This document shows positions 1 through 64,000 of a stretch of 64,000 nucleotides of DNA, one piece after another. Where the stretch lies: positions 2,836,001-2,900,000 of the forward strand of contig NZ_LT629689.1 of the NCBI RefSeq assembly GCF_900102035.1, read 5' to 3'. Every line of letters begins with the position of its first letter. The first letter of the stretch is position 1. The translations under genes and the position numbers were made by a program. The notes under the pieces are model-generated. The model did no database searches. It had not been told where the DNA came from and saw only the letters and a program-made list of their open reading frames with translations. This DNA comes from Pseudomonas extremaustralis. GTDB taxonomy: Bacteria; Pseudomonadota; Gammaproteobacteria; Pseudomonadales; Pseudomonadaceae.

Positions 1-2
1 TC

Positions 3-431
3 GATCTAATGGATAAACTCAATCAGGAGATACTTCGCCTGGCAAACGAATTCGGTGCGCTCGGGCTTGAATCTATTGAGCTTGGCTCCGACGCGAAGAT
101 GGCAGTACGCAAAGGCAATCAGAAATCAGCGTTCAGCAGGCTGACTCCCGGTGAACGTCTCAGGCTGCGCATTGCTACAGCCATCGCGTTGTTACGCGTC
201 GGCCAGAATCTGGGCGTCGGGCGCCACCCTGGCCTGCTGATCATCGACTCACCCGGCTCCGAGGAAACCAGTGAGAATGATCTGGCAAAGCTTCTGACCG
301 AACTTCGGCGAGTAGCCAACGAAACGCAGGGCCTGCAGATTTTCATTGCGAGTGCGAACGCGCCTGCCGTACTCAAGGCGCTTGGGGAAAAGCAGTGTCG
401 TGTGGCTCCGGAAGGCGGCTATGTCTGGTAA
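3..431 (+). CDS. C-terminal part of an SMC/RecN-like ATPase (5' end outside window)
   Basis: The reading frame is open from the first bases, so this is the tail of a longer gene that begins to the left of the window. The visible part carries the end of an ABC/SMC-type nucleotide-binding domain. LTPGERLRLRIATAIALLRV resembles the ABC signature helix, and GLLIIDSPGSEE is a Walker B-like strand with acidic residues after it. FIASANAPAVLKAL resembles the following switch region. The Walker A motif and any coiled coil must lie upstream and cannot be seen. The stop overlaps the start of the downstream nuclease-like gene by 11 bp, which implies coupled translation and joint function. ATPase plus nuclease is a common layout for defence modules, but the family is not identified. 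Confidence 0.75.
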   Translation, partial: DLMDKLNQEILRLANEFGALGLESIELGSDAKMAVRKGNQKSAFSRLTPGERLRLRIATAIALLRVGQNLGVGRHPGLLIIDSPGSEETSENDLAKLLTELRRVANETQGLQIFIASANAPAVLKALGEKQCRVAPEGGYVW

Positions 432-2394
432 CCAGCAGCCTTGCTTGCTGGGTGCCATAGAGCAGCACCTGCAATCCGCGACGCCACTGACGATTGCGTC
501 GCTGGGAGGGATGGCAGCCTTGATGGCACAAGCGCAGTCGTTGGTGGAGTCGCCGTATCTTGATGTGCTCGCAGAGTTTGCAAACAGCGCGCTCCCAGAT
601 GAGTCGGCTGACATTGACAAGCTGCTGCTTCAAGGATTCGCGGAGTGTCAGGATCCTTGCGCCATACGTTCAGCGGCAGACATCGTCATCTGCAGCCCCC
701 CCCTCCGCCAGCGTATCAGCACCCGACTTGCTAGCGTACTGGAACAACGCATCGAATCTCAGACCACAAAAAAACAGGAGCTGATAGCCGCTTACGCGCT
801 TGAAGCATTGTTCCGCCTGGCTCTGGCATCCAGCATCTCAAAGTTCATACCGCTCAAGATCCTGGCCTGCATCAAATCCAACGCGAACAACCTGTATGCG
901 CAGCATGCGGCAAAACTAGCTGGCGTCGCCCTGTACGCCTGGCAAGAGCCAGAGCTAGTAGTCACCTTGAACGAGTTGCGCAAGATCGAGGATGCAGAGG
1001 GTGAGGCAGCCTTTGAACTTGCACTGGTGAGCCTATCCAAGGCTCTGGATGCTGGCTCCCTTGAGGAGATCAACCAGCATCTAGAAATCACTAAGGCTCT
1101 TTTGCGAGACGCCCAGGCAGTGGACGAGGACCGAGCTGATGCTGCGGCATATGCGGCAGTCGTAGACATCATTCGAGGATTCTCTACAGGTGCACCAGCG
1201 GAGTTCATGAATGAGCGCGCTGAGTCCCTAACCAGAGCCGTTCAAGACCGGAGACTCGCTCTAGGTAATCAGCACCTTCCAGATTGGCTCATGCCTCGAG
1301 CGGATCGAGAAATCCAATGGGTACGATTGATGAGATCAGTGCAGCAAGCATGCAGAGACTTAACACGTCCAAGCTGGCTAAAGGCGAGTGCCATCATCGA
1401 AAACCTGCTAGCGGTCTTTGATGCTGACCGCACCTTCGAAACCAAAGGTGGACTAGGCCAGCTTTTGCGCCCCCGGATAGAAGCCAGCTTCGTACGGGAG
1501 CGCGGGCAGCTAGCCCTTCTTGACGATCTTCTCGCTGAGCCCGACTGGGAGCCAGGACACAAGGATACCGCACGCATCCTTCGTGCTCGCATTGCGCAAC
1601 TGGAGGTCAATAATGTCGAATTGGGAAAGCCGTCGCCTAACGAAAGCTATCCGATGCTTCAGCAGTTGCTCAGAAGCCCTGAACTTCCGCCCGAGTGGTC
1701 TTCCGACGCATTGCATCGCATCGAAACAGCGCTGAATGATCGGTACGACGTATCGAATGATTTCAGCAACCCGGTGGTCCAGCGACTACTCAAGGGGCTC
1801 ACATCCCACCTAGAGGCCTGTCAAGACTATTCAGGGGAGGTCCGGATCCATTTCAACGAACTCCTTGCTCAAATTGTCCTCTTCTGCAAAACCCGTCAGG
1901 ATGGGGGAACCAAGGAGCTACGTGATCGAGGTAAGTATCTACGTGATCCAGCGGCAACAGAGTTCCAGCTGCAGCAAGATCTTTGGCAGTGGCTGTCTGG
2001 CAACTATCGAAGCTGTGAAATCCTGGACGAAGTAGAAGGTGTTGCAACAGGGCGGGCGGATCTCTATGCCGGATTCGGTGGCCATAGGCTCGTCATCGAG
2101 ATGAAGCGCCATCATGGACATCTGGACCGAGCGGCTGCGAGAACCTACTGCGATCAAGCCGCTAGCTACCAAAATACGAACGTGAAACTTGGCTTTCTGG
2201 GCGTCTTGGAGATTGTGGATCGCAAGGGTCCACCGCCCAGCCTGGAGGAGTGTATCTGGTACGATTCCGTCCTCCCCACAAACAGCAGCATTGTGCGTCA
2301 CCTTGTTGTTTTCAGAGTGCCAGGAAATCTCAAATCACCTTCGTCGATGTCCCTGAAGACGACCAAACCTAGAAAGAGAGCTGCAAGCCAGTAG
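421..2394 (+). CDS. Large helical protein with C-terminal PD-(D/E)XK nuclease-like domain
   Basis: About 657 residues if translation starts at the ATG at 421, which overlaps the stop of the upstream ATPase gene; the frame is also open a little further upstream. The first roughly 500 residues look almost wholly alpha-helical and match no family I recognise. The last ~130 residues read as a restriction-like nuclease fold: an N-terminal helix with EFQLQQDLWQWL, then GRADLYAGF (metal-binding Asp), then VIEMKRH (the E-x-K pair), then DQAASY on the following helix. I infer a DNA- or RNA-cutting effector driven by the upstream ATPase. The order of catalytic residues is seen; function in phage defence is inference. 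No signal peptide or membrane segment is seen. Confidence 0.75.
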   Translation: MSGNQQPCLLGAIEQHLQSATPLTIASLGGMAALMAQAQSLVESPYLDVLAEFANSALPDESADIDKLLLQGFAECQDPCAIRSAADIVICSPPLRQRISTRLASVLEQRIESQTTKKQELIAAYALEALFRLALASSISKFIPLKILACIKSNANNLYAQHAAKLAGVALYAWQEPELVVTLNELRKIEDAEGEAAFELALVSLSKALDAGSLEEINQHLEITKALLRDAQAVDEDRADAAAYAAVVDIIRGFSTGAPAEFMNERAESLTRAVQDRRLALGNQHLPDWLMPRADREIQWVRLMRSVQQACRDLTRPSWLKASAIIENLLAVFDADRTFETKGGLGQLLRPRIEASFVRERGQLALLDDLLAEPDWEPGHKDTARILRARIAQLEVNNVELGKPSPNESYPMLQQLLRSPELPPEWSSDALHRIETALNDRYDVSNDFSNPVVQRLLKGLTSHLEACQDYSGEVRIHFNELLAQIVLFCKTRQDGGTKELRDRGKYLRDPAATEFQLQQDLWQWLSGNYRSCEILDEVEGVATGRADLYAGFGGHRLVIEMKRHHGHLDRAAARTYCDQAASYQNTNVKLGFLGVLEIVDRKGPPPSLEECIWYDSVLPTNSSIVRHLVVFRVPGNLKSPSSMSLKTTKPRKRAASQ

Positions 2395-2462
2395 CAATGG
2401 AAGCAGTGCGCCTACCGTCCTCATCGCAGTACCTTCGGATCACATAGCAGTCGACAGAGAGC

Positions 2463-2481
2463 TATCTTTCAGAGAAAGATA
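2463..2481. other. Short perfect hairpin after the nuclease gene
   Basis: Inverted repeat TATCTTTC / GAAAGATA around a 3-nt loop, 68 bp after the stop of the nuclease-like gene. There is no T-run, so a classical terminator is uncertain. Confidence 0.3.
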
Positions 2482-2602
2482 CTTCACCGCCACCCTCCCC
2501 TGATGCAACGTATCCGTCCGGCCAACTCACCTTCCGAACTCCAGCATTAAGGACGATGGTGTCCGCGTAAATATGATCTGACCCCGAAATGTTGGACGCC
2601 AT

Positions 2603-3439
2603 CTATGCCCGCCGTGCTTGAGTCCTGTATTCCACAGGGCTCAGGCCACTTAGCTTCAGCCTGATTCGCGAATGATTGTAGTAGTGTATGTAGTCCTCTA
2701 TACCTGCTTCAAGCTCATCGAGACTGTTGAATTTGTTCAGGTAAAAGAACTCGGATTTCAACGTGCCAAAAAAGCTTTCCATAGCCGCATTGTCATAGCA
2801 ATTTCCTTTGCGGGACATGCTTGGCTTTACCGCATGCTCGTTCAGTACGCGGCGGTAGATAGGCATCCGGTACTGCCATCCCTGGTCGGAATGCAAGATT
2901 GGTTTATCGCGTGGCCGCAGCCTCTCAAAAGCTTGCCGTAGCATCGCACCAACCATGTCGAACAGCGGGCGCCTCGCGGTCTTGAAGGCGATTATTTCGC
3001 CGTTATAGAGGTCAAGGATCGGCGAGAGATAAAGCTTCTGCCCCCCGACCCGAAACTCCGTCACATCGGTTACCCATTTCTGGTTCGGTCGTTTGGCATC
3101 GAACTTCCGTTTCAGCAGGTTCGGCGCTACCTGACCCTCTTCGCCTCTGTAGGCCCGGTATTTCTTTATGCGCACACGGCTTTTCAACTGAAGCTCGCCC
3201 ATGAGGCGCTGAACAGTCTTGTGGTTCACAAGATGGCCAGCTCGCCGAACGGCAGCAGTGATTCGGCGATAGCCATATCGGCCCTTGTGCTCGTCGAAAA
3301 TTGAGCGAATTCTGGACTTCAGCTCTGCGTATTTATCAACGGATTGCTGCACCTTTTGTTGATAATAAAAAGTGCTACGGGCCAGGCCAGCCAATTTCAG
3401 AAGGCCTTCCAGAGAGTGCTCCTGCCTCAGTTCAATCAC
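2603..3439 (-). CDS. IS3-family transposase OrfB (DDE catalytic part)
   Basis: Retroviral-integrase-like DDE transposase, 278 residues from a GTG that overlaps the orfA stop. An N-terminal helical segment (LKLAGLARSTFYYQQ) is followed by the rve core. The catalytic acids can be seen: Asp in WVTDVTEF, Asp in HSDQGWQY and Glu in ESFFGTLKSE. The frame is open upstream of the GTG into orfA (residues AQIV then IELRQE), so the active protein is probably an OrfAB fusion made by -1 frameshifting at the A-rich GAAAAAG near the end of orfA. Full length, with no inactivating change seen. Confidence 0.93.
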   Translation of the reverse strand: MIELRQEHSLEGLLKLAGLARSTFYYQQKVQQSVDKYAELKSRIRSIFDEHKGRYGYRRITAAVRRAGHLVNHKTVQRLMGELQLKSRVRIKKYRAYRGEEGQVAPNLLKRKFDAKRPNQKWVTDVTEFRVGGQKLYLSPILDLYNGEIIAFKTARRPLFDMVGAMLRQAFERLRPRDKPILHSDQGWQYRMPIYRRVLNEHAVKPSMSRKGNCYDNAAMESFFGTLKSEFFYLNKFNSLDELEAGIEDYIHYYNHSRIRLKLSGLSPVEYRTQARRA

Positions 3440-3972
3440 GATTTGCGCTTTTTCGGCTGCGCTGCTCGTTCCTTCACTTGAACCAAGGCATCGAGCTTTT
3501 TTAAATAAGCAATTTCCATCCGCAACTGGCTCAATTCGGCCAGCAAATCATCACGCGTACGAGCTTCATCGTCCGAAGATTCAAGCTGAATGGACGGGAT
3601 GGGGTTTGTCATTTTTTTGTGAAGTCCGCTTGCTGGCTGCCGGGACAAGGCCTCCAAACCGCCTTCATCATACCTGCGCTCCCATTCGCCAATGATGTCG
3701 GATTTCCGGATATCAAACAGGGCAGCGACTTGGCGATAGGACAGCTCTTCCTCTCGCATACGCTGCAATACATTCAGCTTGAACTCAGGGCTGTAGTTCT
3801 TCTTTCTCTTACTTTTGAGGCCTGCGGCACCAAGCGCCTGATATGCCGCAATCCACTTTCGAAGCGAAGAGGCATTGACCCCGTGACGATGCGCGACCTC
3901 TCTGTGACCTGCGCTCCCCGAACAGTAATCTTCAACAACCGACAATTTCGCCTGCTCTGTGTACTTTTTCAT
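3436..3972 (-). CDS. IS3-family transposase OrfA (helix-turn-helix)
   Basis: DNA-binding partner of OrfB, 178 residues. There are two helix-turn-helix units: near the N-terminus (AHRHGVNASSLRKWIAAYQ) and near residues 70-90 (SYRQVAALFDIRKSDIIGEW), which is the double-HTH layout of the IS150 group. A C-terminal stretch (ELSQLRMEIAYLKKLDALVQ) looks like the leucine-zipper dimerisation segment of IS3 OrfA proteins. The slippery GAAAAAG lies five codons before the stop, where IS3 elements shift frame into orfB. Confidence 0.92.
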   Translation of the reverse strand: MKKYTEQAKLSVVEDYCSGSAGHREVAHRHGVNASSLRKWIAAYQALGAAGLKSKRKKNYSPEFKLNVLQRMREEELSYRQVAALFDIRKSDIIGEWERRYDEGGLEALSRQPASGLHKKMTNPIPSIQLESSDDEARTRDDLLAELSQLRMEIAYLKKLDALVQVKERAAQPKKRKS

Positions 3973-4126
3973 GACACCCCTGGATGTTGATGTCCAACAT
4001 TTCGGGGTCAGATCAATACGCGGACACCATCGTCCTTAATGGTAACCGATCCATCACTCACACATTCAAAGCCGCCCATTGAAGCCCGATGCTGCGCTCC
4101 CGATCTCTTTCTGGAGCCAGCACCTC

Positions 4127-4486
4127 ATGATGCGTCCCGACGCCAAAGTCGAAAAAGTTTACCTTTACCCCAAGTCCGTGGACTTCCGAAAATCCATCGA
4201 CGGCCTGGCCGCCCTGGTCGAGCTGGATATCAAGGTGGCCGTCTTCGACCCGGTACTTTTCGTTTTTCTGAATCGCTCCCGCAACCGGGTGAAAATCCTC
4301 TATTGGGAGCGCAACGGCTTCTGTCTTTGGCTCAAGCGCCTGGAATCCGAGCGTTTCAAAACCTCGCCCCACGTCACCGACGAAGCCATCGTATTGAGCG
4401 TCCAGGAACTGAACTGGTTGCTCGACGGTTTTGACCTTTGGCGCAACCGCCCTCATCAGGTTTTGACCCCACGCTACGTAGCCTGA
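4127..4486 (+). CDS. tnpB: IS66 accessory protein TnpB
   Basis: About 119 residues. The core YLYPKSVDFRKSIDGLAALV followed by FLNRSRNRVKILYWERNG is the standard TnpB (IS66 Orf2) pattern, ending with a conserved LLDGFDLW. The frame is open from 4079, but the family start is normally MMRPDAK, so I place it at 4127. The biochemical role of TnpB is not settled; it is known to be needed for IS66 transposition. Confidence 0.9.
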   Translation: MMRPDAKVEKVYLYPKSVDFRKSIDGLAALVELDIKVAVFDPVLFVFLNRSRNRVKILYWERNGFCLWLKRLESERFKTSPHVTDEAIVLSVQELNWLLDGFDLWRNRPHQVLTPRYVA

Positions 4487-4504
4487 CCCGGTATAATCCG
4501 GGCC

Positions 4505-6049
4505 ATGATTTCCCTGCCCGACGACCTGCCTGATGATCCTGTTTTGCTCAAGCAACTGCTGCTTGAGGCACTCAGTCGCCAGGAAGAAGTGGCCCAGGCT
4601 TATCAAACCCACATCGTCGACCTGAAAGAGCAGATCAAGTTGCTGCGCGACCGCTTGTTCGGGCGCAAGTCCGAACAGACTGTCGAGCCCAACACGCCGC
4701 AACTGGCGCTGTTCAACGAGCCCGAAAGCGAGCCGATGCCGCTCGTTGATGACCCTGACGAAGAAGCCGTTGCGCCGACGCCGCGCCGTGGCAAGCGCAA
4801 GCCGTTGTCGGCCGATCTGCCGCGTATCGAAATCATCCACGAACTGCCTGAACACGAACTGACCTGTGCCTGCGGTTGCCGCAAACACGCCATCGGCGAA
4901 GAAACCAGCGAACAACTGGACATCGTGCCGATGCAGATCCGTGTCATCAGGCACATCCGCAAGGTCTACGGTTGCCGGGGCTGTGAAACTGCACCGGTCA
5001 CGGCTGACAAGCCTGCTCAGTTGATCGAAAAGAGTATGGCCAGTCCCAGCGTGCTGGCGATGCTGCTGACTACCAAATACGTCGATGGCTTGCCGTTGCA
5101 CCGGTTTGAAACCGTGCTCAGCCGACATGGCGTCGAGATTGCGCGCCAGACGCTGGCGCGCTGGGTGATCCAGTGCAGCGAACACTTCCAGCCACTGCTG
5201 AATTTGATGCGCGACCGCTTGCTGGAAAGCCCGGTGATCCACTGCGATGAAACCCGCGTGCAGGTGTTGAAGGAGCCGGATCGTGACCCGACCAGTCAAT
5301 CCTGGATGTGGGTGCAGGCCAGTGGCCCACCGGACAAGAAAGTCGTGCTGTTCGACTACACCTCCAGCCGAGCGCAGGATGTACCGTTGCGTTTGCTGGA
5401 CAGCTATCGCGGCTATGTGATGACCGATGATTACGCCGGCTATAACGCCTTCGCGTTGCAGCCGGGCGTGGAGCGACTGGCATGCATGGCGCATGCACGC
5501 CGCAAGTTCGTGGATGCGCAAAAAGTGCAGCCTAAGGGTAAAACCGGGAGGGCTGATATCGCGCTGACGATGATCAACAAACTGTACAGCATCGAACGCG
5601 AATCCAAAGACGCCAGCGATGAACAACGGTTTATCGCTCGTCAGGAGAAGAGCTTGCCGATCCTGGCCCAACTGAAAAGCTGGCTGGCTAAGACCCAATC
5701 CCAAGTGACGCCGCAAAGCGCATTAGGCAAGGCTGTGCACTATCTGGCGAATAACTGGAACCGACTGGAGCGCTATGTCGAAGCGGGTTATTTACCCATC
5801 GACAACAACGCCGCTGAAAGAGCGATCAAGCCGTTTGTGATCGGACGCAAAGCTTGGTTGTTCAGTGATACCGTCAACGGCGCCGCCGCCAGCGCAAAGA
5901 TTTACAGCTTGGTCGAGACCGCCAAGGTCAACGGCCAGGAGCCCTATACGTGGCTGCGCCACGTACTGGAGCGGTTGCCATATGCCTCGACGGTCGAAGA
6001 CTACGAAGCCTTGCTGCCGTGGAACTGCTCACCGGAGATGCCACGGTAA
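4505..6049 (+). CDS. tnpC: IS66 transposase TnpC
   Basis: 514 residues, full length for the family, 18 bp after tnpB. An N-terminal leucine-rich coiled coil (about residues 15-50) is followed by a Cys-rich zinc-ribbon-like segment (CACGC and CRGC, about residues 120-160) and the DDE core: the [11 protein letters not shown]sp, the MTDDYAGYN Asp and the Glu in [16 protein letters not shown]. The C-terminal IS66 domain ends with [11 protein letters not shown]. No frameshift or stop is seen, so the element could be active. Confidence 0.93.
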
Positions 6050-6102
6050 ACCGTTGACCCACCTTGGGATAGGTGGGGTTTATGGATCGCTTACCCTTAA
6101 TG

Positions 6103-6398
6103 CTGGAGTTCGGAAGGTGAGTTGGCCGGACGGATACCCTTTAGCGACCGATAAAAATGTTATGGCACAGCCACTCATGGCGGGCCTCAACGGGTCCTTT
6201 ACCGACCTTAAGCATAGGCAGCAAGCGGCCAACAACTGCCGCGTATGGAGGTGACGCCCTTGTTGAAGGGCGTCGGTCAGTCATTTGATACCTCCCGAAG
6301 TCTTCCGGCTGACACACCACCTTCAACAATGCGCCAAGGTTAGGGAGGCCCAAAGAAAATCCAGGTTCTGACCAGTTTCCTGCGAGAAGTTGACAAAC
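6103..6398. other. Intergenic stretch with a hairpin, between IS66 and the GTPase operon
   Basis: The first 35 bp are the end of the palindrome arm. After that I see no gene. At 6253-6274 there is a perfect 9-bp stem (GACGCCCTT / AAGGGCGTC) with a 4-nt loop and no T-run. It may act as a weak terminator for the minus-strand operon ending at 6399, but it is too far away and too poor in T to be sure. Confidence 0.4.
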
Positions 6399-9038
6399 TT
6401 AAAAACTCGGTCCATCTGATAACGAGTCATCGCGAGTCAGAAATCTCAATGCTCCTCGGATTTGGTTTGACCATGGATTGGGGATGAGTAATAGATCGCG
6501 TTCAATCTCTAAAATTCGCTGCCCTCCCCCAGCTTGTTCAGCGATGCGATGAAGTATCTTGTCGAGATCTCCTGCACGTGCGGCAGCCAGCGCTATGTCC
6601 GTAGCGCGCCAATTTGAATGCATAAACGCATCTACCAAATGATGGCGCGCAGTTTTGCACTTGTCCCAATCAGCGAAAAGAAAAAACTTCAGGATGTCAG
6701 GTGCGTTATTTTCTTTCATCAACAACTTGTAAACTGGTGGAAATGCAGCCGCTATCAGTGGCGAAACAGGATCGTGCCTCGCTTGCAATAGGAATGGCAT
6801 TAACGCCGCAGATGCGTCGAGAAACCCGCGCTGGTGGCGGGCACCAGAATCCCAAAGCAAGTTGGCCGCATCCAAGACCGCCGACTCCGGATAATCAATT
6901 CGTCCTCTCGCGATAATAGCTGTAGCAAGTTCGGGAATTGCAGACATTATTTGCTGGCGAACTTCACTCGATGAATGATTAAAGGCTGATAAATGCCCTG
7001 CAAATACATTAGCCGATGTCTTCCTGTTCAATCCAATGAAGATAGCTCTGCGCCCGTCCAGGCAATCACCGGCGGTCTGAAGTAACAATGCTAATGCAGT
7101 ACTGTCAACCTCACCCGCTTCGCGCGCTAGAATAACCTCCACCGCGCGCGAAGCCAGCCTTGCGACATCATCACCAGCTGCATATGGCAGCAGATGCAGC
7201 GTCATATTGATCGTTGAAGACGCAGACAGAACATTGGCGTTCAGGATCCGTTTAACAATATCGACGTTTTCACTAAGATCCTTCATCAATAGTTCTAACA
7301 CGTCAGCTTCGTTCACACCTCCGAGCATAGATCTTAGTTGACCTAAACTGGCTGACTGCAACAATCGGGATACATGTTGAAGCCGTCGCTGATCCGTGAT
7401 CAGACTAAGAGTCATCATCCATTCGAGGTCTTCCCTGACTGGCGCTATAAGATGAGTAAGGAGCGCATCTGCTCCCGCACTCTCTGGAAAACTAGCGGTC
7501 AGGGTGCGTAAAGGAGATAGTGCGCCTATTTCCTTTGCCCTTTCAGCCAAAGGTCGGTGCAGGCTCTCAGCAGCGAGACGGTTTGCCTCAAAGAGTAAGC
7601 TGGTTTCCGCCAACAGTTCTTCTTCATCAAGTTCAGCGATCAAGGACCGCGCGGCCGGAGCATATAGTTCTTCGACTAAGTATTTCAGAATACGCCGCGT
7701 CGCTAAGTCACGAGTTGATTTCGATGCGTTAGCAATTGCCGTCGCAAGCGGTTCTGAGAGGCTCGGAAATTTTTTTAGGGCCACTTTAGAGAGCGGGGAG
7801 CTTAGCAATAAGAGTTGAAGTACATTCGCCGGCTGAAGCGCGGCTATCCCTTCAGCAACATCAGTGTCAAACCGCTGGGACAATCCGTCTCCAATCGCAC
7901 CAATCAGCAGCTTACGACCTCGACTAGAAGCAAGCATTTCGACACTGCGAATAGCATCGTTTGGGGACTTCGCGGCTAAGTTCATCGCCGCATTCCGGAT
8001 AGCCTTGGCCGATGAAAGCTTTAGCCGTACGCCATTCAGCTTTTCCGTAAGTGCTAATAAAAAGCGCCAAGCGTCGGTGGACGGGAGCGTTTCAGCGGCA
8101 CGTATTGCCGCACTACCGAGTTCCGGCTCAAGTCGCTTAATTGCCCTGATATTACGAGGAGATCGGCTATTTGCAATGTCCAACAGTCCCAATGCTGCGT
8201 TGGGTGAAACTTCCAGCTTTTCGTACAGCTCGTTCCAAAGAAGAGATATCCTCAAATCCGCCTCGGTTCCACCTTGAGCTGTCGATAGCTCACCCAACAC
8301 GTCGTCGCTCAGCAGAACAGGCGGCTGATCCTGAAATACGCTCTGCACAATTTTTCGAGACCATCGGTGACGGCCTTCAGCAAAATTGCGCCCATCAATG
8401 CGACGACCCGGCCAATCACTGAAGCGAGACCTGGCATTCTTGGGCGCGAACACTAGGTCAAAGCTGATGCTGCCGATGGATCGAGGTGATAGAGCAAAAG
8501 TGGAGACAGCAAATCTTGTTCGCAAAGACGGCCATAGCGCTGTCAGAAGCCGAAGCGTAATTCCTTCCGGCTTAGAAGCGTCGAAAACGACAATCGGTTT
8601 ACGATCCTCAAGGAACAACGCTTCGACCAATTCGATGCATTCAGAGGCGTCAACTGACGCAAACGTACCAGTTTCTCGAGCAAGATGAATTCGCTTAGCG
8701 GGCGCAGTGGGTCCTTCGAGAGTAAGCGATTTAACCAATGCCAGAATGTCAACATTAGTGGTCCAATCCGGTACCGGAATGAAATAACTTCGGGTTCGAA
8801 CACAACCCGCTCTCGGCGCATCCAAGTCCTGCCATGTTCGTGCAATGACGTAGTACGATCCCGATGGAAGTGGGTAGCAGGTGAGGTAGGAATCAAAATG
8901 CTCGCCAGGTCGAAGCGGTCCGGCCACGTCAGATAGGCGGTCAACCAAATCCTGATCGGCCTTTGACAGCTTGGCCGAAGAAGAGAGGAGCTGATGCCCA
9001 TTACGGTAGCCATGTAGCTGCTGATCTAAAATTGTCAT
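6399..9038 (-). CDS. GTPase-associated protein 1 (GAP1-type), large helical protein
   Basis: About 879 residues from the ATG at 9038, 4 bp after the stop of the upstream GTPase gene; a TTG at 9056 is the other possible start. The N-terminal ~150 residues match the pattern I know for GAP1-N: DQQLHGYRNGHQLLSSS, then LTCYPLPSGSYYVIARTW, then RAGCVRTRSYFI. The rest is a long, leucine- and alanine-rich all-helical region of repeated helices. No enzyme motif is seen. In Pfam this family is described as the partner of double GTPases in predicted conflict systems. It is the last gene of the operon. A scaffold or sensor role is inference. The reading frame is intact. Confidence 0.8.
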   Translation of the reverse strand: MTILDQQLHGYRNGHQLLSSSAKLSKADQDLVDRLSDVAGPLRPGEHFDSYLTCYPLPSGSYYVIARTWQDLDAPRAGCVRTRSYFIPVPDWTTNVDILALVKSLTLEGPTAPAKRIHLARETGTFASVDASECIELVEALFLEDRKPIVVFDASKPEGITLRLLTALWPSLRTRFAVSTFALSPRSIGSISFDLVFAPKNARSRFSDWPGRRIDGRNFAEGRHRWSRKIVQSVFQDQPPVLLSDDVLGELSTAQGGTEADLRISLLWNELYEKLEVSPNAALGLLDIANSRSPRNIRAIKRLEPELGSAAIRAAETLPSTDAWRFLLALTEKLNGVRLKLSSAKAIRNAAMNLAAKSPNDAIRSVEMLASSRGRKLLIGAIGDGLSQRFDTDVAEGIAALQPANVLQLLLLSSPLSKVALKKFPSLSEPLATAIANASKSTRDLATRRILKYLVEELYAPAARSLIAELDEEELLAETSLLFEANRLAAESLHRPLAERAKEIGALSPLRTLTASFPESAGADALLTHLIAPVREDLEWMMTLSLITDQRRLQHVSRLLQSASLGQLRSMLGGVNEADVLELLMKDLSENVDIVKRILNANVLSASSTINMTLHLLPYAAGDDVARLASRAVEVILAREAGEVDSTALALLLQTAGDCLDGRRAIFIGLNRKTSANVFAGHLSAFNHSSSEVRQQIMSAIPELATAIIARGRIDYPESAVLDAANLLWDSGARHQRGFLDASAALMPFLLQARHDPVSPLIAAAFPPVYKLLMKENNAPDILKFFLFADWDKCKTARHHLVDAFMHSNWRATDIALAAARAGDLDKILHRIAEQAGGGQRILEIERDLLLIPNPWSNQIRGALRFLTRDDSLSDGPSF

Positions 9039-9042
9039 GATT

Positions 9043-9894
9043 TCATTGGGCGCCAATCGCCCAAGCTACAGGTATTGTGACATCAGCATCTTGATACCAT
9101 GCGCCATCACGCTCGAGAGTAACGGAACCACTCTCAGCCATGATCATACTCTGATATTTTTCCTGAAAGTCAGGGTCGTACTGCAGATCTCCGCCCACGA
9201 TGCTGACCCCGTAGACTCGCGCCTCGACTCGCCGAGCATCCTCTAGCGCCCCAGCAAATAATGGAAATTGCTTACGTAAATAGGCCTGCGGACCAGCTTC
9301 TTGGCTAGCAGCGTCTAACTTATCCCAAGCAGTCACAACAATGGCCACTCGTGGTTTTTTACCATCTGGTCTCATAGAGAGACGCTGCTGCAAGAGACGT
9401 AAGAGCTCACAAAGAATCACTTGAGTAGGCAGCTCCACCTCCTCGTTCCCCTCTCCGATGAAGCTAAGGGCACTTCGTGTGGCCACCCAGTCGAGCGGTT
9501 GCACGTTCAGGGGTGAAAGTACTCGCACAAAGAGCAGCGCACCCTCAGCGCTCTCCAACGTGTCCAACCATTCACGTGGGATGTCTGAGTTTTTCACAGC
9601 GTCTCGCCAAAGCTCACCAGTAAAATCCGGGACGATTAATTCAGTCGGATTATTACTCTGCTCAAGTTTGAGCGGTACACAAAAATCCTGCCGCTCAGTA
9701 TTGGTATCCGTTCGACCAGCGAATTCGCCTTGAAGCAAGTTTTCGCAGATGCTCTCTACATACTCAATATTTTGCGGCATACCTGCGCGTTGCAGTTGCC
9801 CTTTGCCAGCTTTCAGCGCGGCCCAAAGCCTCCCTACGTAATTGCTCTTACCGGAGTCAGGCCCGCCTACAAGAATTATAGACTTCCGATTCAT
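9043..9894 (-). CDS. Double-GTPase system, GTPase 1 (DO-GTPase1-like)
   Basis: 283 residues from the ATG at 9894. That ATG forms an ATGA overlap with the stop of the next GTPase gene, and this decides the start; the frame runs 20 codons further upstream. The P-loop is GGPDSGKS (residues 10-17) just after a hydrophobic strand. DFTGE (residues 90-94) fits the G3 D-x-x-G, and VVTAWDKLD (about 186-194) fits a G4-like element without the classical NKxD. No membrane segment is seen. The pair of divergent GTPases in one operon is the hallmark of the double-GTPase conflict systems. Nucleotide specificity is assumed from the family. Confidence 0.82.
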   Translation of the reverse strand: MNRKSIILVGGPDSGKSNYVGRLWAALKAGKGQLQRAGMPQNIEYVESICENLLQGEFAGRTDTNTERQDFCVPLKLEQSNNPTELIVPDFTGELWRDAVKNSDIPREWLDTLESAEGALLFVRVLSPLNVQPLDWVATRSALSFIGEGNEEVELPTQVILCELLRLLQQRLSMRPDGKKPRVAIVVTAWDKLDAASQEAGPQAYLRKQFPLFAGALEDARRVEARVYGVSIVGGDLQYDPDFQEKYQSMIMAESGSVTLERDGAWYQDADVTIPVAWAIGAQ

Positions 9895-10949
9895 AAATTC
9901 TTTCCGAAGTTGAGAAACGCCCGATGCGAATTTGACGCTTGGTCCATAGGCCATGGATCCGGAGTTTTCTCTGAAAGCTTAAGCGACCGACTAATTAGCT
10001 CAGCAAAACCAGAACCCGGTGCTACTTCGTGACTCTCAGAAAAAGATGCGATCGAAGCAAGCTCAATCTTGAAACCAAATTCTCCGCCCGAGTCCTGCAC
10101 GCGCTTTAATACCTGCTCAGGGATGCTTCCGCTGTCTCGCCAACTGGCGACGAGAATAATTTTTGGCCGTGAGACTGGAAGCAGCAAAGAAAGACGCTCG
10201 AGGAGATTCGTCGTCCTATGGATTGCCAGTTCGCGAGTTTTAACGTCAAGAAAGTCTCGGCCGTTCACCATAATCCAAACAACCTCGGCGGCCTGGAGAA
10301 AGGTGAATCTCTCTGAATCGCCAGATTGAATCAGGCTCCGAGACCATTCGCCTGGGAGGTCAGGCATCAAAACATCGAATTTGTGAGCGTCTGAATGGCG
10401 TCGCAACCTCAGATGTAAAAAGCCCGCCTGCCTGTCATCGGGCAGTTCTGTATGGACCGTCATCTGTCTAGGAGGACGGCCATCATTCCAGCGTCGTGAA
10501 CCGCGGGAAATCTCCTCCAACGCCATGAGCGTCATGCTATCTGCATAGCTGAAGCCCTCGAGGGAGTCATGAGCCAGTTGTAGATAAAGGCTTGCAATAC
10601 AGGCTGTTTTACCGGCATCGGGTAGACCAACAATGCCGATCAGGTTGACGTATCTCTCGCTCATCAGTAGATCAGCCTCTGCTAATCCAAGTGTGCCACT
10701 GCGTGGCAACTGAGCCTTGTGCATGGGCGCATTTAGGACGGCCTCACCTAGACCAAGGTCTGCCTTAATTTCATAGACCGTCTTCCCCTCATAATCGGTG
10801 CTCGTCTCATCCCTCAAGAGGTCCAAATCGTCAGTCACGGACAAAAATGCGTGATGAGCTGGGCACTCCTCAAGCGTGGCATAGCTCTGCATGCATACCC
10901 CAGTCTGTGAGTATGTGCATTCCGGGACTGTACACACTGGCTCGGTCAT
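9891..10949 (-). CDS. Double-GTPase system, GTPase 2 with N-terminal Cys cluster (DO-GTPase2-like)
   Basis: 352 residues. Four N-terminal cysteines (C6, C11, C19, C29) with spacing that could bind zinc precede the GTPase domain. The P-loop is GLPDAGKT (108-115), and D-L-P-G-E-W at 197-202 matches the G3 loop of the same family. VASWRDS (about 267-273) stands where the G4 specificity loop is expected and lacks NKxD. It begins in an ATGA overlap with the helical-domain gene and ends in another with GTPase 1. It differs clearly from GTPase 1 in sequence, so this is not a recent duplication. Confidence 0.82.
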   Translation of the reverse strand: MTEPVCTVPECTYSQTGVCMQSYATLEECPAHHAFLSVTDDLDLLRDETSTDYEGKTVYEIKADLGLGEAVLNAPMHKAQLPRSGTLGLAEADLLMSERYVNLIGIVGLPDAGKTACIASLYLQLAHDSLEGFSYADSMTLMALEEISRGSRRWNDGRPPRQMTVHTELPDDRQAGFLHLRLRRHSDAHKFDVLMPDLPGEWSRSLIQSGDSERFTFLQAAEVVWIMVNGRDFLDVKTRELAIHRTTNLLERLSLLLPVSRPKIILVASWRDSGSIPEQVLKRVQDSGGEFGFKIELASIASFSESHEVAPGSGFAELISRSLKLSEKTPDPWPMDQASNSHRAFLNFGKNL

Positions 10950-11980
10950 AGTCCGTTGGCCGTCCCTTTACGCAAATGCTGAATTGCCCCCTCCAGTAAT
11001 GCGCGGCCCCCCCATTCCCAAGCGGTCCTCTTTTCCTCCGATGCGCAAGCATCAGTACTCCCGGTTTTAATCGCCGCCATAAGCGGAAATACCGCGGATT
11101 CATCAGCCTTAATCGAACCAAAATTTGTGGCTAATTTAGTACGGCGCTCACCTAAAAGCTCGATAAGCTCCATGAGTGACAACGGTTCGCCATTCTCAAT
11201 ATTACGCAGAACGATGTTGCGGTGAGCGTCTGCTGGAAGTCTTCTCAATTTGAGCGCCCCATCCAATCCGGCGGCGACGGCGCGAACTGCACCCGGCAAG
11301 CTATCGAGCGGCTCGTCCAGCAACTCGCTCCGCCCGGAGAGGAGCCACCACATAAAGTCCAGCTCTTCACGGTCGAGTACAGCATTTTCACGCATCGCCG
11401 AGATCATTGGCTCTACGGCCTGGCTAAAGGCTTTATTGACTCTAGACGGCTGTGTTGAATCCTGACTGATGGACACGAGACCGATTGATGGCACCGTCTG
11501 CCGCGCACGCGCGGCATCGGCAATTTTCAGCGCATGCGTGCGGCTGGCTGTCAGCAAGTCTTGACGAAGGCGTTCAACCTTCTCCAATTCAAGAGGGCGC
11601 TGAAACGCAAGGGCTGACCAGAAGGCCGCCGCCAGAGCATCCACCGAAGTTCCACCGCTTTTAGCAGTGACACTTTGAAAAACGTCGATTGCGGCGACTG
11701 CCAAAACCACCTTGATTTGCAGATCATCTGGATTAGCGGACCGAACAAATGAGACAGCATGCCGCTGAATTATTTCTTCACCAATGACTGCAATTTCATC
11801 GGGAAGACATGTGCTGGTGCCGAATGAGGATGAAATACGACTCGCCGTACTAATGGCCAAATCCGGGGTGAGACTTTCAAACCACGCTTTGATTTCAGCC
11901 ACAGCTTTTAATCGTTTCTCCACCAATCCGTCGTCAGTACCAGTATCAAAAATACGAGCATATTCGGCCATGTTGCTCAT
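10946..11980 (-). CDS. GTPase-associated system helical protein (GASH-like)
   Basis: 344 residues, predicted all-helical, with no enzyme motif, signal peptide or membrane segment. The segment ELDFMWWLLSGRSELLDEPL and the following LPADAHRNIV fit the GTPase-associated system helical (GASH) family as I recall it. It sits between the metallophosphoesterase and the two GTPases, with ATGA overlaps on both sides, so translation is coupled. Base composition is less GC-rich than the core genes to the right. An adaptor role linking phosphoesterase and GTPases is inference. Confidence 0.75.
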   Translation of the reverse strand: MSNMAEYARIFDTGTDDGLVEKRLKAVAEIKAWFESLTPDLAISTASRISSSFGTSTCLPDEIAVIGEEIIQRHAVSFVRSANPDDLQIKVVLAVAAIDVFQSVTAKSGGTSVDALAAAFWSALAFQRPLELEKVERLRQDLLTASRTHALKIADAARARQTVPSIGLVSISQDSTQPSRVNKAFSQAVEPMISAMRENAVLDREELDFMWWLLSGRSELLDEPLDSLPGAVRAVAAGLDGALKLRRLPADAHRNIVLRNIENGEPLSLMELIELLGERRTKLATNFGSIKADESAVFPLMAAIKTGSTDACASEEKRTAWEWGGRALLEGAIQHLRKGTANGL

Positions 11981-13320
11981 TGATTGTCCTTGTTGGTTTT
12001 ACGCTTGGTGAGGGCTTCTTCCACCTTTTCGCGCAGTTGATCGAAACGATTCATTTTAGCGATATTTCGGAAAAGTTTGCTTTCCGTCTCGTGAGTAAAA
12101 TGATCCATATTTTCATTAGGTACGGCGTCAAGCTCCACCAAAATACGAAGTCGTTCGCCCTCTGTAAGATCGCGGAAGAAACGCAAATGGAGATTCTGAT
12201 ACTCCGTCTCATCAACGCGCGAGTTGCCGGCCATCTCTTCCTCCGGCGGTAAGATAATCTCGACCGGCGCCGGCTCCATATCCTGGCCTGTTTTGACCCT
12301 GGTGCCGATGGAAGGCCTTGTTGCCTTAAGAAAATTGGGTGAACCTAAAACGGTTCGTTGCCCATGCCCACCAAGACGCATATCGTCCGACTCGAACCGC
12401 TTCATGTCGTCGTTCCATGCTCGGGCGTACAGTGTTACGGCAAGAGCATCGTCGTTCTCATCCCAGTCAAACTGGATAATGTTGTAAGCATAAGTGTAGG
12501 TGTCATCGAAGCTATCAGGTGTCGTAGCTCCAGCGGCAAGCATCATGAGGTCGCGCCCAGGTTCTACGTTTTGGACATCTACTGCTGCCAGGTGCTCATG
12601 GCCGGAAATGAAAACTCGAGCTCGGCTTCTTAAGAACCTCTTGGTCTCAGCCGAGTCGGCGTACCAATCAAGTGGATGATGAGTTAGCACCACCAGCTCT
12701 TCGCCGATCGCCTCATTCATAACCCGCTGGCGGGCTCCCAGAAGCAAATTTCCCTTTTCGTCTTTACGCCTCGAACAAATCAAAGCGGAGTTTAGTCGGA
12801 CAAAGCGAATCGCTCGTCCATTGGCGAGCTCCACCCTACGCTCTGCACTGCTATTGCCGCTGCAGTCGAGCGGACACTGGTAAGCGTCGGCGAAGCGTCG
12901 GTACTCTTCAAAGCGACGATAAAGGACCTCTCTTGCCACCGCCTCTTCAAGAAAGTCATCCAGCTTCGCTTCACCTTCGTTACCGATCGCCGCGAGCATC
13001 ATTTCAGTCAATCCTTTGATCTGATCTCGATCGACATCGTGATTTCCTGGGACCATTTGAATATCAGCTGCCGTACAACCAACGCGGGAGGCAAGTTCAT
13101 CAAGCCACAATCCAGCTGCGTCATACTCATGACGTTTGCCCGCATATGCGATGTCTCCCGTCACTAAGATGCCCGAAGCTGTTCTGGTAGGTAGTGTAGC
13201 CACGTGTGCGGCCGCATCTTCGATTAACTGCCTGCGAGCGTCCTCGTTGACTATCCGAATGCTGCTAGCTTTTTCTTGTCCGAAGTGAATATCGGAGAGG
13301 TGGATAAATACGGCCGCCAA
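11977..13320 (-). CDS. Metallophosphoesterase with C-terminal adaptor-like domain
   Basis: Calcineurin-like metallophosphoesterase, about 447 residues from a TTG at 13320, and first gene of the operon. The metal-binding motifs appear in order: D-x-H in HLSDIHFG (residues 10-12), GDI (Asp 56), GNHD (92-95), the His pair in LTHHPLDW (about 214-215) and SGHEH (about 239-243). After a linker, the last ~70 residues (RFFRDLTEGERLRILVELD onward) look like a small helical effector-associated or GAAD-type adaptor domain. The catalytic part may be the effector of the system, cutting a nucleotide or nucleic acid; substrate unknown. The frame stays open to 13419, but the Shine-Dalgarno supports the TTG. 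Confidence 0.82.
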   Translation of the reverse strand: MAAVFIHLSDIHFGQEKASSIRIVNEDARRQLIEDAAAHVATLPTRTASGILVTGDIAYAGKRHEYDAAGLWLDELASRVGCTAADIQMVPGNHDVDRDQIKGLTEMMLAAIGNEGEAKLDDFLEEAVAREVLYRRFEEYRRFADAYQCPLDCSGNSSAERRVELANGRAIRFVRLNSALICSRRKDEKGNLLLGARQRVMNEAIGEELVVLTHHPLDWYADSAETKRFLRSRARVFISGHEHLAAVDVQNVEPGRDLMMLAAGATTPDSFDDTYTYAYNIIQFDWDENDDALAVTLYARAWNDDMKRFESDDMRLGGHGQRTVLGSPNFLKATRPSIGTRVKTGQDMEPAPVEIILPPEEEMAGNSRVDETEYQNLHLRFFRDLTEGERLRILVELDAVPNENMDHFTHETESKLFRNIAKMNRFDQLREKVEEALTKRKTNKDNQ

Positions 13321-13326
13321 ACTGAA

Positions 13327-13332
13327 CTCCTT
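13327..13332 (-). promoter_or_regulatory. Shine-Dalgarno AAGGAG that sets a TTG start
   Basis: On the minus strand AAGGAG is followed by 6 nt and then TTG (13320), directly ahead of the first conserved strand of the metallophosphoesterase. No comparable site is seen for the longer frame. Confidence 0.75.
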
Positions 13333-13860
13333 GTTTGCCTCACGCAACTGATGTGAAAGGGGCTGGAAGACTGTCCTTGCGCGCGATCTCAACCCTAGGC
13401 GGTACTTGGTTGTACCCAACAGAGCTGTAAAACGGGTCAGTCGACGCCGAAAAGGTCACCTAGGGAGTAACGGAAAATGAATCGAAGCTAGCAAAATGCT
13501 ATACCCACGTCCACCCGTGGTTGCTGCTGATGGTTGCGGCTCGCTGAGCGGGATCATGCTTGATCAGCCCTCTCCACGTCACGCCGCTGAAACTGCGTGA
13601 TACCTAATACCTCTGCCGGCCTGAGAGATTGTCTGAATGGCCTCCGCAGCAACCGAGACTATCACCCGCCAATACCCATCCCCCGGTGCTCGCCTCTCGG
13701 ACCTCCGATATGGGCAATGCAGTAGACGAACGCACTTGCCACTTCAGAGCATCGCCTTGGCACGGAGAGCCTCCGGACATGAGATCAGAACACAATTGCG
13801 CCTTCGGAATGGCAACGCTATCCAGATCCAAAATATCCGTGGGAGTATTTTTTAGACATG
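13333..13860. other. Intergenic region between integrase end and GTPase operon
   Basis: About 530 bp with no convincing gene on either strand. It must contain the promoter of the minus-strand GTPase operon, but I could not pick a clear -35/-10 pair. Short open frames here lack ribosome binding sites and recognisable products. Confidence 0.5.
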
Positions 13861-13888
13861 AAAAAGCCCAACCGGTGAAGATTGGGCT
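13861..13888 (-). terminator. Rho-independent terminator after the tRNA-like fragment
   Basis: On the minus strand AGCCCAA / TTGGGCT form a 7-bp stem around a 10-nt loop, followed by a run of T. It lies 13 bp beyond the CCA of the tRNA-like fragment, as after a normal tRNA gene. Confidence 0.8.
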
Positions 13889-13901
13889 AAGTCATAGAAT
13901 A

Positions 13902-13945
13902 TGGCCGGGACGGAGTGATTCGAACACTCGACCCCCTAGCACCCG
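13902..13945 (-). other. 3' half of a tRNA (tRNA-Pro-like), probable attachment site
   Basis: On the minus strand this reads as the 3' part of a tRNA: a complete T arm GAGTG TTCGAAT CACTC, then CGTCCCG as the 3' acceptor strand, a discriminator G and CCA. No matching 5' half (CGGGACG, D arm, anticodon arm) precedes it; instead the integrase stop codon lies only 7 bp away. It resembles the 3' end of Pseudomonas tRNA-Pro as I remember it. A tRNA 3' fragment touching an integrase gene is the usual form of an att site left by a tRNA-targeting island. The direction of the island is unresolved. Confidence 0.65.
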
Positions 13946-13951
13946 ATACTA

Positions 13952-15265
13952 TTAATCAGCCGACTCCCGCTGTGCACTCAGACACCCCATTGAAATTCGC
14001 CCGGTATGCGGCATGTATGCTTCGGGCGTAGGCGGAGAAACGCCGCCCTCTAGCGCATCTAATAAATCCGCCCAATATTGCATCATCCTACGTCTCGGCT
14101 CGACGTATTCTGCATGATTGTATGCAGCCCGAATTTGGTTGGTATCAGCGTGTGAAAGCTGCGCCTCAATCCACTCTTCTACAAAGCCAACCTCATTAAG
14201 CGCCGTGGAGATGGTAGCCCTGATGCCATGACCGGTGAGCCTTCCTTTGTAACCCATACGGCTAATCGCGGTGTTAAGGGTATTTTCACTGATCATTTCC
14301 TGCGATTCGTATCGGTGAACCAGCAGGTACCGCGCACCGCGCGCCCTTAGCTGCATTAGCCGCTGCACAATTGCAATTGCTTGGGTAGACAGTGGAATTA
14401 CATAAGGTGGGATCTCATTCCCCTGGGTTCGAACACGACTCCGGAGTTGCTTGACACCCTCCGGCGGCACCAGCCAGATCCCCTTGTCGAGGTCGAATTG
14501 GTCTGGCGTCGCCGCACGTAGCTCTCCTGTACGCACCCCTGTCAACAGCAATAGACGGATACCAAGTCGTGTCGCTTCTGCACACCCATAGTTGGTTACG
14601 GTCCTTAGCAGTCCTGGAAGTTCATTTACCTGGAGGAAAGGATTATGGCGAACTGGCCGCGGCGTCTCGGCAACGATATCAAGATCTGCTGCTGGGTTCA
14701 CATCAAGGAGCCCTTCCGCCATGGCAAAACGGAAGATCTGGTTGAGCCAGGTGCGCACCTTTCGAGCAGAGACCAGCGCCCCTCTGCGCTCAATTCGCCT
14801 AATGAGCTCCAGCACGTCACCACGAGAAATATCTGAGATCGGAAGATCGCCCAAACACGGCAGCATGTCCTTCTTCAGGTATTTGCTCGCTTGCCCTGCA
14901 CTGCCCCTCTTACTTTTCGTCAGCTTTTTACTTCGGAACTCATGCCAGCGACCAGCAACCGCTTCAAACGTGTTGTTGGCGGCGTGAGAGGCTTTTTGGC
15001 GCTCGGCGCGACGATGTGAGCGGGGATCGATATTGTTGGCCACCAGCGCGCGTGCAGCCTCTCTCCGCTGGCGAGCCTCCTTGAGACTGACGTCGGGATA
15101 GATGCCAAGGGAAATACGCAATTGCTTGTCATGCCAATAGAAGCGGAAATGCCAGCGCTTCGAACCCGTCGTGGGCACTTGCAGAGATAAGCCATCCCCA
15201 TCAGTTAACGTGTAAGGCTTGCTGGCGGGCTTGGCTTGCTTGATCGCTGTATCTGTCAGAGCCAT
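13952..15265 (-). CDS. Tyrosine recombinase / island integrase (P4-type)
   Basis: 437 residues. An N-terminal DUF4102-type arm-binding domain (YTLTDGDGLSLQV, SLGIYPDVSLKEAR) is followed by a SAM-like core-binding domain and the catalytic domain. Catalytic residues seen: Arg245 in TGVRTGELR, His346 and Arg349 in GHGIRATIST, His372 in QLSHAD and Tyr382 in AAYNH. The ATG at 15265 has a strong Shine-Dalgarno (AAGGAGGTG, 6-nt spacing). It lies between the tRNA-Asp terminator and a tRNA 3' fragment, and marks the accessory region to its left as island-like. The frame is intact. Confidence 0.93.
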   Translation of the reverse strand: MALTDTAIKQAKPASKPYTLTDGDGLSLQVPTTGSKRWHFRFYWHDKQLRISLGIYPDVSLKEARQRREAARALVANNIDPRSHRRAERQKASHAANNTFEAVAGRWHEFRSKKLTKSKRGSAGQASKYLKKDMLPCLGDLPISDISRGDVLELIRRIERRGALVSARKVRTWLNQIFRFAMAEGLLDVNPAADLDIVAETPRPVRHNPFLQVNELPGLLRTVTNYGCAEATRLGIRLLLLTGVRTGELRAATPDQFDLDKGIWLVPPEGVKQLRSRVRTQGNEIPPYVIPLSTQAIAIVQRLMQLRARGARYLLVHRYESQEMISENTLNTAISRMGYKGRLTGHGIRATISTALNEVGFVEEWIEAQLSHADTNQIRAAYNHAEYVEPRRRMMQYWADLLDALEGGVSPPTPEAYMPHTGRISMGCLSAQRESAD

Positions 15266-15429
15266 CAGACACCTCCTTTTGCATCAAGGAGGGGAATACA
15301 ACCCAGCGGTAGACGGACCAATAAGAAAATTGATGCGCAAGGAATCGTAAAAGGCTGTGCCAGCGGTGTACTTAAATGTGTACTTAAAAACCGTGGCTGG
15401 AGATGGATTCCAATGGAATTCAGAAAACG

Positions 15430-15451
15430 AAAAAAGCGGCTCAAGGCCGCT
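15430..15451 (-). terminator. Terminator of the tRNA-Val/tRNA-Asp operon
   Basis: On the minus strand AGCGGC and GCCGCT pair around a 5-nt loop, followed by six T. It is 48 bp past the 3' end of tRNA-Asp, so the normal downstream flank of the tRNA operon appears undisturbed. Confidence 0.8.
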
Positions 15452-15498
15452 ATTTCCGTAGCTTCCAGGCGTTCAGTGGGCCTTAGTGGAAGCAAATA

Positions 15499-15575
15499 TG
15501 GCGCAGCGGACGGGACTCGAACCCGCGACCCCCGGCGTGACAGGCCGGTATTCTAACCGACTGAACTACCGCTGC
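15499..15575 (-). tRNA. tRNA-Asp (GTC)
   Basis: 77 nt on the minus strand. Acceptor GCAGCGG pairs with CCGCTGC, the anticodon is GTC in CCTGTCACG, the T loop is GTTCGAGTC, and CCA is encoded. Second gene of the tRNA-Val/tRNA-Asp operon, 19 bp after tRNA-Val. Confidence 0.97.
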
Positions 15576-15594
15576 GCGTAACACTTGAAGCGAA

Positions 15595-15670
15595 TGGTGG
15601 GTGATGACGGGATCGAACCGCCGACCCTCTGCTTGTAAGGCAGATGCTCTCCCAGCTGAGCTAATCACCC
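15595..15670 (-). tRNA. tRNA-Val (TAC)
   Basis: 76 nt on the minus strand. Acceptor GGGTGAT pairs with ATCACCC, the anticodon is TAC in CCTTACAAG, the T arm contains GGTTCGATCC, and CCA is encoded. Confidence 0.97.
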
Positions 15671-15690
15671 TTCGTTTCGGTGTGGCGCGC

Positions 15691-15719
15691 ATTCTACGGA
15701 GCGACCCAAGGTCTGGCAA
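15691..15719 (-). promoter_or_regulatory. Sigma-70 promoter of the tRNA-Val/tRNA-Asp operon
   Basis: On the minus strand TTGCCA, 17 bp, then TAGAAT, about 20 bp upstream of tRNA-Val. A GC-rich discriminator (GCGCGCC) follows the -10, as is usual for stable-RNA promoters under stringent control. Confidence 0.8.
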
Positions 15720-15829
15720 GCACTTTCTTAAATCTTTTTTTTGAGGCCTTCCAATGGCTTAGGCAGGGTTGGCCTCAGCCGCTATCAAGACAATAATGCC
15801 CCCCTTTGTATAAAGGAGAGACTCACCCC

Positions 15830-16750
15830 ATGTGGTTCAAGAACCTGCTTATCTATCGCCTGACCCAAGATCTGCCTGTTGATGCCGAGGCGTTGGAAGC
15901 GGCCATGGCCACCAAACTGGCGCGCCCGTGTGCAAGCCAGGAGTTGACCACTTACGGTTTCGTCGCACCTTTCGGTAAAGGTGAAGACGCTCCCCTGGTT
16001 CACGTCAGCGGTGACTTCCTGCTGATCGCCGCGCGCAAGGAAGAACGCATCCTGCCAGGTAGCGTGGTGCGTGATGCGCTGAAAGAGAAAGTCGAAGAGA
16101 TCGAAGCCGAGCAGATGCGCAAGGTCTATAAAAAGGAACGGGACCAGATCAAGGATGAAATCATCCAGGCCTTCCTGCCGCGCGCGTTTATCCGTCGTTC
16201 GTCGACCTTCGCCGCTATCGCGCCGAAACAGGGCCTGATCCTGGTCAACTCGGCCAGCCCGAAACGCGCCGAAGACCTGCTGTCGACCCTGCGTGAAGTG
16301 ATCGGCACCCTGCCGGTACGTCCGCTGACCGTGAAAACCGCCCCCACCGCGATCATGACCGACTGGGTCACCACCCAGAAACCGGCCGATGACTTCTTCG
16401 TCCTCGACGAATGCGAACTGCGCGACACCCACGAAGACGGCGGCATTGTGCGTTGCAAGCGCCAGGACCTGACCGGCGAGGAAATCCAGCTGCACCTCAC
16501 CACCGGCAAAGTCGTGACTCAACTGTCCCTGGCCTGGCAGGACAAGCTGTCCTTCATGCTCGACGACAAAATGACGGTCAAGCGCCTGAAGTTCGAGGAC
16601 CTGCTGCAAGACCAGGCGGAACAGGACGGCGGTGACGAAGCCCTGGGCCAACTGGATGCCAGCTTTACCCTGATGATGCTGACTTTCGGCGAATTCCTGC
16701 CGGCATTGATCGAAGCGCTGGGCGGCGAAGAAACCCCACAGGGCATCTAA
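15830..16750 (+). CDS. rdgC: Recombination-associated protein RdgC
   Basis: 306 residues, the normal RdgC length, starting [12 protein letters not shown], which is characteristic. RdgC is a nucleoid-associated protein that binds DNA non-specifically as a ring-shaped dimer and restrains RecA. The [14 protein letters not shown] and [17 protein letters not shown] segments are conserved. The start at 15830 has AAGGAG 11 nt upstream; the frame runs 8 codons further back without a better site. It lies alone between the tRNA operon and a REP pair. Confidence 0.95.
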
Positions 16751-16766
16751 GCCCACTATCGCCTTA

Positions 16767-16868
16767 CTGTAGGAGCGAGCTTGCTCGCGAAAATCGTCAA
16801 CGATGACGCGGGCATTCTGCATGCACGCGGCGCGCTCAGGTTTTTCGCGAGCAAGCTCGCTCCTACAG
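16767..16868. repeat. REP pair in inverted orientation (REPIN), GAGCGAGCTTGCTCGC type
   Basis: CTGTAGGAGCGAGCTTGCTC at the left and its exact reverse complement at the right end enclose about 50 bp of unrelated sequence. This is the common Pseudomonas REPIN form. It lies between rdgC and the symporter gene. Confidence 0.9.
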
Positions 16869-16904
16869 TGGTGTTTCCGCCCAACTAATAATAAGGACCT
16901 CCCC

Positions 16905-17870
16905 ATGCGCGCACTCGCCGCCTTGAGTCGCTTTGTCGGCAATACCTTCGCCTACTGGGTGTTGATCTTTGCCGTGCTGGCCTTCGTCGAACCCGGCTGG
17001 TTCATCGGCCTGAAAAGCGCCATCGTCCCGCTGCTGGGCCTGGTGATGTTCGGCATGGGGCTGACCCTCAAACTTGATGACTTCGCCGAGGTCGCCCGCC
17101 ATCCGTGGCGCGTGGCCCTGGGCGTGGTCGCGCATTTCGTGATCATGCCGGGCGTGGCCTGGCTGTTATGCCAGGCGTTTCACCTGCCGCCGGAAATTGC
17201 CGTCGGCGTGATCCTGGTCGGCTGCTGCCCAAGCGGTACCTCGTCCAATGTGATGACCTGGCTAGCCCGTGGCGACCTGGCTTTGTCGGTGGCCATCGCC
17301 GCCGTCACCACCCTCCTCGCCCCGCTGCTCACACCGGCGTTGATCTGGCTGCTGGCGTCGGCCTGGCTGCCGGTGTCGTTCATGGAGCTGTTCTGGTCGA
17401 TCCTGCAAGTGGTGCTGCTGCCGATCGTGCTTGGCGTGGTCGCCCAGCGCGTGCTCGGCGAACGTGTGCGCCATGCGGTGGAAGTGCTGCCGCTGGTATC
17501 GGTGGTGAGCATCGTGATTATCGTCGCGGCGGTGGTAGCCGCCAGCCAGGCGAAGATCGCCGAATCAGGCCTGCTGATCATGGCGGTGGTGATGCTGCAC
17601 AACAGCTTCGGCTACTTGCTGGGCTACTTCACCGGTCGTCTGTTCAAGTTGCCTTTGGCGCAGCGCAAGTCGCTGGCCCTGGAAGTGGGCATGCAGAACT
17701 CCGGGCTGGGTGCTGCCCTGGCCAGCGCGCACTTTTCGCCACTGGCAGCGGTGCCGAGCGCGCTGTTTAGTGTCTGGCACAACATTTCCGGGGCGTTGCT
17801 CTCGACGTACTTCCGTCGCATGAGCGAGAAGGAAGACCGTCGCACCCTTGAGAACACGCCACAAACTTGA
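16905..17870 (+). CDS. Bile acid:sodium symporter family protein (SBF)
   Basis: 321 residues with about ten hydrophobic segments over nearly the whole length. [12 protein letters not shown] and [23 protein letters not shown] are the conserved SBF/BASS motifs around the sodium and substrate site, and [12 protein letters not shown] is the second crossover region. Located in the inner membrane; it probably imports an organic anion with Na+, substrate unknown. The ATG at 16905 has AAGGA upstream; the longer frame reads back into the REP pair and is unlikely. Confidence 0.88.
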
Positions 17871-17904
17871 TCAAGCGATCCATATTCGGCACTCTATCGA
17901 CTTT

Positions 17905-17954
17905 CGCGGGGACGACCCCGCGACGCCATCGAGCGCTCACCAGGGGACGACCCC
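17905..17954 (+). promoter_or_regulatory. Guanidine-II (mini-ykkC) riboswitch
   Basis: Two hairpins, each closing an ACGA tetraloop between GGGG and CCCC: 17905-17922 (7-bp stem) and 17943-17954 (4-bp core), 20 bp apart. Twin GC-rich hairpins with ACGR loops are the definition of mini-ykkC, which binds guanidinium. The Shine-Dalgarno of the exporter gene (GGGAGG) starts about 12 nt after the second hairpin, which fits control of translation. Confidence 0.92.
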
Positions 17955-17976
17955 GCCTATAAAAAGGGAGGTCATC

Positions 17977-18291
17977 ATGTCCTGGATCATTCTGTTTTTT
18001 GCCGGCCTGTTCGAGGTCGGTTGGGCCGTCGGCCTGAAATACACCGACGGTTTCAGCAAGCCACTGCCCACCGTCCTGACCATCGCCGCGATGGCCATCA
18101 GCCTCGGTCTGCTGGGGCTGGCCATGAAGGAACTGCCCCTGGGCACCGCCTATGCCATCTGGACCGGCGTGGGTGCCGTGGGCACGGTGATCGCCGGGAT
18201 TATCCTGTTCGGCGAATCCATGGCGCTGTTCCGGCTGGCCAGCGTGGCATTGATCATTTGCGGGTTGATCGGGCTCAAGATCAGCAGTTGA
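17977..18291 (+). CDS. gdx: Guanidinium exporter Gdx/SugE (SMR family)
   Basis: 104 residues with four membrane helices, the small multidrug resistance size. [20 protein letters not shown] carries the essential Glu of helix 1, followed by [18 protein letters not shown], the Gdx/SugE-type signature as opposed to EmrE. Gdx proteins work as antiparallel dimers exchanging guanidinium for protons. The guanidine-II riboswitch upstream strongly supports this reading. The ATG at 17977 follows GGGAGG. Confidence 0.94.
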
Positions 18292-18326
18292 GCCCTTGGA
18301 GCGTTCCCACTCACCAGGAACGCTCC

Positions 18327-20201
18327 TTACCTGAGATGACCGCGCAACGTTCCTACCCTCTCCTGCAACTGCTCGGGTGTCGCGGCCTCTACCCCGACGG
18401 GCTCACCGGCCACCAACACCACCCGCGACCAGATGCGATGAAAGAATCCCTTGTTCGGATCGCGACTGAAGAAACTCCCCCACAGCCCCTGCAAGGCCAT
18501 TGGAATCACCGGCACCGGCGTCTCTTCCAGAATGCGCGTGACGCCACCGCGAAACGGGTTCATCTCCCCGTCCGCGGTCAACTTGCCTTCCGGGAAGATG
18601 CACACCAACTCACCTTCTTTCAGATACTGGGCAATGCGCGTGAAGGCCTGTTCGTAGATCTGGATATCTTCGTTGCGCCCGGCAATCGGAATCGCCCCGG
18701 CGGTACGGAAGATAAAGTTGAGCACCGGCAAGCGGTAGATCTTGTAGTACATGACAAAGCGAATCGGCCGACGCACCGCGCCGCCAATCAACAGCGCATC
18801 GACAAACGACACGTGGTTGCACACCAGCAAGGCCGCGCCCTCGTCCGGAATCAGCTCCAGATTGCGGTGCTCCACGCGGTACATGGAATGGCTGAGCAGC
18901 CAGATCATGAAACGCATGGTGAACTCGGGGACGATCTTGAAGATGTAGGCGTTGACCGCGATGTTGAGCAGCGACACCACCAGGAATAACTCAGGGATCG
19001 ACAGCTTGGCCACGCTCAGCAGCAGGATCGACACAATCGCCGATACCACCATGAACAACGCGTTGAGAATATTGTTGGCGGCGATCACCCGCGCCCGCTC
19101 GTTCTCGGCGGTGCGCGACTGGATCAGCGCATACAACGGCACGATATAGAAACCGCCGAACACACCCAGCCCCAGGATATCCAACAGCACCCACCACGCC
19201 TGGCCGTAACCGAGCACCGCCAGCCAGTCGTTGGCCTGGAGGTTCTGCGGGAAGCCGCCGGAATGCCACCACAGCAGCAGGCCGAACACGGTCAGGCCAA
19301 AGGAACCGAACGGCACCAGGCCGATTTCCACCTTACGCCCGGAGAGTTTTTCGCAGAGCATCGAACCGAAGGCGATCCCCACCGAGAACACCGTGAGGAT
19401 CAGCGTCACCACGGTTTCATCGCCGTACAACCACTCTTTGGCGTAAGCCGGGATCTGCGTCAGGTAGATCGCCCCGACAAACCAGAACCATGAGTTGCCG
19501 ACGATCGAGCGCGACACCGCTGGGGTCTGCCCCAGGCCCAGGCGCAGGGTTGCCCAGGACTGGCTGAAGATGTTCCAGTTCAAGCGCAACTGCGGGCTGG
19601 ATGCCGCCGCGCGTGGAATGCTGCGGCTGGCCAGGTAACCCAATACCGCCACGCCGACGATGGCCACCGACACCACCGGCGCGTAATGGGCGGATGACAT
19701 CATGATCCCGGCACCGATGGTCCCGGCCAGGATCGCCAGGAACGTGCCCATTTCCACCAGCCCGTTGCCCCCCACCAACTCATCGTCGTGCAGCGCCTGG
19801 GGCATGATCGAGTACTTCACCGGCCCGAACAGCGCCGAATGCGTGCCCATGGCAAACAGCGCCAGCAGCATCAGTTCCAGGTGATTGAACAGGAAGCCCG
19901 TCGCGCCCACGGCCATGATCACGATCTCGCCGATCTTGATCACGCGGATCAGTGCGTCCTTGTTGAATTTCTCGCCAAACTGCCCGGCCAGCGCCGAGAA
20001 CAGGAAGAACGGCAAGATGAACAGCAAGGCGCACAGGTTGACCCAGATCGCCCGGTCCCCGTCGATGGTGAGCTTGTACAGAATGGCCAGGATCAGCGAT
20101 TGCTTGAAGATGTTGTCGTTGAAGGCACCCAGCAACTGGGTGATGAAAAACGGCAGGAAGCGCCGTGTGCGCAGCAAGGTGAATTGTGAGGGGTGGCTCA
20201 T
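18327..20201 (-). CDS. MFS (LplT-like) transporter fused to PlsC-type acyltransferase
   Basis: 624 residues. Residues 1 to about 420 form a 12-helix MFS transporter like LplT, the lysophospholipid flippase (starts FLPFFITQLLGAFNDNIFKQ). Residues ~440-624 are a glycerolipid acyltransferase with NHVSFVD (H-x4-D, about residue 460) and FPEGKLT (about residue 535). Together they can flip lysophospholipid inward and re-acylate it. The third, acyl-ACP/CoA synthetase, domain found in three-part relatives is absent. Start ATG with AGGAA upstream. Confidence 0.9.
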   Translation of the reverse strand: MSHPSQFTLLRTRRFLPFFITQLLGAFNDNIFKQSLILAILYKLTIDGDRAIWVNLCALLFILPFFLFSALAGQFGEKFNKDALIRVIKIGEIVIMAVGATGFLFNHLELMLLALFAMGTHSALFGPVKYSIMPQALHDDELVGGNGLVEMGTFLAILAGTIGAGIMMSSAHYAPVVSVAIVGVAVLGYLASRSIPRAAASSPQLRLNWNIFSQSWATLRLGLGQTPAVSRSIVGNSWFWFVGAIYLTQIPAYAKEWLYGDETVVTLILTVFSVGIAFGSMLCEKLSGRKVEIGLVPFGSFGLTVFGLLLWWHSGGFPQNLQANDWLAVLGYGQAWWVLLDILGLGVFGGFYIVPLYALIQSRTAENERARVIAANNILNALFMVVSAIVSILLLSVAKLSIPELFLVVSLLNIAVNAYIFKIVPEFTMRFMIWLLSHSMYRVEHRNLELIPDEGAALLVCNHVSFVDALLIGGAVRRPIRFVMYYKIYRLPVLNFIFRTAGAIPIAGRNEDIQIYEQAFTRIAQYLKEGELVCIFPEGKLTADGEMNPFRGGVTRILEETPVPVIPMALQGLWGSFFSRDPNKGFFHRIWSRVVLVAGEPVGVEAATPEQLQERVGTLRGHLR

Positions 20202-20269
20202 CGTCCGTGTTCCTGCGTGGCCTGAAGGCTGTTGTTGGTTTTCCAGGCCACGACTTTACCTAATCGCGC

Positions 20270-21418
20270 TTACTTATTCCCTAGTCCGGCAATACACGGT
20301 GAAACAAAAAGCTCACCTTTATAAGCGCCCTGCACGGTGCGCTTGGCGACGATCAACCACATCAGCGCCAACGCCACCACCAACACGCTGCCAAACACGC
20401 TGAAAAAGCCCAGGTGCAGCACGCTCGCCAGCTTGAGGGTGGCCAAGGCGTACACCCCCAACGGGAAAGTGAACCCCCACCAACCCAGATTGAACGGGAT
20501 ACCGGCGCGTAGATAACGCAGGGTGATCAACACCGCGATCAGCATCCACCACAAACCGAAACCCCACAGGGTAATCCCCGCCACCAGCCCCAGGCCGGCG
20601 GCGACCTCCCCGACACCGGGCATGCCATTGGCCGCGAAGATCGCCGGGGCATCGCCACCGAGCAGCAACATGCCGAGGGCACCGGTACCGATGGGACCAA
20701 GCGCCAGCCAGCTCGACGCCGCCATATTGGCGTGGGGCAGTTTATGCAGGGCCATGCGCAGCATCAGGATGGTCAAGATACTGAACGCCACCGGCAGGGA
20801 AAACGCCCACAACCCATAACTGGTCACCAGCATCACTAATTGGCCATGGGCATCCGCCAAGTGCGGCGCGAGCAAACCTCCGCTGGCCGCTGCGACTTCG
20901 GCAGCGACCACCGGCAACAGCCATACGGCGGTCATCTGGTCGATGCTGTGTTCCTGGCGGGTGAACATCATGAACGGGATCAGCACGCCGCAGGCCAGGG
21001 CCATCGCCACATCCAGCCACCACAGGGCTTCGGCCAACGGGATCACGTCGCTGCCCCAGCGCGGCAGGCCGAACAGCAGCAAGCCATTGAGAATCGTCGC
21101 CAGCCCCATGGGAATGGTGCCGAAAAACATCGATACCGTGGAATGTCCGAAAATGCGCCGGGCTTCGTGGAAAAACATCACCCAGCGCGCGGCATAAAGC
21201 ACGCTGAACAGCACGAACAAGCCAATGGTGAATACCCACAGGCCTTCGGCAAGGGTGCGCAGCCCCGGCAGATCGGCCGGCAATTGCGCCAGAGCCAATG
21301 CCAGTACGCCGGTGCCCATGGTGGCGGCGAACCAGTTCGGCGTGAACTGGCGAATCACTTCCCGGGGACGGGTCAGATGGCTGAAGGGTTTGTAGCTGAT
21401 GGTCGTCGAGCAGGTCAT
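20270..21418 (-). CDS. TDT-family transporter (TehA/SLAC1-like)
   Basis: 382 residues with about ten membrane helices. The N-terminal FTPNWFAATMGTGVLALAL is the C4-dicarboxylate transporter/malic-acid/TehA family pattern. Relatives export tellurite, sulfite or dicarboxylates, or act as anion channels, so the substrate is open. The ATG at 21418 has GAGG 10 nt upstream. It stands alone, not clearly in an operon. Confidence 0.85.
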   Translation of the reverse strand: MTCSTTISYKPFSHLTRPREVIRQFTPNWFAATMGTGVLALALAQLPADLPGLRTLAEGLWVFTIGLFVLFSVLYAARWVMFFHEARRIFGHSTVSMFFGTIPMGLATILNGLLLFGLPRWGSDVIPLAEALWWLDVAMALACGVLIPFMMFTRQEHSIDQMTAVWLLPVVAAEVAAASGGLLAPHLADAHGQLVMLVTSYGLWAFSLPVAFSILTILMLRMALHKLPHANMAASSWLALGPIGTGALGMLLLGGDAPAIFAANGMPGVGEVAAGLGLVAGITLWGFGLWWMLIAVLITLRYLRAGIPFNLGWWGFTFPLGVYALATLKLASVLHLGFFSVFGSVLVVALALMWLIVAKRTVQGAYKGELFVSPCIAGLGNK

Positions 21419-21525
21419 GATGGCGATCCTCTTCCTCGCATGAGGTTGAGGCCATGGTAGAACCTGAGCGAATATCTATATAACGGGTAATATCTCTATC
21501 TGTTATCTATTTTACAGATACACCC

Positions 21526-21837
21526 TCACTCGCTGCCTTCGCATTCGATCACTAGAATGCGCGCCGGGCCCTGGGGATGGGCCACATGCTCAGTGCCGAC
21601 ACTGGCGTAGAAGATGTCACCCACGGCCAATTCAGCCACCTGTTCCAGGCCGCCGTCGCGGTAGTGCATGTGCACCCGGCCATCGAGCACCACGAACACC
21701 TCGTCGCCATCGTTGATGTGCCAGCGATACGGCTGGTCGGTCCAATGCAGACGGGTGGTGATGCCGTTCATGTTGGCGATATCCAGTGCCTCCCAGGCAC
21801 GGCTGCCGGTGAAGTCCTTGCTGCGGATGATCTTCAT
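21526..21837 (-). CDS. Small cupin-domain protein
   Basis: 103 residues forming a single cupin barrel. HINDGDEVFVVLDGRVHMH matches cupin motif 1 and GDIFYASVGTEHVAHP matches motif 2, with His and Glu residues able to bind a metal. Single-domain cupins of this sort have varied or unknown roles. It is downstream of, and probably separate from, the MFS gene: a 42-bp gap, same strand. Confidence 0.82.
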   Translation of the reverse strand: MKIIRSKDFTGSRAWEALDIANMNGITTRLHWTDQPYRWHINDGDEVFVVLDGRVHMHYRDGGLEQVAELAVGDIFYASVGTEHVAHPQGPARILVIECEGSE

Positions 21838-21879
21838 GCTTGAATCTCAAGGCTATGGGGGCCGGCGATTATGAACGCA

Positions 21880-23073
21880 TCACGGGTTCGATGTCGCCCT
21901 GGCCCGGGCGCAATCCTGCAACAGCAGGGCCACCCGTGCACTGAGTGCCAGCACGATCAGCGACACGCCATACGCATCGGTCGTGGCAATCAAGCCGAAC
22001 GTGCGCGTCAGGTTGCCGGCCAGCAGCGATGGCACGCAAAACGCCAGGTAGCTCAGGACGTAGAACGCAGACATCAAGCCCGCCCGTTCATGGGACAAGG
22101 CCAAGGGTACGACACTGCGCAAGGCACCGAGGAACCCGGCACCAAAGCCGCCGCCGGCGACCAACGTCGCGATGAAAAACAACGGCAGGCTGGCAGCGTG
22201 CACGGCGCTCAGGATCAGCCCCACCCCCACCGCCAACAACACCGCTCCCAGGCGCAGGGTCTTGTCCGCCGGACGATTGCGCAGGCTGAAAATCATCACC
22301 GCGCCGCTCAAGGTCAGCACCGCCACCAGGCCGCCGCCGATCAGGTTGGAGGTCGACCCCGTGGCCGCGCGCACCAGCGAAGGCGCCAGGGACAGATAGA
22401 AACCGCCCATGGCCCAGACGGCGACATCCACCGGCAAGGCAATCCATAATGCGCGGCGGGCCTGATGAGGCACATGCAAGGTGGGCCACAGAGACGCCAG
22501 CGCGCCCGGAATCCGGCTGACGGTTTCCGGCAGGCGCCATAGGTACAGGGCCTGCAGCAGCATCAAGCTCAGGAGTGTCCAGTAAATCAAGGTGGTCGGA
22601 AACGGTGCGAACTCCACCAGCAGGCTGCAGCCCATCGCACCGCATGCCATGCCCAGCAAGGGCGCGACGCTATTGATCAGCGGCCCCTGCTGGCGGTCGG
22701 TATCCAGCAGCGCGGCGCCCAGCACTGCGGTGGCCATGCCAGTGGCAAAGCCTTGCACGGTGCGCGCAGCGATCAACCAGGCCACGCTGTCTTCATTGAT
22801 AAACAGCAGCATCGCCAGCATCTCCAGGACCAGCGCGGCAAAAATCACCGGCTTGCGCCCCAGGTGGTCCGACAGCGAGCCGACGGTCAACAGCGCCGTC
22901 AACAGGCTCAAGGCATAAACACCGAAGATCAGCGTGAGCATACCCGCAGAGAAATGCAGGCCTTCCTGATACACGTGATACAACGGCGTCGGCGCGCTGG
23001 ACGCCGCGAGAAAGGTCAGCAAGGTGAACGCCAGGAACCCCAGGCTGCAACGATGAGAAGTAGGACTGGACAT
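21880..23073 (-). CDS. MFS drug/metabolite exporter
   Basis: About 397 residues with twelve hydrophobic segments. The loop 2-3 motif is GSLSDHLGRKPV, the MFS motif A. The N-terminal ASSAPTPLYHVYQ is typical of a group of small-molecule exporters. I place the start at the ATG at 23073; a GTG two codons upstream is possible and neither has a strong ribosome site. It is divergent from the TetR gene at 23165, which probably represses it. Confidence 0.88.
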   Translation of the reverse strand: MSSPTSHRCSLGFLAFTLLTFLAASSAPTPLYHVYQEGLHFSAGMLTLIFGVYALSLLTALLTVGSLSDHLGRKPVIFAALVLEMLAMLLFINEDSVAWLIAARTVQGFATGMATAVLGAALLDTDRQQGPLINSVAPLLGMACGAMGCSLLVEFAPFPTTLIYWTLLSLMLLQALYLWRLPETVSRIPGALASLWPTLHVPHQARRALWIALPVDVAVWAMGGFYLSLAPSLVRAATGSTSNLIGGGLVAVLTLSGAVMIFSLRNRPADKTLRLGAVLLAVGVGLILSAVHAASLPLFFIATLVAGGGFGAGFLGALRSVVPLALSHERAGLMSAFYVLSYLAFCVPSLLAGNLTRTFGLIATTDAYGVSLIVLALSARVALLLQDCARARATSNP

Positions 23074-23164
23074 GGGCACGCCCCACTAAAGCTAATATTT
23101 TGCTTTTGTGCAGTGTGCTACCCATCAAGGCTTAAAGCAAATTCTTTGTGTTAAGGTCACAAAC

Positions 23165-23704
23165 ATGGCGATTAAAGAAGGCCTCCGCCCGGGGGGCCGT
23201 AGTGCCCGGGTACAAGAATCGGTCCATTCGGCCGTGCGTGAGCTGCTGGAAGACCATGAGCGCTCGAGTGTCACCGTACCGATGATTGCGGCGCGTGCGG
23301 GCGTCACCCCCTCGACCATCTACCGTCGCTGGGGTGATCTTTCCGTGCTGCTGGCCGATGTGGCCCTGGCCCGCATGCGCCCCGACAGCGAACCGGCCAA
23401 CACCGGCAGCCTGCGTGGCGACCTGCAAGCCTGGGCCGAGCAATACCTGGATGAAATGAGTTCGGAGCCGGGGCGCAACATGATGCGCGACTTGCAGTGC
23501 ATGATCACGCCGGGATACTGCGTGAGTATCTTGAGTGGGCAGTTGCAGGCGATTGTCGATCGCTATCCGGACCAGGCGCCGCCGAGCGTGGACCATTTGA
23601 TCAATCTGCTGGCGGCGCCAACGGTGTTCCGCATTCTGTTTTCAACGGCACCGCTGACCGTTGAAGAGCTGCATGCCCTGATCGAACTGGCACTCCAGCG
23701 CTGA
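23165..23704 (+). CDS. TetR-family repressor of the adjacent MFS gene
   Basis: 179 residues. The N-terminal helix-turn-helix (VPMIAARAGVTPSTIYRRWG) is TetR-like, followed by a TetR C-terminal helical domain. The ATG at 23165 (MAIKEGLRPGG) is chosen over the upstream in-frame codon because the N-terminal Gly/Arg-rich lead into the HTH is the usual form. The 91-bp divergent gap to the exporter is a typical operator position. Ligand unknown. Confidence 0.88.
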   Translation: MAIKEGLRPGGRSARVQESVHSAVRELLEDHERSSVTVPMIAARAGVTPSTIYRRWGDLSVLLADVALARMRPDSEPANTGSLRGDLQAWAEQYLDEMSSEPGRNMMRDLQCMITPGYCVSILSGQLQAIVDRYPDQAPPSVDHLINLLAAPTVFRILFSTAPLTVEELHALIELALQR

Positions 23705-23722
23705 AAATCCCCCACCATCCGT

Positions 23723-23744
23723 AGGAGCCGACAAGCCGGCTCCT
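23723..23744. terminator. REP-like hairpin between convergent genes
   Basis: AGGAGCCG and CGGCTCCT pair perfectly around a 6-nt loop. It lies between the tetR gene and the convergent ABC permease gene. The sequence resembles a single Pseudomonas REP unit. The T-run is weak, so termination is only likely. Confidence 0.5.
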
Positions 23745-23757
23745 TGCGGATCGACGC

Positions 23758-24537
23758 TTACGTACGCATCCCGCGCCCGCTCACCAGCAACCGCGCACAG
23801 CCGATGTACAACACCACCGTGGCCACCATCATGAAGGTGATCGCCACGCTGATCTTGATATCCGACACGCCAAGGATGCCGTAACGGAACGCGTTGACCA
23901 TATGCAGCACCGGGTTGGCCAGCGACACGGTCTGCCAGAACGGCGGCAGCAAGGTGATGGAGTAGAACACCCCGCCCAGGTAGGTCAGCGGCGTCAGCAC
24001 GAAAGTCGGGATGATCGAGATGTCATCGAAGTTGCGCGCAAACACTGCGTTGATGAAGCCCAGCAGCGAGAAGATTGTCGCCGTCAGCACCACCACGATC
24101 AGGGTGACGCCGAGGTGATGCACCTGCAGGTGGGTGAAGAACAGCGACAGCAAGGTCACGATCACACCGACCATCAAGCCCCGCAGCACACCGCCCAGGG
24201 TGTAGCCGATCAGGATGGTGTGCGGCGACACCGGCGACACCATCAGTTCCTCGATGGAGCGCTGGAACTTGCTGCCGAAGAAACTGGAGACCACGTTGCC
24301 GTAGGAGTTGGTGATCACCGACATCATGATCAGCCCCGGCACGATGTATTCCATGTAGGTGAAGCCACCCATGTCGCCGATCTGGCGGCCGATCAGGTTA
24401 CCGAAGATCACGAAGTACAGGACCATGGTGATCGCCGGCGGCAGCAGGGTCTGCGGCCAGATCCGGGTAAAGCGTTTTACTTCACGGTAAACGATGGTTT
24501 GCAGTGCGATGAGGTTGGGTTGCAGTTCGGAACTCAT
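23758..24537 (-). CDS. ABC-2 type exporter permease (YadH-like)
   Basis: 259 residues with six hydrophobic segments. It has the ABC-2 membrane family layout: GGFTYMEYIVPGLIMMSVI, then FQRSIEELMVSPVSPHTIL, then LTPLTYLGGVFYSI. It is the membrane half of an exporter whose ATPase is encoded immediately upstream with an ATGA overlap. The substrate cannot be read from sequence; YadGH pairs are widely conserved and largely uncharacterised. Confidence 0.9.
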   Translation of the reverse strand: MSSELQPNLIALQTIVYREVKRFTRIWPQTLLPPAITMVLYFVIFGNLIGRQIGDMGGFTYMEYIVPGLIMMSVITNSYGNVVSSFFGSKFQRSIEELMVSPVSPHTILIGYTLGGVLRGLMVGVIVTLLSLFFTHLQVHHLGVTLIVVVLTATIFSLLGFINAVFARNFDDISIIPTFVLTPLTYLGGVFYSITLLPPFWQTVSLANPVLHMVNAFRYGILGVSDIKISVAITFMMVATVVLYIGCARLLVSGRGMRT

Positions 24538-25466
24538 ACCGCCACCTTCGCCAGATTTTTTTCCACCAGGGACACGAACAACTCCTCGAGGCGATTGGTT
24601 TTATTGCGCAGACTCAACACTTCGATGTTCTGCGTCGCCAGTTGGGCGAACAACGCCGTGATGCCCATGGCTTTGTCCACCTGGACTTCCAGGGTGCGGC
24701 TGTCCACCAGATGGCAGGGGTAGCCGTGCAGTTGCGGCGCCGCCGACAGATTGTTCTTCAGGTCGAGTACGAAGGTTTCCACATGCAACTGGCCCAGCAG
24801 ATTACGCATGCTGGTGTTCTCGACGATGGTGCCATGGTCGATGATGCCGATGTTGCGGCACAGTTGCTCCGCTTCTTCCAGGTAATGGGTGGTGAGGATG
24901 ATGGTGATGCCTTTCTGGTTCAGCTCGGTCAGGAACGTCCACATCGAACGACGCAGCTCGATGTCCACACCGGCGGTGGGCTCATCGAGAATCAGCAGGC
25001 GCGGTTCGTGCACCAGTGCACGGGCGATCATCAGCCGGCGCTTCATACCGCCGGAAAGCGAGCGCGAAGGCACATCGCGCTTATCCCACAGGCCCAGCTG
25101 GGTCAGGTACTGCTCGGCGCGCTCCTTGGCGATTTTCGCCGGAATGCCGTAGTAACCGGCCTGGGTCACGACGATGTCGAAGGTCTTTTCAAACTGGTTG
25201 AAGTTGAACTCCTGGGGCACCACGCCGATGCAACGCTTGAGCGCCGCCGGGGAGGTGTCCAGGTCGTGTCCGAAAATATTCACCGTACCGCTGGTTTTGT
25301 TGACCAGGGTCGAGAGGATACCGATGGTGGTGGATTTGCCGGCACCGTTGGGGCCGAGCAAGGCGAAGAAATCACCTTCGGCAACGTCCAGATCGATACC
25401 ACTCAGGGCCTGGAAACCGTTGCCGTAGGTTTTGGTTAGCTGCCGGATGGACAGAGCGGAACTCAT
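24534..25466 (-). CDS. ABC exporter ATP-binding protein (YadG-like)
   Basis: 310 residues. Walker A GPNGAGKST (about residue 38), Q-loop in VVPQEFNFN, signature LSGGMKRR and Walker B LLILDEPTAGVD followed by the H-loop TTHYLEEAE. The C-terminal ~70 residues are the extra domain of the DrrA/YadG group. It forms an operon with the permease, overlapping by 4 bp. Confidence 0.93.
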   Translation of the reverse strand: MSSALSIRQLTKTYGNGFQALSGIDLDVAEGDFFALLGPNGAGKSTTIGILSTLVNKTSGTVNIFGHDLDTSPAALKRCIGVVPQEFNFNQFEKTFDIVVTQAGYYGIPAKIAKERAEQYLTQLGLWDKRDVPSRSLSGGMKRRLMIARALVHEPRLLILDEPTAGVDIELRRSMWTFLTELNQKGITIILTTHYLEEAEQLCRNIGIIDHGTIVENTSMRNLLGQLHVETFVLDLKNNLSAAPQLHGYPCHLVDSRTLEVQVDKAMGITALFAQLATQNIEVLSLRNKTNRLEELFVSLVEKNLAKVAV

Positions 25467-25600
25467 ATCTGAATACGCACCAAAGAAGGGAATAGGAACA
25501 ATAGATGAGGGTACACCGCACGTCGTTCAACGGCGGCGCACGACAAGCATGGTGCTTGCCCGCGCCGCACAAGTACAGTCACCTGTATTAATAGTCAGTA

Positions 25601-26218
25601 TTAAGTCAACGCGGTCATGACCGCTTTGCGGTAGGCCGGGCGCTGTTGCAAGCGCTGGTACCAGGCCTCCAGGTGCGGCATTGGCGGGCGTTCGATGGGC
25701 ATTTCGAACCAAGCGTAGATAAAGCAGCCCAGGGGGATATCGCCCATGCCGATCTCGTCGCCCGACAGGTAAGGCTGGGTGGCGAGGGCTTGCTCGACGG
25801 TGTTGAGCGCGTCGATACAGGCCTGGCGCCCGGCGTTGATACTGTCCCAGTTGCGCTTGTCAGCCGGGGTGCGCACGATGCCCCAGAACACCGCCTTGAA
25901 TGGTTCGGCGAGAGTCGAGGTGGTCCAGTCCATCCATTTTTCCGCATTGGCCCGTGCTTTCAGATCGACGGGGTACCAGCTCGACGCCTGCTTGGCGCAG
26001 AGGTAGCGCACGATGGTGTTGGATTCCCACAGCACAAAGTCGCCGTCTTCAATCACCGGCACACGGCCATTGGGATTCAGCGCCCGGTATTGCGGCGTAT
26101 CGACCACACCGAAAGCACCGCCCGCATCAATTGCTTCATAGTCCAGGCCGAGTTCCTCGGCGCACCACAGTGCCTTGCGGACGTTCGATGAATTTTTACG
26201 ACCCCAGATCTTCAGCAT
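25601..26218 (-). CDS. Glutathione S-transferase family protein
   Basis: 205 residues. The N-terminal thioredoxin-like domain contains WGRKNSSNVRKALW and NPNGRVPVIEDGDFVLWES (glutathione-binding cis-Pro and the ES motif), and the C-terminal domain is all-helical. Ser residues at 10-11 stand where the catalytic residue of bacterial GSTs usually is. Substrate unknown. Confidence 0.9.
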   Translation of the reverse strand: MLKIWGRKNSSNVRKALWCAEELGLDYEAIDAGGAFGVVDTPQYRALNPNGRVPVIEDGDFVLWESNTIVRYLCAKQASSWYPVDLKARANAEKWMDWTTSTLAEPFKAVFWGIVRTPADKRNWDSINAGRQACIDALNTVEQALATQPYLSGDEIGMGDIPLGCFIYAWFEMPIERPPMPHLEAWYQRLQQRPAYRKAVMTALT

Positions 26219-26260
26219 GACCGCACCTTATTGTTGATGAACGCAGGAGCATACCCCGGT

Positions 26261-26920
26261 TCACGTGCGACTCAAATCGCTGTGCATGTCGCCCAGCAGC
26301 GCCGGCATGTCCCCGGCAAAAAGGTGTGGGTAGCACTGCTGAATATGGGCGAAGAAAAAAGCCTCGGGCACGTCAGGAAATTGCCCATGATCCACCACGT
26401 ACTCCATCGACCGCTGGCCCTGGCGGTTGAACGGGTGGAACACACTATCGTTGACTCCGTCGAAATCCAGCGGTGCTACATCGAACACCTCGCACAGTTG
26501 GCGGTTGAACGCTGGCGTGGCCTTGACCCAGCGACCGTTCAGGTACAGCTCGGTATATCCGTGCATGGCGAACACATCGCTCTTGAGCAACGCGATCAGG
26601 CGCGGCGTCGACAGATGATTGCGCACATCCGCCAGGCCGATGCGCGCGGGAATGCCACAGTGCCGCGCGCACGCAGCGAGAGAGGTGGCCTTGGGCACGC
26701 AGTAGCTTTCGCTGGCGGCCAGGGCAAAGCTGGCGCTCAGGGTGTGTGGATCAAGACTGAAGGTGTAGGGGTTATAGCGAATCGCCTCACGCACGGCGTA
26801 ATAAAGACTGACTGCCTGGTCACATAAATCCGCACTGGAACCGCGATGCGTTTCGGCGAACTCCACCACCGCAGGGTGGTCACTATCGATGAAGCGGCTG
26901 GGACTCAGGTACGTATCCAT
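26261..26920 (-). CDS. Transglutaminase-like cysteine protease-fold protein
   Basis: 219 residues from the ATG at 26920 (GGAG 10 nt upstream); the frame is open much further up but reads into non-coding sequence. The transglutaminase-like core has Cys in ESYCVPKATSLAACARHCGIPAR, His in MHGYTELYLNGRW and Asp or Asn in the next strand (KATPAFN). Proteins of this kind in bacteria are usually proteases or peptide-modifying enzymes. It is divergent from fadE; no link in function is clear. Confidence 0.85.
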   Translation of the reverse strand: MDTYLSPSRFIDSDHPAVVEFAETHRGSSADLCDQAVSLYYAVREAIRYNPYTFSLDPHTLSASFALAASESYCVPKATSLAACARHCGIPARIGLADVRNHLSTPRLIALLKSDVFAMHGYTELYLNGRWVKATPAFNRQLCEVFDVAPLDFDGVNDSVFHPFNRQGQRSMEYVVDHGQFPDVPEAFFFAHIQQCYPHLFAGDMPALLGDMHSDLSRT

Positions 26921-27111
26921 GAGCTTGATCTCCGAGGGAAGCCTGGAGTTTAACGACGGGCCTGCCATAGAGATAACGACGATTCGGCCAAATGTCGGCG
27001 CCTGACGATGGCTGCCCCCAGTACAACTCGTTACACCCTGATCACCCCACTTGCTCAGATGCCGACTAAGCTCCTTGTTGGTTTCGCCCCTGGTTTCACG
27101 GAGGATTGAAT

Positions 27112-29559
27112 ATGCTGTTGTTGTGGATACTGGTTCTGGTGGTCGGCATTGCCTACCTGGCACACCGCCGCACCGCGCCCCTGCCCGCCCTGGGCGTGGT
27201 CGCCGTCTACCTGTTGGCGATGGGTGCCTGGAGTCACGCACCGGGTTGGCTACTGCTGGTCTTCTGGGTATTGATCGCAATCGTGGCCGCGCCCTTGCTG
27301 CTGCCGGACCTGCGTCGCCAATACTTCACCAAGCCGCTGTTCGGCTGGTTTCAGAAAGTCCTGCCGCCGATGTCTGAAACCGAACGCGATGCCATCGATG
27401 CCGGCACCGTGTGGTGGGACGGTGAGCTGTTCAGCGGTCGCCCCGACTGGGACAAGTTGCTGGCCTACCCCAAGGCCCAACTGACCGAAGAAGAACAGGC
27501 ATTTATCGACGGCCCTACCGAAGAACTCTGCGCCATGGTCAGCGATTGGGAAATCGGCCAGGCCATGGACCTGCCACCCGCTGCCTGGGAGCACATCAAG
27601 ACCCATGGTTTCTTCGCGCTGATCATTCCCAAGGAATACGGCGGCAAGGGCTTTTCCGCCTACGCCCACTCCCAGGTCGCGATGAAACTCGCCACCCGCA
27701 GCGGCGACCTGGCCTCCACCGTAATGGTCCCCAACTCCCTCGGCCCGGCCGAATTGCTCCTGCATTACGGCACGGACGAACAACGCAACCACTACCTGCC
27801 GCGCCTGGCCCGCGGCGACGACATCCCCTGCTTCGCCCTGACCGGTCCGCTGGCCGGCTCCGACGCCGGCGCCATGCCCGACACTGGGGTGATCTGCAAA
27901 GGCGAATGGGAAGGCAAGGAAACCCTGGGCCTGCGCCTGAACTGGGAAAAACGCTACATCACCCTCGGACCGGTCGCGACTTTGCTGGGCCTGGCCTTCA
28001 AGGCCCATGACCCGGATCACCTGCTGGGCGAAGAAGAAGACCTGGGCATCAGCCTGGCATTGATTCCCACCGATACCCCCGGCGTGGAAATCGGCCGCCG
28101 TCACCTGCCCCTGGGCGCCGCGTTCATGAACGGCCCCAACTCCGGCAAGGACGTATTCATCCCCCTGGAATTCCTGATCGGTGGCCAGGAGATGCTCGGC
28201 AAAGGCTGGATGATGCTGATGAACTGCCTCTCGGTCGGCCGCTCGATCTCCCTGCCCGCCGTCGGCACCGGCGCCGCCAAGTTCACCAGCCTGGTCACCG
28301 GCCAATACGCCCAGGTACGTGAGCAGTTCAATGTGCCGCTGTCGGCCTTCGAAGGTATCCAGGAAGCCCTGGCACGCATCGGCGGCAACGCCTGGCTGAT
28401 GGACAGCGCGCGCATGCTCACCGCCAACGCCGTGGACCTGGGGGAAAAACCCTCGGTGCTGTCGGCGATCCTCAAGTACCACCTGACCGAGCGCGGCCGT
28501 GAGTGCATCAGCCACGCCATGGACGTGCACGGCGGCAAGGGCATCATCATGGGCCCGAACAACTACCTGGGCCGCAGTTGGCAGGGCGCGCCGATCTTTA
28601 TCACCGTGGAAGGCGCGAATATCCTCTCGCGCAACCTGATGATCTTTGGTCAGGGGGCGATCCGCTGCCATCCATTCGTCCTCAAGGAAATGGCCCTGGC
28701 CGGTCGCGAAGACCACGACCAGGCATTGAAGGAATTCGATGGCCTGTTGATGCAACACATTGGTTTTGCCGTGAGCAATGCCGCCAGCACCCTGGTGCTG
28801 AACCTGGGCGTCGGTCGCTTCGAGAAAGCACCGGGCAACCGCTTGAGCCAGGGTTACTTTCGCGCACTGAACCGCCAGGCCGCTGCCTTCGCCCTGCTCG
28901 CCGACCTGAGCATGATGCTGCTGGGCGGCGAGTTGAAACGCCGCGAACGCCTGTCGGCGCGCCTGGGGGACGTGCTGAGCCACATGTACCTGGCGTCGGC
29001 GGCGCTCAAGCGCTATCACGACCTGGACTCGCCGGACCACCTGGAACCGCTGTTCGCCTGGGCCATGGAAGAAAGCCTCGGCGAGTCGGAGCGCGCACTG
29101 GATGAACTGCTGAGCAACTTCCCGAACAAGGTCCTCGGCTGCCTGCTGCGGGTGATCGTCTTCCCGTTCGGGCGTCGCCACACCGGGCCGTCCGATGCAT
29201 TGGATGCACAGGTGGCCGCCGTGATCGGACGCGCCAAGGGCGACCCGACCCTGGAAGAGCTGCTGGCCGGCTGCTACCGCCCGCAATCGGCGGACGATCC
29301 GGTGGGCGCCCTGCAACAGGCCTACGACCTGCTCGGCGCCAGCCATGGGCTGCAAAAGAAACTGCATACCGCGCTCAAAAGCGGCCAGGTCAAACCCGCT
29401 GCCGAGGAACATGCCATCGACGCTGCACTGCAGGCTGGCGTGCTGCAACCGGCCGAAGCGCAAACCCTGCGCGACGCTGAAGCGGCACGGCGCAAGGTGA
29501 TCGACGTGGATGACTTCAGCAAGGAAGAGCTGACCCAGGCTGAAGGTAAAGTCCGCTGA
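27112..29559 (+). CDS. fadE: Acyl-CoA dehydrogenase FadE
   Basis: 815 residues, the long FadE form. Two N-terminal membrane helices (residues 1-65) anchor it to the inner membrane, followed by the acyl-CoA dehydrogenase domains. FALTGPLAGSDAGAMPDTG and WEKRYITLGPVATLLGLAF belong to the FAD- and substrate-binding middle domain, and VHGGKGIIMGPNNYLGR to the catalytic C-terminal domain. Catalyses the first oxidation of fatty-acid beta-oxidation. The ATG at 27112 has GGAGGA 6 nt upstream; a TTG at 27106 is too close to that site. Followed by a strong terminator. Confidence 0.95.
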   Translation: MLLLWILVLVVGIAYLAHRRTAPLPALGVVAVYLLAMGAWSHAPGWLLLVFWVLIAIVAAPLLLPDLRRQYFTKPLFGWFQKVLPPMSETERDAIDAGTVWWDGELFSGRPDWDKLLAYPKAQLTEEEQAFIDGPTEELCAMVSDWEIGQAMDLPPAAWEHIKTHGFFALIIPKEYGGKGFSAYAHSQVAMKLATRSGDLASTVMVPNSLGPAELLLHYGTDEQRNHYLPRLARGDDIPCFALTGPLAGSDAGAMPDTGVICKGEWEGKETLGLRLNWEKRYITLGPVATLLGLAFKAHDPDHLLGEEEDLGISLALIPTDTPGVEIGRRHLPLGAAFMNGPNSGKDVFIPLEFLIGGQEMLGKGWMMLMNCLSVGRSISLPAVGTGAAKFTSLVTGQYAQVREQFNVPLSAFEGIQEALARIGGNAWLMDSARMLTANAVDLGEKPSVLSAILKYHLTERGRECISHAMDVHGGKGIIMGPNNYLGRSWQGAPIFITVEGANILSRNLMIFGQGAIRCHPFVLKEMALAGREDHDQALKEFDGLLMQHIGFAVSNAASTLVLNLGVGRFEKAPGNRLSQGYFRALNRQAAAFALLADLSMMLLGGELKRRERLSARLGDVLSHMYLASAALKRYHDLDSPDHLEPLFAWAMEESLGESERALDELLSNFPNKVLGCLLRVIVFPFGRRHTGPSDALDAQVAAVIGRAKGDPTLEELLAGCYRPQSADDPVGALQQAYDLLGASHGLQKKLHTALKSGQVKPAAEEHAIDAALQAGVLQPAEAQTLRDAEAARRKVIDVDDFSKEELTQAEGKVR

Positions 29560-29580
29560 GTCGAGCGGTCATATAAATAC

Positions 29581-29615
29581 GGGCGCGAGAGGCATATACT
29601 CTCGCGCCCGTTTTT
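29581..29615 (+). terminator. Strong Rho-independent terminator after fadE
   Basis: An 11-bp stem GGGCGCGAGAG / CTCTCGCGCCC with a 7-nt loop, followed by GTTTTTG. Confidence 0.93.
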
Positions 29616-29634
29616 GCTTTAGAGGACTTATCTC

Positions 29635-30042
29635 GTGTCCAACGTCGTTGCCGATCATCTCGTCTTGCTCGACCACCTGCGCAGCATCCTGGTTGCCGTC
29701 GGCGAAGCCGAACAGGTACCCGAGGAAAGCCACACCCTGTTCCTGGAGCGCTTCGATGAACTGCGCGCCCTGCTGCCGATCGATCCGATCGAAAGCCAAT
29801 ACCTGGGCCAGGACCTGATGAGCCAGGTCATCCTGCGCTACCCACAGATTGCCCACCTGGTGCCCCGCGACCTGCTGTGGTTCTTCGGCGGCGATTGCCT
29901 GCACTTCATGCCCGACGAAGAACTGGACCTGTACCAGGCCCTGGAAGAACGTCGCTTTGAAGCCGAACAGAACGACGAACCGTTCGACTGGAACCAGGAA
30001 AAGCAACTGCTGGCCATGCCACAGGACCAGAGCAAGCACTGA
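29635..30042 (+). CDS. Conserved Pseudomonas protein (PA2817 family)
   Basis: 135 residues from a GTG start with AGAGGA 8 nt upstream. Acidic, soluble, with no signal or membrane segment. It contains LPIDPIESQYLGQDLMSQVI and DLLWFFGGDCLHFMPDEE. In P. aeruginosa the PA2817 protein lies next to the FadE homologue (PA2815), and the same neighbourhood is seen here. Function unknown. Confidence 0.82.
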   Translation: MSNVVADHLVLLDHLRSILVAVGEAEQVPEESHTLFLERFDELRALLPIDPIESQYLGQDLMSQVILRYPQIAHLVPRDLLWFFGGDCLHFMPDEELDLYQALEERRFEAEQNDEPFDWNQEKQLLAMPQDQSKH

Positions 30043-30070
30043 TCATTCGGGGCGCTACAGAACCCCATGT

Positions 30071-30153
30071 GGGAGGGGGCTTGCTCCCGATAGCGGTATG
30101 TCAGTCAGCCTATCGGACACTGATCCACCGCTATCGGGAGCAAGCCCCCTCCC
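30071..30153. repeat. REPIN of a second type (GGGAGGGGGCTTGCTCCC)
   Basis: 26 bp at 30071-30096 and its reverse complement at 30128-30153 enclose about 31 bp. The sequence differs from the REPIN at 16767. The right copy ends exactly next to the stop codon of the LysR gene. Confidence 0.88.
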
Positions 30154-31089
30154 TCAGTCAGATCGGCGCAACGTCGGTTCGGTGGCCATGCACGCCACCA
30201 GATAATCGATAAACACCCGCAACTTCGGTGGCAGGTAACGCGTTGGCGAATGCAGCAACCACGCCTCGCCATGGTAGGACGCGATAAAGTCCCACGCCGG
30301 CAACACCTGCACCAAGCGTCCCTCGTCCAGGGCATGGCGTGCCGTAAAGTACGGCAAGCTGCCGATCCCCACATGCTGCAACACCGCATCCAGGCGCACA
30401 CCGGTGTGGTTGGCCGCATAACGCCCACGCACGCCAACCGTTACTGCCTTGCCGGCCTGGCGAAACTTCCAGCGTGAGTCGCCCGGCGTCTCCCCCAGGT
30501 AGATGCAACTGTGCGCCAGCAAATCATGGGGATGGCTTGGCGTACCGTGCTCAGCCAGGTACTGCGGCGTCGCACACAGCAAATGCTCAATGGGCAATAA
30601 CGGTCGCCCGACCAGGCCCGGCGGCGGGCTGTCGGTGATGCGGATACTCAGGTCAACGTTGTCATCGATCAAGTCCACCTGCCGATCCTCAAGGATCAAC
30701 TGCACATCCACCTTGGGATAACGACGCAGAAACTCCGGCATATGTGGGTGCACCACGAACCGCCCCACGGCCTTGGGCACGCTGACCCGCACCAACCCCT
30801 CGGCTTCGTCGGTGAACTGGCCACTGATTTCCATCACCGAACGCGCTGCGTTGACCATCTCCTGGCAACGCTTGAACACCTCTTCCCCACCCTCGCTCAG
30901 GCGCAACTTGCGCGTGGTGCGTTGCAGCAAACGCATGGCCAGGGCCTGCTCGAGACGCGAGATACTGCGGCTCACCGCCGAGGGCGAAACGCTCAATTGC
31001 CGTGCAGCTTCGGAGAAACTGCCGGCTTCCACCACTTTGACGAAAATCGCCATTTCACCCAGCAGCGGCAAAGGAAGATTGATGCTCAT
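30154..31089 (-). CDS. LysR-family transcriptional regulator
   Basis: About 311 residues. N-terminal winged HTH FVKVVEAGSFSEAARQLSV then SPSAVSRSISRLEQALAM is LysR type; the C-terminal half is the inducer-binding domain. Two ATG codons in frame (31104 and 31089) are possible and neither has a clear ribosome site; I use 31089. It is divergent from the AlaX-like gene with a 73-bp gap, its most likely target. Confidence 0.9.
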   Translation of the reverse strand: MSINLPLPLLGEMAIFVKVVEAGSFSEAARQLSVSPSAVSRSISRLEQALAMRLLQRTTRKLRLSEGGEEVFKRCQEMVNAARSVMEISGQFTDEAEGLVRVSVPKAVGRFVVHPHMPEFLRRYPKVDVQLILEDRQVDLIDDNVDLSIRITDSPPPGLVGRPLLPIEHLLCATPQYLAEHGTPSHPHDLLAHSCIYLGETPGDSRWKFRQAGKAVTVGVRGRYAANHTGVRLDAVLQHVGIGSLPYFTARHALDEGRLVQVLPAWDFIASYHGEAWLLHSPTRYLPPKLRVFIDYLVACMATEPTLRRSD

Positions 31090-31162
31090 GACGCACAGGT
31101 CCATTGAAATATGAACGGATTATCACTCATCCAAGCACTATTTATACTGGCGCAGAACCTTG

Positions 31163-31804
31163 ATGCGGATGCAAATGATGACCGAGCGCCTGTTTTTCAC
31201 CCACGACCACCTGACGGCAGAGCTTGAAGTGCTGGACTGCAAGCCCCACGAAGACGTGTTTGCAGTGACCCTGCAGTCAACGATTTTCCACCCTCAGGGC
31301 GGTGGCCAGCCGTTCGACACCGGTTACCTCGGCGAGAGCCAGGTACTGCGGGTCATGCAGGAAGCCGATCATGTGGTGCACTACGTCGACCGTCCGGTGA
31401 AACCCGGCCCGACCACCGCGCGCGTCGATGAACAACGCCGCGCCTTGCACACCCGCCTGCATTCGGCCGGACACTTGATCGGCAATGCTGGCGAAACCCT
31501 GGGCTGGATGCCGATCAAGGCCCACCACTGGCCGGGTGAAGGCAAGGTCTCTTTCATCCGTGGCGATGCCGCGCAAGTCATGGATGTCGAGACGCTTCAA
31601 CAGCAGATCGATCAATGGATCGCCGCGAGCTACACACGCCACATGACCCTGGAAGACGGTACCCGCAAAGTGGGCTTCGGCCCGTTGCCGGCCTATTCCT
31701 GTGGGGGCACCCATGTGCAGGCGTTAAACGAGTTGGGCCAGGTGACGATCCTGGCCCTGTCGGAGAAAAAAGGCGTGTTGTCAGTGCGCTACAGCCTGGA
31801 TTAA
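31163..31804 (+). CDS. Alanyl-tRNA editing protein (AlaX-like)
   Basis: About 210 residues. It hydrolyses mischarged Ser- or Gly-tRNA-Ala, as the editing domain of AlaRS does. The zinc-binding and active-site motifs are HPQGGGQPFDTG, HSAGHLIGN and SCGGTHVQ. The start is uncertain: ATG codons at 31163, 31169, 31175 and 31178 are all in frame with no decisive ribosome site. The 3' end overlaps the convergent phoD by 4 bp. Confidence 0.88.
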   Translation: MRMQMMTERLFFTHDHLTAELEVLDCKPHEDVFAVTLQSTIFHPQGGGQPFDTGYLGESQVLRVMQEADHVVHYVDRPVKPGPTTARVDEQRRALHTRLHSAGHLIGNAGETLGWMPIKAHHWPGEGKVSFIRGDAAQVMDVETLQQQIDQWIAASYTRHMTLEDGTRKVGFGPLPAYSCGGTHVQALNELGQVTILALSEKKGVLSVRYSLD

Positions 31805-33384
31805 ACCGCGATAGCCCCGGCCCGCCCAGGTTCCACCACGAACGACTGGAGCGTCGAAACCGTGGCGGCCGGGTCACGCGGATCGGTAATCACGCGGAAA
31901 TTCGTGAGCATGCGCTGTGCATCCAACGCCACCGACACGTACCCCCGCTGGCGGCTGTCGAAAAACTTTACATGGGGATTCAGCGGCAGCATCTGGGTGA
32001 AGGCATCATAGGGCGGCCCATCGGAGGTCACCGAGGTGCCGACGAACTCGGTGGCGAGCACGGGCGAGTCCGGGTTGTTGGCATCGGCATGCAAATCCGT
32101 GGCCCAGAATGAATGTATATCGCCGCCCCAGAACACCGGGTTCTTGACGTGATGGCGCGCGATGGACGCGAGCATCCGAGACCGGTTCGCCATGTAGCCA
32201 TCCCAACCATCGGTCCAATGGCCCAGCGTGTGCTGGGTCAGGTCACGCTGGAGCAGCGGGGCCACCAGCAAGTCCTGGGCAATCACGTTCCATTGCGCTT
32301 TCGACTGGCTAAACCCCTGGTCCAGCCAGGCCTCCTGCTGCCAACCGAGCATGGTGCGAGCGGGATCGCGCAAGTCGGTGCAGGTGTTGGCGGCGATGTG
32401 GCCTTGGTGGCTGCCGCTGGCCTGAATGCACGGTTGCTCGGAGCGATACTGTCGACCGTCGAGTACATGGAAACGTGCCAGGCGGCCGTAGTCCAGGCGC
32501 CGATAAATCCGCATGTCCGGCCCGTTGGGCAGGCTACTCAGGCGCAGTGGCATATGCTCGTAATAGGCTTGATACGCCGCCGCCCGTTGCTTGAGAAACT
32601 GCGCCACGGCAACCTTCGGGTCCTGGGACCAGCGGTTGGCATAGTCGTTCTGCACCTCGTGATCGTCCCAGGTCGCAACGCTGGGCGCCGCCGCGTGCAA
32701 GGCCTGGAGATCCGGATCGGTCTTATACAGTGCATAGCGGTTGCGATAATCGCTCAGGGTCTGCGCGTTGCCGCTGCCGTGGGAACGAATGACCTTTCCC
32801 GAATCTGCCGCGTAGGAACTGTCGTAGATATAGTCACCGAGGAAAAACACCAAGTCCGGCTGCTCCGCCGCGAGGTGGCGATAGGCACTGAAGTAGCCGC
32901 GTTCCCAGTGGGAGCACGACACGAACCCCAAGCGCGCCGCCGCCATGGCATGCAGGGCCGGCGCGGTACGCGACTGGCCCACCGCGCTCTGTGCCCCCAG
33001 CCCTTCGAACTGATACCAATATGGCCTGCCGGCCTCCAGCCCCGCGACCTCCACATGCACGGAATGGGCAAAGCGCTCGCTCGCCATCACTTCACCCTGC
33101 CTCACAATGCGCGTCATTCCCGCATCGCTGGCGACCCGCCAACGCACCGGCACCGCACGCGCCAACCCGCCCCGACCGTCCGCCGCATTGAACAACGGCG
33201 CCAGACGCGTCCAGATCACAAAACCATCCGGCAACGGATCACCCGAGGCCACGCCCAACGTGAACGGATAATCGATCCCCGCACTGCGTGAAAACGGGCT
33301 GAGGATCGAAAAGGTGGTGGCCAGAGCCAGCCCGGCAAGCACCCGTCGCCGATCATGGTCAACCGCGCGACTCACGCTCGGCAC
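31801..33384 (-). CDS. phoD: Alkaline phosphatase D (PhoD), Tat-exported
   Basis: About 527 residues. The N-terminus HDRRRVLAGLALATTFS is a twin-arginine signal peptide. The PhoD metallophosphatase core has FTLGVASGDPLPDGFVIWTR, FLGDYIYDSSYA, TWDDHEVQNDY and FWGGDIHSFWATD, whose Asp and His residues would bind Fe/Ca. Releases phosphate from phosphodi- and monoesters outside the cytoplasm. The start is a GTG at 33384 or 33375, overlapping the end of the upstream GNAT gene, so the two are probably co-transcribed. Usually a Pho-regulon gene. Confidence 0.93.
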   Translation of the reverse strand: MPSVSRAVDHDRRRVLAGLALATTFSILSPFSRSAGIDYPFTLGVASGDPLPDGFVIWTRLAPLFNAADGRGGLARAVPVRWRVASDAGMTRIVRQGEVMASERFAHSVHVEVAGLEAGRPYWYQFEGLGAQSAVGQSRTAPALHAMAAARLGFVSCSHWERGYFSAYRHLAAEQPDLVFFLGDYIYDSSYAADSGKVIRSHGSGNAQTLSDYRNRYALYKTDPDLQALHAAAPSVATWDDHEVQNDYANRWSQDPKVAVAQFLKQRAAAYQAYYEHMPLRLSSLPNGPDMRIYRRLDYGRLARFHVLDGRQYRSEQPCIQASGSHQGHIAANTCTDLRDPARTMLGWQQEAWLDQGFSQSKAQWNVIAQDLLVAPLLQRDLTQHTLGHWTDGWDGYMANRSRMLASIARHHVKNPVFWGGDIHSFWATDLHADANNPDSPVLATEFVGTSVTSDGPPYDAFTQMLPLNPHVKFFDSRQRGYVSVALDAQRMLTNFRVITDPRDPAATVSTLQSFVVEPGRAGAIAV

Positions 33385-33926
33385 TCCCAGACATTGCGCA
33401 CGGCCGCAAACCCGAGCAAGTCCTCATACACCCCATTCTTGAGAAAAGCGGCGCGCATACAACCTTCGTACAGCAAACCGATTTTCTCCATGACCCGCGC
33501 CGACTCCTTGTTACGGGCAAAACACTGGCCGCCCACGCGGTACAGACCCAGTTCAGCGAACCCGAAGTCCATCACCGCACGCGCCGCCTCGGCGGCATAC
33601 CCCTGGTTGCGACAATGCGCCGCCACCCATCCGCCCAGACTCCCGTAGTGGTGACGCGCATTGAGACGCAGGCTGACGATGCCGATCAATTCGCCGGTTT
33701 CGTGCAGGTGCACGCCCAGGCTCAACAGATCGCCGACGAGGTATTTGTCTTGCAACCCGTCAATAAACGTCCGGGCCGTTTCCAAGGTATAGGGCGATGG
33801 AATATTGGCCGTGTTGTCAGCAATCTTCGGCTCGTTGGCGAGACTGCAAAGCACTGCGGCCTGGTCGATTTCCAGCGCCCGCAACAGCAAACACGACGTC
33901 GATAAATACGGCAGTGACTGACTCAT
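33372..33926 (-). CDS. GNAT acetyltransferase (RimJ/RimL type)
   Basis: 184 residues. The acetyl-CoA-binding region is GGWVAAHCRNQGYAAEAARA (R/Q-x-x-G-x-G/A variant), followed by LYRVGGQCFARNKESARVME, a pattern typical of the RimJ/RimL group. Acceptor unknown. It overlaps the start of phoD by 13 bp. Confidence 0.88.
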   Translation of the reverse strand: MSQSLPYLSTSCLLLRALEIDQAAVLCSLANEPKIADNTANIPSPYTLETARTFIDGLQDKYLVGDLLSLGVHLHETGELIGIVSLRLNARHHYGSLGGWVAAHCRNQGYAAEAARAVMDFGFAELGLYRVGGQCFARNKESARVMEKIGLLYEGCMRAAFLKNGVYEDLLGFAAVRNVWECRA

Positions 33927-34018
33927 ACAAGACGGTTCTCGGTGTAAATTTTTTGAGAATGTCCCGCGGACGTTTCAATTTCATTGCCCCCTCGAATTAA
34001 TCGGAAACTGATCTGTAA

Positions 34019-34037
34019 GACACGTCCTAGACACGTC
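34019..34037 (+). promoter_or_regulatory. Direct repeat GACACGTC with 11-bp period upstream of exbD
   Basis: Two exact copies of GACACGTC separated by CTA, 80 bp before exbD. An 11-bp period is that of a Pho box, but the match to the CTGTCAT consensus is partial in either orientation. It may be a PhoB site or the site of another regulator. Confidence 0.4.
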
Positions 34038-34116
34038 AAAACGTAAATTAAAGTTAACCGTTCGGTCATTTTTCGTTGTTAGCGTGTCGCCCCTAATTCA
34101 ATAACGGGGTAGCGGA

Positions 34117-34524
34117 ATGAGAACCTGGGATGAACCGAAAAAACGTAAGGCACACATCGAACTGATCCCGATGATCGACGTGATGATGTTCCTCCTGGTG
34201 TTTTTCGTACTCGTGAGTCTGAACGTGATTCCGGCACTCGGTATGAAGACTCAACTGCCCAGCGCCAGCAGTTCACAGCAACTCAAGCCGCAGAACAAAT
34301 TCATCCTCACCTTGGGCCTGGAAGGCCAGTTGCAACTGGATGGCAAGGACCTCACGGTCGACGCTCTGGTACCGGCGCTGAAGGCGGCTGAAAAGCCGGA
34401 TACCAAGTCGACGATCATCGTCAACAGCGACAAGGGCGTGGAAGTTTCGCGCCTGGTGGAGGTGATGGACACCCTGCGTCTGGGTGGCTTTACCTCCGTG
34501 TCCATCGCCACGCGTAAGTCCTGA
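34117..34524 (+). CDS. exbD: ExbD/TolR-type energy-transducing protein
   Basis: 135 residues. One N-terminal membrane helix (IELIPMIDVMMFLLVFFVLV) carries the Asp of the proton path (PMIDV), followed by a periplasmic domain. With ExbB it uses the proton gradient to drive TonB. First gene of the import operon, 2 bp before tonB. ExbB is encoded at the other end of the same operon, an unusual order. Confidence 0.92.
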   Translation: MRTWDEPKKRKAHIELIPMIDVMMFLLVFFVLVSLNVIPALGMKTQLPSASSSQQLKPQNKFILTLGLEGQLQLDGKDLTVDALVPALKAAEKPDTKSTIIVNSDKGVEVSRLVEVMDTLRLGGFTSVSIATRKS

Positions 34525-34526
34525 TC

Positions 34527-35270
34527 ATGTACGTCCTGTTTCGTGCGCGTCGGCTGCTGGGGAGTGTCCCGGCCCTGATCGCCCTGGTGCTGATTGCACT
34601 GGGTATCCAGTCCCAGACGTTGAAGGTCGAACCGGTATATGACGAATCGGCGGTCGAGTTGGCATTGGTCGAACCGGAGCCCGAGGTGATGCCGCAACCC
34701 GTGGTGGAGCAAGAACCGCCACCGCCGGTGATCGAGGATGAAGAGGCCGAGCCGGCCCCTCCACCACCGCCCCCACCACCACCCAAGCCGTTGCCGAAAC
34801 CTGCACCCAAGCCGGTGCCCAAGCCAGTGGTCGCCAAACCCACGCCTACACCGCCCCCGGTGGCGGCCAAACCCGCGCCCGCAGCGGTCGCACAGGCTGC
34901 GCCGACACCGGCCCCGCCCGCACCGCCCAAGGTCGATGGCCAGGCCTTGGAGGGTGGTTACCTCAAGGGTTTGCGTAACGAGCTGGACACTTACAAGCAA
35001 TACCCCACCGGACGCCAGGCTTCCCTCGAACGCCCGAGTGGCGACGTGGTGGTCTGGCTGCTGGTGGACCGCCAGGGTCGGGTACTCGACTCCGGCGTGC
35101 AGACCCCGGCCTCGAGCATGTTGCTCAACCGGGCAGCCGCCAACAGCCTGCGGCGTATCAAGCAGGTCAAGCCGTTCCCCGAGCAAGCCTTCGGGGGCGC
35201 AACGAGCAGCGCTTCACCGCCACCTTCAACTACAGCGTGCAATAAGCACCCGACACTAGGACGACACTGA
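34527..35270 (+). CDS. tonB: TonB protein with a likely 3' frameshift
   Basis: Periplasm-spanning link between ExbBD and the outer-membrane receptor. One N-terminal membrane helix, then an acidic and Pro-rich stiff linker (poly-Pro/Pro-Lys, about residues 65-130), then the C-terminal TonB domain (YLKGLRNELDTYKQYPTGRQ, SGDVVVWLLVDRQGRVLDSG). After FPEQAFGG the frame departs from the family: the written frame ends in an odd Ser/Pro-rich tail at 35270. The +1 frame gives RNEQRFTATFNYSVQ and a stop at 35243-35245, the expected TonB end. One missing G in the G5 run at 35193-35197 explains this. Confidence 0.88.
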   Translation: MYVLFRARRLLGSVPALIALVLIALGIQSQTLKVEPVYDESAVELALVEPEPEVMPQPVVEQEPPPPVIEDEEAEPAPPPPPPPPPKPLPKPAPKPVPKPVVAKPTPTPPPVAAKPAPAAVAQAAPTPAPPAPPKVDGQALEGGYLKGLRNELDTYKQYPTGRQASLERPSGDVVVWLLVDRQGRVLDSGVQTPASSMLLNRAAANSLRRIKQVKPFPEQAFGGATSSASPPPSTTACNKHPTLGRH

Positions 35271-37549
35271 TGAGGTTCACACGGATTCATCTGGCACTCG
35301 TTGCCGCGAGCATGGGGCATGGCATGGTCATGGCCGACACCGGCGACAGCGACGTCGGCACCATCGGCGTACAGGGCAAGGCCACTGCCGGTGGCGGTTA
35401 TATGGTGCAGGAAGAAAGCATCAAGGGACGCTCCACGGTGACCAAGGAAGCGCTGGATAAACAAACCGCCACCGGCAACGCCATCGACAAGCTCAAGTAC
35501 ACCCCGGGCCTGAACATCTCCAGCGAAGATGCCACCGGCCTGTCGGGCTTTCGCTTCACCATGCGCGGGCTTAACTCCGACCAGGTGGGAATGTCGGTGG
35601 ACGGCATGCCGATCAACGACTCCGGCAACTACGCGCTTTACTCCAACCTCTTGGGCGACCCGGAAAACATCGACCAGATTTTCGTCACCCAAGGCTCGTC
35701 GGAGGCCGACGGCCCGCACATCGGTTCCAGCGGCGGCAACATCGGTATCGTGACCATTCGTCCCACCAAGGAAACCGGGGCCTTCGTCAAGCAGACGGTC
35801 GGCAGCAACGCCACCCGCAAGACCTTTGCCCGACTCAACACCGGCGAGGTCAACGGCCTGAGCAACTGGCTGTCGGCGTCCCATACCGAAGGGCAGATGT
35901 GGCGCGGGTCAGGCGCCGTGCGTGCGGACAAGGTCGAGTGGAACAGCTTCTTCGACGCCGGCAATGGCAACACCGCCAACCTGATCCTCAAGTACCACGA
36001 GCAGGACAACAACAGTTACAGCCAACTGACCAAATCGCAGTTCCAGCAGAACGGCCGAAAGTTCGACCCCTACCCCGCCACGCCGACAGTCGGCAGTAAC
36101 GGCAAGCTCAACAGCTACTACGCCCTCGCGCAGAACCCGTTCCAGACTTTTACCGGCGTGCTCAATACCCAGTTCAAACTGGCCGACAATCTGGCGCTTT
36201 CGGTGATCCCGTATTACTACTGGGGTAACGGTAGCGGCGTTGGTTCGTCGAGCTACGCGCTGAACCGCGGCTCGAACGCAGGCGGCGTCTTCGACCTAGG
36301 CAACTTGCCCACCGCTGCCCAATACAACGCCGATGGCTCCTCCACCACCGGCGTGTACTACCGCCCCTCGCGCACCCAGACCTGGCGCCCCGGCATTACC
36401 ACCAAACTGAACTGGGACCTGGGCGATCACAGCCTGCAATTCGGCTACTGGTATGAGCGCGCACGCCAAAGCCAGACCCAACCGTTCATCGCGCTCAAGA
36501 GCAATGGCAAGCCTACCGACACCTGGCCGGACGGCGACGCCGTGGTCGATGCGAACGGCAACACCGTGCAGGGTCGCGATCGCTTCACCGTCACCCCGGC
36601 GCAAAAAGTCTGGACCCAGGACACCTGGTACATCAATCCAGACTGGACCCTGGTGGCTGGCTTGGCCTACATGAACGTCAAGCGCGACGGCACCAACAAC
36701 GGCAGCCTCACCGAGCAGCCGGAAAAACGTCACCAGACCTACAACAAGCTACTGCCCAATGCTGGCCTCAAGTACCAGCTCGACGAACGCGACCAGTTGT
36801 TCTACAGCCTGTCGCGCAACATGCGTATCCCACAGAACTATGTGCTGTACGACAAGGGCGTGGACTCGATCAACTCCAAGCCGGAAACCAGCTGGAACCA
36901 TGAGCTGGGCTGGCGTTTCACCGGCGACGACATGACCGTGGCCGCCACCTTGTTCTATATGCAGTTCAAGGATCGCCAGGTTTCATCCAAGGACATCAAC
37001 GGCGATTTCGCCGACATCAACGCCGGATCGGTCAACAACAGTGGCCTGGAGCTGGAATGGAGCGGACTGCTGCCCCACCACTTCAACTACTACACCTCCT
37101 ATACCTATACCAAGGCCGAGCAACAGGACGACTTGACCGTATACAACGCGGGCAAAGCCATCCTGTTGCCCACCAGCGGCAAGCAGTTCGCCAACGTGCC
37201 GAAAAACATGCTGGCCGCCAACATCGGGTATGACGACGGGCGCTTCTACGGGACTTTCGGAGGCAAATACACCAGCAAGCTCTATGGCGACCTGACCAAC
37301 GACGAAGCCATCTCCGGCCGCACCGTGTTCAACGCCGGCGCCGGTATCTACCTGCCGGTGGACAAGAAAGTGGTGAAGGACGCAACCCTGCGCCTGAACG
37401 TCGACAACCTATTCGACAAGAAGTACCTGGACGGCGTGTACACCACCAAGACCAACGCGGCCAGCTACAGCGGTTTCCGCGACGGCGACCCGGCCTACAT
37501 CGTTGGCCTGGAACGCACCGTGACGGTGTCCCTGGAAGCCAATTTCTAA
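35270..37549 (+). CDS. TonB-dependent outer-membrane receptor
   Basis: 759 residues. An N-terminal signal peptide (residues 1-22, cleaved near VMADT) is followed by a short segment with a possible TonB box (VGTIGVQG), the plug domain (FRFTMRGLNSDQVGMSVDGM) and a C-terminal 22-strand barrel ending with aromatic Phe (VSLEANF). It is in one operon with its own ExbD, TonB and ExbB and a PLD-like protein. The ligand is not readable; the phospholipase-like and phoD neighbours suggest a phosphorus-containing compound. The start ATG overlaps the tonB stop by one base in the sequence as given. Confidence 0.92.
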   Translation: MRFTRIHLALVAASMGHGMVMADTGDSDVGTIGVQGKATAGGGYMVQEESIKGRSTVTKEALDKQTATGNAIDKLKYTPGLNISSEDATGLSGFRFTMRGLNSDQVGMSVDGMPINDSGNYALYSNLLGDPENIDQIFVTQGSSEADGPHIGSSGGNIGIVTIRPTKETGAFVKQTVGSNATRKTFARLNTGEVNGLSNWLSASHTEGQMWRGSGAVRADKVEWNSFFDAGNGNTANLILKYHEQDNNSYSQLTKSQFQQNGRKFDPYPATPTVGSNGKLNSYYALAQNPFQTFTGVLNTQFKLADNLALSVIPYYYWGNGSGVGSSSYALNRGSNAGGVFDLGNLPTAAQYNADGSSTTGVYYRPSRTQTWRPGITTKLNWDLGDHSLQFGYWYERARQSQTQPFIALKSNGKPTDTWPDGDAVVDANGNTVQGRDRFTVTPAQKVWTQDTWYINPDWTLVAGLAYMNVKRDGTNNGSLTEQPEKRHQTYNKLLPNAGLKYQLDERDQLFYSLSRNMRIPQNYVLYDKGVDSINSKPETSWNHELGWRFTGDDMTVAATLFYMQFKDRQVSSKDINGDFADINAGSVNNSGLELEWSGLLPHHFNYYTSYTYTKAEQQDDLTVYNAGKAILLPTSGKQFANVPKNMLAANIGYDDGRFYGTFGGKYTSKLYGDLTNDEAISGRTVFNAGAGIYLPVDKKVVKDATLRLNVDNLFDKKYLDGVYTTKTNAASYSGFRDGDPAYIVGLERTVTVSLEANF

Positions 37550-37566
37550 CGGCGAGGTAATCGAAC

Positions 37567-38214
37567 ATGAACATGAACCTGCTCCACGACATCACCTTCT
37601 ATGTGATGTACGCCGCGATGGCCATCGCCATCTTTATCACCATCGAGCGCGGTATTTACTTCGCCTATGTGCGCCGCCAGGCCCGTGCCTTGACCGAGGT
37701 GCTGGGCGCCCATGTACACAGCGAACGTGACCTGCCGGAAAGCCTGAGCCGCCGCGACAGCCTGCCGCTGAACATGGTGATGCCGGTGCTGGCACAGAAA
37801 GCCTCGCAGGGTTCACGCAAGGACCTGGATGATGTGATCGAAACCCAGTACCTGACCACCCGCGCCCCGCTGGCCCGCAGCCTGTGGATCATCGAAACCA
37901 TCACCACCGCCGCGCCGTTGCTGGGCTTGCTCGGCACCATCCTCGGCATCATCGACACCTTCAAGGCGTTGGCCAGCGCGGGGGTGTCCGACCCTGGGCA
38001 GATTTCCGGCGGTATCGGCACCGCGTTGTTCGCGACGGGCCTGGGGATCGCCATCGCGCTGTTCTGCGTGGTGTTCCACAACTTCTTCCAGGACAGCCTG
38101 GAACGCATCAACGATCAGTTGAAAATCTTGCTGATCCGCGCCGCCACCGGGGCCCGCGTACAGGGCGAAGTGCCGCACCTGGTGTCCACGCCGTTGCATA
38201 GCCGCACGGCATGA
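37567..38214 (+). CDS. exbB: ExbB/TolQ-type proton channel protein
   Basis: 215 residues. The MotA/TolQ/ExbB family pattern is clear: three membrane helices (residues ~10-30, ~115-140, ~150-175). The stretch TTAAPLLGLLGTILGIIDTF is the conserved channel motif. Partner of the ExbD at 34117. 17 bp after the receptor gene, in the same operon. Confidence 0.92.
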   Translation: MNMNLLHDITFYVMYAAMAIAIFITIERGIYFAYVRRQARALTEVLGAHVHSERDLPESLSRRDSLPLNMVMPVLAQKASQGSRKDLDDVIETQYLTTRAPLARSLWIIETITTAAPLLGLLGTILGIIDTFKALASAGVSDPGQISGGIGTALFATGLGIAIALFCVVFHNFFQDSLERINDQLKILLIRAATGARVQGEVPHLVSTPLHSRTA

Positions 38215-38264
38215 CCGTCAGGGCTGGCGTCTGAGGCGCCCGCCCTGTCTTTTTCCCTGACGAG

Positions 38265-39488
38265 ATGCCTATGAGCCTATCGATGAAATGCCGTATCGCC
38301 GGACTCGCCGGCTTGCTACTCAGTCCGCTGGCCCAGGCGGACTTTTCAATTCCGGGGTTTGAACTGGTACATACCGTGCCGCTGGACACCGAACTGGCTA
38401 CCACCGATTTGCGCCAGCCGGGCCCGGTATGGATCGAGCTGTTCGACGGCGCGAAAAGCACGATCGACATCGGCCAGTTTTATGCCGCCGACCATCCAGG
38501 TTCAGTGCTGGAGCGGGTGATCGAGCGCCTGGAAGCCGCCGGTAAACGCGGCGTGAAAATTCGCTTCCTGCTGGAGGAAAAAGGCATTCGCCTATCAGAA
38601 GCCTCCACCCTGGAACGCCTGCGCGCGATTCCCAACCTGACCTTGCGCGTGCTGCCCTACGCGCAACTGAGTGGCGGCATCATCCACGCCAAATACATGG
38701 TGGTGGATGGGCGGCAGGCGTTTGTCGGCAGCCAGAATTTCGACTGGCGTTCCCTGGAACATATCCACGAAACCGGGCTGCGCATCACCGACGCCACGGT
38801 GGTCGGCCAGGTCCAGGCGATTTTCGATCAGGACTGGCAAGCCCAGGCGGCGCTGAGCGCACACAGCCCGGTGCCGCTGCCGATGGCCGGCCAGGCGCCT
38901 GCGCGCAGCGGCAATTACCTGGTGGCCAGCCCGCAACGCTACAACCCGCCCGGGGTGGGCGATTCCCAACTCGAATTGCCGCGCTTGCTCGGCGAAGCCA
39001 AGCATGAAGTGCGCGTGCAACTGCTGGACTACGCGCCGCTGTCCTACGGACCGGATAAAACCCGACCCTACTATGCGGTGATCGACAACGCCGTACGTGC
39101 GGCCGCCGCACGCGGAGTGTCGATCAAGCTGATGGTGTCCAACTGGAACACCGACGCGCTGGAACTGCCCTATTTGAAAAGCCTCGCGGTGTTGCCCAAC
39201 GTACAGATCAAGATCGTCACCCTGCCCCAGGCCAAGCAAGGGTTTATCCCCTATGCACGGGTGATCCACAGCAAGACCCTGGAGATCGACGGGCAAGTGG
39301 CGTGGGTCGGCACCAGCAATTGGCTGGGCGGCTATCTGGATAATTCGCGCAACCTGGAGGTGGTCATGCGCAGCGAAGCGATGGCCAAGCGTATAGGACA
39401 ATTGCATGAACAGTTGTGGGATGGGCCCTATGCTAAAGCACTGGACGTAACGGCCGATTACCCCGCGCCGCACCCTGGCCAACCTTGA
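38265..39488 (+). CDS. Secreted phospholipase-D-like protein (two HKD motifs)
   Basis: 407 residues. An N-terminal signal peptide (residues ~5-25, cleaved after AQA) is followed by two PLD half-sites: HAKYMVVDGRQAFVGSQNFD and HSKTLEIDGQVAWVGTSNW. In both the H-x-K-x4-D motif is complete, so it should be catalytic, hydrolysing or transferring phosphodiester bonds in the periplasm or outside. Last gene of the exbD-tonB-receptor-exbB operon, 50 bp after exbB. Cardiolipin-synthase-like activity cannot be excluded, but export favours a degradative role. Confidence 0.9.
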   Translation: MPMSLSMKCRIAGLAGLLLSPLAQADFSIPGFELVHTVPLDTELATTDLRQPGPVWIELFDGAKSTIDIGQFYAADHPGSVLERVIERLEAAGKRGVKIRFLLEEKGIRLSEASTLERLRAIPNLTLRVLPYAQLSGGIIHAKYMVVDGRQAFVGSQNFDWRSLEHIHETGLRITDATVVGQVQAIFDQDWQAQAALSAHSPVPLPMAGQAPARSGNYLVASPQRYNPPGVGDSQLELPRLLGEAKHEVRVQLLDYAPLSYGPDKTRPYYAVIDNAVRAAAARGVSIKLMVSNWNTDALELPYLKSLAVLPNVQIKIVTLPQAKQGFIPYARVIHSKTLEIDGQVAWVGTSNWLGGYLDNSRNLEVVMRSEAMAKRIGQLHEQLWDGPYAKALDVTADYPAPHPGQP

Positions 39489-39660
39489 CCTGCACACGAT
39501 TCAACGCCCGCACCCACAAGGATGTACTCACCGACGGGGGGGCGTTTGACTTAGAAATTTCCTACACCAAGGTCTGCCACTCTCAACCCCGGCGGTGGTA
39601 GTGTGTGGAAATATTTCTGACTTAATGATCAGAAACTTCCCACTCATTACCAGCAAAGGA

Positions 39661-41412
39661 ATGCGTCCCGCCATGTACTTTCCACTCAAGCAATTGGCTG
39701 TCGCCAGCGTGTTCGCAGCGGGCCTCTCGACCTTAGTCAGCCCAGCTTTCGCCAACATCACCCCACAGCAAAGCACGGCGATTCTGAAGAATTTCAGCGA
39801 AACCTCGGTCACAGACTTCAACAGTTTCCTCGGCACCCTGGCACAGGGCGAGCTGGGCAAAACCAGCGATGTGGGCCAGGCGATCAACGCCTTTCTCGAG
39901 CACAAACCCCTTAGCGCCGAGCAACAGAACGAACTCAATCGCCTGCTGGGCATTTATGCACGGCTGAAATACGCCAAGGCCGCCACTGAGACCCTGCGCG
40001 AGCTGGTGGAAATTCCGACGTTCAACGTCGACGGCCTGCCGCAGTATAAAAACCCGCAATTTCTCAAAATCGCCGACAAACTGCAGGGCTTGGCGAAAGC
40101 CTTCAACCTGAATTTCCGTAACATCGACAACCGCGTGTACGAAATCTCCCTGGAAGGCAGTGGCGATGAAGTGGTGGGCATCCACGCGCACGCGGATGTG
40201 GTGCCGGTGACGCCGGAAAACTGGGTGCTGAAAGACGGTACCCGGCTTGATCCGTTCAAGTTCACGCTGATCGGCGACCGCATGTACGGCCGCGGGACTG
40301 AAGACGACAAAAATGGCATCGTGGTGGCGATGTACGCCATGAAGGTGATCAAGGAAGAGAAGCTGCCGCTGGCGCGCACGTTCAAGCTGCTGGTGGACAC
40401 CACCGAAGAAACCTCCGGCGACGCGATCCCCTATTACTTTGAACGCAACCCGACGCCGCCTTACAACCTGGCGCTGGATGGCGGTTACCCGGTGGTCATT
40501 GCCGAAAAAGGCTACGGCACGGTCATGGCCATCTTCCCGCGCCGCAAAGGCGAGGGCAAAGGCGCAGAAATCATCGCTATGACCGGCGGTAAAGCTACCA
40601 ATCAGATTCCCTCGGCGTCGGTCGCCACGTTGCTCAGTGACAAACCCGCCGAATTGGCGGCCAGCCTGCAAGAGGCCGGCGCGCAATACGCCAAGCGCAA
40701 TGGCGCTGACTTTCAGGTGAATGCAAAGGTGGTAGGCAAAGAGGTGCAGTTGACGGTCACTGGAGTCTCCGCGCACTCATCCGAACCCGAATCCGGGGTG
40801 AACCCGGTCGCGCGTATGCTGGGGCTGATCCACAGCGTCGACGGCAAGATCGCCCTCAAGCACAACCACATCACCGACGCGGCGCGTTATGCCGCCGACA
40901 ATTGGGGACTGGACTATCTGGGCGGCAAATTAGGCGTGGGTTTCGCCGATGACTTCATGGGGCCGCTGACCACCTCGCCGACATTCGTCGACCTGGATGA
41001 CAAAGCCTTCAAGCTGGCGGTGAACCTGCGCGTACCCAAGGGTAAGTCGCCGGAGAAACTCAAAGCGGAGATCGCCGACAAACTCAGCACCTGGGACAAG
41101 AAAACCAAGATCAACGTGAACTTCACCTACTCGATCGCCGAACCGATGTACCGCAACCCGGAAGGTGAGTGGGTCAAGGCCTTGTTGGCGGTGGCCACGG
41201 AAAACCTGGGCATGAAACATGCGTTCGGCACCTCGGCCGGCGCCACCTCCGTGCATGAACTGCCCAACGGCGTGCAGTTCGGCCTGGCACGCCCGGAAGA
41301 GAAGTACACCGGGCACACTGACAATGAGTTCAAGACGGTCGAGCAGTTCCTCCTGGACCTGCAGATCGTCACCGAAATGATGGCGCGGGTCGGTCAGTTA
41401 CCGAAGCTCTGA
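39661..41412 (+). CDS. Exported M20-family dipeptidase
   Basis: About 583 residues, with a signal peptide ending near SPAFA. The M20 metallopeptidase zinc ligands appear in order: GIHAHADVVPV, YGRGTEDDKNG and DTTEETSGDA. A long insertion holds the dimerisation domain, and the C-terminus has GHTDNEF. The start is 39661 or 39673; AAAGGA touches the first ATG and is 12 nt before the second. Periplasmic peptide degradation is likely. Confidence 0.9.
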   Translation: MRPAMYFPLKQLAVASVFAAGLSTLVSPAFANITPQQSTAILKNFSETSVTDFNSFLGTLAQGELGKTSDVGQAINAFLEHKPLSAEQQNELNRLLGIYARLKYAKAATETLRELVEIPTFNVDGLPQYKNPQFLKIADKLQGLAKAFNLNFRNIDNRVYEISLEGSGDEVVGIHAHADVVPVTPENWVLKDGTRLDPFKFTLIGDRMYGRGTEDDKNGIVVAMYAMKVIKEEKLPLARTFKLLVDTTEETSGDAIPYYFERNPTPPYNLALDGGYPVVIAEKGYGTVMAIFPRRKGEGKGAEIIAMTGGKATNQIPSASVATLLSDKPAELAASLQEAGAQYAKRNGADFQVNAKVVGKEVQLTVTGVSAHSSEPESGVNPVARMLGLIHSVDGKIALKHNHITDAARYAADNWGLDYLGGKLGVGFADDFMGPLTTSPTFVDLDDKAFKLAVNLRVPKGKSPEKLKAEIADKLSTWDKKTKINVNFTYSIAEPMYRNPEGEWVKALLAVATENLGMKHAFGTSAGATSVHELPNGVQFGLARPEEKYTGHTDNEFKTVEQFLLDLQIVTEMMARVGQLPKL

Positions 41413-41422
41413 GTGCGGCAGG

Positions 41423-41449
41423 AGCCCGCCGCACTGGCGGGCTTGTTTG
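41423..41449. terminator. Terminator between convergent genes
   Basis: An 8-bp stem AGCCCGCC / GGCGGGCT with a 5-nt loop, followed by TGTTTG. It lies between the dipeptidase and the convergent CoA-transferase gene. Confidence 0.75.
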
Positions 41450-41465
41450 AGTTGGCGCAGATACC

Positions 41466-42971
41466 TTAAACGCTGGCAGCCGCCACCTGCATGGAACCGG
41501 TTTCCTGCAGGTTGATGTGCCAGCTCAAGGCCTTGCTCAAGACGTGAGGCGTATGCCCACCCTTGGCACACGCCGCCGTGAAATAGCTTCTCAATGCTTC
41601 GCGGTAATCCGGATGCACGCAGTTGTTGATGATCAACTCGGCTCGTTCCTTCGGCGCCAGGCCACGCAGGTCTGCCAACCCTTGTTCAGTCACCAGGATA
41701 TCGACGTCATGCTCGGTGTGGTCGACATGGCTGACCATCGGCACCACGCGGGAAATCGCACCGTCCTTGGCGATGGACTTGGTCACGAAAATCGACAGCA
41801 GTGCGTTACGGGCGAAGTCTCCCGAGCCACCGATGCCATTCATGATGTGCGTACCGCCGACGTGGGTGGAGTTGACGTTTCCGTACAGGTCGAACTCCAG
41901 CGCCGTGTTGATGGCAATCACGCCCAACCGGCGAATCACTTCCGGGTGATTGGATATTTCCTGGGGTCGCAACACCAGGCGATCGGCGTATTTGTCCAGG
42001 TTGCCGAACACCCGCTCGCCACAAGGGCCGGACAGGGTGATCGAACAGCCAGAGGCAAACTTCAGCTTGCCCGCGTCGAGTAGTTCAAAGGTGGAATCCT
42101 GCAACACCTCCGAGTACTGCACCAGATCGCTGAACGGCGCATCGATCAGCCCACACATGACGGCGTTGGCAATGGAGCCGACGCCGACTTGCAACGGCGC
42201 CAGGCTTCGACCCAAGCGCTCGTGTTCTACCTCTTGCTCGAAAAAAGCCACCAGATGATCGGCAATCGCCTGGGTCTCATGATCGGGCGGCAGCATGGGA
42301 ATGGCCGATTCCGGCGTATCGCAAAGCACGATGGCGACGATCTTGGCAGGGTCGATCGCGATGGCCTGGGTGCCGATGCGATCATCCGGGCTGATGATCG
42401 GAATCGGTCCGCGGCCAGGGCGTCCGTGGGGCAGGAAAATATCGTGCATCCCTTCAAAATAAGGGCTGCTGGCCAGGTTCAGCTCAACGATGACCTGCCG
42501 TGCCGTCTGGGCGAAACTGGCCGAATTGCCGACTGAAGACGTCGGCACGATATGACCCTGCTCGGTGATCGCCACCGCTTCAATCACCGCAACATCGGGA
42601 TTGGGCAGGCTGCCGTCACGCAGTTGCTCGACCACTTCGCTCAGATGCTGGTCGATAAACACCACGCGACCTTCGTTGATCGCCTTGCGCAGCACCGGGT
42701 CGCCTTGAAACGGCATGCGCCGCGCCAGCAGCCCGGCCTCGGCCATCTGCCCGTCGAGGCCACGACCGAGGCTCGCGCCGGTAATCAGGTTGATCTTGAG
42801 CGGGTCTTGCCGAGCCCGCTCGATGAGCGCCAGTGGCACGGCCTTGGCGTCCCCTGCGCCACCGAAACCACTCATGCCCACGGTCATGCCGTCGTGAATG
42901 AACGCGGCGGCCTGCGCCGCGCTCATGATTTTTTCGTGCAAGGAATCCAGGCGGATGCGCTGGTGATGCAT
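41466..42971 (-). CDS. Acetyl-CoA hydrolase/transferase family CoA-transferase
   Basis: 501 residues. It matches the succinyl-CoA:acetate or propionyl-CoA:succinate CoA-transferase group (Cat1/ScpC/AarC). Seen: MTVGMSGFGGAGDAKAVP near the N-terminus, LQVGVGSIANAVMCGL, and GGTHIMNGIGGSGDFARNA near the C-terminus. The ATG at 42971 (MHHQRIRL) has GAGG 10 nt upstream. 44 bp after the acyl-CoA dehydrogenase gene on the same strand, so probably one operon. It moves CoA between short-chain acids to keep free CoA available. Confidence 0.9.
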   Translation of the reverse strand: MHHQRIRLDSLHEKIMSAAQAAAFIHDGMTVGMSGFGGAGDAKAVPLALIERARQDPLKINLITGASLGRGLDGQMAEAGLLARRMPFQGDPVLRKAINEGRVVFIDQHLSEVVEQLRDGSLPNPDVAVIEAVAITEQGHIVPTSSVGNSASFAQTARQVIVELNLASSPYFEGMHDIFLPHGRPGRGPIPIISPDDRIGTQAIAIDPAKIVAIVLCDTPESAIPMLPPDHETQAIADHLVAFFEQEVEHERLGRSLAPLQVGVGSIANAVMCGLIDAPFSDLVQYSEVLQDSTFELLDAGKLKFASGCSITLSGPCGERVFGNLDKYADRLVLRPQEISNHPEVIRRLGVIAINTALEFDLYGNVNSTHVGGTHIMNGIGGSGDFARNALLSIFVTKSIAKDGAISRVVPMVSHVDHTEHDVDILVTEQGLADLRGLAPKERAELIINNCVHPDYREALRSYFTAACAKGGHTPHVLSKALSWHINLQETGSMQVAAASV

Positions 42972-43014
42972 GGGGTGAACCTCAAAAAAGTTAGGCACAA
43001 AAACCAACGCGATG

Positions 43015-44793
43015 TCAGAACTGTTCGTCGTCCAACGCCATGATGCTCGCGCTCCCAGCGCTGACTGCTGCCAACAATGCGTGTACACGGGGCAGCAGTT
43101 GCTCGGCGTAGAAGCGTGCGCTGACGCCTTTAGCCTTGAGGAACTCGGCATCGCCCGTGCCGGCTTCCAGTTGCGCGTGCGCCTGCACGGCAGAACGTGC
43201 CATGAGCCAACCGCCCGACAGGTAGCCGAAGAGCATCAGGAAGTTAACGCTGACACTGCCGGCCCAATCCGCATCGCGCTTGGCGTTGTCGAGTAACAGC
43301 GACAAGGCCTCGCGTCCGGCGCCCAGCGCGGCGGCCAACGCCACTGCCTGATAGTCGAGGGCGTCGATGTGGCGCAGTTGCTCGACGGTTTGATCCATTT
43401 CTTCGAGCAGGCTGTTCAGCAACGCGCCTTGGTTCAGCAGGGTCTTGCGCCCTACCAGGTCAAGGGCCTGAATGCCGGTGGTGCCTTCATAAATGGTCAG
43501 GATGCGCGCATCGCGATAATGCTGCGCCGCACCGGTCTCTTCGATAAAGCCCATGCCGCCGTGGATCTGTACACCGAGGGAGGTGACTTCCTGGGCCAAT
43601 TCGGTCAGCCAGCCTTTGACGATCGGGGTGAACACATCGACCCGGCCCTGATGCTGGTGCGCAAGCTCTGGGGTGGGCGCATGCGCAGCACGGTCGACCT
43701 CGGCGGCGGCCACCAGGGACAACGCACGCATCGCTTCGATGGACGCTTTCATCTGCATCAGCATCCGGCGCACATCGGGGAAGTGAATGATCGAGAAACG
43801 GCTGCCGTCCTTGCGCGTGCCTTGCAGACGGTCTTTGGCGTATTGACGGGCCTGCTGGTAAGCGCGCTCGGCAATCGACAAGCCCTGCAGGCCGACACTC
43901 TGGCGGGCGTGGTTCATCATGGTGAACATGCAGGCCAGGCCCATGTGCGGCTCGCCGACCAGATAACCGACCGCGCCTTCAGGATCGCCGAAATTCATCA
44001 CGCAGGTCGGGCTGCCATGGATGCCCAATTTGTGTTCCAGGGAGATGCACTGCACGTTATTGCGCACGCCCGGCTGGCCTTGGGCATCGAGCAGGAACTT
44101 GGGGACCACGAACAGCGAAATGCCTTTGACGCCCGCTGGCGCATCCGGCAAGCGCGCCAGGACCAAATGCACGACGTTGTCGGTCATCTGGTGGTCGCCC
44201 CAGGTGATGAAAATTTTCTGACCAGTGATCAAATAGTGGTCGCCCTGAGGCACGGCGCGGCTCTTGATGGCCGCCAGGTCGGAGCCGGCATCCGGCTCGG
44301 TCAGGTTCATGGTCCCGGTCCATTCGCCACTCACCAATTTGTCCAGGTAGGCAGCTTGCAGTTCGGCCGAGCCGTGATGGGCGATGGCTTCGATAGCGCC
44401 CTGGGTCAACATGGGGCACAAGGCGAAGGCCATATTGGCGGAGTGCCAGATTTCATTGACGGCCGTGCCGATTACGTTCGGAAGGTTTTGCCCGCCGTAT
44501 TGTTCCTTAGCGGTCAACGAGGGCCAGCCGCCTTCCTGGAATTGCCGATACGCATCGGCAAAACCCGGCGCTTCCTGTACCCCGTTCTCCCCCAGGTGCG
44601 TACCTTGGGTATCACCGACCCGGTTGAGCGGCGCCAGTACGCCGGAACCCAGGCGGCCCGCCTCGCTCAAGATGGCCGAGACCAGCTCGCTGTTGACATC
44701 CTGAAGCTGGGCGCTCGCGCACAGTTGCTCAAATCCGACCAGAGCCTCCAGCACGAATTCGGTGTCGCGGTACGGATGGGCATAACCACTCAT
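43015..44793 (-). CDS. Acyl-CoA dehydrogenase (long form with C-terminal extension)
   Basis: 592 residues. The acyl-CoA dehydrogenase core is shown by MNLTEPDAGSDL, then YLITGQKIFITWGDHQ, then VQIHGGMGFIEET and YEGTTGIQALDLVGRKTL with the catalytic Glu. A C-terminal ~120-residue helical extension is typical of the 590-600-residue group. The start is 44793 (MSGYAHPYRD), preceded by AGGAA; an ATG five codons upstream is also in frame. Divergent from an AraC regulator, 259 bp apart. Confidence 0.92.
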   Translation of the reverse strand: MSGYAHPYRDTEFVLEALVGFEQLCASAQLQDVNSELVSAILSEAGRLGSGVLAPLNRVGDTQGTHLGENGVQEAPGFADAYRQFQEGGWPSLTAKEQYGGQNLPNVIGTAVNEIWHSANMAFALCPMLTQGAIEAIAHHGSAELQAAYLDKLVSGEWTGTMNLTEPDAGSDLAAIKSRAVPQGDHYLITGQKIFITWGDHQMTDNVVHLVLARLPDAPAGVKGISLFVVPKFLLDAQGQPGVRNNVQCISLEHKLGIHGSPTCVMNFGDPEGAVGYLVGEPHMGLACMFTMMNHARQSVGLQGLSIAERAYQQARQYAKDRLQGTRKDGSRFSIIHFPDVRRMLMQMKASIEAMRALSLVAAAEVDRAAHAPTPELAHQHQGRVDVFTPIVKGWLTELAQEVTSLGVQIHGGMGFIEETGAAQHYRDARILTIYEGTTGIQALDLVGRKTLLNQGALLNSLLEEMDQTVEQLRHIDALDYQAVALAAALGAGREALSLLLDNAKRDADWAGSVSVNFLMLFGYLSGGWLMARSAVQAHAQLEAGTGDAEFLKAKGVSARFYAEQLLPRVHALLAAVSAGSASIMALDDEQF

Positions 44794-45052
44794 TGTTACT
44801 TTCCTCATTCACTCGTTAGACAGGCCGCTCCCCCTTTGCCCATTGCCCCGTACTGGGTAATGAACCAAAACGGCCATTACCCTGAAAACCAGGGACGGTA
44901 TCAAGCAGGGATAGCGCCAGCAGCGCATAGCTCTATTCAGCTTCCTCCGATCCAGCCCTGCGTGGCAATTACAAAATCAGTCTAAAAACAGACATAAACG
45001 GACAGTCACTTTTGGCTAAACTACCCTCCCCCTGCTACCGGACCACTGAACG

Positions 45053-46072
45053 ATGGGCATCGAGCGTTATTCAATCTCCATGTACTTCGCCCATATCCTG
45101 ATGGCGGCCGCGCGCCGCCTCACGCTTGACGAAGAGGTATTGCTCAAGGAAGCCGGCATCAGCCGAAAGCGCCTGGATAACCTTCACCTGCGCATCACTC
45201 CCGACCAGTTCAGTCGCTTGATGCAAGCCGTCTGGCGGTTGAGTGACGACGAGTTTTTCGGCGCGGGTTCGCAGCGCTGTCCGAAGGGCTGCTTCGCGAT
45301 CATGGCCAAGCAAGTGATCCACTCGCACAACCTGCATTCGGTGTATTACAAGCTCAGCCACTTCTACAACGTGATGAACGACTCCCTGCACCTGGAGCTG
45401 AAAGTCGTCGGTGATGAGGCCATGTTTTCAATGGCCTTGAGCGATCCGAGCCTGGACCCCGAATACCTGCTGAGGGGATTTTTACTGTTGCTCTGGCATC
45501 GCTTCCCGAGTTGGCTGATTGGCCAGCGGATCACGCTCAAGCGGGTGACGTTCGATCATCCCGAGCCGGTCCACTCGGCGGAATACCGCTTGATGTTTCC
45601 TTGCCCCATACATTTTGACCAACCCGAGACCTGCCTGGTGTTCGACGCCCGGATCCTCACCGCGCCGCTGGTGCAGACCGCGGAAACCCTGGCCTATCAC
45701 CTGCAGCGAGCCCCGGTGGACTGGTTCACTCGCCCCGCCTATTACCCGGTTTATACGCGGCGGGTGCTGGATCACCTGGAGAACATCGGCGATCTCGCCA
45801 AGGCCACCATCCAGAGCACCGCCAGTGAGCTGCACCTGACGGAAAGAACACTGCGGCGCAAGCTACTGGCCGAAGGCAGCAAGTTTCAGAAGCTCAAGGA
45901 CGGGGTGCGCCGCGACATGGCCATTCACTACTTGAGCCAGACGTCGATGTCGATCAATCAGACATCGCAACAGCTTGGCTTCTCGGACCCTTCGGCATTC
46001 ACCCGGGCCTTCCGCCAATGGACTGGCGAGTTACCCAGAACTTACCGCGACGCAGCGCTCAACCGGAAATGA
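45053..46072 (+). CDS. AraC-family regulator 1 (OruR/ArgR-like)
   Basis: 339 residues. An N-terminal ligand-binding domain of the Arabinose_bd type (residues ~15-200) is followed by a C-terminal AraC double HTH: ASELHLTERTLRRKLLAEG and QTSQQLGFSDPSAFTRAFRQ. Such regulators usually control a nearby catabolic gene. It is divergent from the acyl-CoA dehydrogenase gene and convergent with a second AraC gene 1 bp away. Confidence 0.9.
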   Translation: MGIERYSISMYFAHILMAAARRLTLDEEVLLKEAGISRKRLDNLHLRITPDQFSRLMQAVWRLSDDEFFGAGSQRCPKGCFAIMAKQVIHSHNLHSVYYKLSHFYNVMNDSLHLELKVVGDEAMFSMALSDPSLDPEYLLRGFLLLLWHRFPSWLIGQRITLKRVTFDHPEPVHSAEYRLMFPCPIHFDQPETCLVFDARILTAPLVQTAETLAYHLQRAPVDWFTRPAYYPVYTRRVLDHLENIGDLAKATIQSTASELHLTERTLRRKLLAEGSKFQKLKDGVRRDMAIHYLSQTSMSINQTSQQLGFSDPSAFTRAFRQWTGELPRTYRDAALNRK

Positions 46073-46073
46073 C

Positions 46074-47120
46074 TCAGGCGTCCAGGCGCGCAGGCCGAGA
46101 CGCCTTGCCCTGGACCCGCTCGCGGTAACGACCAGGGCTCTCGCCAGTCCACTTCTTGAACGCGCGATGGAATGCACTGGGTTCCTGAAAACCGCTCTGC
46201 GCGGCAATGTCGCCGATGCTGGCACGTGTCTGGCACAGCAACTCCAACGCCACACTGCGGCGCACTTCGTCCTTGATCTCCTGAAACGAACACCCCTCAC
46301 GCTCCAGGCGACGACGCAAGGTACTGGGGCTCATATGCAAGTCCGCCGCCAGGGCCTCCAGCGCCGGCCATCGGCTGTAGTGGCTGCCACGCAAGCGTTG
46401 ATACACCTGGGTCGACACGCCGTCCTGGTTGCGAAAGCGGATCACCAGCCATTGCGGCGCGGTACGCAGAAATACCTTGAGCGACGCCAGGTCCTGCACC
46501 ACCGCCAGACGCAGGTAGCTGCTGGCAAATTCGATTTCGGTACGGGCCGCGCCAAACGTGAGGTTGTAGCCCCACAGCAGTTGATCGTCGCTGAGGGGCG
46601 CACGCGCATGGCGAAAGTCCGCGCGATCGATGGGCACGCGCCGCCCGCCCAGCCAGCACAGCAGGCTGATCATCAACACCAGAAAGGTTTCCTCGCCGTA
46701 ACGACGCGTCTCTTCATCGCCGCCGCCGATGTCCAGACTGAGTACCGCGCGCTTGCCATGCACGCTGAGGCTGCCGCGAAAGTCGCGCAGGAACAGGGCG
46801 AAGCTGGCCAGGCACTGGGTGAGCGCCTTGCCCAGGTTCGGCTCTTGGATCAGGCCGCGGCAGATCAGGGCAAAACTGCCCGGCGGCATGCCATGAGAGT
46901 CCAGGCGGAAGAACTCATCGTTCAACTCACGAATCTGAATCAGCCATAACGCCGCAAACGCACTGGCCGGCACCCGGGCCTCGGGCTGGGTCAGCAGCGC
47001 CGGCGCGATGCCCGCTTCGTGCAGCACGGCGGCGAGCCGCTCCGGCTGATCCCGCAGCGCATGGATCATGACCTGCACGAAGTAGACTGCAACCGAATCC
47101 TTTTCCCGCGTGGGCATCAT
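46074..47120 (-). CDS. AraC-family regulator 2
   Basis: About 348 residues from the ATG at 47120 (AGGAA 7 nt upstream). Same architecture as regulator 1: N-terminal Arabinose_bd-type domain and C-terminal HTH pair (AADLHMSPSTLRRRLEREG and IAAQSGFQEPSAFHRAFKKW). The two differ widely in sequence, so this is not a recent duplication. It is divergent from the 3-hydroxyacyl-CoA dehydrogenase gene, its likely target. Confidence 0.9.
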   Translation of the reverse strand: MMPTREKDSVAVYFVQVMIHALRDQPERLAAVLHEAGIAPALLTQPEARVPASAFAALWLIQIRELNDEFFRLDSHGMPPGSFALICRGLIQEPNLGKALTQCLASFALFLRDFRGSLSVHGKRAVLSLDIGGGDEETRRYGEETFLVLMISLLCWLGGRRVPIDRADFRHARAPLSDDQLLWGYNLTFGAARTEIEFASSYLRLAVVQDLASLKVFLRTAPQWLVIRFRNQDGVSTQVYQRLRGSHYSRWPALEALAADLHMSPSTLRRRLEREGCSFQEIKDEVRRSVALELLCQTRASIGDIAAQSGFQEPSAFHRAFKKWTGESPGRYRERVQGKASRPARLDA

Positions 47121-47281
47121 TCTGAGTTCCTGTAGCGGACACATGGTAAGAAACGCCAATACAACTGACAGGTTTCGGCATAGGCCGCCACATTGTCGGG
47201 CCCTAGACTCTCGCCCAATAGACCGTATTGCAAGGCATGCCTGTCGTGCAACGGCACCGCACAATTGAAGAGAGAGTGACG

Positions 47282-48133
47282 ATGAATCTGCACAATATCG
47301 GCGTGATCGGCGCGGGCACCATGGGTAACGGCATCGCCCAGATCTGCGCCGTGGCCGGCATCAACGTGACCTTGCTGGACATCTCCGCAGGTGCCCTGGA
47401 AAAAGCCCTGGCCACCGTAAGCAAGAACCTCGATCGCCAAGTCAGCAAGGGCATCCTCAGCGAACCCCAGAAGCATACGGCCCTGGGCAATATCCACACC
47501 AGCACCGACTACGCCAGCCTGGCCAATGCCCAGTGGGTCATCGAGGCGGCCACGGAAAACCTGGAACTGAAGCGACGCGTGCTGCAGCAGATCGCCGCTA
47601 ACGTCAGCGAGCAGTGTGTGATCGCATCCAACACATCATCGCTGTCCATCACCGAACTGGCCGCCGGCGTTAATGCCCCCGAGCGCTTTATCGGCCTGCA
47701 CTTCTTCAACCCAGTGCCGGTGATGGGCCTGATCGAAGTGATTCGTGGCCTGCAGACCAGCGACACCACCCACGCCCAAGCCATCGAGCTGGCGCAGTAC
47801 CTGGGCAAAACCGCGATCACTGCCGGCAACCGCCCAGGTTTCGTGGTCAACCGGATTCTGGTGCCGATGATCAACGAAGCGATCCTGGTGCTCCAGGAAG
47901 GCCTGGCCAGCGCCGAAGACATCGACGCCGGCATGTCCCTGGGCTGCAATCAGCCAATCGGCCCGCTGGCCCTTGCCGACCTGATTGGCCTGGACACTTT
48001 GCTGGCGATCCTCGAGGCGTTCTACGAGGGCTTCCAGGACAGCAAATACCGCAGCGCGCCACTGCTCAGGGAAATGGTGGCCGCCGGTTACCTGGGGCGT
48101 AAGACCGGGCGTGGCTTCCACACCTATGGCTGA
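47282..48133 (+). CDS. 3-hydroxybutyryl/3-hydroxyacyl-CoA dehydrogenase
   Basis: 283 residues, the short single-function form. The Rossmann motif GAGTMGNGIAQ is at residues ~9-19. The catalytic stretch is SNTSSLSITELA then HFFNPVPVMGLIEVIRG, and the C-terminal domain has NRPGFVVNRILVPMINEA. It oxidises 3-hydroxyacyl-CoA with NAD. The ATG at 47282 follows a GAGAGAG-type ribosome site. Overlaps the next gene, a TetR regulator, by 8 bp. Confidence 0.93.
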   Translation: MNLHNIGVIGAGTMGNGIAQICAVAGINVTLLDISAGALEKALATVSKNLDRQVSKGILSEPQKHTALGNIHTSTDYASLANAQWVIEAATENLELKRRVLQQIAANVSEQCVIASNTSSLSITELAAGVNAPERFIGLHFFNPVPVMGLIEVIRGLQTSDTTHAQAIELAQYLGKTAITAGNRPGFVVNRILVPMINEAILVLQEGLASAEDIDAGMSLGCNQPIGPLALADLIGLDTLLAILEAFYEGFQDSKYRSAPLLREMVAAGYLGRKTGRGFHTYG

Positions 48134-48740
48134 GTATCGCTCGCGCCTGTGCGAACACCGTAACAAGGCCCTGGAGTTGCTCGCCAGCAAAGGCTTCGGT
48201 CAAGTCGGCATGCGCGAGCTGGCCAGCAGCCTGGGGCTGACCCCGGGCTCGCTGTACCACCACTACCCCAGCAAGCAGCACCTGTTGCTGGATTGGATCG
48301 AAGAGTTCTACGAAGAATTGCTGACCACCCTGGGGCGCGTCGAACAACGACCACGCGCTCGCCAGGACAATCTGCAACGGCTGATTCACGCCCACCTGGA
48401 TTTACATCAGGAAATGCCCTGGCATTTCCGCCTGGCGGAGCGTGATTGCAGCTGCCTCACGGAGGACCAGCAACTGCGGGTCCGACAACTGCGCGAACAA
48501 TACGAGCGCCGACTGCTGCAAATGCTCGGGCGACCACGGCGGTTGAGCGTCCACGCTCTGCAAGCGGCCGGCCACGCCATCGCCACGCTACTGAACAATG
48601 CGCCGAGCTGGCTGGCCGGGCAGACGCTGGACGATGCCGAACGCACTGAGCTACTGGAAAACCTGCTGACCGGCGCCATCGAGCGCGTGCTGGCGCCGAG
48701 AGCCAGCGACAGGCCAAGCTTGCAGATCGCCGTGGCCTGA
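48126..48740 (+). CDS. TetR-family regulator, translationally coupled to the dehydrogenase
   Basis: 204 residues from the ATG at 48126, inside the last codons of the dehydrogenase gene. N-terminal HTH MRELASSLGLTPGSLYHHYP is the TetR pattern; the rest is a helical ligand domain. Together with two AraC genes and a two-component system it is one of four regulatory inputs in this fatty-acid block. Ligand unknown, perhaps an acyl-CoA. Confidence 0.9.
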   Translation: MAEYRSRLCEHRNKALELLASKGFGQVGMRELASSLGLTPGSLYHHYPSKQHLLLDWIEEFYEELLTTLGRVEQRPRARQDNLQRLIHAHLDLHQEMPWHFRLAERDCSCLTEDQQLRVRQLREQYERRLLQMLGRPRRLSVHALQAAGHAIATLLNNAPSWLAGQTLDDAERTELLENLLTGAIERVLAPRASDRPSLQIAVA

Positions 48741-48746
48741 GGTCGA

Positions 48747-49382
48747 TCAGCGCAGTTGCAAAGGGTCCACCAGGCCAACGGCAATCGCCATGCCCACCAA
48801 CTCCGGCAAATGGCTGGCCGCCATGCGCTTCATGACGCGGGCGCGATACAGATCGATGGTCTTGACGCTGACGCCCAACTGCTCGGCGATTTCCCGATTG
48901 GTATAGCCCTGCACCAGCGGGAGCAACACATCACGCTCCCGTGGCGTGAGTTGCTGCATCCGCGCTTGTACCCGCGCAGGCCCTTCACCGAGGCTCTGGC
49001 GATGATCGGCCTTGCTCAAGGCTTGCAGCACACTGTCCAGCAGCAACTGCTCGTTGTAAGGCTTCTCGATAAAGTCATGCGCCCCGGCCTTGAACGCACG
49101 CACCACAATCGGCACATCGGCGTGACCACTGACGAAAATCACCGGCAGGTGCAAGTCACGGCTGCGCATGTGTTCCTGCACATTCAGGCCGCCCATGCCC
49201 GGCATGCGCACATCCAGCAGCACGCAGGCGTTGAGGCGGCTGTCGCAGGCCTCGAGAAACTCGCGGCCACTGGTAAACGGCAGCGCCTTGAGGCCCACCG
49301 ATTCCAGCAACCACACGGTCGAGTCGAGCATCCCCTGGTCATCATCGACCACATACACCACCTGCTCCGTCACGCTCACCAT
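48747..49382 (-). CDS. FixJ/NarL-type response regulator
   Basis: 211 residues. The receiver domain has the acidic pocket VVDDD, the phospho-accepting Asp in VLLDVRMPGMGG, and Lys in FIEKPY. The C-terminal LuxR HTH is LTPRERDVLLPLVQGYTNREIAEQLGVSV, given here in part only as LTPRERDVLLPL and NREIAEQLGVSVKTI. It is 16 bp downstream of the sensor kinase gene. The start at 49382 has AGAGGAA 7 nt upstream. Confidence 0.92.
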   Translation of the reverse strand: MVSVTEQVVYVVDDDQGMLDSTVWLLESVGLKALPFTSGREFLEACDSRLNACVLLDVRMPGMGGLNVQEHMRSRDLHLPVIFVSGHADVPIVVRAFKAGAHDFIEKPYNEQLLLDSVLQALSKADHRQSLGEGPARVQARMQQLTPRERDVLLPLVQGYTNREIAEQLGVSVKTIDLYRARVMKRMAASHLPELVGMAIAVGLVDPLQLR

Positions 49383-49398
49383 GACTTGATTCCTCTTC

Positions 49399-51231
49399 TT
49401 ATTGTGGGGCACCGCTCTGGGCGAGCGTCGGCAAGCGACAGCACATTTGCAGCCCGACCGGCATCGGCTCGGCCTGCAACTCGCCACCGAAACCTTCGAT
49501 GATGCTGCGACTCATGGACAAGCCCAGGCCCAGGCCATTGGCCTTGCTGGTGTAGAACGGCGTAAATATCTGCTCCAACTGCGCCGGCGAAACGCCGGGG
49601 CCCTGATCGCTCACATCGATCTGCACCCACCCGTCACGTTGCGCCAATGCGCTCATGACGATCAGCGAAGGCTGGCCGGGATGGGCTTCGCGATTCGCAT
49701 CAATGGCATTGCGCAGCAAGTTCAGCAGCACCTGCTCGAGCAGCACCCGGTCGGCGTAAATCAGCGGCAGATTATCCGGCAGGCGATCCTCGATCGCCAC
49801 CTGACAATCGCTGGCCTCCCAGGCACACAGGCGCACCGCTTCGCGGGCCACCTCGCCGGGGTTGAGCGCCTCCATGCGGCGGCGCCCCTTGCGCAGAAAC
49901 GCGCGCAAGCGCTTGATCACTTGCGCGGCGTGATTGGCATGCACCGAGATCCGCTCCAGGCCTTGGGCCACCCGCTCGGCTGCCGGCGAATCGCTGCCCA
50001 GAGCGGTCAAATAACGCTGGCTCGCATTGGCGTAATTGACCACTGCCGCCAACGGCTGATTCATTTCATGGGCGATGCCCGACGCCAGCTCACCCAGGGT
50101 CACCAGGCGCGCGGTGTGAGCCAGTTCGTCCTGATGATGACGCTGCTGGGCTTCACGCAATTCGCGCTCGGTAAGATCACGGACCACCAGCGAATAAAAG
50201 CGCTCGCCACTGGCGGAACGATGGGCCAGCACCATCAGCACCACCGGCACCGACACGGCCACACCCAACGGCTGCAGGCGCGTATCGAGGCTCCAACAGC
50301 CATCGCGTTCGGCGCCGCTCCAACCTTCGTGCTGCAAGCGTGCCAATACATCGCGACCCAGAAACTGCGCCAGGCTCGGCATGCTGGGCGATTCAGCCAG
50401 CCTCAGGATGCGTCGCGCGGCAGGGTTGAGATACGTGACGGCACCATCGGGCTGGATAAACAACACGGGGTCGGTATTGGCTTCCACGACATCGGCCAGG
50501 CGCCGTGTGGTTTCCTCGGCCTGGACCCTGGCGGTGATATCGCGGGACACGCTGACCACCTCCACCACCGCCCCCGTGTAAGTCTCGCGGATCGCCCGGC
50601 AAGCGGTTTCAAACCACAGGTAATGGCCACGGCGATGGCGGATGCGATAGGTCATGGTGTAATAACCGTCCTGCTCCAGGCCTTCCCGGGCCCGCCGCAC
50701 CATGGCCGCCAAGCCCTGGCGATGGAACAGGCGTTGTGCCAGCGTCCCGCGCAACTCCCCCGGCCAATACCCCAACAAGGCCCAGGAAGCCGGCGAAGCA
50801 TCGAGAAAACCGCCGTCCGGGGTATGCCGGGAAATCAAGTCGGTGGTGTTTTCGATAATCAGCCGATACAGCCGCCGTGCCTTGGCAGATTCGCGCTCGG
50901 CGACAATCTGCGCGCTGGCTTCCCGGCAACGGGCCAGCACGCGATTTTCGCCAGGGCCAGGAATGAAGGTCCACACCAGAATGCGGTCGGCGAATTGCGC
51001 CTCGACGCCTTCGATCGCCCGTTGCTGCACGAGGCAGGCCTGGACCAACGGCAAGCAATTGATCGGCAACAGGCGTCTACAATCGACCAGGGACAACTGC
51101 TCAAGCAACACCCGCAGTGCGGCGTTGAGCTCCAGCGGCTGCGCCTGAGCGTCCAGCAGGAGACTCGGCTGCGGATCATGCGCAAGCAGGGGTGAACCGC
51201 CGGGTAAATGTGCAGAATTACCGATCATCAT
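49399..51231 (-). CDS. Cytoplasmic PAS-domain sensor histidine kinase
   Basis: About 610 residues. No clear membrane segment, so it is probably soluble. At least two PAS domains (about 130-250 and 255-370) precede the kinase core: H-box GIAHEMNQPLAAVVNYANA with the phospho-His, N-box LLRNAIDANREAHP, and G-boxes DQGPGVS and GLGLGLSMSRSIIEGFGG. The H-box is the FixL/DctB group form. Cognate regulator directly downstream. Divergent from the acyl-CoA synthetase gene, the likely target. Confidence 0.92.
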   Translation of the reverse strand: MMIGNSAHLPGGSPLLAHDPQPSLLLDAQAQPLELNAALRVLLEQLSLVDCRRLLPINCLPLVQACLVQQRAIEGVEAQFADRILVWTFIPGPGENRVLARCREASAQIVAERESAKARRLYRLIIENTTDLISRHTPDGGFLDASPASWALLGYWPGELRGTLAQRLFHRQGLAAMVRRAREGLEQDGYYTMTYRIRHRRGHYLWFETACRAIRETYTGAVVEVVSVSRDITARVQAEETTRRLADVVEANTDPVLFIQPDGAVTYLNPAARRILRLAESPSMPSLAQFLGRDVLARLQHEGWSGAERDGCWSLDTRLQPLGVAVSVPVVLMVLAHRSASGERFYSLVVRDLTERELREAQQRHHQDELAHTARLVTLGELASGIAHEMNQPLAAVVNYANASQRYLTALGSDSPAAERVAQGLERISVHANHAAQVIKRLRAFLRKGRRRMEALNPGEVAREAVRLCAWEASDCQVAIEDRLPDNLPLIYADRVLLEQVLLNLLRNAIDANREAHPGQPSLIVMSALAQRDGWVQIDVSDQGPGVSPAQLEQIFTPFYTSKANGLGLGLSMSRSIIEGFGGELQAEPMPVGLQMCCRLPTLAQSGAPQ

Positions 51232-51284
51232 CAAACCTTTGCAGGGGTAACGCCGCCGGTATCTGCGGAAGCGTTTAATCAAGA

Positions 51285-51302
51285 TATAGTAGATATACTA
51301 TA
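51285..51302. promoter_or_regulatory. AT-rich inverted repeat, candidate operator
   Basis: TATAGTA-GATA-TACTATA, perfect 7-bp arms, in the 258-bp divergent region between the sensor kinase and acyl-CoA synthetase genes. It stands out in a GC-rich background. It could be the binding site of the response regulator or part of a promoter. Confidence 0.4.
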
Positions 51303-51489
51303 CAACACAGGTAGTACTTCCATATATCCACACGAACAGTATATAAAAGCCGCCGGAGAGGTCTTCGAGCTTTTCCCGCAGGGATCGGCTTGCCAACGAT
51401 AAAGCCCCCAGGCCAGCACCATCAGCCTGTCTGCCGTTACCAGCGTCTCGAACAATAGAGCTAATAATCAGCCACCGGGTATCCGCACC

Positions 51490-53112
51490 ATGTCCATTTT
51501 TGACCAAGGCCTCGAGCCGACCAACGTTAACCATATTGCTCTTTCGCCTTTAAGCTTCATCGAACGTACTGCCAGCGTCTATCCCGATTACCCTGCCGTG
51601 ATCCACGGGTCGATACGCGCCACCTGGGCACAGACCTACAGCCGCTGCCGGCGCCTGGCATCGGCCCTCGCCGGTCGCGGGATCGGTAAAAACGACACCG
51701 TGGCCGTCATGCTGCCCAACATTCCCGCCATGCTCGAAGCGCATTTCGGCGTGCCGATGATTGGCGCGGTACTCAATGCACTCAACGTACGCCTGGATGC
51801 CGAAGCCATCGCGTTCATGCTCGCCCACGGCGAAGCCAAGGTACTGATCGCCGACCGCGAATTCCATGATGTGGTGCATGCAGCCATCGGCATGCTCGAC
51901 CATCCGCCCTTGGTCATCGACGTCGACGACCCGGAATACGGCGAAGGCCAGCCGGTCAGCGACCTGGACTACGAGGCGTTTCTCGCCGAGGGCGACCCGG
52001 ATTTCGCCTGGCAGTGGCCTGAGGACGAATGGCAAGCCATTTCGTTGAACTACACCTCGGGCACTACCGGCAACCCCAAGGGCGTGGTCTACCACCACCG
52101 TGGGGCTTACCTGAACTCCCTGGGCAACCAAATGATCTGGGCGGTCGGCAACCACCCCGTGTACCTGTGGACACTGCCGATGTTCCACTGCAACGGCTGG
52201 TGCTACCCGTGGATCATCACGGCATTGGCCGGGGTCCACGTGTTCCTGCGCCGCGTCGACCCGCAGAAAATCCTCAACCTGATCCACGAACATCAGGTCA
52301 CTCACCTGTGCGGCGCACCGATTGTGCTCAACGCCCTGGTAAACATGCCCGACTCGGCCAAAGCCGCCATCGATCATCCGGTGAACGCCATGGTCGCCGG
52401 CGCGGCACCACCCGCCAAGGTCATCGGCGCCGTGGAAGAAATGGGCATCAAGGTGATCCACGTCTACGGCCTGACCGAAGTGTATGGCCCGGTGACGCTG
52501 TGCGCCTGGCACTCGGAATGGGATGAACTGCCGCTCGACGAACGTGCGCAGATCAAGGCTCGTCAGGGTGTGCGCTATCCGACCCTGGAAGGGGTGATGG
52601 TCGCCGACCCGAAAACCCTCGAACCCACCCCCCATGATGGTCACACCATCGGTGAGATTTTCATGCGGGGCAATACGGTAATGAAGGGCTACCTGAAGAA
52701 CCCTACGGCAACCGCCGAAGCGTTCGAAGGCGGCTGGTTCCATACCGGCGACCTGGCGGTGACCCATCCTGACGGCTACGTGGAAATCCGCGACCGGCTC
52801 AAGGACATCATCATCTCCGGCGGCGAGAACATCTCCACTATCGAACTTGAAGGCGTGCTGTACCGGCACCCGGCAATCCTCGAAGCTGCCGTGGTCGCAC
52901 GCCCCGATGAAAAGTGGGGTGAAACGCCGTGCGCCTTTGTCACCCTCAAGGCTGACCACCAGAACATCCGCGAAGCCGACGTCATCAGCTTCTGCCGTGA
53001 ACACCTGGCAGGCTTCAAGGTGCCGCGCACCGTGGTTTTCACCCAGCTGCCGAAGACCTCGACAGGCAAGATCCAGAAATTCATGCTGCGCGACATGGCG
53101 AAAAAGCTCTGA
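51490..53112 (+). CDS. Acyl-CoA synthetase (AMP-binding, medium-chain AlkK-like)
   Basis: 540 residues. The adenylation motif is LNYTSGTTGNPKGVVYHH, then MFHCNGWCYPW, then HVYGLTEVYGPVT, then GWFHTGDLAVTHPDGY. The C-terminal catalytic Lys lies in KTSTGKIQKFMLR. It activates a carboxylic acid to the acyl-CoA, feeding the dehydrogenases nearby. The substrate is not determined; the sequence style is that of medium-chain or dimethylsulfoniopropionate/acrylate-type ligases. The start has no strong ribosome site. Confidence 0.93.
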   Translation: MSIFDQGLEPTNVNHIALSPLSFIERTASVYPDYPAVIHGSIRATWAQTYSRCRRLASALAGRGIGKNDTVAVMLPNIPAMLEAHFGVPMIGAVLNALNVRLDAEAIAFMLAHGEAKVLIADREFHDVVHAAIGMLDHPPLVIDVDDPEYGEGQPVSDLDYEAFLAEGDPDFAWQWPEDEWQAISLNYTSGTTGNPKGVVYHHRGAYLNSLGNQMIWAVGNHPVYLWTLPMFHCNGWCYPWIITALAGVHVFLRRVDPQKILNLIHEHQVTHLCGAPIVLNALVNMPDSAKAAIDHPVNAMVAGAAPPAKVIGAVEEMGIKVIHVYGLTEVYGPVTLCAWHSEWDELPLDERAQIKARQGVRYPTLEGVMVADPKTLEPTPHDGHTIGEIFMRGNTVMKGYLKNPTATAEAFEGGWFHTGDLAVTHPDGYVEIRDRLKDIIISGGENISTIELEGVLYRHPAILEAAVVARPDEKWGETPCAFVTLKADHQNIREADVISFCREHLAGFKVPRTVVFTQLPKTSTGKIQKFMLRDMAKKL

Positions 53113-53183
53113 CCCGCGCCCATCAATCCTGATCGCTGCGCCCACCCCATGGACGCCAGCGGGCAGGATTGATGCAGCCGGCC

Positions 53184-53221
53184 AAAAAAAATGCCCTCCT
53201 GATATGGAGGGCATTTTTTTT
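53184..53221 (+). terminator. Strong bidirectional terminator after the acyl-CoA synthetase
   Basis: ATGCCCTCC / GGAGGGCAT 9-bp stem with a 6-nt loop, flanked by a run of A on the left and seven T on the right. Confidence 0.93.
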
Positions 53222-53301
53222 GGTTCAGGGGTGCGGTGCTCCGCCCCCCCCCCCCGAATCCCATTGAACTGAGATTCTGTATTTAATTTATTGCACAAAC
53301 G

Positions 53302-53327
53302 AAAAAAGACGCCGAAGCGTCTTTTTT
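53302..53327 (-). terminator. Terminator of the tRNA-Gly/Glu operon
   Basis: AAAAAAGACGC and GCGTCTTTTTT pair around CGAA. On the minus strand it follows the last tRNA-Gly by about 40 bp and ends in a T-run. Confidence 0.9.
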
Positions 53328-53368
53328 TCGCTGACTCCCAGGCCCAGCGGGCACTGCGAATCAAAAAT

Positions 53369-53444
<76 letters not shown>

Positions 53445-53447
53445 AAA

Positions 53448-53523
53448 TGGCGTCCCCTAGGGGACTCGAACCCCTGTTACCGCCGTGAAAGGGCGATGTC
53501 CTAGGCCACTAGACGAAGGGGAC
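53448..53523 (-). tRNA. tRNA-Glu (TTC), variant copy
   Basis: 76 nt on the minus strand, anticodon TTC in CTTTCAC, CCA encoded. It differs from the copy at 53706-53781 at one base (position 53496). This turns the first pair of the anticodon stem (27-43) from C-G into a T-G wobble. Confidence 0.96.
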
Positions 53524-53627
53524 ACGCTACTGAAATACATGGTGTGTATTCCAGTGCCCAGAGGCCTCGTCCGAAGACTTGGTCCTGGTTTCACTCAATG
53601 CCGCCCGAAGGCAACACTGCTTAAAAT

Positions 53628-53703
<76 letters not shown>

Positions 53704-53705
53704 AT

Positions 53706-53781
53706 TGGCGTCCCCTAGGGGACTCGAACCCCTGTTACCGCCGTGAAAGGGCGGTGTCCTAGGCCACTAGACGAAGGGGAC
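53706..53781 (-). tRNA. tRNA-Glu (TTC), first gene of the array
   Basis: 76 nt on the minus strand. The acceptor GTCCCCT pairs fully, the anticodon is TTC, and the anticodon stem is the standard CCGCC/GGCGG. CCA is encoded. Confidence 0.97.
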
Positions 53782-53843
53782 ACACGTACAACATTCACTC
53801 CCTACCGCGTTTCGCTGTGTGCTTTACGCTGTAAGTGGCGCGC

Positions 53844-53872
53844 ATTCTATGGATGGATTGAAAGGTCGTCAA
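53844..53872 (-). promoter_or_regulatory. Sigma-70 promoter of the Glu-Gly-Glu-Gly tRNA operon
   Basis: On the minus strand TTGACG, 17 bp, TAGAAT, followed by the GC-rich discriminator GCGCGCC, about 60 bp before the first tRNA-Glu. The same -10 and discriminator occur in the tRNA-Val/Asp promoter. Confidence 0.85.
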
Positions 53873-54139
53873 CCCCTAAGGATAAATTTATTTAAATCAA
53901 TGACTTCGCCCTGGTTTACCGGCCTGTGCGGGGATTCTGCCCGTCCGAGCTTTGACGCCTATATTCTGGCGCCCGACAAGGCGTTATAGTCCACCTCAGC
54001 AAATGATGGCAATGTGCATCTACCCACGGGACGCTTACCTATATAGAAGAAACTACCTGGGCAACTGGTCGATCAGTCCTATCCGCCGGATGACTCAGTC
54101 ACTACACTCCACAGCAAACCCTATAAAGAGGTCGCACCG
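53873..54139. other. Intergenic region before the membrane protein gene
   Basis: No gene or RNA seen. It is AT-rich near 53880-53900 and probably holds the promoter of the gene at 54140; I cannot fix the -35/-10. Confidence 0.4.
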
Positions 54140-54910
54140 GTGACACCACTCATGATCACCCTGCTGGTAATAGCCGGGATCGTAATACTGATCGCCATTG
54201 GCTATATGAACCACATGGTGGAAAACAACAAGCTGGAAAAGAAGCGTACCGAGATCGAGCTTAACGATCGCCTGCGCCGTTGCGGTGAAATCACCGAGAC
54301 ATTCCCTGGCCAGTTGATGACCCCGGCGCTCAAGCTGCTGTTGACCCGGCTGGAGCTCAACGTCAACCAGCGTCTGTTGAACCTCAATCGAACCAGCGCG
54401 CCCCTCAAGGCCCGCATCGCTGAGCTGAACGCACTGGTGGCCCAGGGTGAATCGATCCCGGTGACCAACCCGCCCGCCCCGATCCAGACCGAAGCCAAGG
54501 CCAAGGATGTACGCTTCCTGCTGGAAGCCTTGCACGGCCAGGTCACCCGCGCCGCACAGGACGGTTTCCTGCCGACCAACGAGGCCAAGCACTGGATCAA
54601 GGAAATTCGGCATATCCTGGTGCTGCTGCACATCGAGTTTTTCAACAACCTCGGCCAGCACGCCCTGCATCAGGGCCAGCCCGGCCAGGCGCGACTGGCC
54701 TTCGAGCGTGGCGTGCAGTACCTGCGCAAGCAGCCGGAGCCCGCCCTCTATAGCGCGCAACTGCAATTACTGGAAGGTCAACTGGCCCGCGCTAACTCCA
54801 CCGTACTGACCAACAGCAAGCAGACCGAAGACGAGGTCAACGAATTGACCGAAGGCATGAAAACGGTCGAAGCCGATGCCGAGTGGAAAAAGAAAGTCAT
54901 CTACGACTGA
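54140..54910 (+). CDS. Single-pass membrane protein of unknown function
   Basis: 256 residues from a GTG at 54140 with AAAGAGG upstream; an ATG four codons later is possible. One N-terminal membrane helix (MITLLVIAGIVILIAIGY) is followed by a charged coiled-coil stretch (ENNKLEKKRTEIELNDRLRR) and a cytoplasmic all-helical domain with a TPR-like end (QARLAFERGVQYLRKQ). I recognise it as a conserved Pseudomonas type but not by function. Stands alone. Confidence 0.75.
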   Translation: MTPLMITLLVIAGIVILIAIGYMNHMVENNKLEKKRTEIELNDRLRRCGEITETFPGQLMTPALKLLLTRLELNVNQRLLNLNRTSAPLKARIAELNALVAQGESIPVTNPPAPIQTEAKAKDVRFLLEALHGQVTRAAQDGFLPTNEAKHWIKEIRHILVLLHIEFFNNLGQHALHQGQPGQARLAFERGVQYLRKQPEPALYSAQLQLLEGQLARANSTVLTNSKQTEDEVNELTEGMKTVEADAEWKKKVIYD

Positions 54911-55080
54911 TAGGCCCCTTCACCGATATGGCGAACCCTGTTCGCCATATGCAATGCGGATTCCAGGCCCCAGGTATATCTCCAGCGGGGAAAACCGGCC
55001 GTTCGTCAATGGTGCGCCGCTGACGTTCCTGGCCGGCCGCAACCGAGCCCCCCGGCACATTGATCGCCCTCCGACGACGA

Positions 55081-57048
55081 TCACAGCCGGAAGTGCCCCA
55101 CCATCCCTTTGAGCTCCGCCCCCAATTGCGCCAGCTGGGTACTTGAGGCGGCATTGCCCTGCATGCTCAACGCCGACTGATCGGCGCTCGCACGAATACT
55201 GGTGACACTGCGATTGATCTCTTCGGCCACCGAGCTTTGCTCCTCGGCCGCAGCTGCGATCTGCTGGTTCATCTGCTGGATCAACGACACGGCCACCGCG
55301 ATGCTGCCCAGGGCGCTTTCGGTTTCCAGGGCATCGCTGACCGCCAGTTTCACCAGCTCGCCGCTCTGTCGGATCTGCTGCACCGATGACTGCGCGGCGC
55401 CGCGCAACGTGCTGACCAGCCGTTCGATTTCTTCGGTCGATTGCTGGGTGCGCTTGGCCAATGCCCGCACCTCGTCCGCCACCACCGCAAAGCCCCGCCC
55501 CTGTTCGCCGGCGCGGGCAGCTTCGATGGCAGCGTTGAGCGCCAGCAGATTGGTCTGTTCGGCCACGCTTTTGATCACACTCAACACGGTGCCGATGTTC
55601 TGGATTTCCGCACTCAGGCTCTCGATACTCGCGCTGGCGCTGGTACTGGAGGTGGCCAGCAACTCAATGCGCTGCAAGCTCTGGCGCACCACCCGCTGGC
55701 CGCTGTCGACCTTGTCATCCGCCGTCTGCGCTGCTTGTGCGGCCTCTTCGGCGTTGCGCGCCACGTCATGCACCGTGGCGGTCATCTGGTTCATCGCTGT
55801 GGCGACTTGTTCGGTTTCTTCCTTCTGGCTGCTGACTTCGACATTGGTCTGCTCGGTGACGCTGGACAAGGTATGCGCCGAACTGGCCAGTTGCTCGATA
55901 CCGGCCTGCAGGCCGCTGACCATCTGGCTCAAGCCATTGCCCATCTGTTGCATTGCCAGCATCAACTGGCCGATTTCATCGCGACGGCTGACGTCCATGC
56001 GCCCACTCAAATCGCCAGCGGCGATCTGCTGGGCCACGGCGATCACCCTGCGCAGCGGCGCAACGATCAGCCGGGTAATCACCCAGGCGGCAATCAACCC
56101 CACCAGCAAGGCCAGGGCCGACGAGCCGATGATCATCAGCGCGCTTTTCTTCAGCTGCGTCTGCATCGACAGGTCTTCGGCGGCATAGGCCTGGTTGACC
56201 TGGCTGACCACTTGGGCGGCTCGATCATGCAATTGCTTGTAGACCACTTTTTCCTGCGCCAACAGGCCGGTGTATTCGCCCAGTTTTTCGCTGAACGCGG
56301 CGATATGCCCCGAGACTTCGTTGAGCACCGTCTGGTAGCCGGCGTCCTTGACCGAAGTTTTCAGTTGCTCGACCTGGGCCAAGGCCTGGTCGGCCTGCTC
56401 GATCTTGCCTTGCCCGGCAGCGTCTTCATCCCCCTTGCGGCTCTGATCGAGACGCACATGGGCCTCGTTCATCGCCTGCAACATCAAGCGCGAAACCTGG
56501 CTGACCTGCCCCGCCTGCTCAATGAACTCGCCGCCCGCCTTGCCCTGGCTTTCCTTGAGAGCGTAAGCCCCATCGTCGGCCAGCCCGGCCTGCAAGACGT
56601 CAAGGTTATTGGCCACGCTGGACACTGACCAACTGGCCATTTCCAGGGCCAGGTCCTTGGTCTGGGTCAGTTCGACAAATTCATCGAAAGCCTTGCGGTA
56701 GGCGGCCAAGGCCTGTTCGACTGCAGCCATCGCCGGCCCATTGGCGGTTGACTGCGCCTTGAGCGTATTGGCCTGGGCCGCCAGGGCGTCGAGGCTTTCG
56801 TGCAAGGCGTCGACCGACTTGGGGTCGGCATGCAACGCATAGTCCTGCTCGATCAGGCGCACGTTCAATAAGCCACTGTTGAGCGACGACATGGCCTTGA
56901 GGCCTTCGAAACGCTGCCCGACCGTTTGCAGGGACCACACACCAATGGCGGCTACCAGCGCCGTCAGCAGCAGCACCAGGGTGAAGCCCAAGCCCAGTTT
57001 TTTTGCCATCCCAAGGTTGGCGAAACGTCGTTGTGCGCCCGAAATCAT
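55081..57048 (-). CDS. Methyl-accepting chemotaxis protein
   Basis: 655 residues from the ATG at 57048 (AGAGGA 9 nt upstream). Membrane helix 1 is at residues ~18-37. A large all-helical periplasmic domain of about 250 residues fits a helical bimodular (HBM) sensor such as that of McpS. Then come helix 2, HAMP, and the signalling domain with the hairpin tip [20 protein letters not shown]. The ligand may be an organic acid or amine, as for other HBM receptors. No other chemotaxis gene nearby. Confidence 0.93.
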
Positions 57049-57161
57049 TGCGTTGAATCCTCTTGCAATGGCAGATGCCATGAAGCCTGGTTACAAGAAG
57101 TGAGATTGGCAATCACAAGCCACAGAACACAAGACGTTGGCGCCGGAATAATGGCAAAAAG

Positions 57162-58574
57162 CTACACGCCCGTCGTTTTCAGAATGGTCGAGGTCGATCT
57201 GGTGGGCCCCATGTCCCGGAACAACGCCACGGCCCGCTCGTCCGCCGCATAAGCTACGTTGATCCGCAGCCACTCACTGTGCTCGCAGGTCGGACTGAAC
57301 AACGCCCCTGGCGACAACAACACCCCGAGCCGCCGGGCACACGCCTGCAGCCGGGAATGATCGGCTCTCCCCGGTCGCGCCCACAGGAACATGCCCCCGG
57401 CAGGCACGGCGAATACCTCCCACTCTTCATCCTCCAGCACTTGCAAGGTGGCGGCCATTTCCGTGCGCAGCCGTTTGCGCAGACGCTGCACCCACTTGCG
57501 GTACGTGCCATTGGCCAGCAGCGTCGCCACCACGGCCTCGGCAAACCGCGAAGTGCCGAAACCGGTCAAGGTCTTGAGGCTGGCCAATTGCTCGATGAGC
57601 GTCACGCTGGCACTGAGATAGCCGACCCTCAGCGCACTGCTCAGGGTCTTGGAAAAGCTGGCCACATAAATCACCCGATCCTCGTGGGGCAGTGCCGCAA
57701 GGCGTGTGCAACTGGCGTGTTGCAGATCGCCGTAGACGTCCTCTTCAATGATCAGGAAGTCGTGGCAGGCCGCCAACTCCAGCAAACGCTCGGCCACTGC
57801 GCGGCACAGGCTGCTGCCTGTGGGATTGTGATACAGGCTGTGGATGAACAGGCACTTGGGACGATGGCGCTGCAACAGCACTTCCAACGCCGGAATATCC
57901 GGGCCCCCACAAGTGCGCGGGACTTCCAGCAACCGGACCCCGTGAAACGCCAGTTGGCGATAGAGGTTGCCATAGCCAGGGGTTTCGACCACAACGCTGT
58001 CACCGGGCTTGAGCAGCGTACGGATGAGCAGGTCCTGGGCATGGCTGGCGCCTGCGGTCGTCAGGATACGATCGAGGCTGGTGGCGACACGAAGCCGGGT
58101 GAGGTGCTTGAGCAGTTGCTCGCGCAACGTCGGCAGCCCCAATGGCGTGCTGTAGTTGAACAGGCCGGCGGTGTCGGTGCGGGTGACTTCGCGAATCGCA
58201 TAACTGATGTCGTCGCTTTCGCGCCAGGCATCCGGCAACCAGCCGCACCCCAGCTTCAGTTCACCCAATGGATTATCGGCAAAGGCGCCCCACTCCCGCT
58301 CTGCGCCTTCATACCAATGGCCTTCATGCAGCGTAGGCGGTTGGGCCACTACAAAACCAGAACCCTGCCTGGACGCCAGCAACCCCTGAGCGACCATCCG
58401 CTCGAATGCCTCGATCACACTGGACTGGCTGAGCAGGTTATCGAGGGCCAACTGCCGAATGGACGGCAGACGTGTACCGGGGCTCACGCCGTTCTTGCGA
58501 ATCCACTCTGCCACGGCGCTGACGATTTGCTGCACCACCGGTACAAGGGCTTGTCGATCGATCCCTAAATCCAT
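57162..58574 (-). CDS. MocR-type regulator (GntR HTH + aminotransferase-like domain)
   Basis: 470 residues. The N-terminal GntR winged helix contains GTRLPSIRQLALDNLLSQSS, and a fold-type-I aminotransferase domain follows. The PLP lysine is in VASFSKTLSSALRVGYL and the substrate region in LYHNPTGSSL. MocR proteins are regulators rather than enzymes in most known cases and bind PLP or a PLP adduct. Divergent or isolated; target unknown. Confidence 0.91.
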   Translation of the reverse strand: MDLGIDRQALVPVVQQIVSAVAEWIRKNGVSPGTRLPSIRQLALDNLLSQSSVIEAFERMVAQGLLASRQGSGFVVAQPPTLHEGHWYEGAEREWGAFADNPLGELKLGCGWLPDAWRESDDISYAIREVTRTDTAGLFNYSTPLGLPTLREQLLKHLTRLRVATSLDRILTTAGASHAQDLLIRTLLKPGDSVVVETPGYGNLYRQLAFHGVRLLEVPRTCGGPDIPALEVLLQRHRPKCLFIHSLYHNPTGSSLCRAVAERLLELAACHDFLIIEEDVYGDLQHASCTRLAALPHEDRVIYVASFSKTLSSALRVGYLSASVTLIEQLASLKTLTGFGTSRFAEAVVATLLANGTYRKWVQRLRKRLRTEMAATLQVLEDEEWEVFAVPAGGMFLWARPGRADHSRLQACARRLGVLLSPGALFSPTCEHSEWLRINVAYAADERAVALFRDMGPTRSTSTILKTTGV

Positions 58575-58776
58575 GAGCCACTCACTTCAACTGTCTGTTA
58601 TCAACCCAAAGAGTTAAGCACAGAAGCCTGTATTGACCGGCCATAAACAATTATTAAAGTATTGATTTTATTGACTTATTTACCTGTTGATACATATTCG
58701 GCCACGGCGTTTTGCCAGCCCTGGAAAAGCCTCACAGCCCTCCCAGAACTTTTCAAATAGCCTGCGGCGCAAGGTC

Positions 58777-59538
58777 CTAGATGGCGGTCGCGCCGCCGTC
58801 CACCGTCAACGCATGGCCGGTGGTAAACGCAGCTCCGTCGCTGCACAGATACAGTACCGCGCTGGCAATTTCCTCGACCTTGCCAATGCGCCCGACCGGA
58901 TGCATGGCCGCAGCGAATTCGGCTTTACGTGGGTCGGCTTCATAGGCACGCCGGAACATATCGGTATCGATCACTGCCGGACACACGGCGTTGACGCGGA
59001 TTTTCTTCTTCGCATACTCGATGGCCGCCGACTTGGTCAGACCGATCACCGCATGTTTGGAGGCGGCGTAAATGCTCATTTTCGGCGCCGCACCCAACCC
59101 CGCCACCGAGGCGGTATTGACGATGGCCCCGCCGCCCTGGGCCAGCAGCAACGGCAACTGGTGCTTCATGCACAGCCACACGCCCTTGACGTTGACCCCC
59201 ATGATGGCGTCGAACTCATCCAGGGTGCCGTCAGCCAGCTTGCCCTTCTCGATCTCGATCCCGGCGTTATTGAACGCATAGTCCAGGCGGCCATAAGCGT
59301 CGACGGTGCGCGCCATCAATTGCTGCACATCCGCCTCCAGGGTGACATTGCAGCGCACGAACAGTGCTTCGCCGCCGGCCTGCCGGATCAATGCAACCGT
59401 GCCCTCACCGCCGGCCACATCAAGGTCGGCGACGACGACCTTCAAACCTTCGGCGGCGAATGCCAGCGCAGTCGCGCGGCCAATACCGGCAGCGGCACCA
59501 GTGACCAGGGCGACCTGGCCGGAAAACGTCATGCTCAT
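58777..59538 (-). CDS. Short-chain dehydrogenase/reductase (SDR)
   Basis: 253 residues, classical SDR. Cofactor motif TGAAAGIG (about residue 14), NNAG (about 90), catalytic Ser in NTASVAG, and Tyr/Lys in YAASKHAVIG (Y-x3-K). VVADLD at the end of strand 2 (Asp) favours NAD. Substrate unknown. Confidence 0.92.
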   Translation of the reverse strand: MSMTFSGQVALVTGAAAGIGRATALAFAAEGLKVVVADLDVAGGEGTVALIRQAGGEALFVRCNVTLEADVQQLMARTVDAYGRLDYAFNNAGIEIEKGKLADGTLDEFDAIMGVNVKGVWLCMKHQLPLLLAQGGGAIVNTASVAGLGAAPKMSIYAASKHAVIGLTKSAAIEYAKKKIRVNAVCPAVIDTDMFRRAYEADPRKAEFAAAMHPVGRIGKVEEIASAVLYLCSDGAAFTTGHALTVDGGATAI

Positions 59539-59766
59539 GAAGAATGTCCTGTGGGAGAAATAGCCGTGGGTCGAGTCTAGTCAACGGGCTGGCGCACACG
59601 TCAGCACTATCAGAAGGCCAGTTGGCCCTGCATGAATCGCAGTGATAAGGCTGCCCGGATCACTATCAACGACATCTATCGACGAGCATTCGTCCCCCCG
59701 GTGGGCCTTGCTCTCGAATCGTTCAGGGTCTATCACTTCAGGTTCATTTCCATAAGAGTCCCTGCC

Positions 59767-60774
59767 ATGACCGCCCAGACCAATCGCCAATTCCTGCTCG
59801 CCAAGCGCCCGGTCGGCGCGGCTACCCGGGAAACCTTCACCTATCAGGAAGTGCCCGTGGGCACACCCCAGGACGGGCAGGTGCTGGTGCGCAATGAGTA
59901 CCTGTCCCTCGACCCGGCCATGCGTGGCTGGATGAACGAAGGCAAATCCTACATTCCGCCTGTGGGTATAGGCGAAGTGATGCGTGCTTTAGGTGTAGGA
60001 AAAGTGATTGCGTCGAACAATCCGAATTTTGCCGTCGGCGACTATGTAAACGGTGCCTTGGGCGTGCAGGATTATTTCCTGGGCGAGCCGCGCGGCTTCT
60101 ACAAGGTCGACCCGAAACTGGCGCCCCTGCCCCGCTACCTGTCGGCGCTGGGCATGACCGGCATGACCGCCTATTTCGCCCTGCTGGAAACCGGTGCGCC
60201 CAAGGCCGGCGAAACCGTAGTGATCTCCGGCGCAGCCGGCGCCGTGGGCAGCATTGCCGGGCAGATTGCCAAGCTCAAGGGCTGCCGCGTGGTTGGCATT
60301 GCCGGCGGTGCCGACAAGTGCACGTTCCTGGTGGACGAACTGGGCTTCGACGCCGCCATCGACTACAAAAACGAAGACCTGCCCGCCGCACTCAAGCGCG
60401 AGTGCCCCAAAGGCGTGGATGTGTACTTCGACAACGTCGGCGGTGACATTCTCGATGCGGTCCTCAGCCGCCTGGCAATGAAAGCCCGGGTCGTGATTTG
60501 CGGGGCCATCAGCCAATACAACAACAAGGAAGCCGTGAAAGGCCCGGCGAATTATTTGTCGCTGCTGGTCAACCGCGCGCGCATGGAAGGCTTTGTGGTG
60601 ATGGACCACGCCGCCCACTTTGCCGCCGCCGGACAGGAAATGGCCGGCTGGATGGCGCAGGGCAAGCTCAAGAGCAAGGAAGATATCGTCGAAGGGCTGG
60701 AGACGTTCCCGGAAACGTTGATGAAGCTATTCAACGGCGAGAACTTCGGGAAGCTGGTGCTCAAGGTCAACTGA
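59767..60774 (+). CDS. NADP-dependent MDR oxidoreductase (CurA/LTB4-reductase type)
   Basis: 335 residues. Zinc-free medium-chain reductase: DPAMRGWMNE, then the NADP-binding GAAGAVGSIAGQIAKLKG, then VDVYFDNVGGDILDAV. It reduces alpha,beta-unsaturated ketones or aldehydes in relatives. The ATG at 59767 is chosen; the long upstream frame has no ribosome site and runs through the divergent promoter region. Confidence 0.91.
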   Translation: MTAQTNRQFLLAKRPVGAATRETFTYQEVPVGTPQDGQVLVRNEYLSLDPAMRGWMNEGKSYIPPVGIGEVMRALGVGKVIASNNPNFAVGDYVNGALGVQDYFLGEPRGFYKVDPKLAPLPRYLSALGMTGMTAYFALLETGAPKAGETVVISGAAGAVGSIAGQIAKLKGCRVVGIAGGADKCTFLVDELGFDAAIDYKNEDLPAALKRECPKGVDVYFDNVGGDILDAVLSRLAMKARVVICGAISQYNNKEAVKGPANYLSLLVNRARMEGFVVMDHAAHFAAAGQEMAGWMAQGKLKSKEDIVEGLETFPETLMKLFNGENFGKLVLKVN

Positions 60775-60791
60775 CACGGCACAGCTATGAA

Positions 60792-60821
60792 TGTGGGAGC
60801 AAACCCCCTCCCACAATTTTT
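60792..60821. terminator. Terminator between the oxidoreductase and pyrF
   Basis: TGTGGGAG / CTCCCACA 8-bp stem, 8-nt loop, then ATTTTT. It also resembles half of the REP type seen at 30071. Serves the plus-strand gene and possibly pyrF. Confidence 0.8.
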
Positions 60822-60840
60822 GCCGTGTGCGCTTCAGGTT

Positions 60841-61539
60841 TCAGGCGATCTCAGCGACCACCGCTGCCAACGCCTTGGCCGGGTCCGCCGCCTGGCTGAT
60901 CGGGCGGCCGATCACCAGGTAGTCCGAACCCGCATCCAGTGCCTGGCGCGGGGTCAGGATGCGGCGCTGGTCATCCTGGGCGCTGCCGGCCGGGCGAATA
61001 CCCGGCGTCACCAATTGCAGCGACGGGTGCGCGGCCTTCAAGGCGTGGGCTTCCAGCGCCGAGCACACCAGGCCATCGAGACCGGCTTTCTGTGCCAGGG
61101 CGGCCAGACGCAACACCTGCTCCTGCGGCTCGATGTCCAGGCCGATAGCGGCCAGGTCCTCGCGCTCCATGCTGGTCAGCACGGTCACACCGATCAACAG
61201 AGGTTTGGGGCCGCTACGCTGTTCCAACACTTCACGGCAGGCCGTCATCATGCGCAGGCCGCCAGAGCAGTGCACGTTGACCATCCACACGCCCATTTCG
61301 GCGGCGGCCTTGACCGCCATGGCGGTGGTGTTGGGAATGTCGTGGAATTTCAGGTCGAGGAACACTTCGAAGCCTTTGTCACGCAGGGTGCCGACGATGT
61401 CCGCGGCGCAACTGGTGAACAGTTCCTTACCGACCTTGACCCTGCACAGCTTGGGGTCCAACTGGTCAGCCAGCTTCAGTGCGGCGTCACGGGTGGGGTA
61501 ATCCAGGGCGACGATGATAGGAGTCTGGCAGACGGACAT
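60841..61539 (-). CDS. pyrF: Orotidine 5'-phosphate decarboxylase
   Basis: 232 residues, normal length. The catalytic Asp-Lys-Asp set is in [10 protein letters not shown]. The phosphate-binding end is TPGIRPAG and [11 protein letters not shown]. It makes UMP from OMP in the last step of pyrimidine synthesis. Confidence 0.97.
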
Positions 61540-61796
61540 TGGAATGGGCTCTCAGGCAAGTCGAAATCGGCGCGGATTGTAGCGCAAGCGACACCGTTGC
61601 GGGATCCGGTGATCGGTAAATACTGACCAAGCGCTATCCGGCGGACATTTCGGTCTATTGTTTCAAAGCGGATACATTCACGACACGCCCACAACACGCC
61701 GCACGATTAGCCTCGCCCGCACGACCCCGACCAGCACTTCCAGCCATGGGGCTGGGCGCCTATGCTGACCGCAACAACCAGGCAGATGATCGCACT

Positions 61797-62561
61797 ATGC
61801 ATACCCCACCCGTCCCTGTGAAAGACGAGCAAAAAGCCGCGGTGATCGCCGATGACAAGCGCTGGAATACCCGCGCGCTGATCGTTGACGACGACGTACC
61901 GATCCGCGAACTGTTGATCGATTACCTGGCCCGCTTCAATATTCTCGCCACCGGCGTGACCGACGGCACCGCCATGCGCCTGGCCATGCAAGCCGAAACC
62001 TTCGATGTGGTCGTGCTCGACCTAATGCTGCCGGGCGAAGACGGCTTGTCGCTGTGCCGTTGGCTGCGCGGCGAATCGGACATCCCGATCCTGATGCTCA
62101 CCGCTCGCTGCGAACCCACGGACCGCATCATCGGCCTGGAACTGGGCGCCGACGACTATATGTCCAAGCCTTTCGAGCCCCGTGAGCTGGTGGCGCGCAT
62201 CCAGACCATCCTGCGCCGCGTGCGTGACGATCGCACTGAACAGCGCGCCAATATCCGCTTCGACAACTGGCGACTCAACAGCGTGCTGCGCCAACTGGTG
62301 GCCGACGATGGCCTGGTGGTGCCACTGTCCAATGCTGAATTCCGCCTGTTGTGGGTGTTTATCGAACGTCCGCGCCGCGTGCTGAGCCGCGAACAATTGC
62401 TGGATGCCGCCCGGGGCCGCTCCATCGAAGCCTTTGATCGCAGCATCGACTTGCTGGTCTCGCGCCTGCGCCAAAAACTGGGGGATGACCCAAAGGCACC
62501 GCAGTTGATCAAGACTGTGCGTGGCGAAGGCTACCTGTTCGACGCCCGGGATATCGGCTGA
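61797..62561 (+). CDS. OmpR-family response regulator
   Basis: About 254 residues. Receiver domain with VDDD, phospho-Asp in VVVLDLMLPGEDG, Thr in LMLTAR and Lys in YMSKPFEP. The C-terminal winged helix has LLDAARGRSIEAFDRSIDLL and the end KTVRGEGYLF. A start at 61797 is chosen; an ATG at 61746 is also open and the ribosome site is weak for both. The stop overlaps the ATG of the kinase gene. Confidence 0.93.
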   Translation: MHTPPVPVKDEQKAAVIADDKRWNTRALIVDDDVPIRELLIDYLARFNILATGVTDGTAMRLAMQAETFDVVVLDLMLPGEDGLSLCRWLRGESDIPILMLTARCEPTDRIIGLELGADDYMSKPFEPRELVARIQTILRRVRDDRTEQRANIRFDNWRLNSVLRQLVADDGLVVPLSNAEFRLLWVFIERPRRVLSREQLLDAARGRSIEAFDRSIDLLVSRLRQKLGDDPKAPQLIKTVRGEGYLFDARDIG

Positions 62562-63610
62562 TGCGTGCCCCCTTCAACACACTGTTCGGTCGGCTGTTCG
62601 GCGTGTTGCTGGTGGCAATTGTGCTCGCCCATGGACTGGCATATTTCTGGTTTCACCATTACGGCCAACCGCCCCCACCGCCGCCACCGCGCCCTGAACA
62701 GTTTATCGAACCGCCCGATGGAGCAAGGCCGCCGCCGCCACGCGAGAACAGCGACCGTCCCTGGTTCGGCGGTCCCGTGGTGCCCCTGACCTTTCAATTT
62801 TTCTCGCTGATCATCGCGGCCTGGTACGGTGCCAAACTGCTGAGCCGCCCGATCCAGCGCCTGAGCGAAGCAGCCGAACGTTTGAGCCTGGACCTGGACA
62901 GCCCCCCACTCGACGAATCCGGGCCTCGGGAAGCGCGGCAGGCGGCATTGACCTTCAATCTGATGCAAAAACGTATCCGCGAGCAGGTCAGCCAGCGCGC
63001 GCGCATGCTGGGGGCGGTCTCCCATGACCTGCGCACCCCGCTGTCACGCCTCAAGCTGCGCCTGGAACAGATCGAGGACACGCGGTTGCAAGGCCAGATG
63101 CGCCAGGACCTGAACGACATGATCGGCATGCTCGACGCCACCCTGAGCTACCTGCACGAACAGCGCACCAGCGAAACCCGGCAGTGGCTGGATGTGCAGG
63201 CGTTGGTGGAGTCCATGAGTGAAAACGCCCAGGATCAGGGCAGCGATGTGCAGTTCGCCGGCACCTGCGCGCCCTTGCAAGTGCAGCCGATGGCACTGCG
63301 TTCGTGCCTCAACAACCTGATCGATAATGCATTGCGCTACGCCGGCAGCGCGCGCCTGGAGCTGGACGACAGCCGCGAGGCCCTGGTTATCCGGGTGATC
63401 GACCATGGTCCGGGGATTGCCACGGATAAACGCGAGACGGTGTTCGAGCCGTTCTATCGGCTGGAAGGCTCGCGCAACCGCAACTCCGGCGGCGTTGGCC
63501 TGGGCATGACCATTGCCAAGGACGCGGTTGAGCGCCTCGGCGGCCGCCTGACCCTGGAAGAGACCCCGGGCGGAGGCTTGACCGCCGTGATGTGGCTGCC
63601 AAGGGCTTAG
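62561..63610 (+). CDS. Membrane sensor histidine kinase with Pro-rich sensor loop
   Basis: 349 residues. Two membrane helices (residues ~8-30 and ~78-95) enclose a short periplasmic loop dominated by proline (two clusters, about residues 36-42 and 57-60). HAMP, then H-box MLGAVSHDLRTPLSRLKL, N-box LNNLIDNALRYA and G-box GGVGLGMTIAKDAVERLGG follow. Coupled to the upstream OmpR-type regulator. Signal unknown. Confidence 0.93.
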   Translation: MRAPFNTLFGRLFGVLLVAIVLAHGLAYFWFHHYGQPPPPPPPRPEQFIEPPDGARPPPPRENSDRPWFGGPVVPLTFQFFSLIIAAWYGAKLLSRPIQRLSEAAERLSLDLDSPPLDESGPREARQAALTFNLMQKRIREQVSQRARMLGAVSHDLRTPLSRLKLRLEQIEDTRLQGQMRQDLNDMIGMLDATLSYLHEQRTSETRQWLDVQALVESMSENAQDQGSDVQFAGTCAPLQVQPMALRSCLNNLIDNALRYAGSARLELDDSREALVIRVIDHGPGIATDKRETVFEPFYRLEGSRNRNSGGVGLGMTIAKDAVERLGGRLTLEETPGGGLTAVMWLPRA

Positions 63611-63999
63611 AGGGGCTTGTCTTCGTGACGCCCCTGGGCCTGAGTCGCGCTCCAATCCATCAGCAGACTGTACGCGACCGCCAGCAACGTTGGACCGATA
63701 AACAGGCCGATAAAGCCAAAGGCGATCAACCCACCGAACACGCCCAGCAATACGATCACCAGCGGCAGGTTGCCACCGCGACTGATCAGGTAAGGCTTGA
63801 GCACGTTGTCCACGCCGCTGATGACGAACGTGCCCCATACGCCGAGGAACACCGCGTAGGTGTAATCGCCCTTCCACGCCAGCCAGGCCGTGGCCGGGAT
63901 CCACACCAGCGGCGGGCCCATGGGGATCAGGCTCAGCAGGAAAGTCACGATCCCCAGCACCAGCGCGCCCGGCACACCAGCGATCAGGAAGCCGATCAG
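63607..63999 (-). CDS. AI-2E family transporter, C-terminal part (5' end outside window)
   Basis: The reading frame is open to the window edge, so the gene starts to the right. The 130 visible residues hold several membrane helices with LVLGIVTFLLSLIPMGPPLVW and YLISRGGNLPLVIVLLGVFGGL, the conserved end of the AI-2E/PerM (YdiK-like) family. The stop overlaps the kinase stop on the other strand. Substrate not determined. Confidence 0.88.
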   Translation of the reverse strand: MIGFLIAGVPGALVLGIVTFLLSLIPMGPPLVWIPATAWLAWKGDYTYAVFLGVWGTFVISGVDNVLKPYLISRGGNLPLVIVLLGVFGGLIAFGFIGLFIGPTLLAVAYSLLMDWSATQAQGRHEDKPL

Positions 64000-64000
64000 C

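Follow-up and report, generated by a model that had tools for sequence, protein, structure and literature searches.

A complete GAP1-N1-type DO-GTPase operon with a GAAD-linked phosphoesterase, a predicted conflict system, on a mobile island of Pseudomonas extremaustralis

The 64,000-nucleotide stretch of Pseudomonas extremaustralis DNA analysed here (the window) contains a minus-strand operon of five genes, extending from 13320 to 6399, for which Pfam assignments give the order MPE-GAAD, GASH, DO-GTPase2, DO-GTPase1 and GAP1-N1 (Table 1). Three junctions are ATGA overlaps (11977-11980, 10946-10949 and 9891-9894), and at the fourth a 4-base gap separates DO-GTPase1 from the GAP1 ATG at 9038. 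This layout had been described in the original prediction, and its coordinates, order and junctions were reproduced, as was the intactness of the copy, since none of the five frames contains an inner stop. The further claims that the operon adjoins an integrase and is less GC-rich than the core genes also hold, its G+C content being 51.6% compared to 61.1% for window positions 16001-64000. The operon is compact, at 6.9 kb.

Table 1. Features of the operon and its surroundings, in window coordinates.
Feature	Position	Strand	Basis or remark
Metallophosphoesterase (calcineurin-like, MPE) with C-terminal GAAD adaptor, 447 aa, TTG start; presumed effector	11977..13320	-	PF00149, PF19976
GASH, all-helical protein, 344 aa	10946..11980	-	PF19994; AlphaFold2 model
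DO-GTPase2, 352 aa, zinc-ribbon-like N-terminal Cys 6, 11, 19, 29	9891..10949	-	PF19993
DO-GTPase1, 283 aa	9043..9894	-	PF19975; P-loop, G3, G4 motifs
GAP1 (GAP1-N1 type), 879 aa; alpha/beta part 1-240 and alpha-solenoid 259-873; without EAD1 tail	6399..9038	-	PF20012; AlphaFold2
Tyrosine integrase of the island	13952..15265	-	Pfam Phage_integrase, Arm-DNA-bind_3
tRNA-Asp	15499-15575		adjoins integrase
21-bp att-like repeat at the tRNA-Asp 3' end	15495..15515		exact copy 150 kb leftward, G000 2701428-2701448
ORF with LmuA of a complete Lamassu	346..2394	+	PADLOC

All five family calls, which had been made from the raw sequence, exceeded the curated Pfam cut-offs (27 bits unless given otherwise): Metallophos with 45.3 bits (cut-off 21.5) and GAAD with 73.3 bits (cut-off 23.6) in ORF 11977-13419, GASH with 103.9 bits in gene 10946-11980, DO-GTPase2 with 219.7 bits in gene 9891-10949, DO-GTPase1 with 268.1 bits in ORF 9043-9954, and GAP1-N1 with 116.9 bits in ORF 6399-9053. 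None of the five proteins matched a named PADLOC system. Judged from these families, the operon has all parts of the predicted GAP1-N1-type DO-GTPase conflict system and belongs to its GAAD-MPE lineage.

The two GTPases are paralogues with 21% mutual similarity over 154 columns, and DO-GTPase1 has one full-length match in the genome. A PADLOC match of DO-GTPase1 to Csx3 was at chance level. The P-loop and G3 motifs noticed earlier are present in both proteins, reading GGPDSGKS and DFTGE in DO-GTPase1 and GLPDAGKT and DLPGE in DO-GTPase2. Across the two families, the window's proteins included, GK[ST] was found in 64 of 66 DO-GTPase1 proteins (1 gap, 1 SKT) and 63 of 64 DO-GTPase2 proteins (1 gap), and DxxGE in 65 of 66 (1 ExxGE) and 61 of 64 (2 ExxGE, 1 gap), respectively; in our own reading, the Glu of this motif is the conserved Walker B/G3 Glu meant by Kaur et al. 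2020. The original prediction that both GTPases lack a classical NKxD was right in that the N and K are replaced, but G4 is a variant rather than absent. The window proteins read TAWD and SWRD, the DO-GTPase1 family has an xWD form (W in 64/66, Y in 2/66), and 17 of 64 DO-GTPase2 proteins have xKxD. Since the Asp is found in 66/66 and 64/64 proteins, the window's included, the G4 Asp is kept and only N/K is replaced. The cysteine cluster of the original prediction corresponds to the four N-terminal Cys of DO-GTPase2, a pattern shared by 58 of 64 family members including the window's, and may represent a zinc ribbon.

The phosphoesterase is fused to a GAAD adaptor according to Pfam. Its start was placed at the TTG at 13320, with AAGGAG just upstream, and aligned relatives start at or near the same point. 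All 49 proteins compared, that of the window among them, share the same residues at all 13 metal/catalytic positions. In PADLOC, the protein matches the candidate PDC-S60 and a generic Effector model. Furthermore, residues 7-290 match the NCBIfam model DS8_antiphage (NF053861) with an E-value of 7.1e-39, covering profile positions 1-273 of 994. The protein was rejected as DS-8 proper, with 133.3 bits against a curated cut-off of 790 and no NACHT domain, which that family includes. By sequence comparison, its MPE domain is nevertheless homologous to those of DS-8 and DS-9, and what is known of how these work bears on the MPE alone. In E. coli, DS-8 and DS-9 are reported to lose phage defence when the catalytic residues of this domain are mutated (PMC13092281). 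Removal of a signal by a linked phosphoesterase could equally be its role.

The AlphaFold2 model of GASH is helical almost throughout (mean pLDDT 89.8), and that of GAP1 (pLDDT 88.6, pTM 0.59) predicts a long alpha-solenoid with HEAT/ARM-type matches in fold searches, the results of which were filled by the solenoid. Pfam found no EAD1 on the window's GAP1. In the modelled N-terminal alpha/beta domain of GAP1, the predicted order is strand-strand-helix-three strands-helix, which we take to resemble a longin domain, and Arg76 and Gly78 are invariant in 65 of 65 proteins, the window's included. GAP1 might be imagined as a GTPase-regulating scaffold like the eukaryotic longin/DENN regulators, its N-terminal domain contributing the catalytic arginine for a heterodimer of DO-GTPases that has Glu in place of the switch Gln, and its HEAT-like solenoid sensing the invader. 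A shift in the nucleotide state of the GTPase pair would in that case report the infection and license the GAAD-tethered phosphoesterase. Rag GTPases read nutrients, and the nucleotide-state reading proposed here would be comparable. A profile comparison of GAP1-N1 with Robl_LC7 gave a probability of 0.1%. We regard this extended proposal as improbable.

To determine how the operon is kept among relatives, loci were collected mostly by a scan seeded with a window-like DO-GTPase1; nine tree rows were drawn by the GAP1-N1 HMM (L008-L013 and L032-L034), of whose matches L035 (a 3.7-kb contig), L084, and L019 and L085 (both below the cut-off) were left out. The near-duplicates L055, L074 and L083 were removed before residue counts and tree. 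All five genes occur in the same order in 39 of 48 loci from named genomes, and this order was seen in Alpha-, Beta- and Gammaproteobacteria as well as Bacteroidota (L068) and Planctomycetota (L079). The neighbourhood survey that had been suggested as a check therefore recovered the same operon; the proteins match the proposed families rather than unrelated ones, and homologues do co-occur. GAAD was present in 41 of 42 MPE-bearing loci, the exception being L079. In a tree of 64 GTPase pairs, built by a quick method and with long branches flagged, the adaptor changes once, with GAAD-MPE systems opposite EAD1 systems. On the GAAD side, which the choice of scan seed over-samples, every readable effector is an MPE, and the EAD1 side has a GAP1 with an EAD1 tail, as well as an effector, caspase or phosphorylase, that bears one too. 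To call EAD1 in GAP1 proteins we used our own HMM (E <= 0.01), on which the calls for L011, L012 and L096 are based. The Pfam EAD1 cut-off (24.2) was passed by L010, L013 and L034; L090 reached 19.8 bits, L091 had no match on GAP1 and has a small EAD1 gene just short of the cut-off (23.3 bits), and for L089 and L095 the domain on GAP1 is named in their records.

The distribution within the genus is patchy, with the system in 7 of 398 genomes, the window's own included. This argues against an ordinary envelope-stress or housekeeping GTPase module, as do the lower G+C of the operon, its mobile island with defence genes and the sister systems with caspase effectors. In Gammaproteobacteria, psp operons have been associated with a DO-GTPase family protein for which a role in membrane-related stresses is predicted (PMC11237479). 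This favours such a module and is counted against an anti-phage reading; even so, we consider the housekeeping explanation very unlikely.

Signs of the island itself are the att-like repeat with its distant copy (Table 1) and genes of a PFGI-1-class conjugative element in the operon's region. The island also carries an Avs1b-like gene near the operon and a complete Lamassu, of which LmuB ends at window position 431, with LmuC and most of LmuB lying to the left of the window (PADLOC E-values, on L014, of 1e-190 for LmuA, 9.6e-207 for LmuB and 3e-82 for LmuC). Lamassu is a separate system of unrelated proteins, two insertion sequences away. Around the relatives, flanking ORFs matched 116 PADLOC families, compared to 10 in control regions (E <= 1e-10; 127 ORFs each), counts which refer to families, several of them redundant, rather than genes, and to a control that is not taxon-matched. 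The 127 flanking ORFs derive from 133 selected among 202, six having been dropped by hand, and the control comprises 127 of 128 ORFs. In Aliivibrio salmonicida, a plasmid copy adjoins RADAR rdrA/rdrB. From this context, the operon is predicted to be defence cargo of a conjugative island.

The conjugative-element genes, the 19 plasmid records with a relative, of which 13 are predicted conjugative plasmids, and an EAD1-type copy in one Leptospira phage record would also fit a system through which mobile elements compete, excluding plasmids or ICEs, or which stabilises the island, rather than one acting mainly against phages. Defence genes in general are carried on mobile elements, the neighbouring genes match anti-phage families, and Pfam revealed nothing resembling an antitoxin partner among the five genes of the operon, so that we rate this possibility as distinctly unlikely.

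Instead, we consider it moderately probable that the operon, as cargo of the conjugative island, acts against phages, its GTPase pair being seated on a GAP1 scaffold and licensing the MPE. This reading is based on the protein families, the kept operon order, the invariant MPE site, the homology to DS-8/DS-9, the defence neighbours, and the patchy distribution and plasmid carriage. DO-GTPase1 and DO-GTPase2 would pair into a heterodimer that acts as a nucleotide switch and docks on GAP1 via GAP1-N1, the GAP1 solenoid and/or GASH may sense infection or hold the complex together, and the GAAD tail would tie the MPE to the complex and keep it inactive. A trigger would alter the GTPase state and free or activate the MPE, which may then cut a phosphodiester, in nucleic acid or a nucleotide signal, so that the phage is blocked or growth of the infected cell stops.

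The MPE might instead be a brake rather than a lethal effector, destroying the nucleotide messenger of another system or trimming a GAP1/GASH ligand, in which case the operon would tune other defences. The presence of Lamassu and the Avs-like gene on the same island speaks for this, as does published work, in which the calcineurin-superfamily phosphodiesterase of vWA-MoxR systems is listed among cyclic-nucleotide cleavers (Kaur et al., PMC7159879) and DS-8 is likened to SMPDL3A, a cGAMP-cleaving enzyme (PMC13092281). However, the scan of the operon and of neighbouring genes revealed no cyclase, caspase or phosphorylase domains appear to fill the effector role in sister systems, and the DS-8/DS-9 phosphoesterase mutants described there lose rather than gain defence. 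We therefore hold a brake to be unlikely, and favour licensing of the MPE as an effector.

If DO-GTPase systems, described from sequence in 2020, are immune systems, licensing of an effector through the GTP state of paired GTPases would be uncommon among bacteria. A literature search covering no bioRxiv preprints and few subscription journals found no experimental study of any DO-GTPase system. The window copy is ordinary for its kind yet a good test case, being intact and compact with clear residues to mutate, and P. putida is a laboratory relative of this Pseudomonas.

Among known systems, DS-8 consists of one MPE-NACHT protein, and in DS-9 the MPE is accompanied by a HAD phosphatase; both share a homologous metallophosphatase domain with the window's MPE, and GTPase, GASH and GAP1 do not occur in their description (PMC13092281). 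The EAD1-type sisters from other Pseudomonas, plasmids and a phage (L010-L013, L034, L089-L091, L095 and L096) have the window's order of GASH, DO-GTPase2, DO-GTPase1 and GAP1-N1, but they lack the MPE, have a longer GASH and carry EAD1 on GAP1 and on the effector, which is a caspase, a PNP-type phosphorylase or, in L091, an unassigned protein; in the three compared (L010, L013 and L034), core proteins are 14-26% identical to the window's. The closest counterpart is the GTPase-centric GAP1-N1 conflict system of Kaur et al. 2020 (PMC7159879), who predicted it from sequence; the original prediction, too, had taken the families for a predicted conflict system, and the defence role itself is still a prediction. 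That system comprises a pair of DO-GTPases, of which one has a zinc ribbon at its N-terminus, together with GAP1-N1, GASH and a calcineurin-type effector with GAAD; effectors are coupled by direct fusion, EAD1 or GAAD, the commonest being a calcineurin-type MPE with GAAD as the adaptor (section 28). All of these parts are found in the window, without a difference of kind, and since the kind has been published, the system is not new. By comparison of sequences, we add the order count, the invariant MPE site, the single adaptor change, the DS-8 homology and the nearby Lamassu and Avs1b-like genes. The 2020 paper stresses variable effectors generally, whereas our survey places GAAD and EAD1 coupling on two sides of the core tree, with the GAAD side all MPE where readable; this rule, GAAD with MPE and EAD1 with caspase or phosphorylase, predicts swappable parts.

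The operon of the original prediction is real: five open frames, none with an inner stop and so intact as claimed, run on the minus strand from 13320 to 6399, joined as described by three ATGA overlaps and, at the last junction, a 4-base gap. The claimed family identities held for all five proteins, each above the Pfam curated cut-off. The start codon of the first gene, which encodes a metallophosphoesterase (MPE) with a GAAD adaptor, is TTG, preceded by AAGGAG, and in the alignment the closer MPE relatives start at roughly the same position. The operon is also lower in G+C, as had been noted (51.6% versus 61.1% for the window from 16001 onward). A profile search found one copy of GAP1-N1 in the genome, and DO-GTPase1 has one full-length match, a second, weak hit being DO-GTPase2.

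Features of the GTPase operon and the adjoining insertion sequences (window positions)
Feature	Position	Strand	Remarks
MPE-GAAD	first gene of operon, start 13320	minus	447 aa, above Pfam curated cut-off
GASH	second gene of operon	minus	344 aa, above Pfam curated cut-off
DO-GTPase2	third gene of operon	minus	352 aa, above Pfam curated cut-off
DO-GTPase1	fourth gene of operon	minus	283 aa, above Pfam curated cut-off
GAP1-N1	last gene of operon, ending 6399	minus	879 aa, above Pfam curated cut-off
Insertion sequences	2510-6137		between Lamassu and GTPase operon

Sequence motifs are well conserved among the relatives. The P-loop GK[ST] is present in 64 of 66 DO-GTPase1 and 63 of 64 DO-GTPase2 proteins, DxxGE in 65/66 and 61/64, and the G4 Asp in all (66/66 and 64/64). 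Two residues before this Asp, at the position of the Lys, DO-GTPase1 has Trp (form xWD; W in 64 and Y in 2 of 66), and DO-GTPase2 has H, R, W, Y or K. DO-GTPase2 proteins carry the four-Cys N-terminus in 58 of 64 cases, with truncated frames among the remaining six. For GAP1, the AlphaFold2 model (62 sequences; pLDDT 88.6, pTM 0.59) predicts an alpha/beta part up to approximately residue 240, followed by an alpha-solenoid with HEAT/ARM-type matches in fold searches; across 65 GAP1 proteins, Arg76 and Gly78 are invariant and Asp37 is changed once. The GASH model is almost entirely helical (pLDDT 89.8), and its fold search returned no recognised fold.

At genus level the GAP1-N1 HMM was positive in 7 of 398 genomes; the order gave 3 of 390 (one below cut-off) and the phylum 4 of 398, the window's own genome being counted each time, while three further genome sets gave 1/385, 3/200 (one below cut-off) and 1/78, including the centre genome of each. 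The proposed survey of gene neighbourhoods, a DO-GTPase1-seeded scan of named genomes, yielded 48 loci, 39 of which have the order MPE, GASH, DO-GTPase2, DO-GTPase1, GAP1 (counting L070, where a contig end cuts GAP1). Five of the 48 begin close to the edge of their contig (L048, L057, L061, L064 and L069), DO-GTPase2 was probably masked by the ORF-picking step in L062 and L065, L078 lacks a recognised GASH, and in L077 DO-GTPase1 alone is visible. GAAD is present in 41 of the 42 loci with MPE. Parts, motifs, gene order and co-inheritance can be read from these sequences. Plasmid-borne relatives comprise 19 records, 13 of them on plasmids predicted to be conjugative. In Pseudomonas sp. ANT_H4 (L008), a 161-aa gene (1000-1485) directly precedes MPE; its product, with an N-terminus hydrophobic by eye and no Pfam or PADLOC match, is a possible extra component of the system.

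A tree of concatenated DO-GTPase1 and DO-GTPase2 from 64 loci groups the ten rows with an EAD1-tailed GAP1 (tail assigned by our own HMM) in a single branch (SH-aLRT 99). As effector, six of these rows have caspase-EAD1, three PNP-type phosphorylase-EAD1 (two called by HMM, L090 by Pfam) and one an EAD1 protein without assigned type (L091). The other 54 rows lack EAD1 and have no recognised effector other than MPE, which adjoins the core in 48. In five of the six exceptions the locus begins close to a contig edge (L048, L061, L064, L069, L086); in the sixth, on an Aliivibrio salmonicida plasmid (L094, 4407-11626), an IS30 insertion, apparently within GASH, parts MPE-GAAD from the remaining genes. 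The tree requires one change of adaptor state and three of effector type, with L090 entered without effector type. Kaur et al. (PMC7159879) present these coupling modes side by side; our own reading is that they divide by core lineage, the GAAD side being over-sampled through the window-like DO-GTPase1 seed. Taxonomic classes are intermixed on this tree, which fits the expectation of horizontal transfer. An EAD1/phosphorylase-type version lies beside the integrase gene in a record named Leptospira phage (L096, KF114878.1) and is apparently a phage-borne defence.

The strongest outside link to function is the likeness of MPE to DS-8 and DS-9: its residues 7-290 align with the N-terminal domain of DS-8 (E 7.1e-39), and there is a weaker match to DS-9 (E 3.4e-18). 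In the DefensePredictor study (PMC13092281), mutants of predicted catalytic residues of DS-8 and DS-9 lose phage defence. The DxH, GD, GNHD, HH and GHxH positions of MPE are intact and invariant in 49/49 proteins, the window's included. We propose an effector under a GTPase switch, in which the DO-GTPase1 and DO-GTPase2 pair would form the switch, GAP1 a scaffold and probable sensor, GASH a structural or regulatory partner, GAAD the tether and MPE the executor; complex formation, switch direction, trigger and substrate are what we infer. The main rival explanation is that MPE would take away a signal instead of attacking nucleic acid or the cell.

The genomic context agrees with a defence role. 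Past the insertion sequences, which comprise an rve-type (IS3-like) transposase element (~2574-4015) and an IS66 transposase, both enclosed by perfect 43-bp inverted repeats, lies a complete Lamassu (LmuC, LmuB, LmuA), and RADAR rdrA/rdrB adjoins the Aliivibrio copy. At E <= 1e-10, 127 ORFs flanking relatives matched 116 PADLOC families versus 10 for 127 control ORFs, these being family counts, several redundant, with mostly Pseudomonas controls; the commonest single family was matched by only 4/127 flanking ORFs, and in the control by 3/127. Before Lamassu, left of the window (L014 1356-7310; genome 2827356-2833310), a gene encodes a STAND-type protein of 1984 aa; its AAA/NACHT region matches PADLOC Avs1b (E 1.8e-26, residues 264-590), and the protein possibly represents a novel Avs-like variant; its N-terminal part has a weak Effector match and is hardly assigned otherwise.

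On the other side, the integrase reported next to the operon was found at 13952-15265, adjoining tRNA-Asp, the 3' end of which has a 21-bp copy 150 kb leftward. Six of ten ORFs tested between the copies hit families of conjugative elements (PFGI-1-class relaxase and ParB, TraD, TraC, TIGR03746, TIGR03755), two more are ParA and topoisomerase III, and two have no family match. Given the integrase at tRNA-Asp, the repeat and these genes, the operon probably belongs to the cargo of a conjugative island, close to the end that bears the integrase. The left end is only approximate, since a single ORF, near the outer edge, was family-tested in 2701-2743 kb (no match) and 3 kb beyond the left repeat there is another complete tRNA-Asp/tRNA-Val pair (genome 2698318-2701448; window pair 15495-15670), so that the pair flanks the 150-kb region on both sides. 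Just past the integrase stop, 13898-13924 (minus) resembles a tRNA 3' end, partly that of tRNA-Asp, and could represent a further attachment site or what is left of a different element.

Among the literature matches listed, with little subscription-journal coverage and bioRxiv only via PMC copies, there was no experimental work on DO-GTPase conflict systems. Those defining features of the Kaur et al. kind that can be judged from sequence appear in this operon, which is an intact example of a kind already published on that basis, with a predicted role in conflict.
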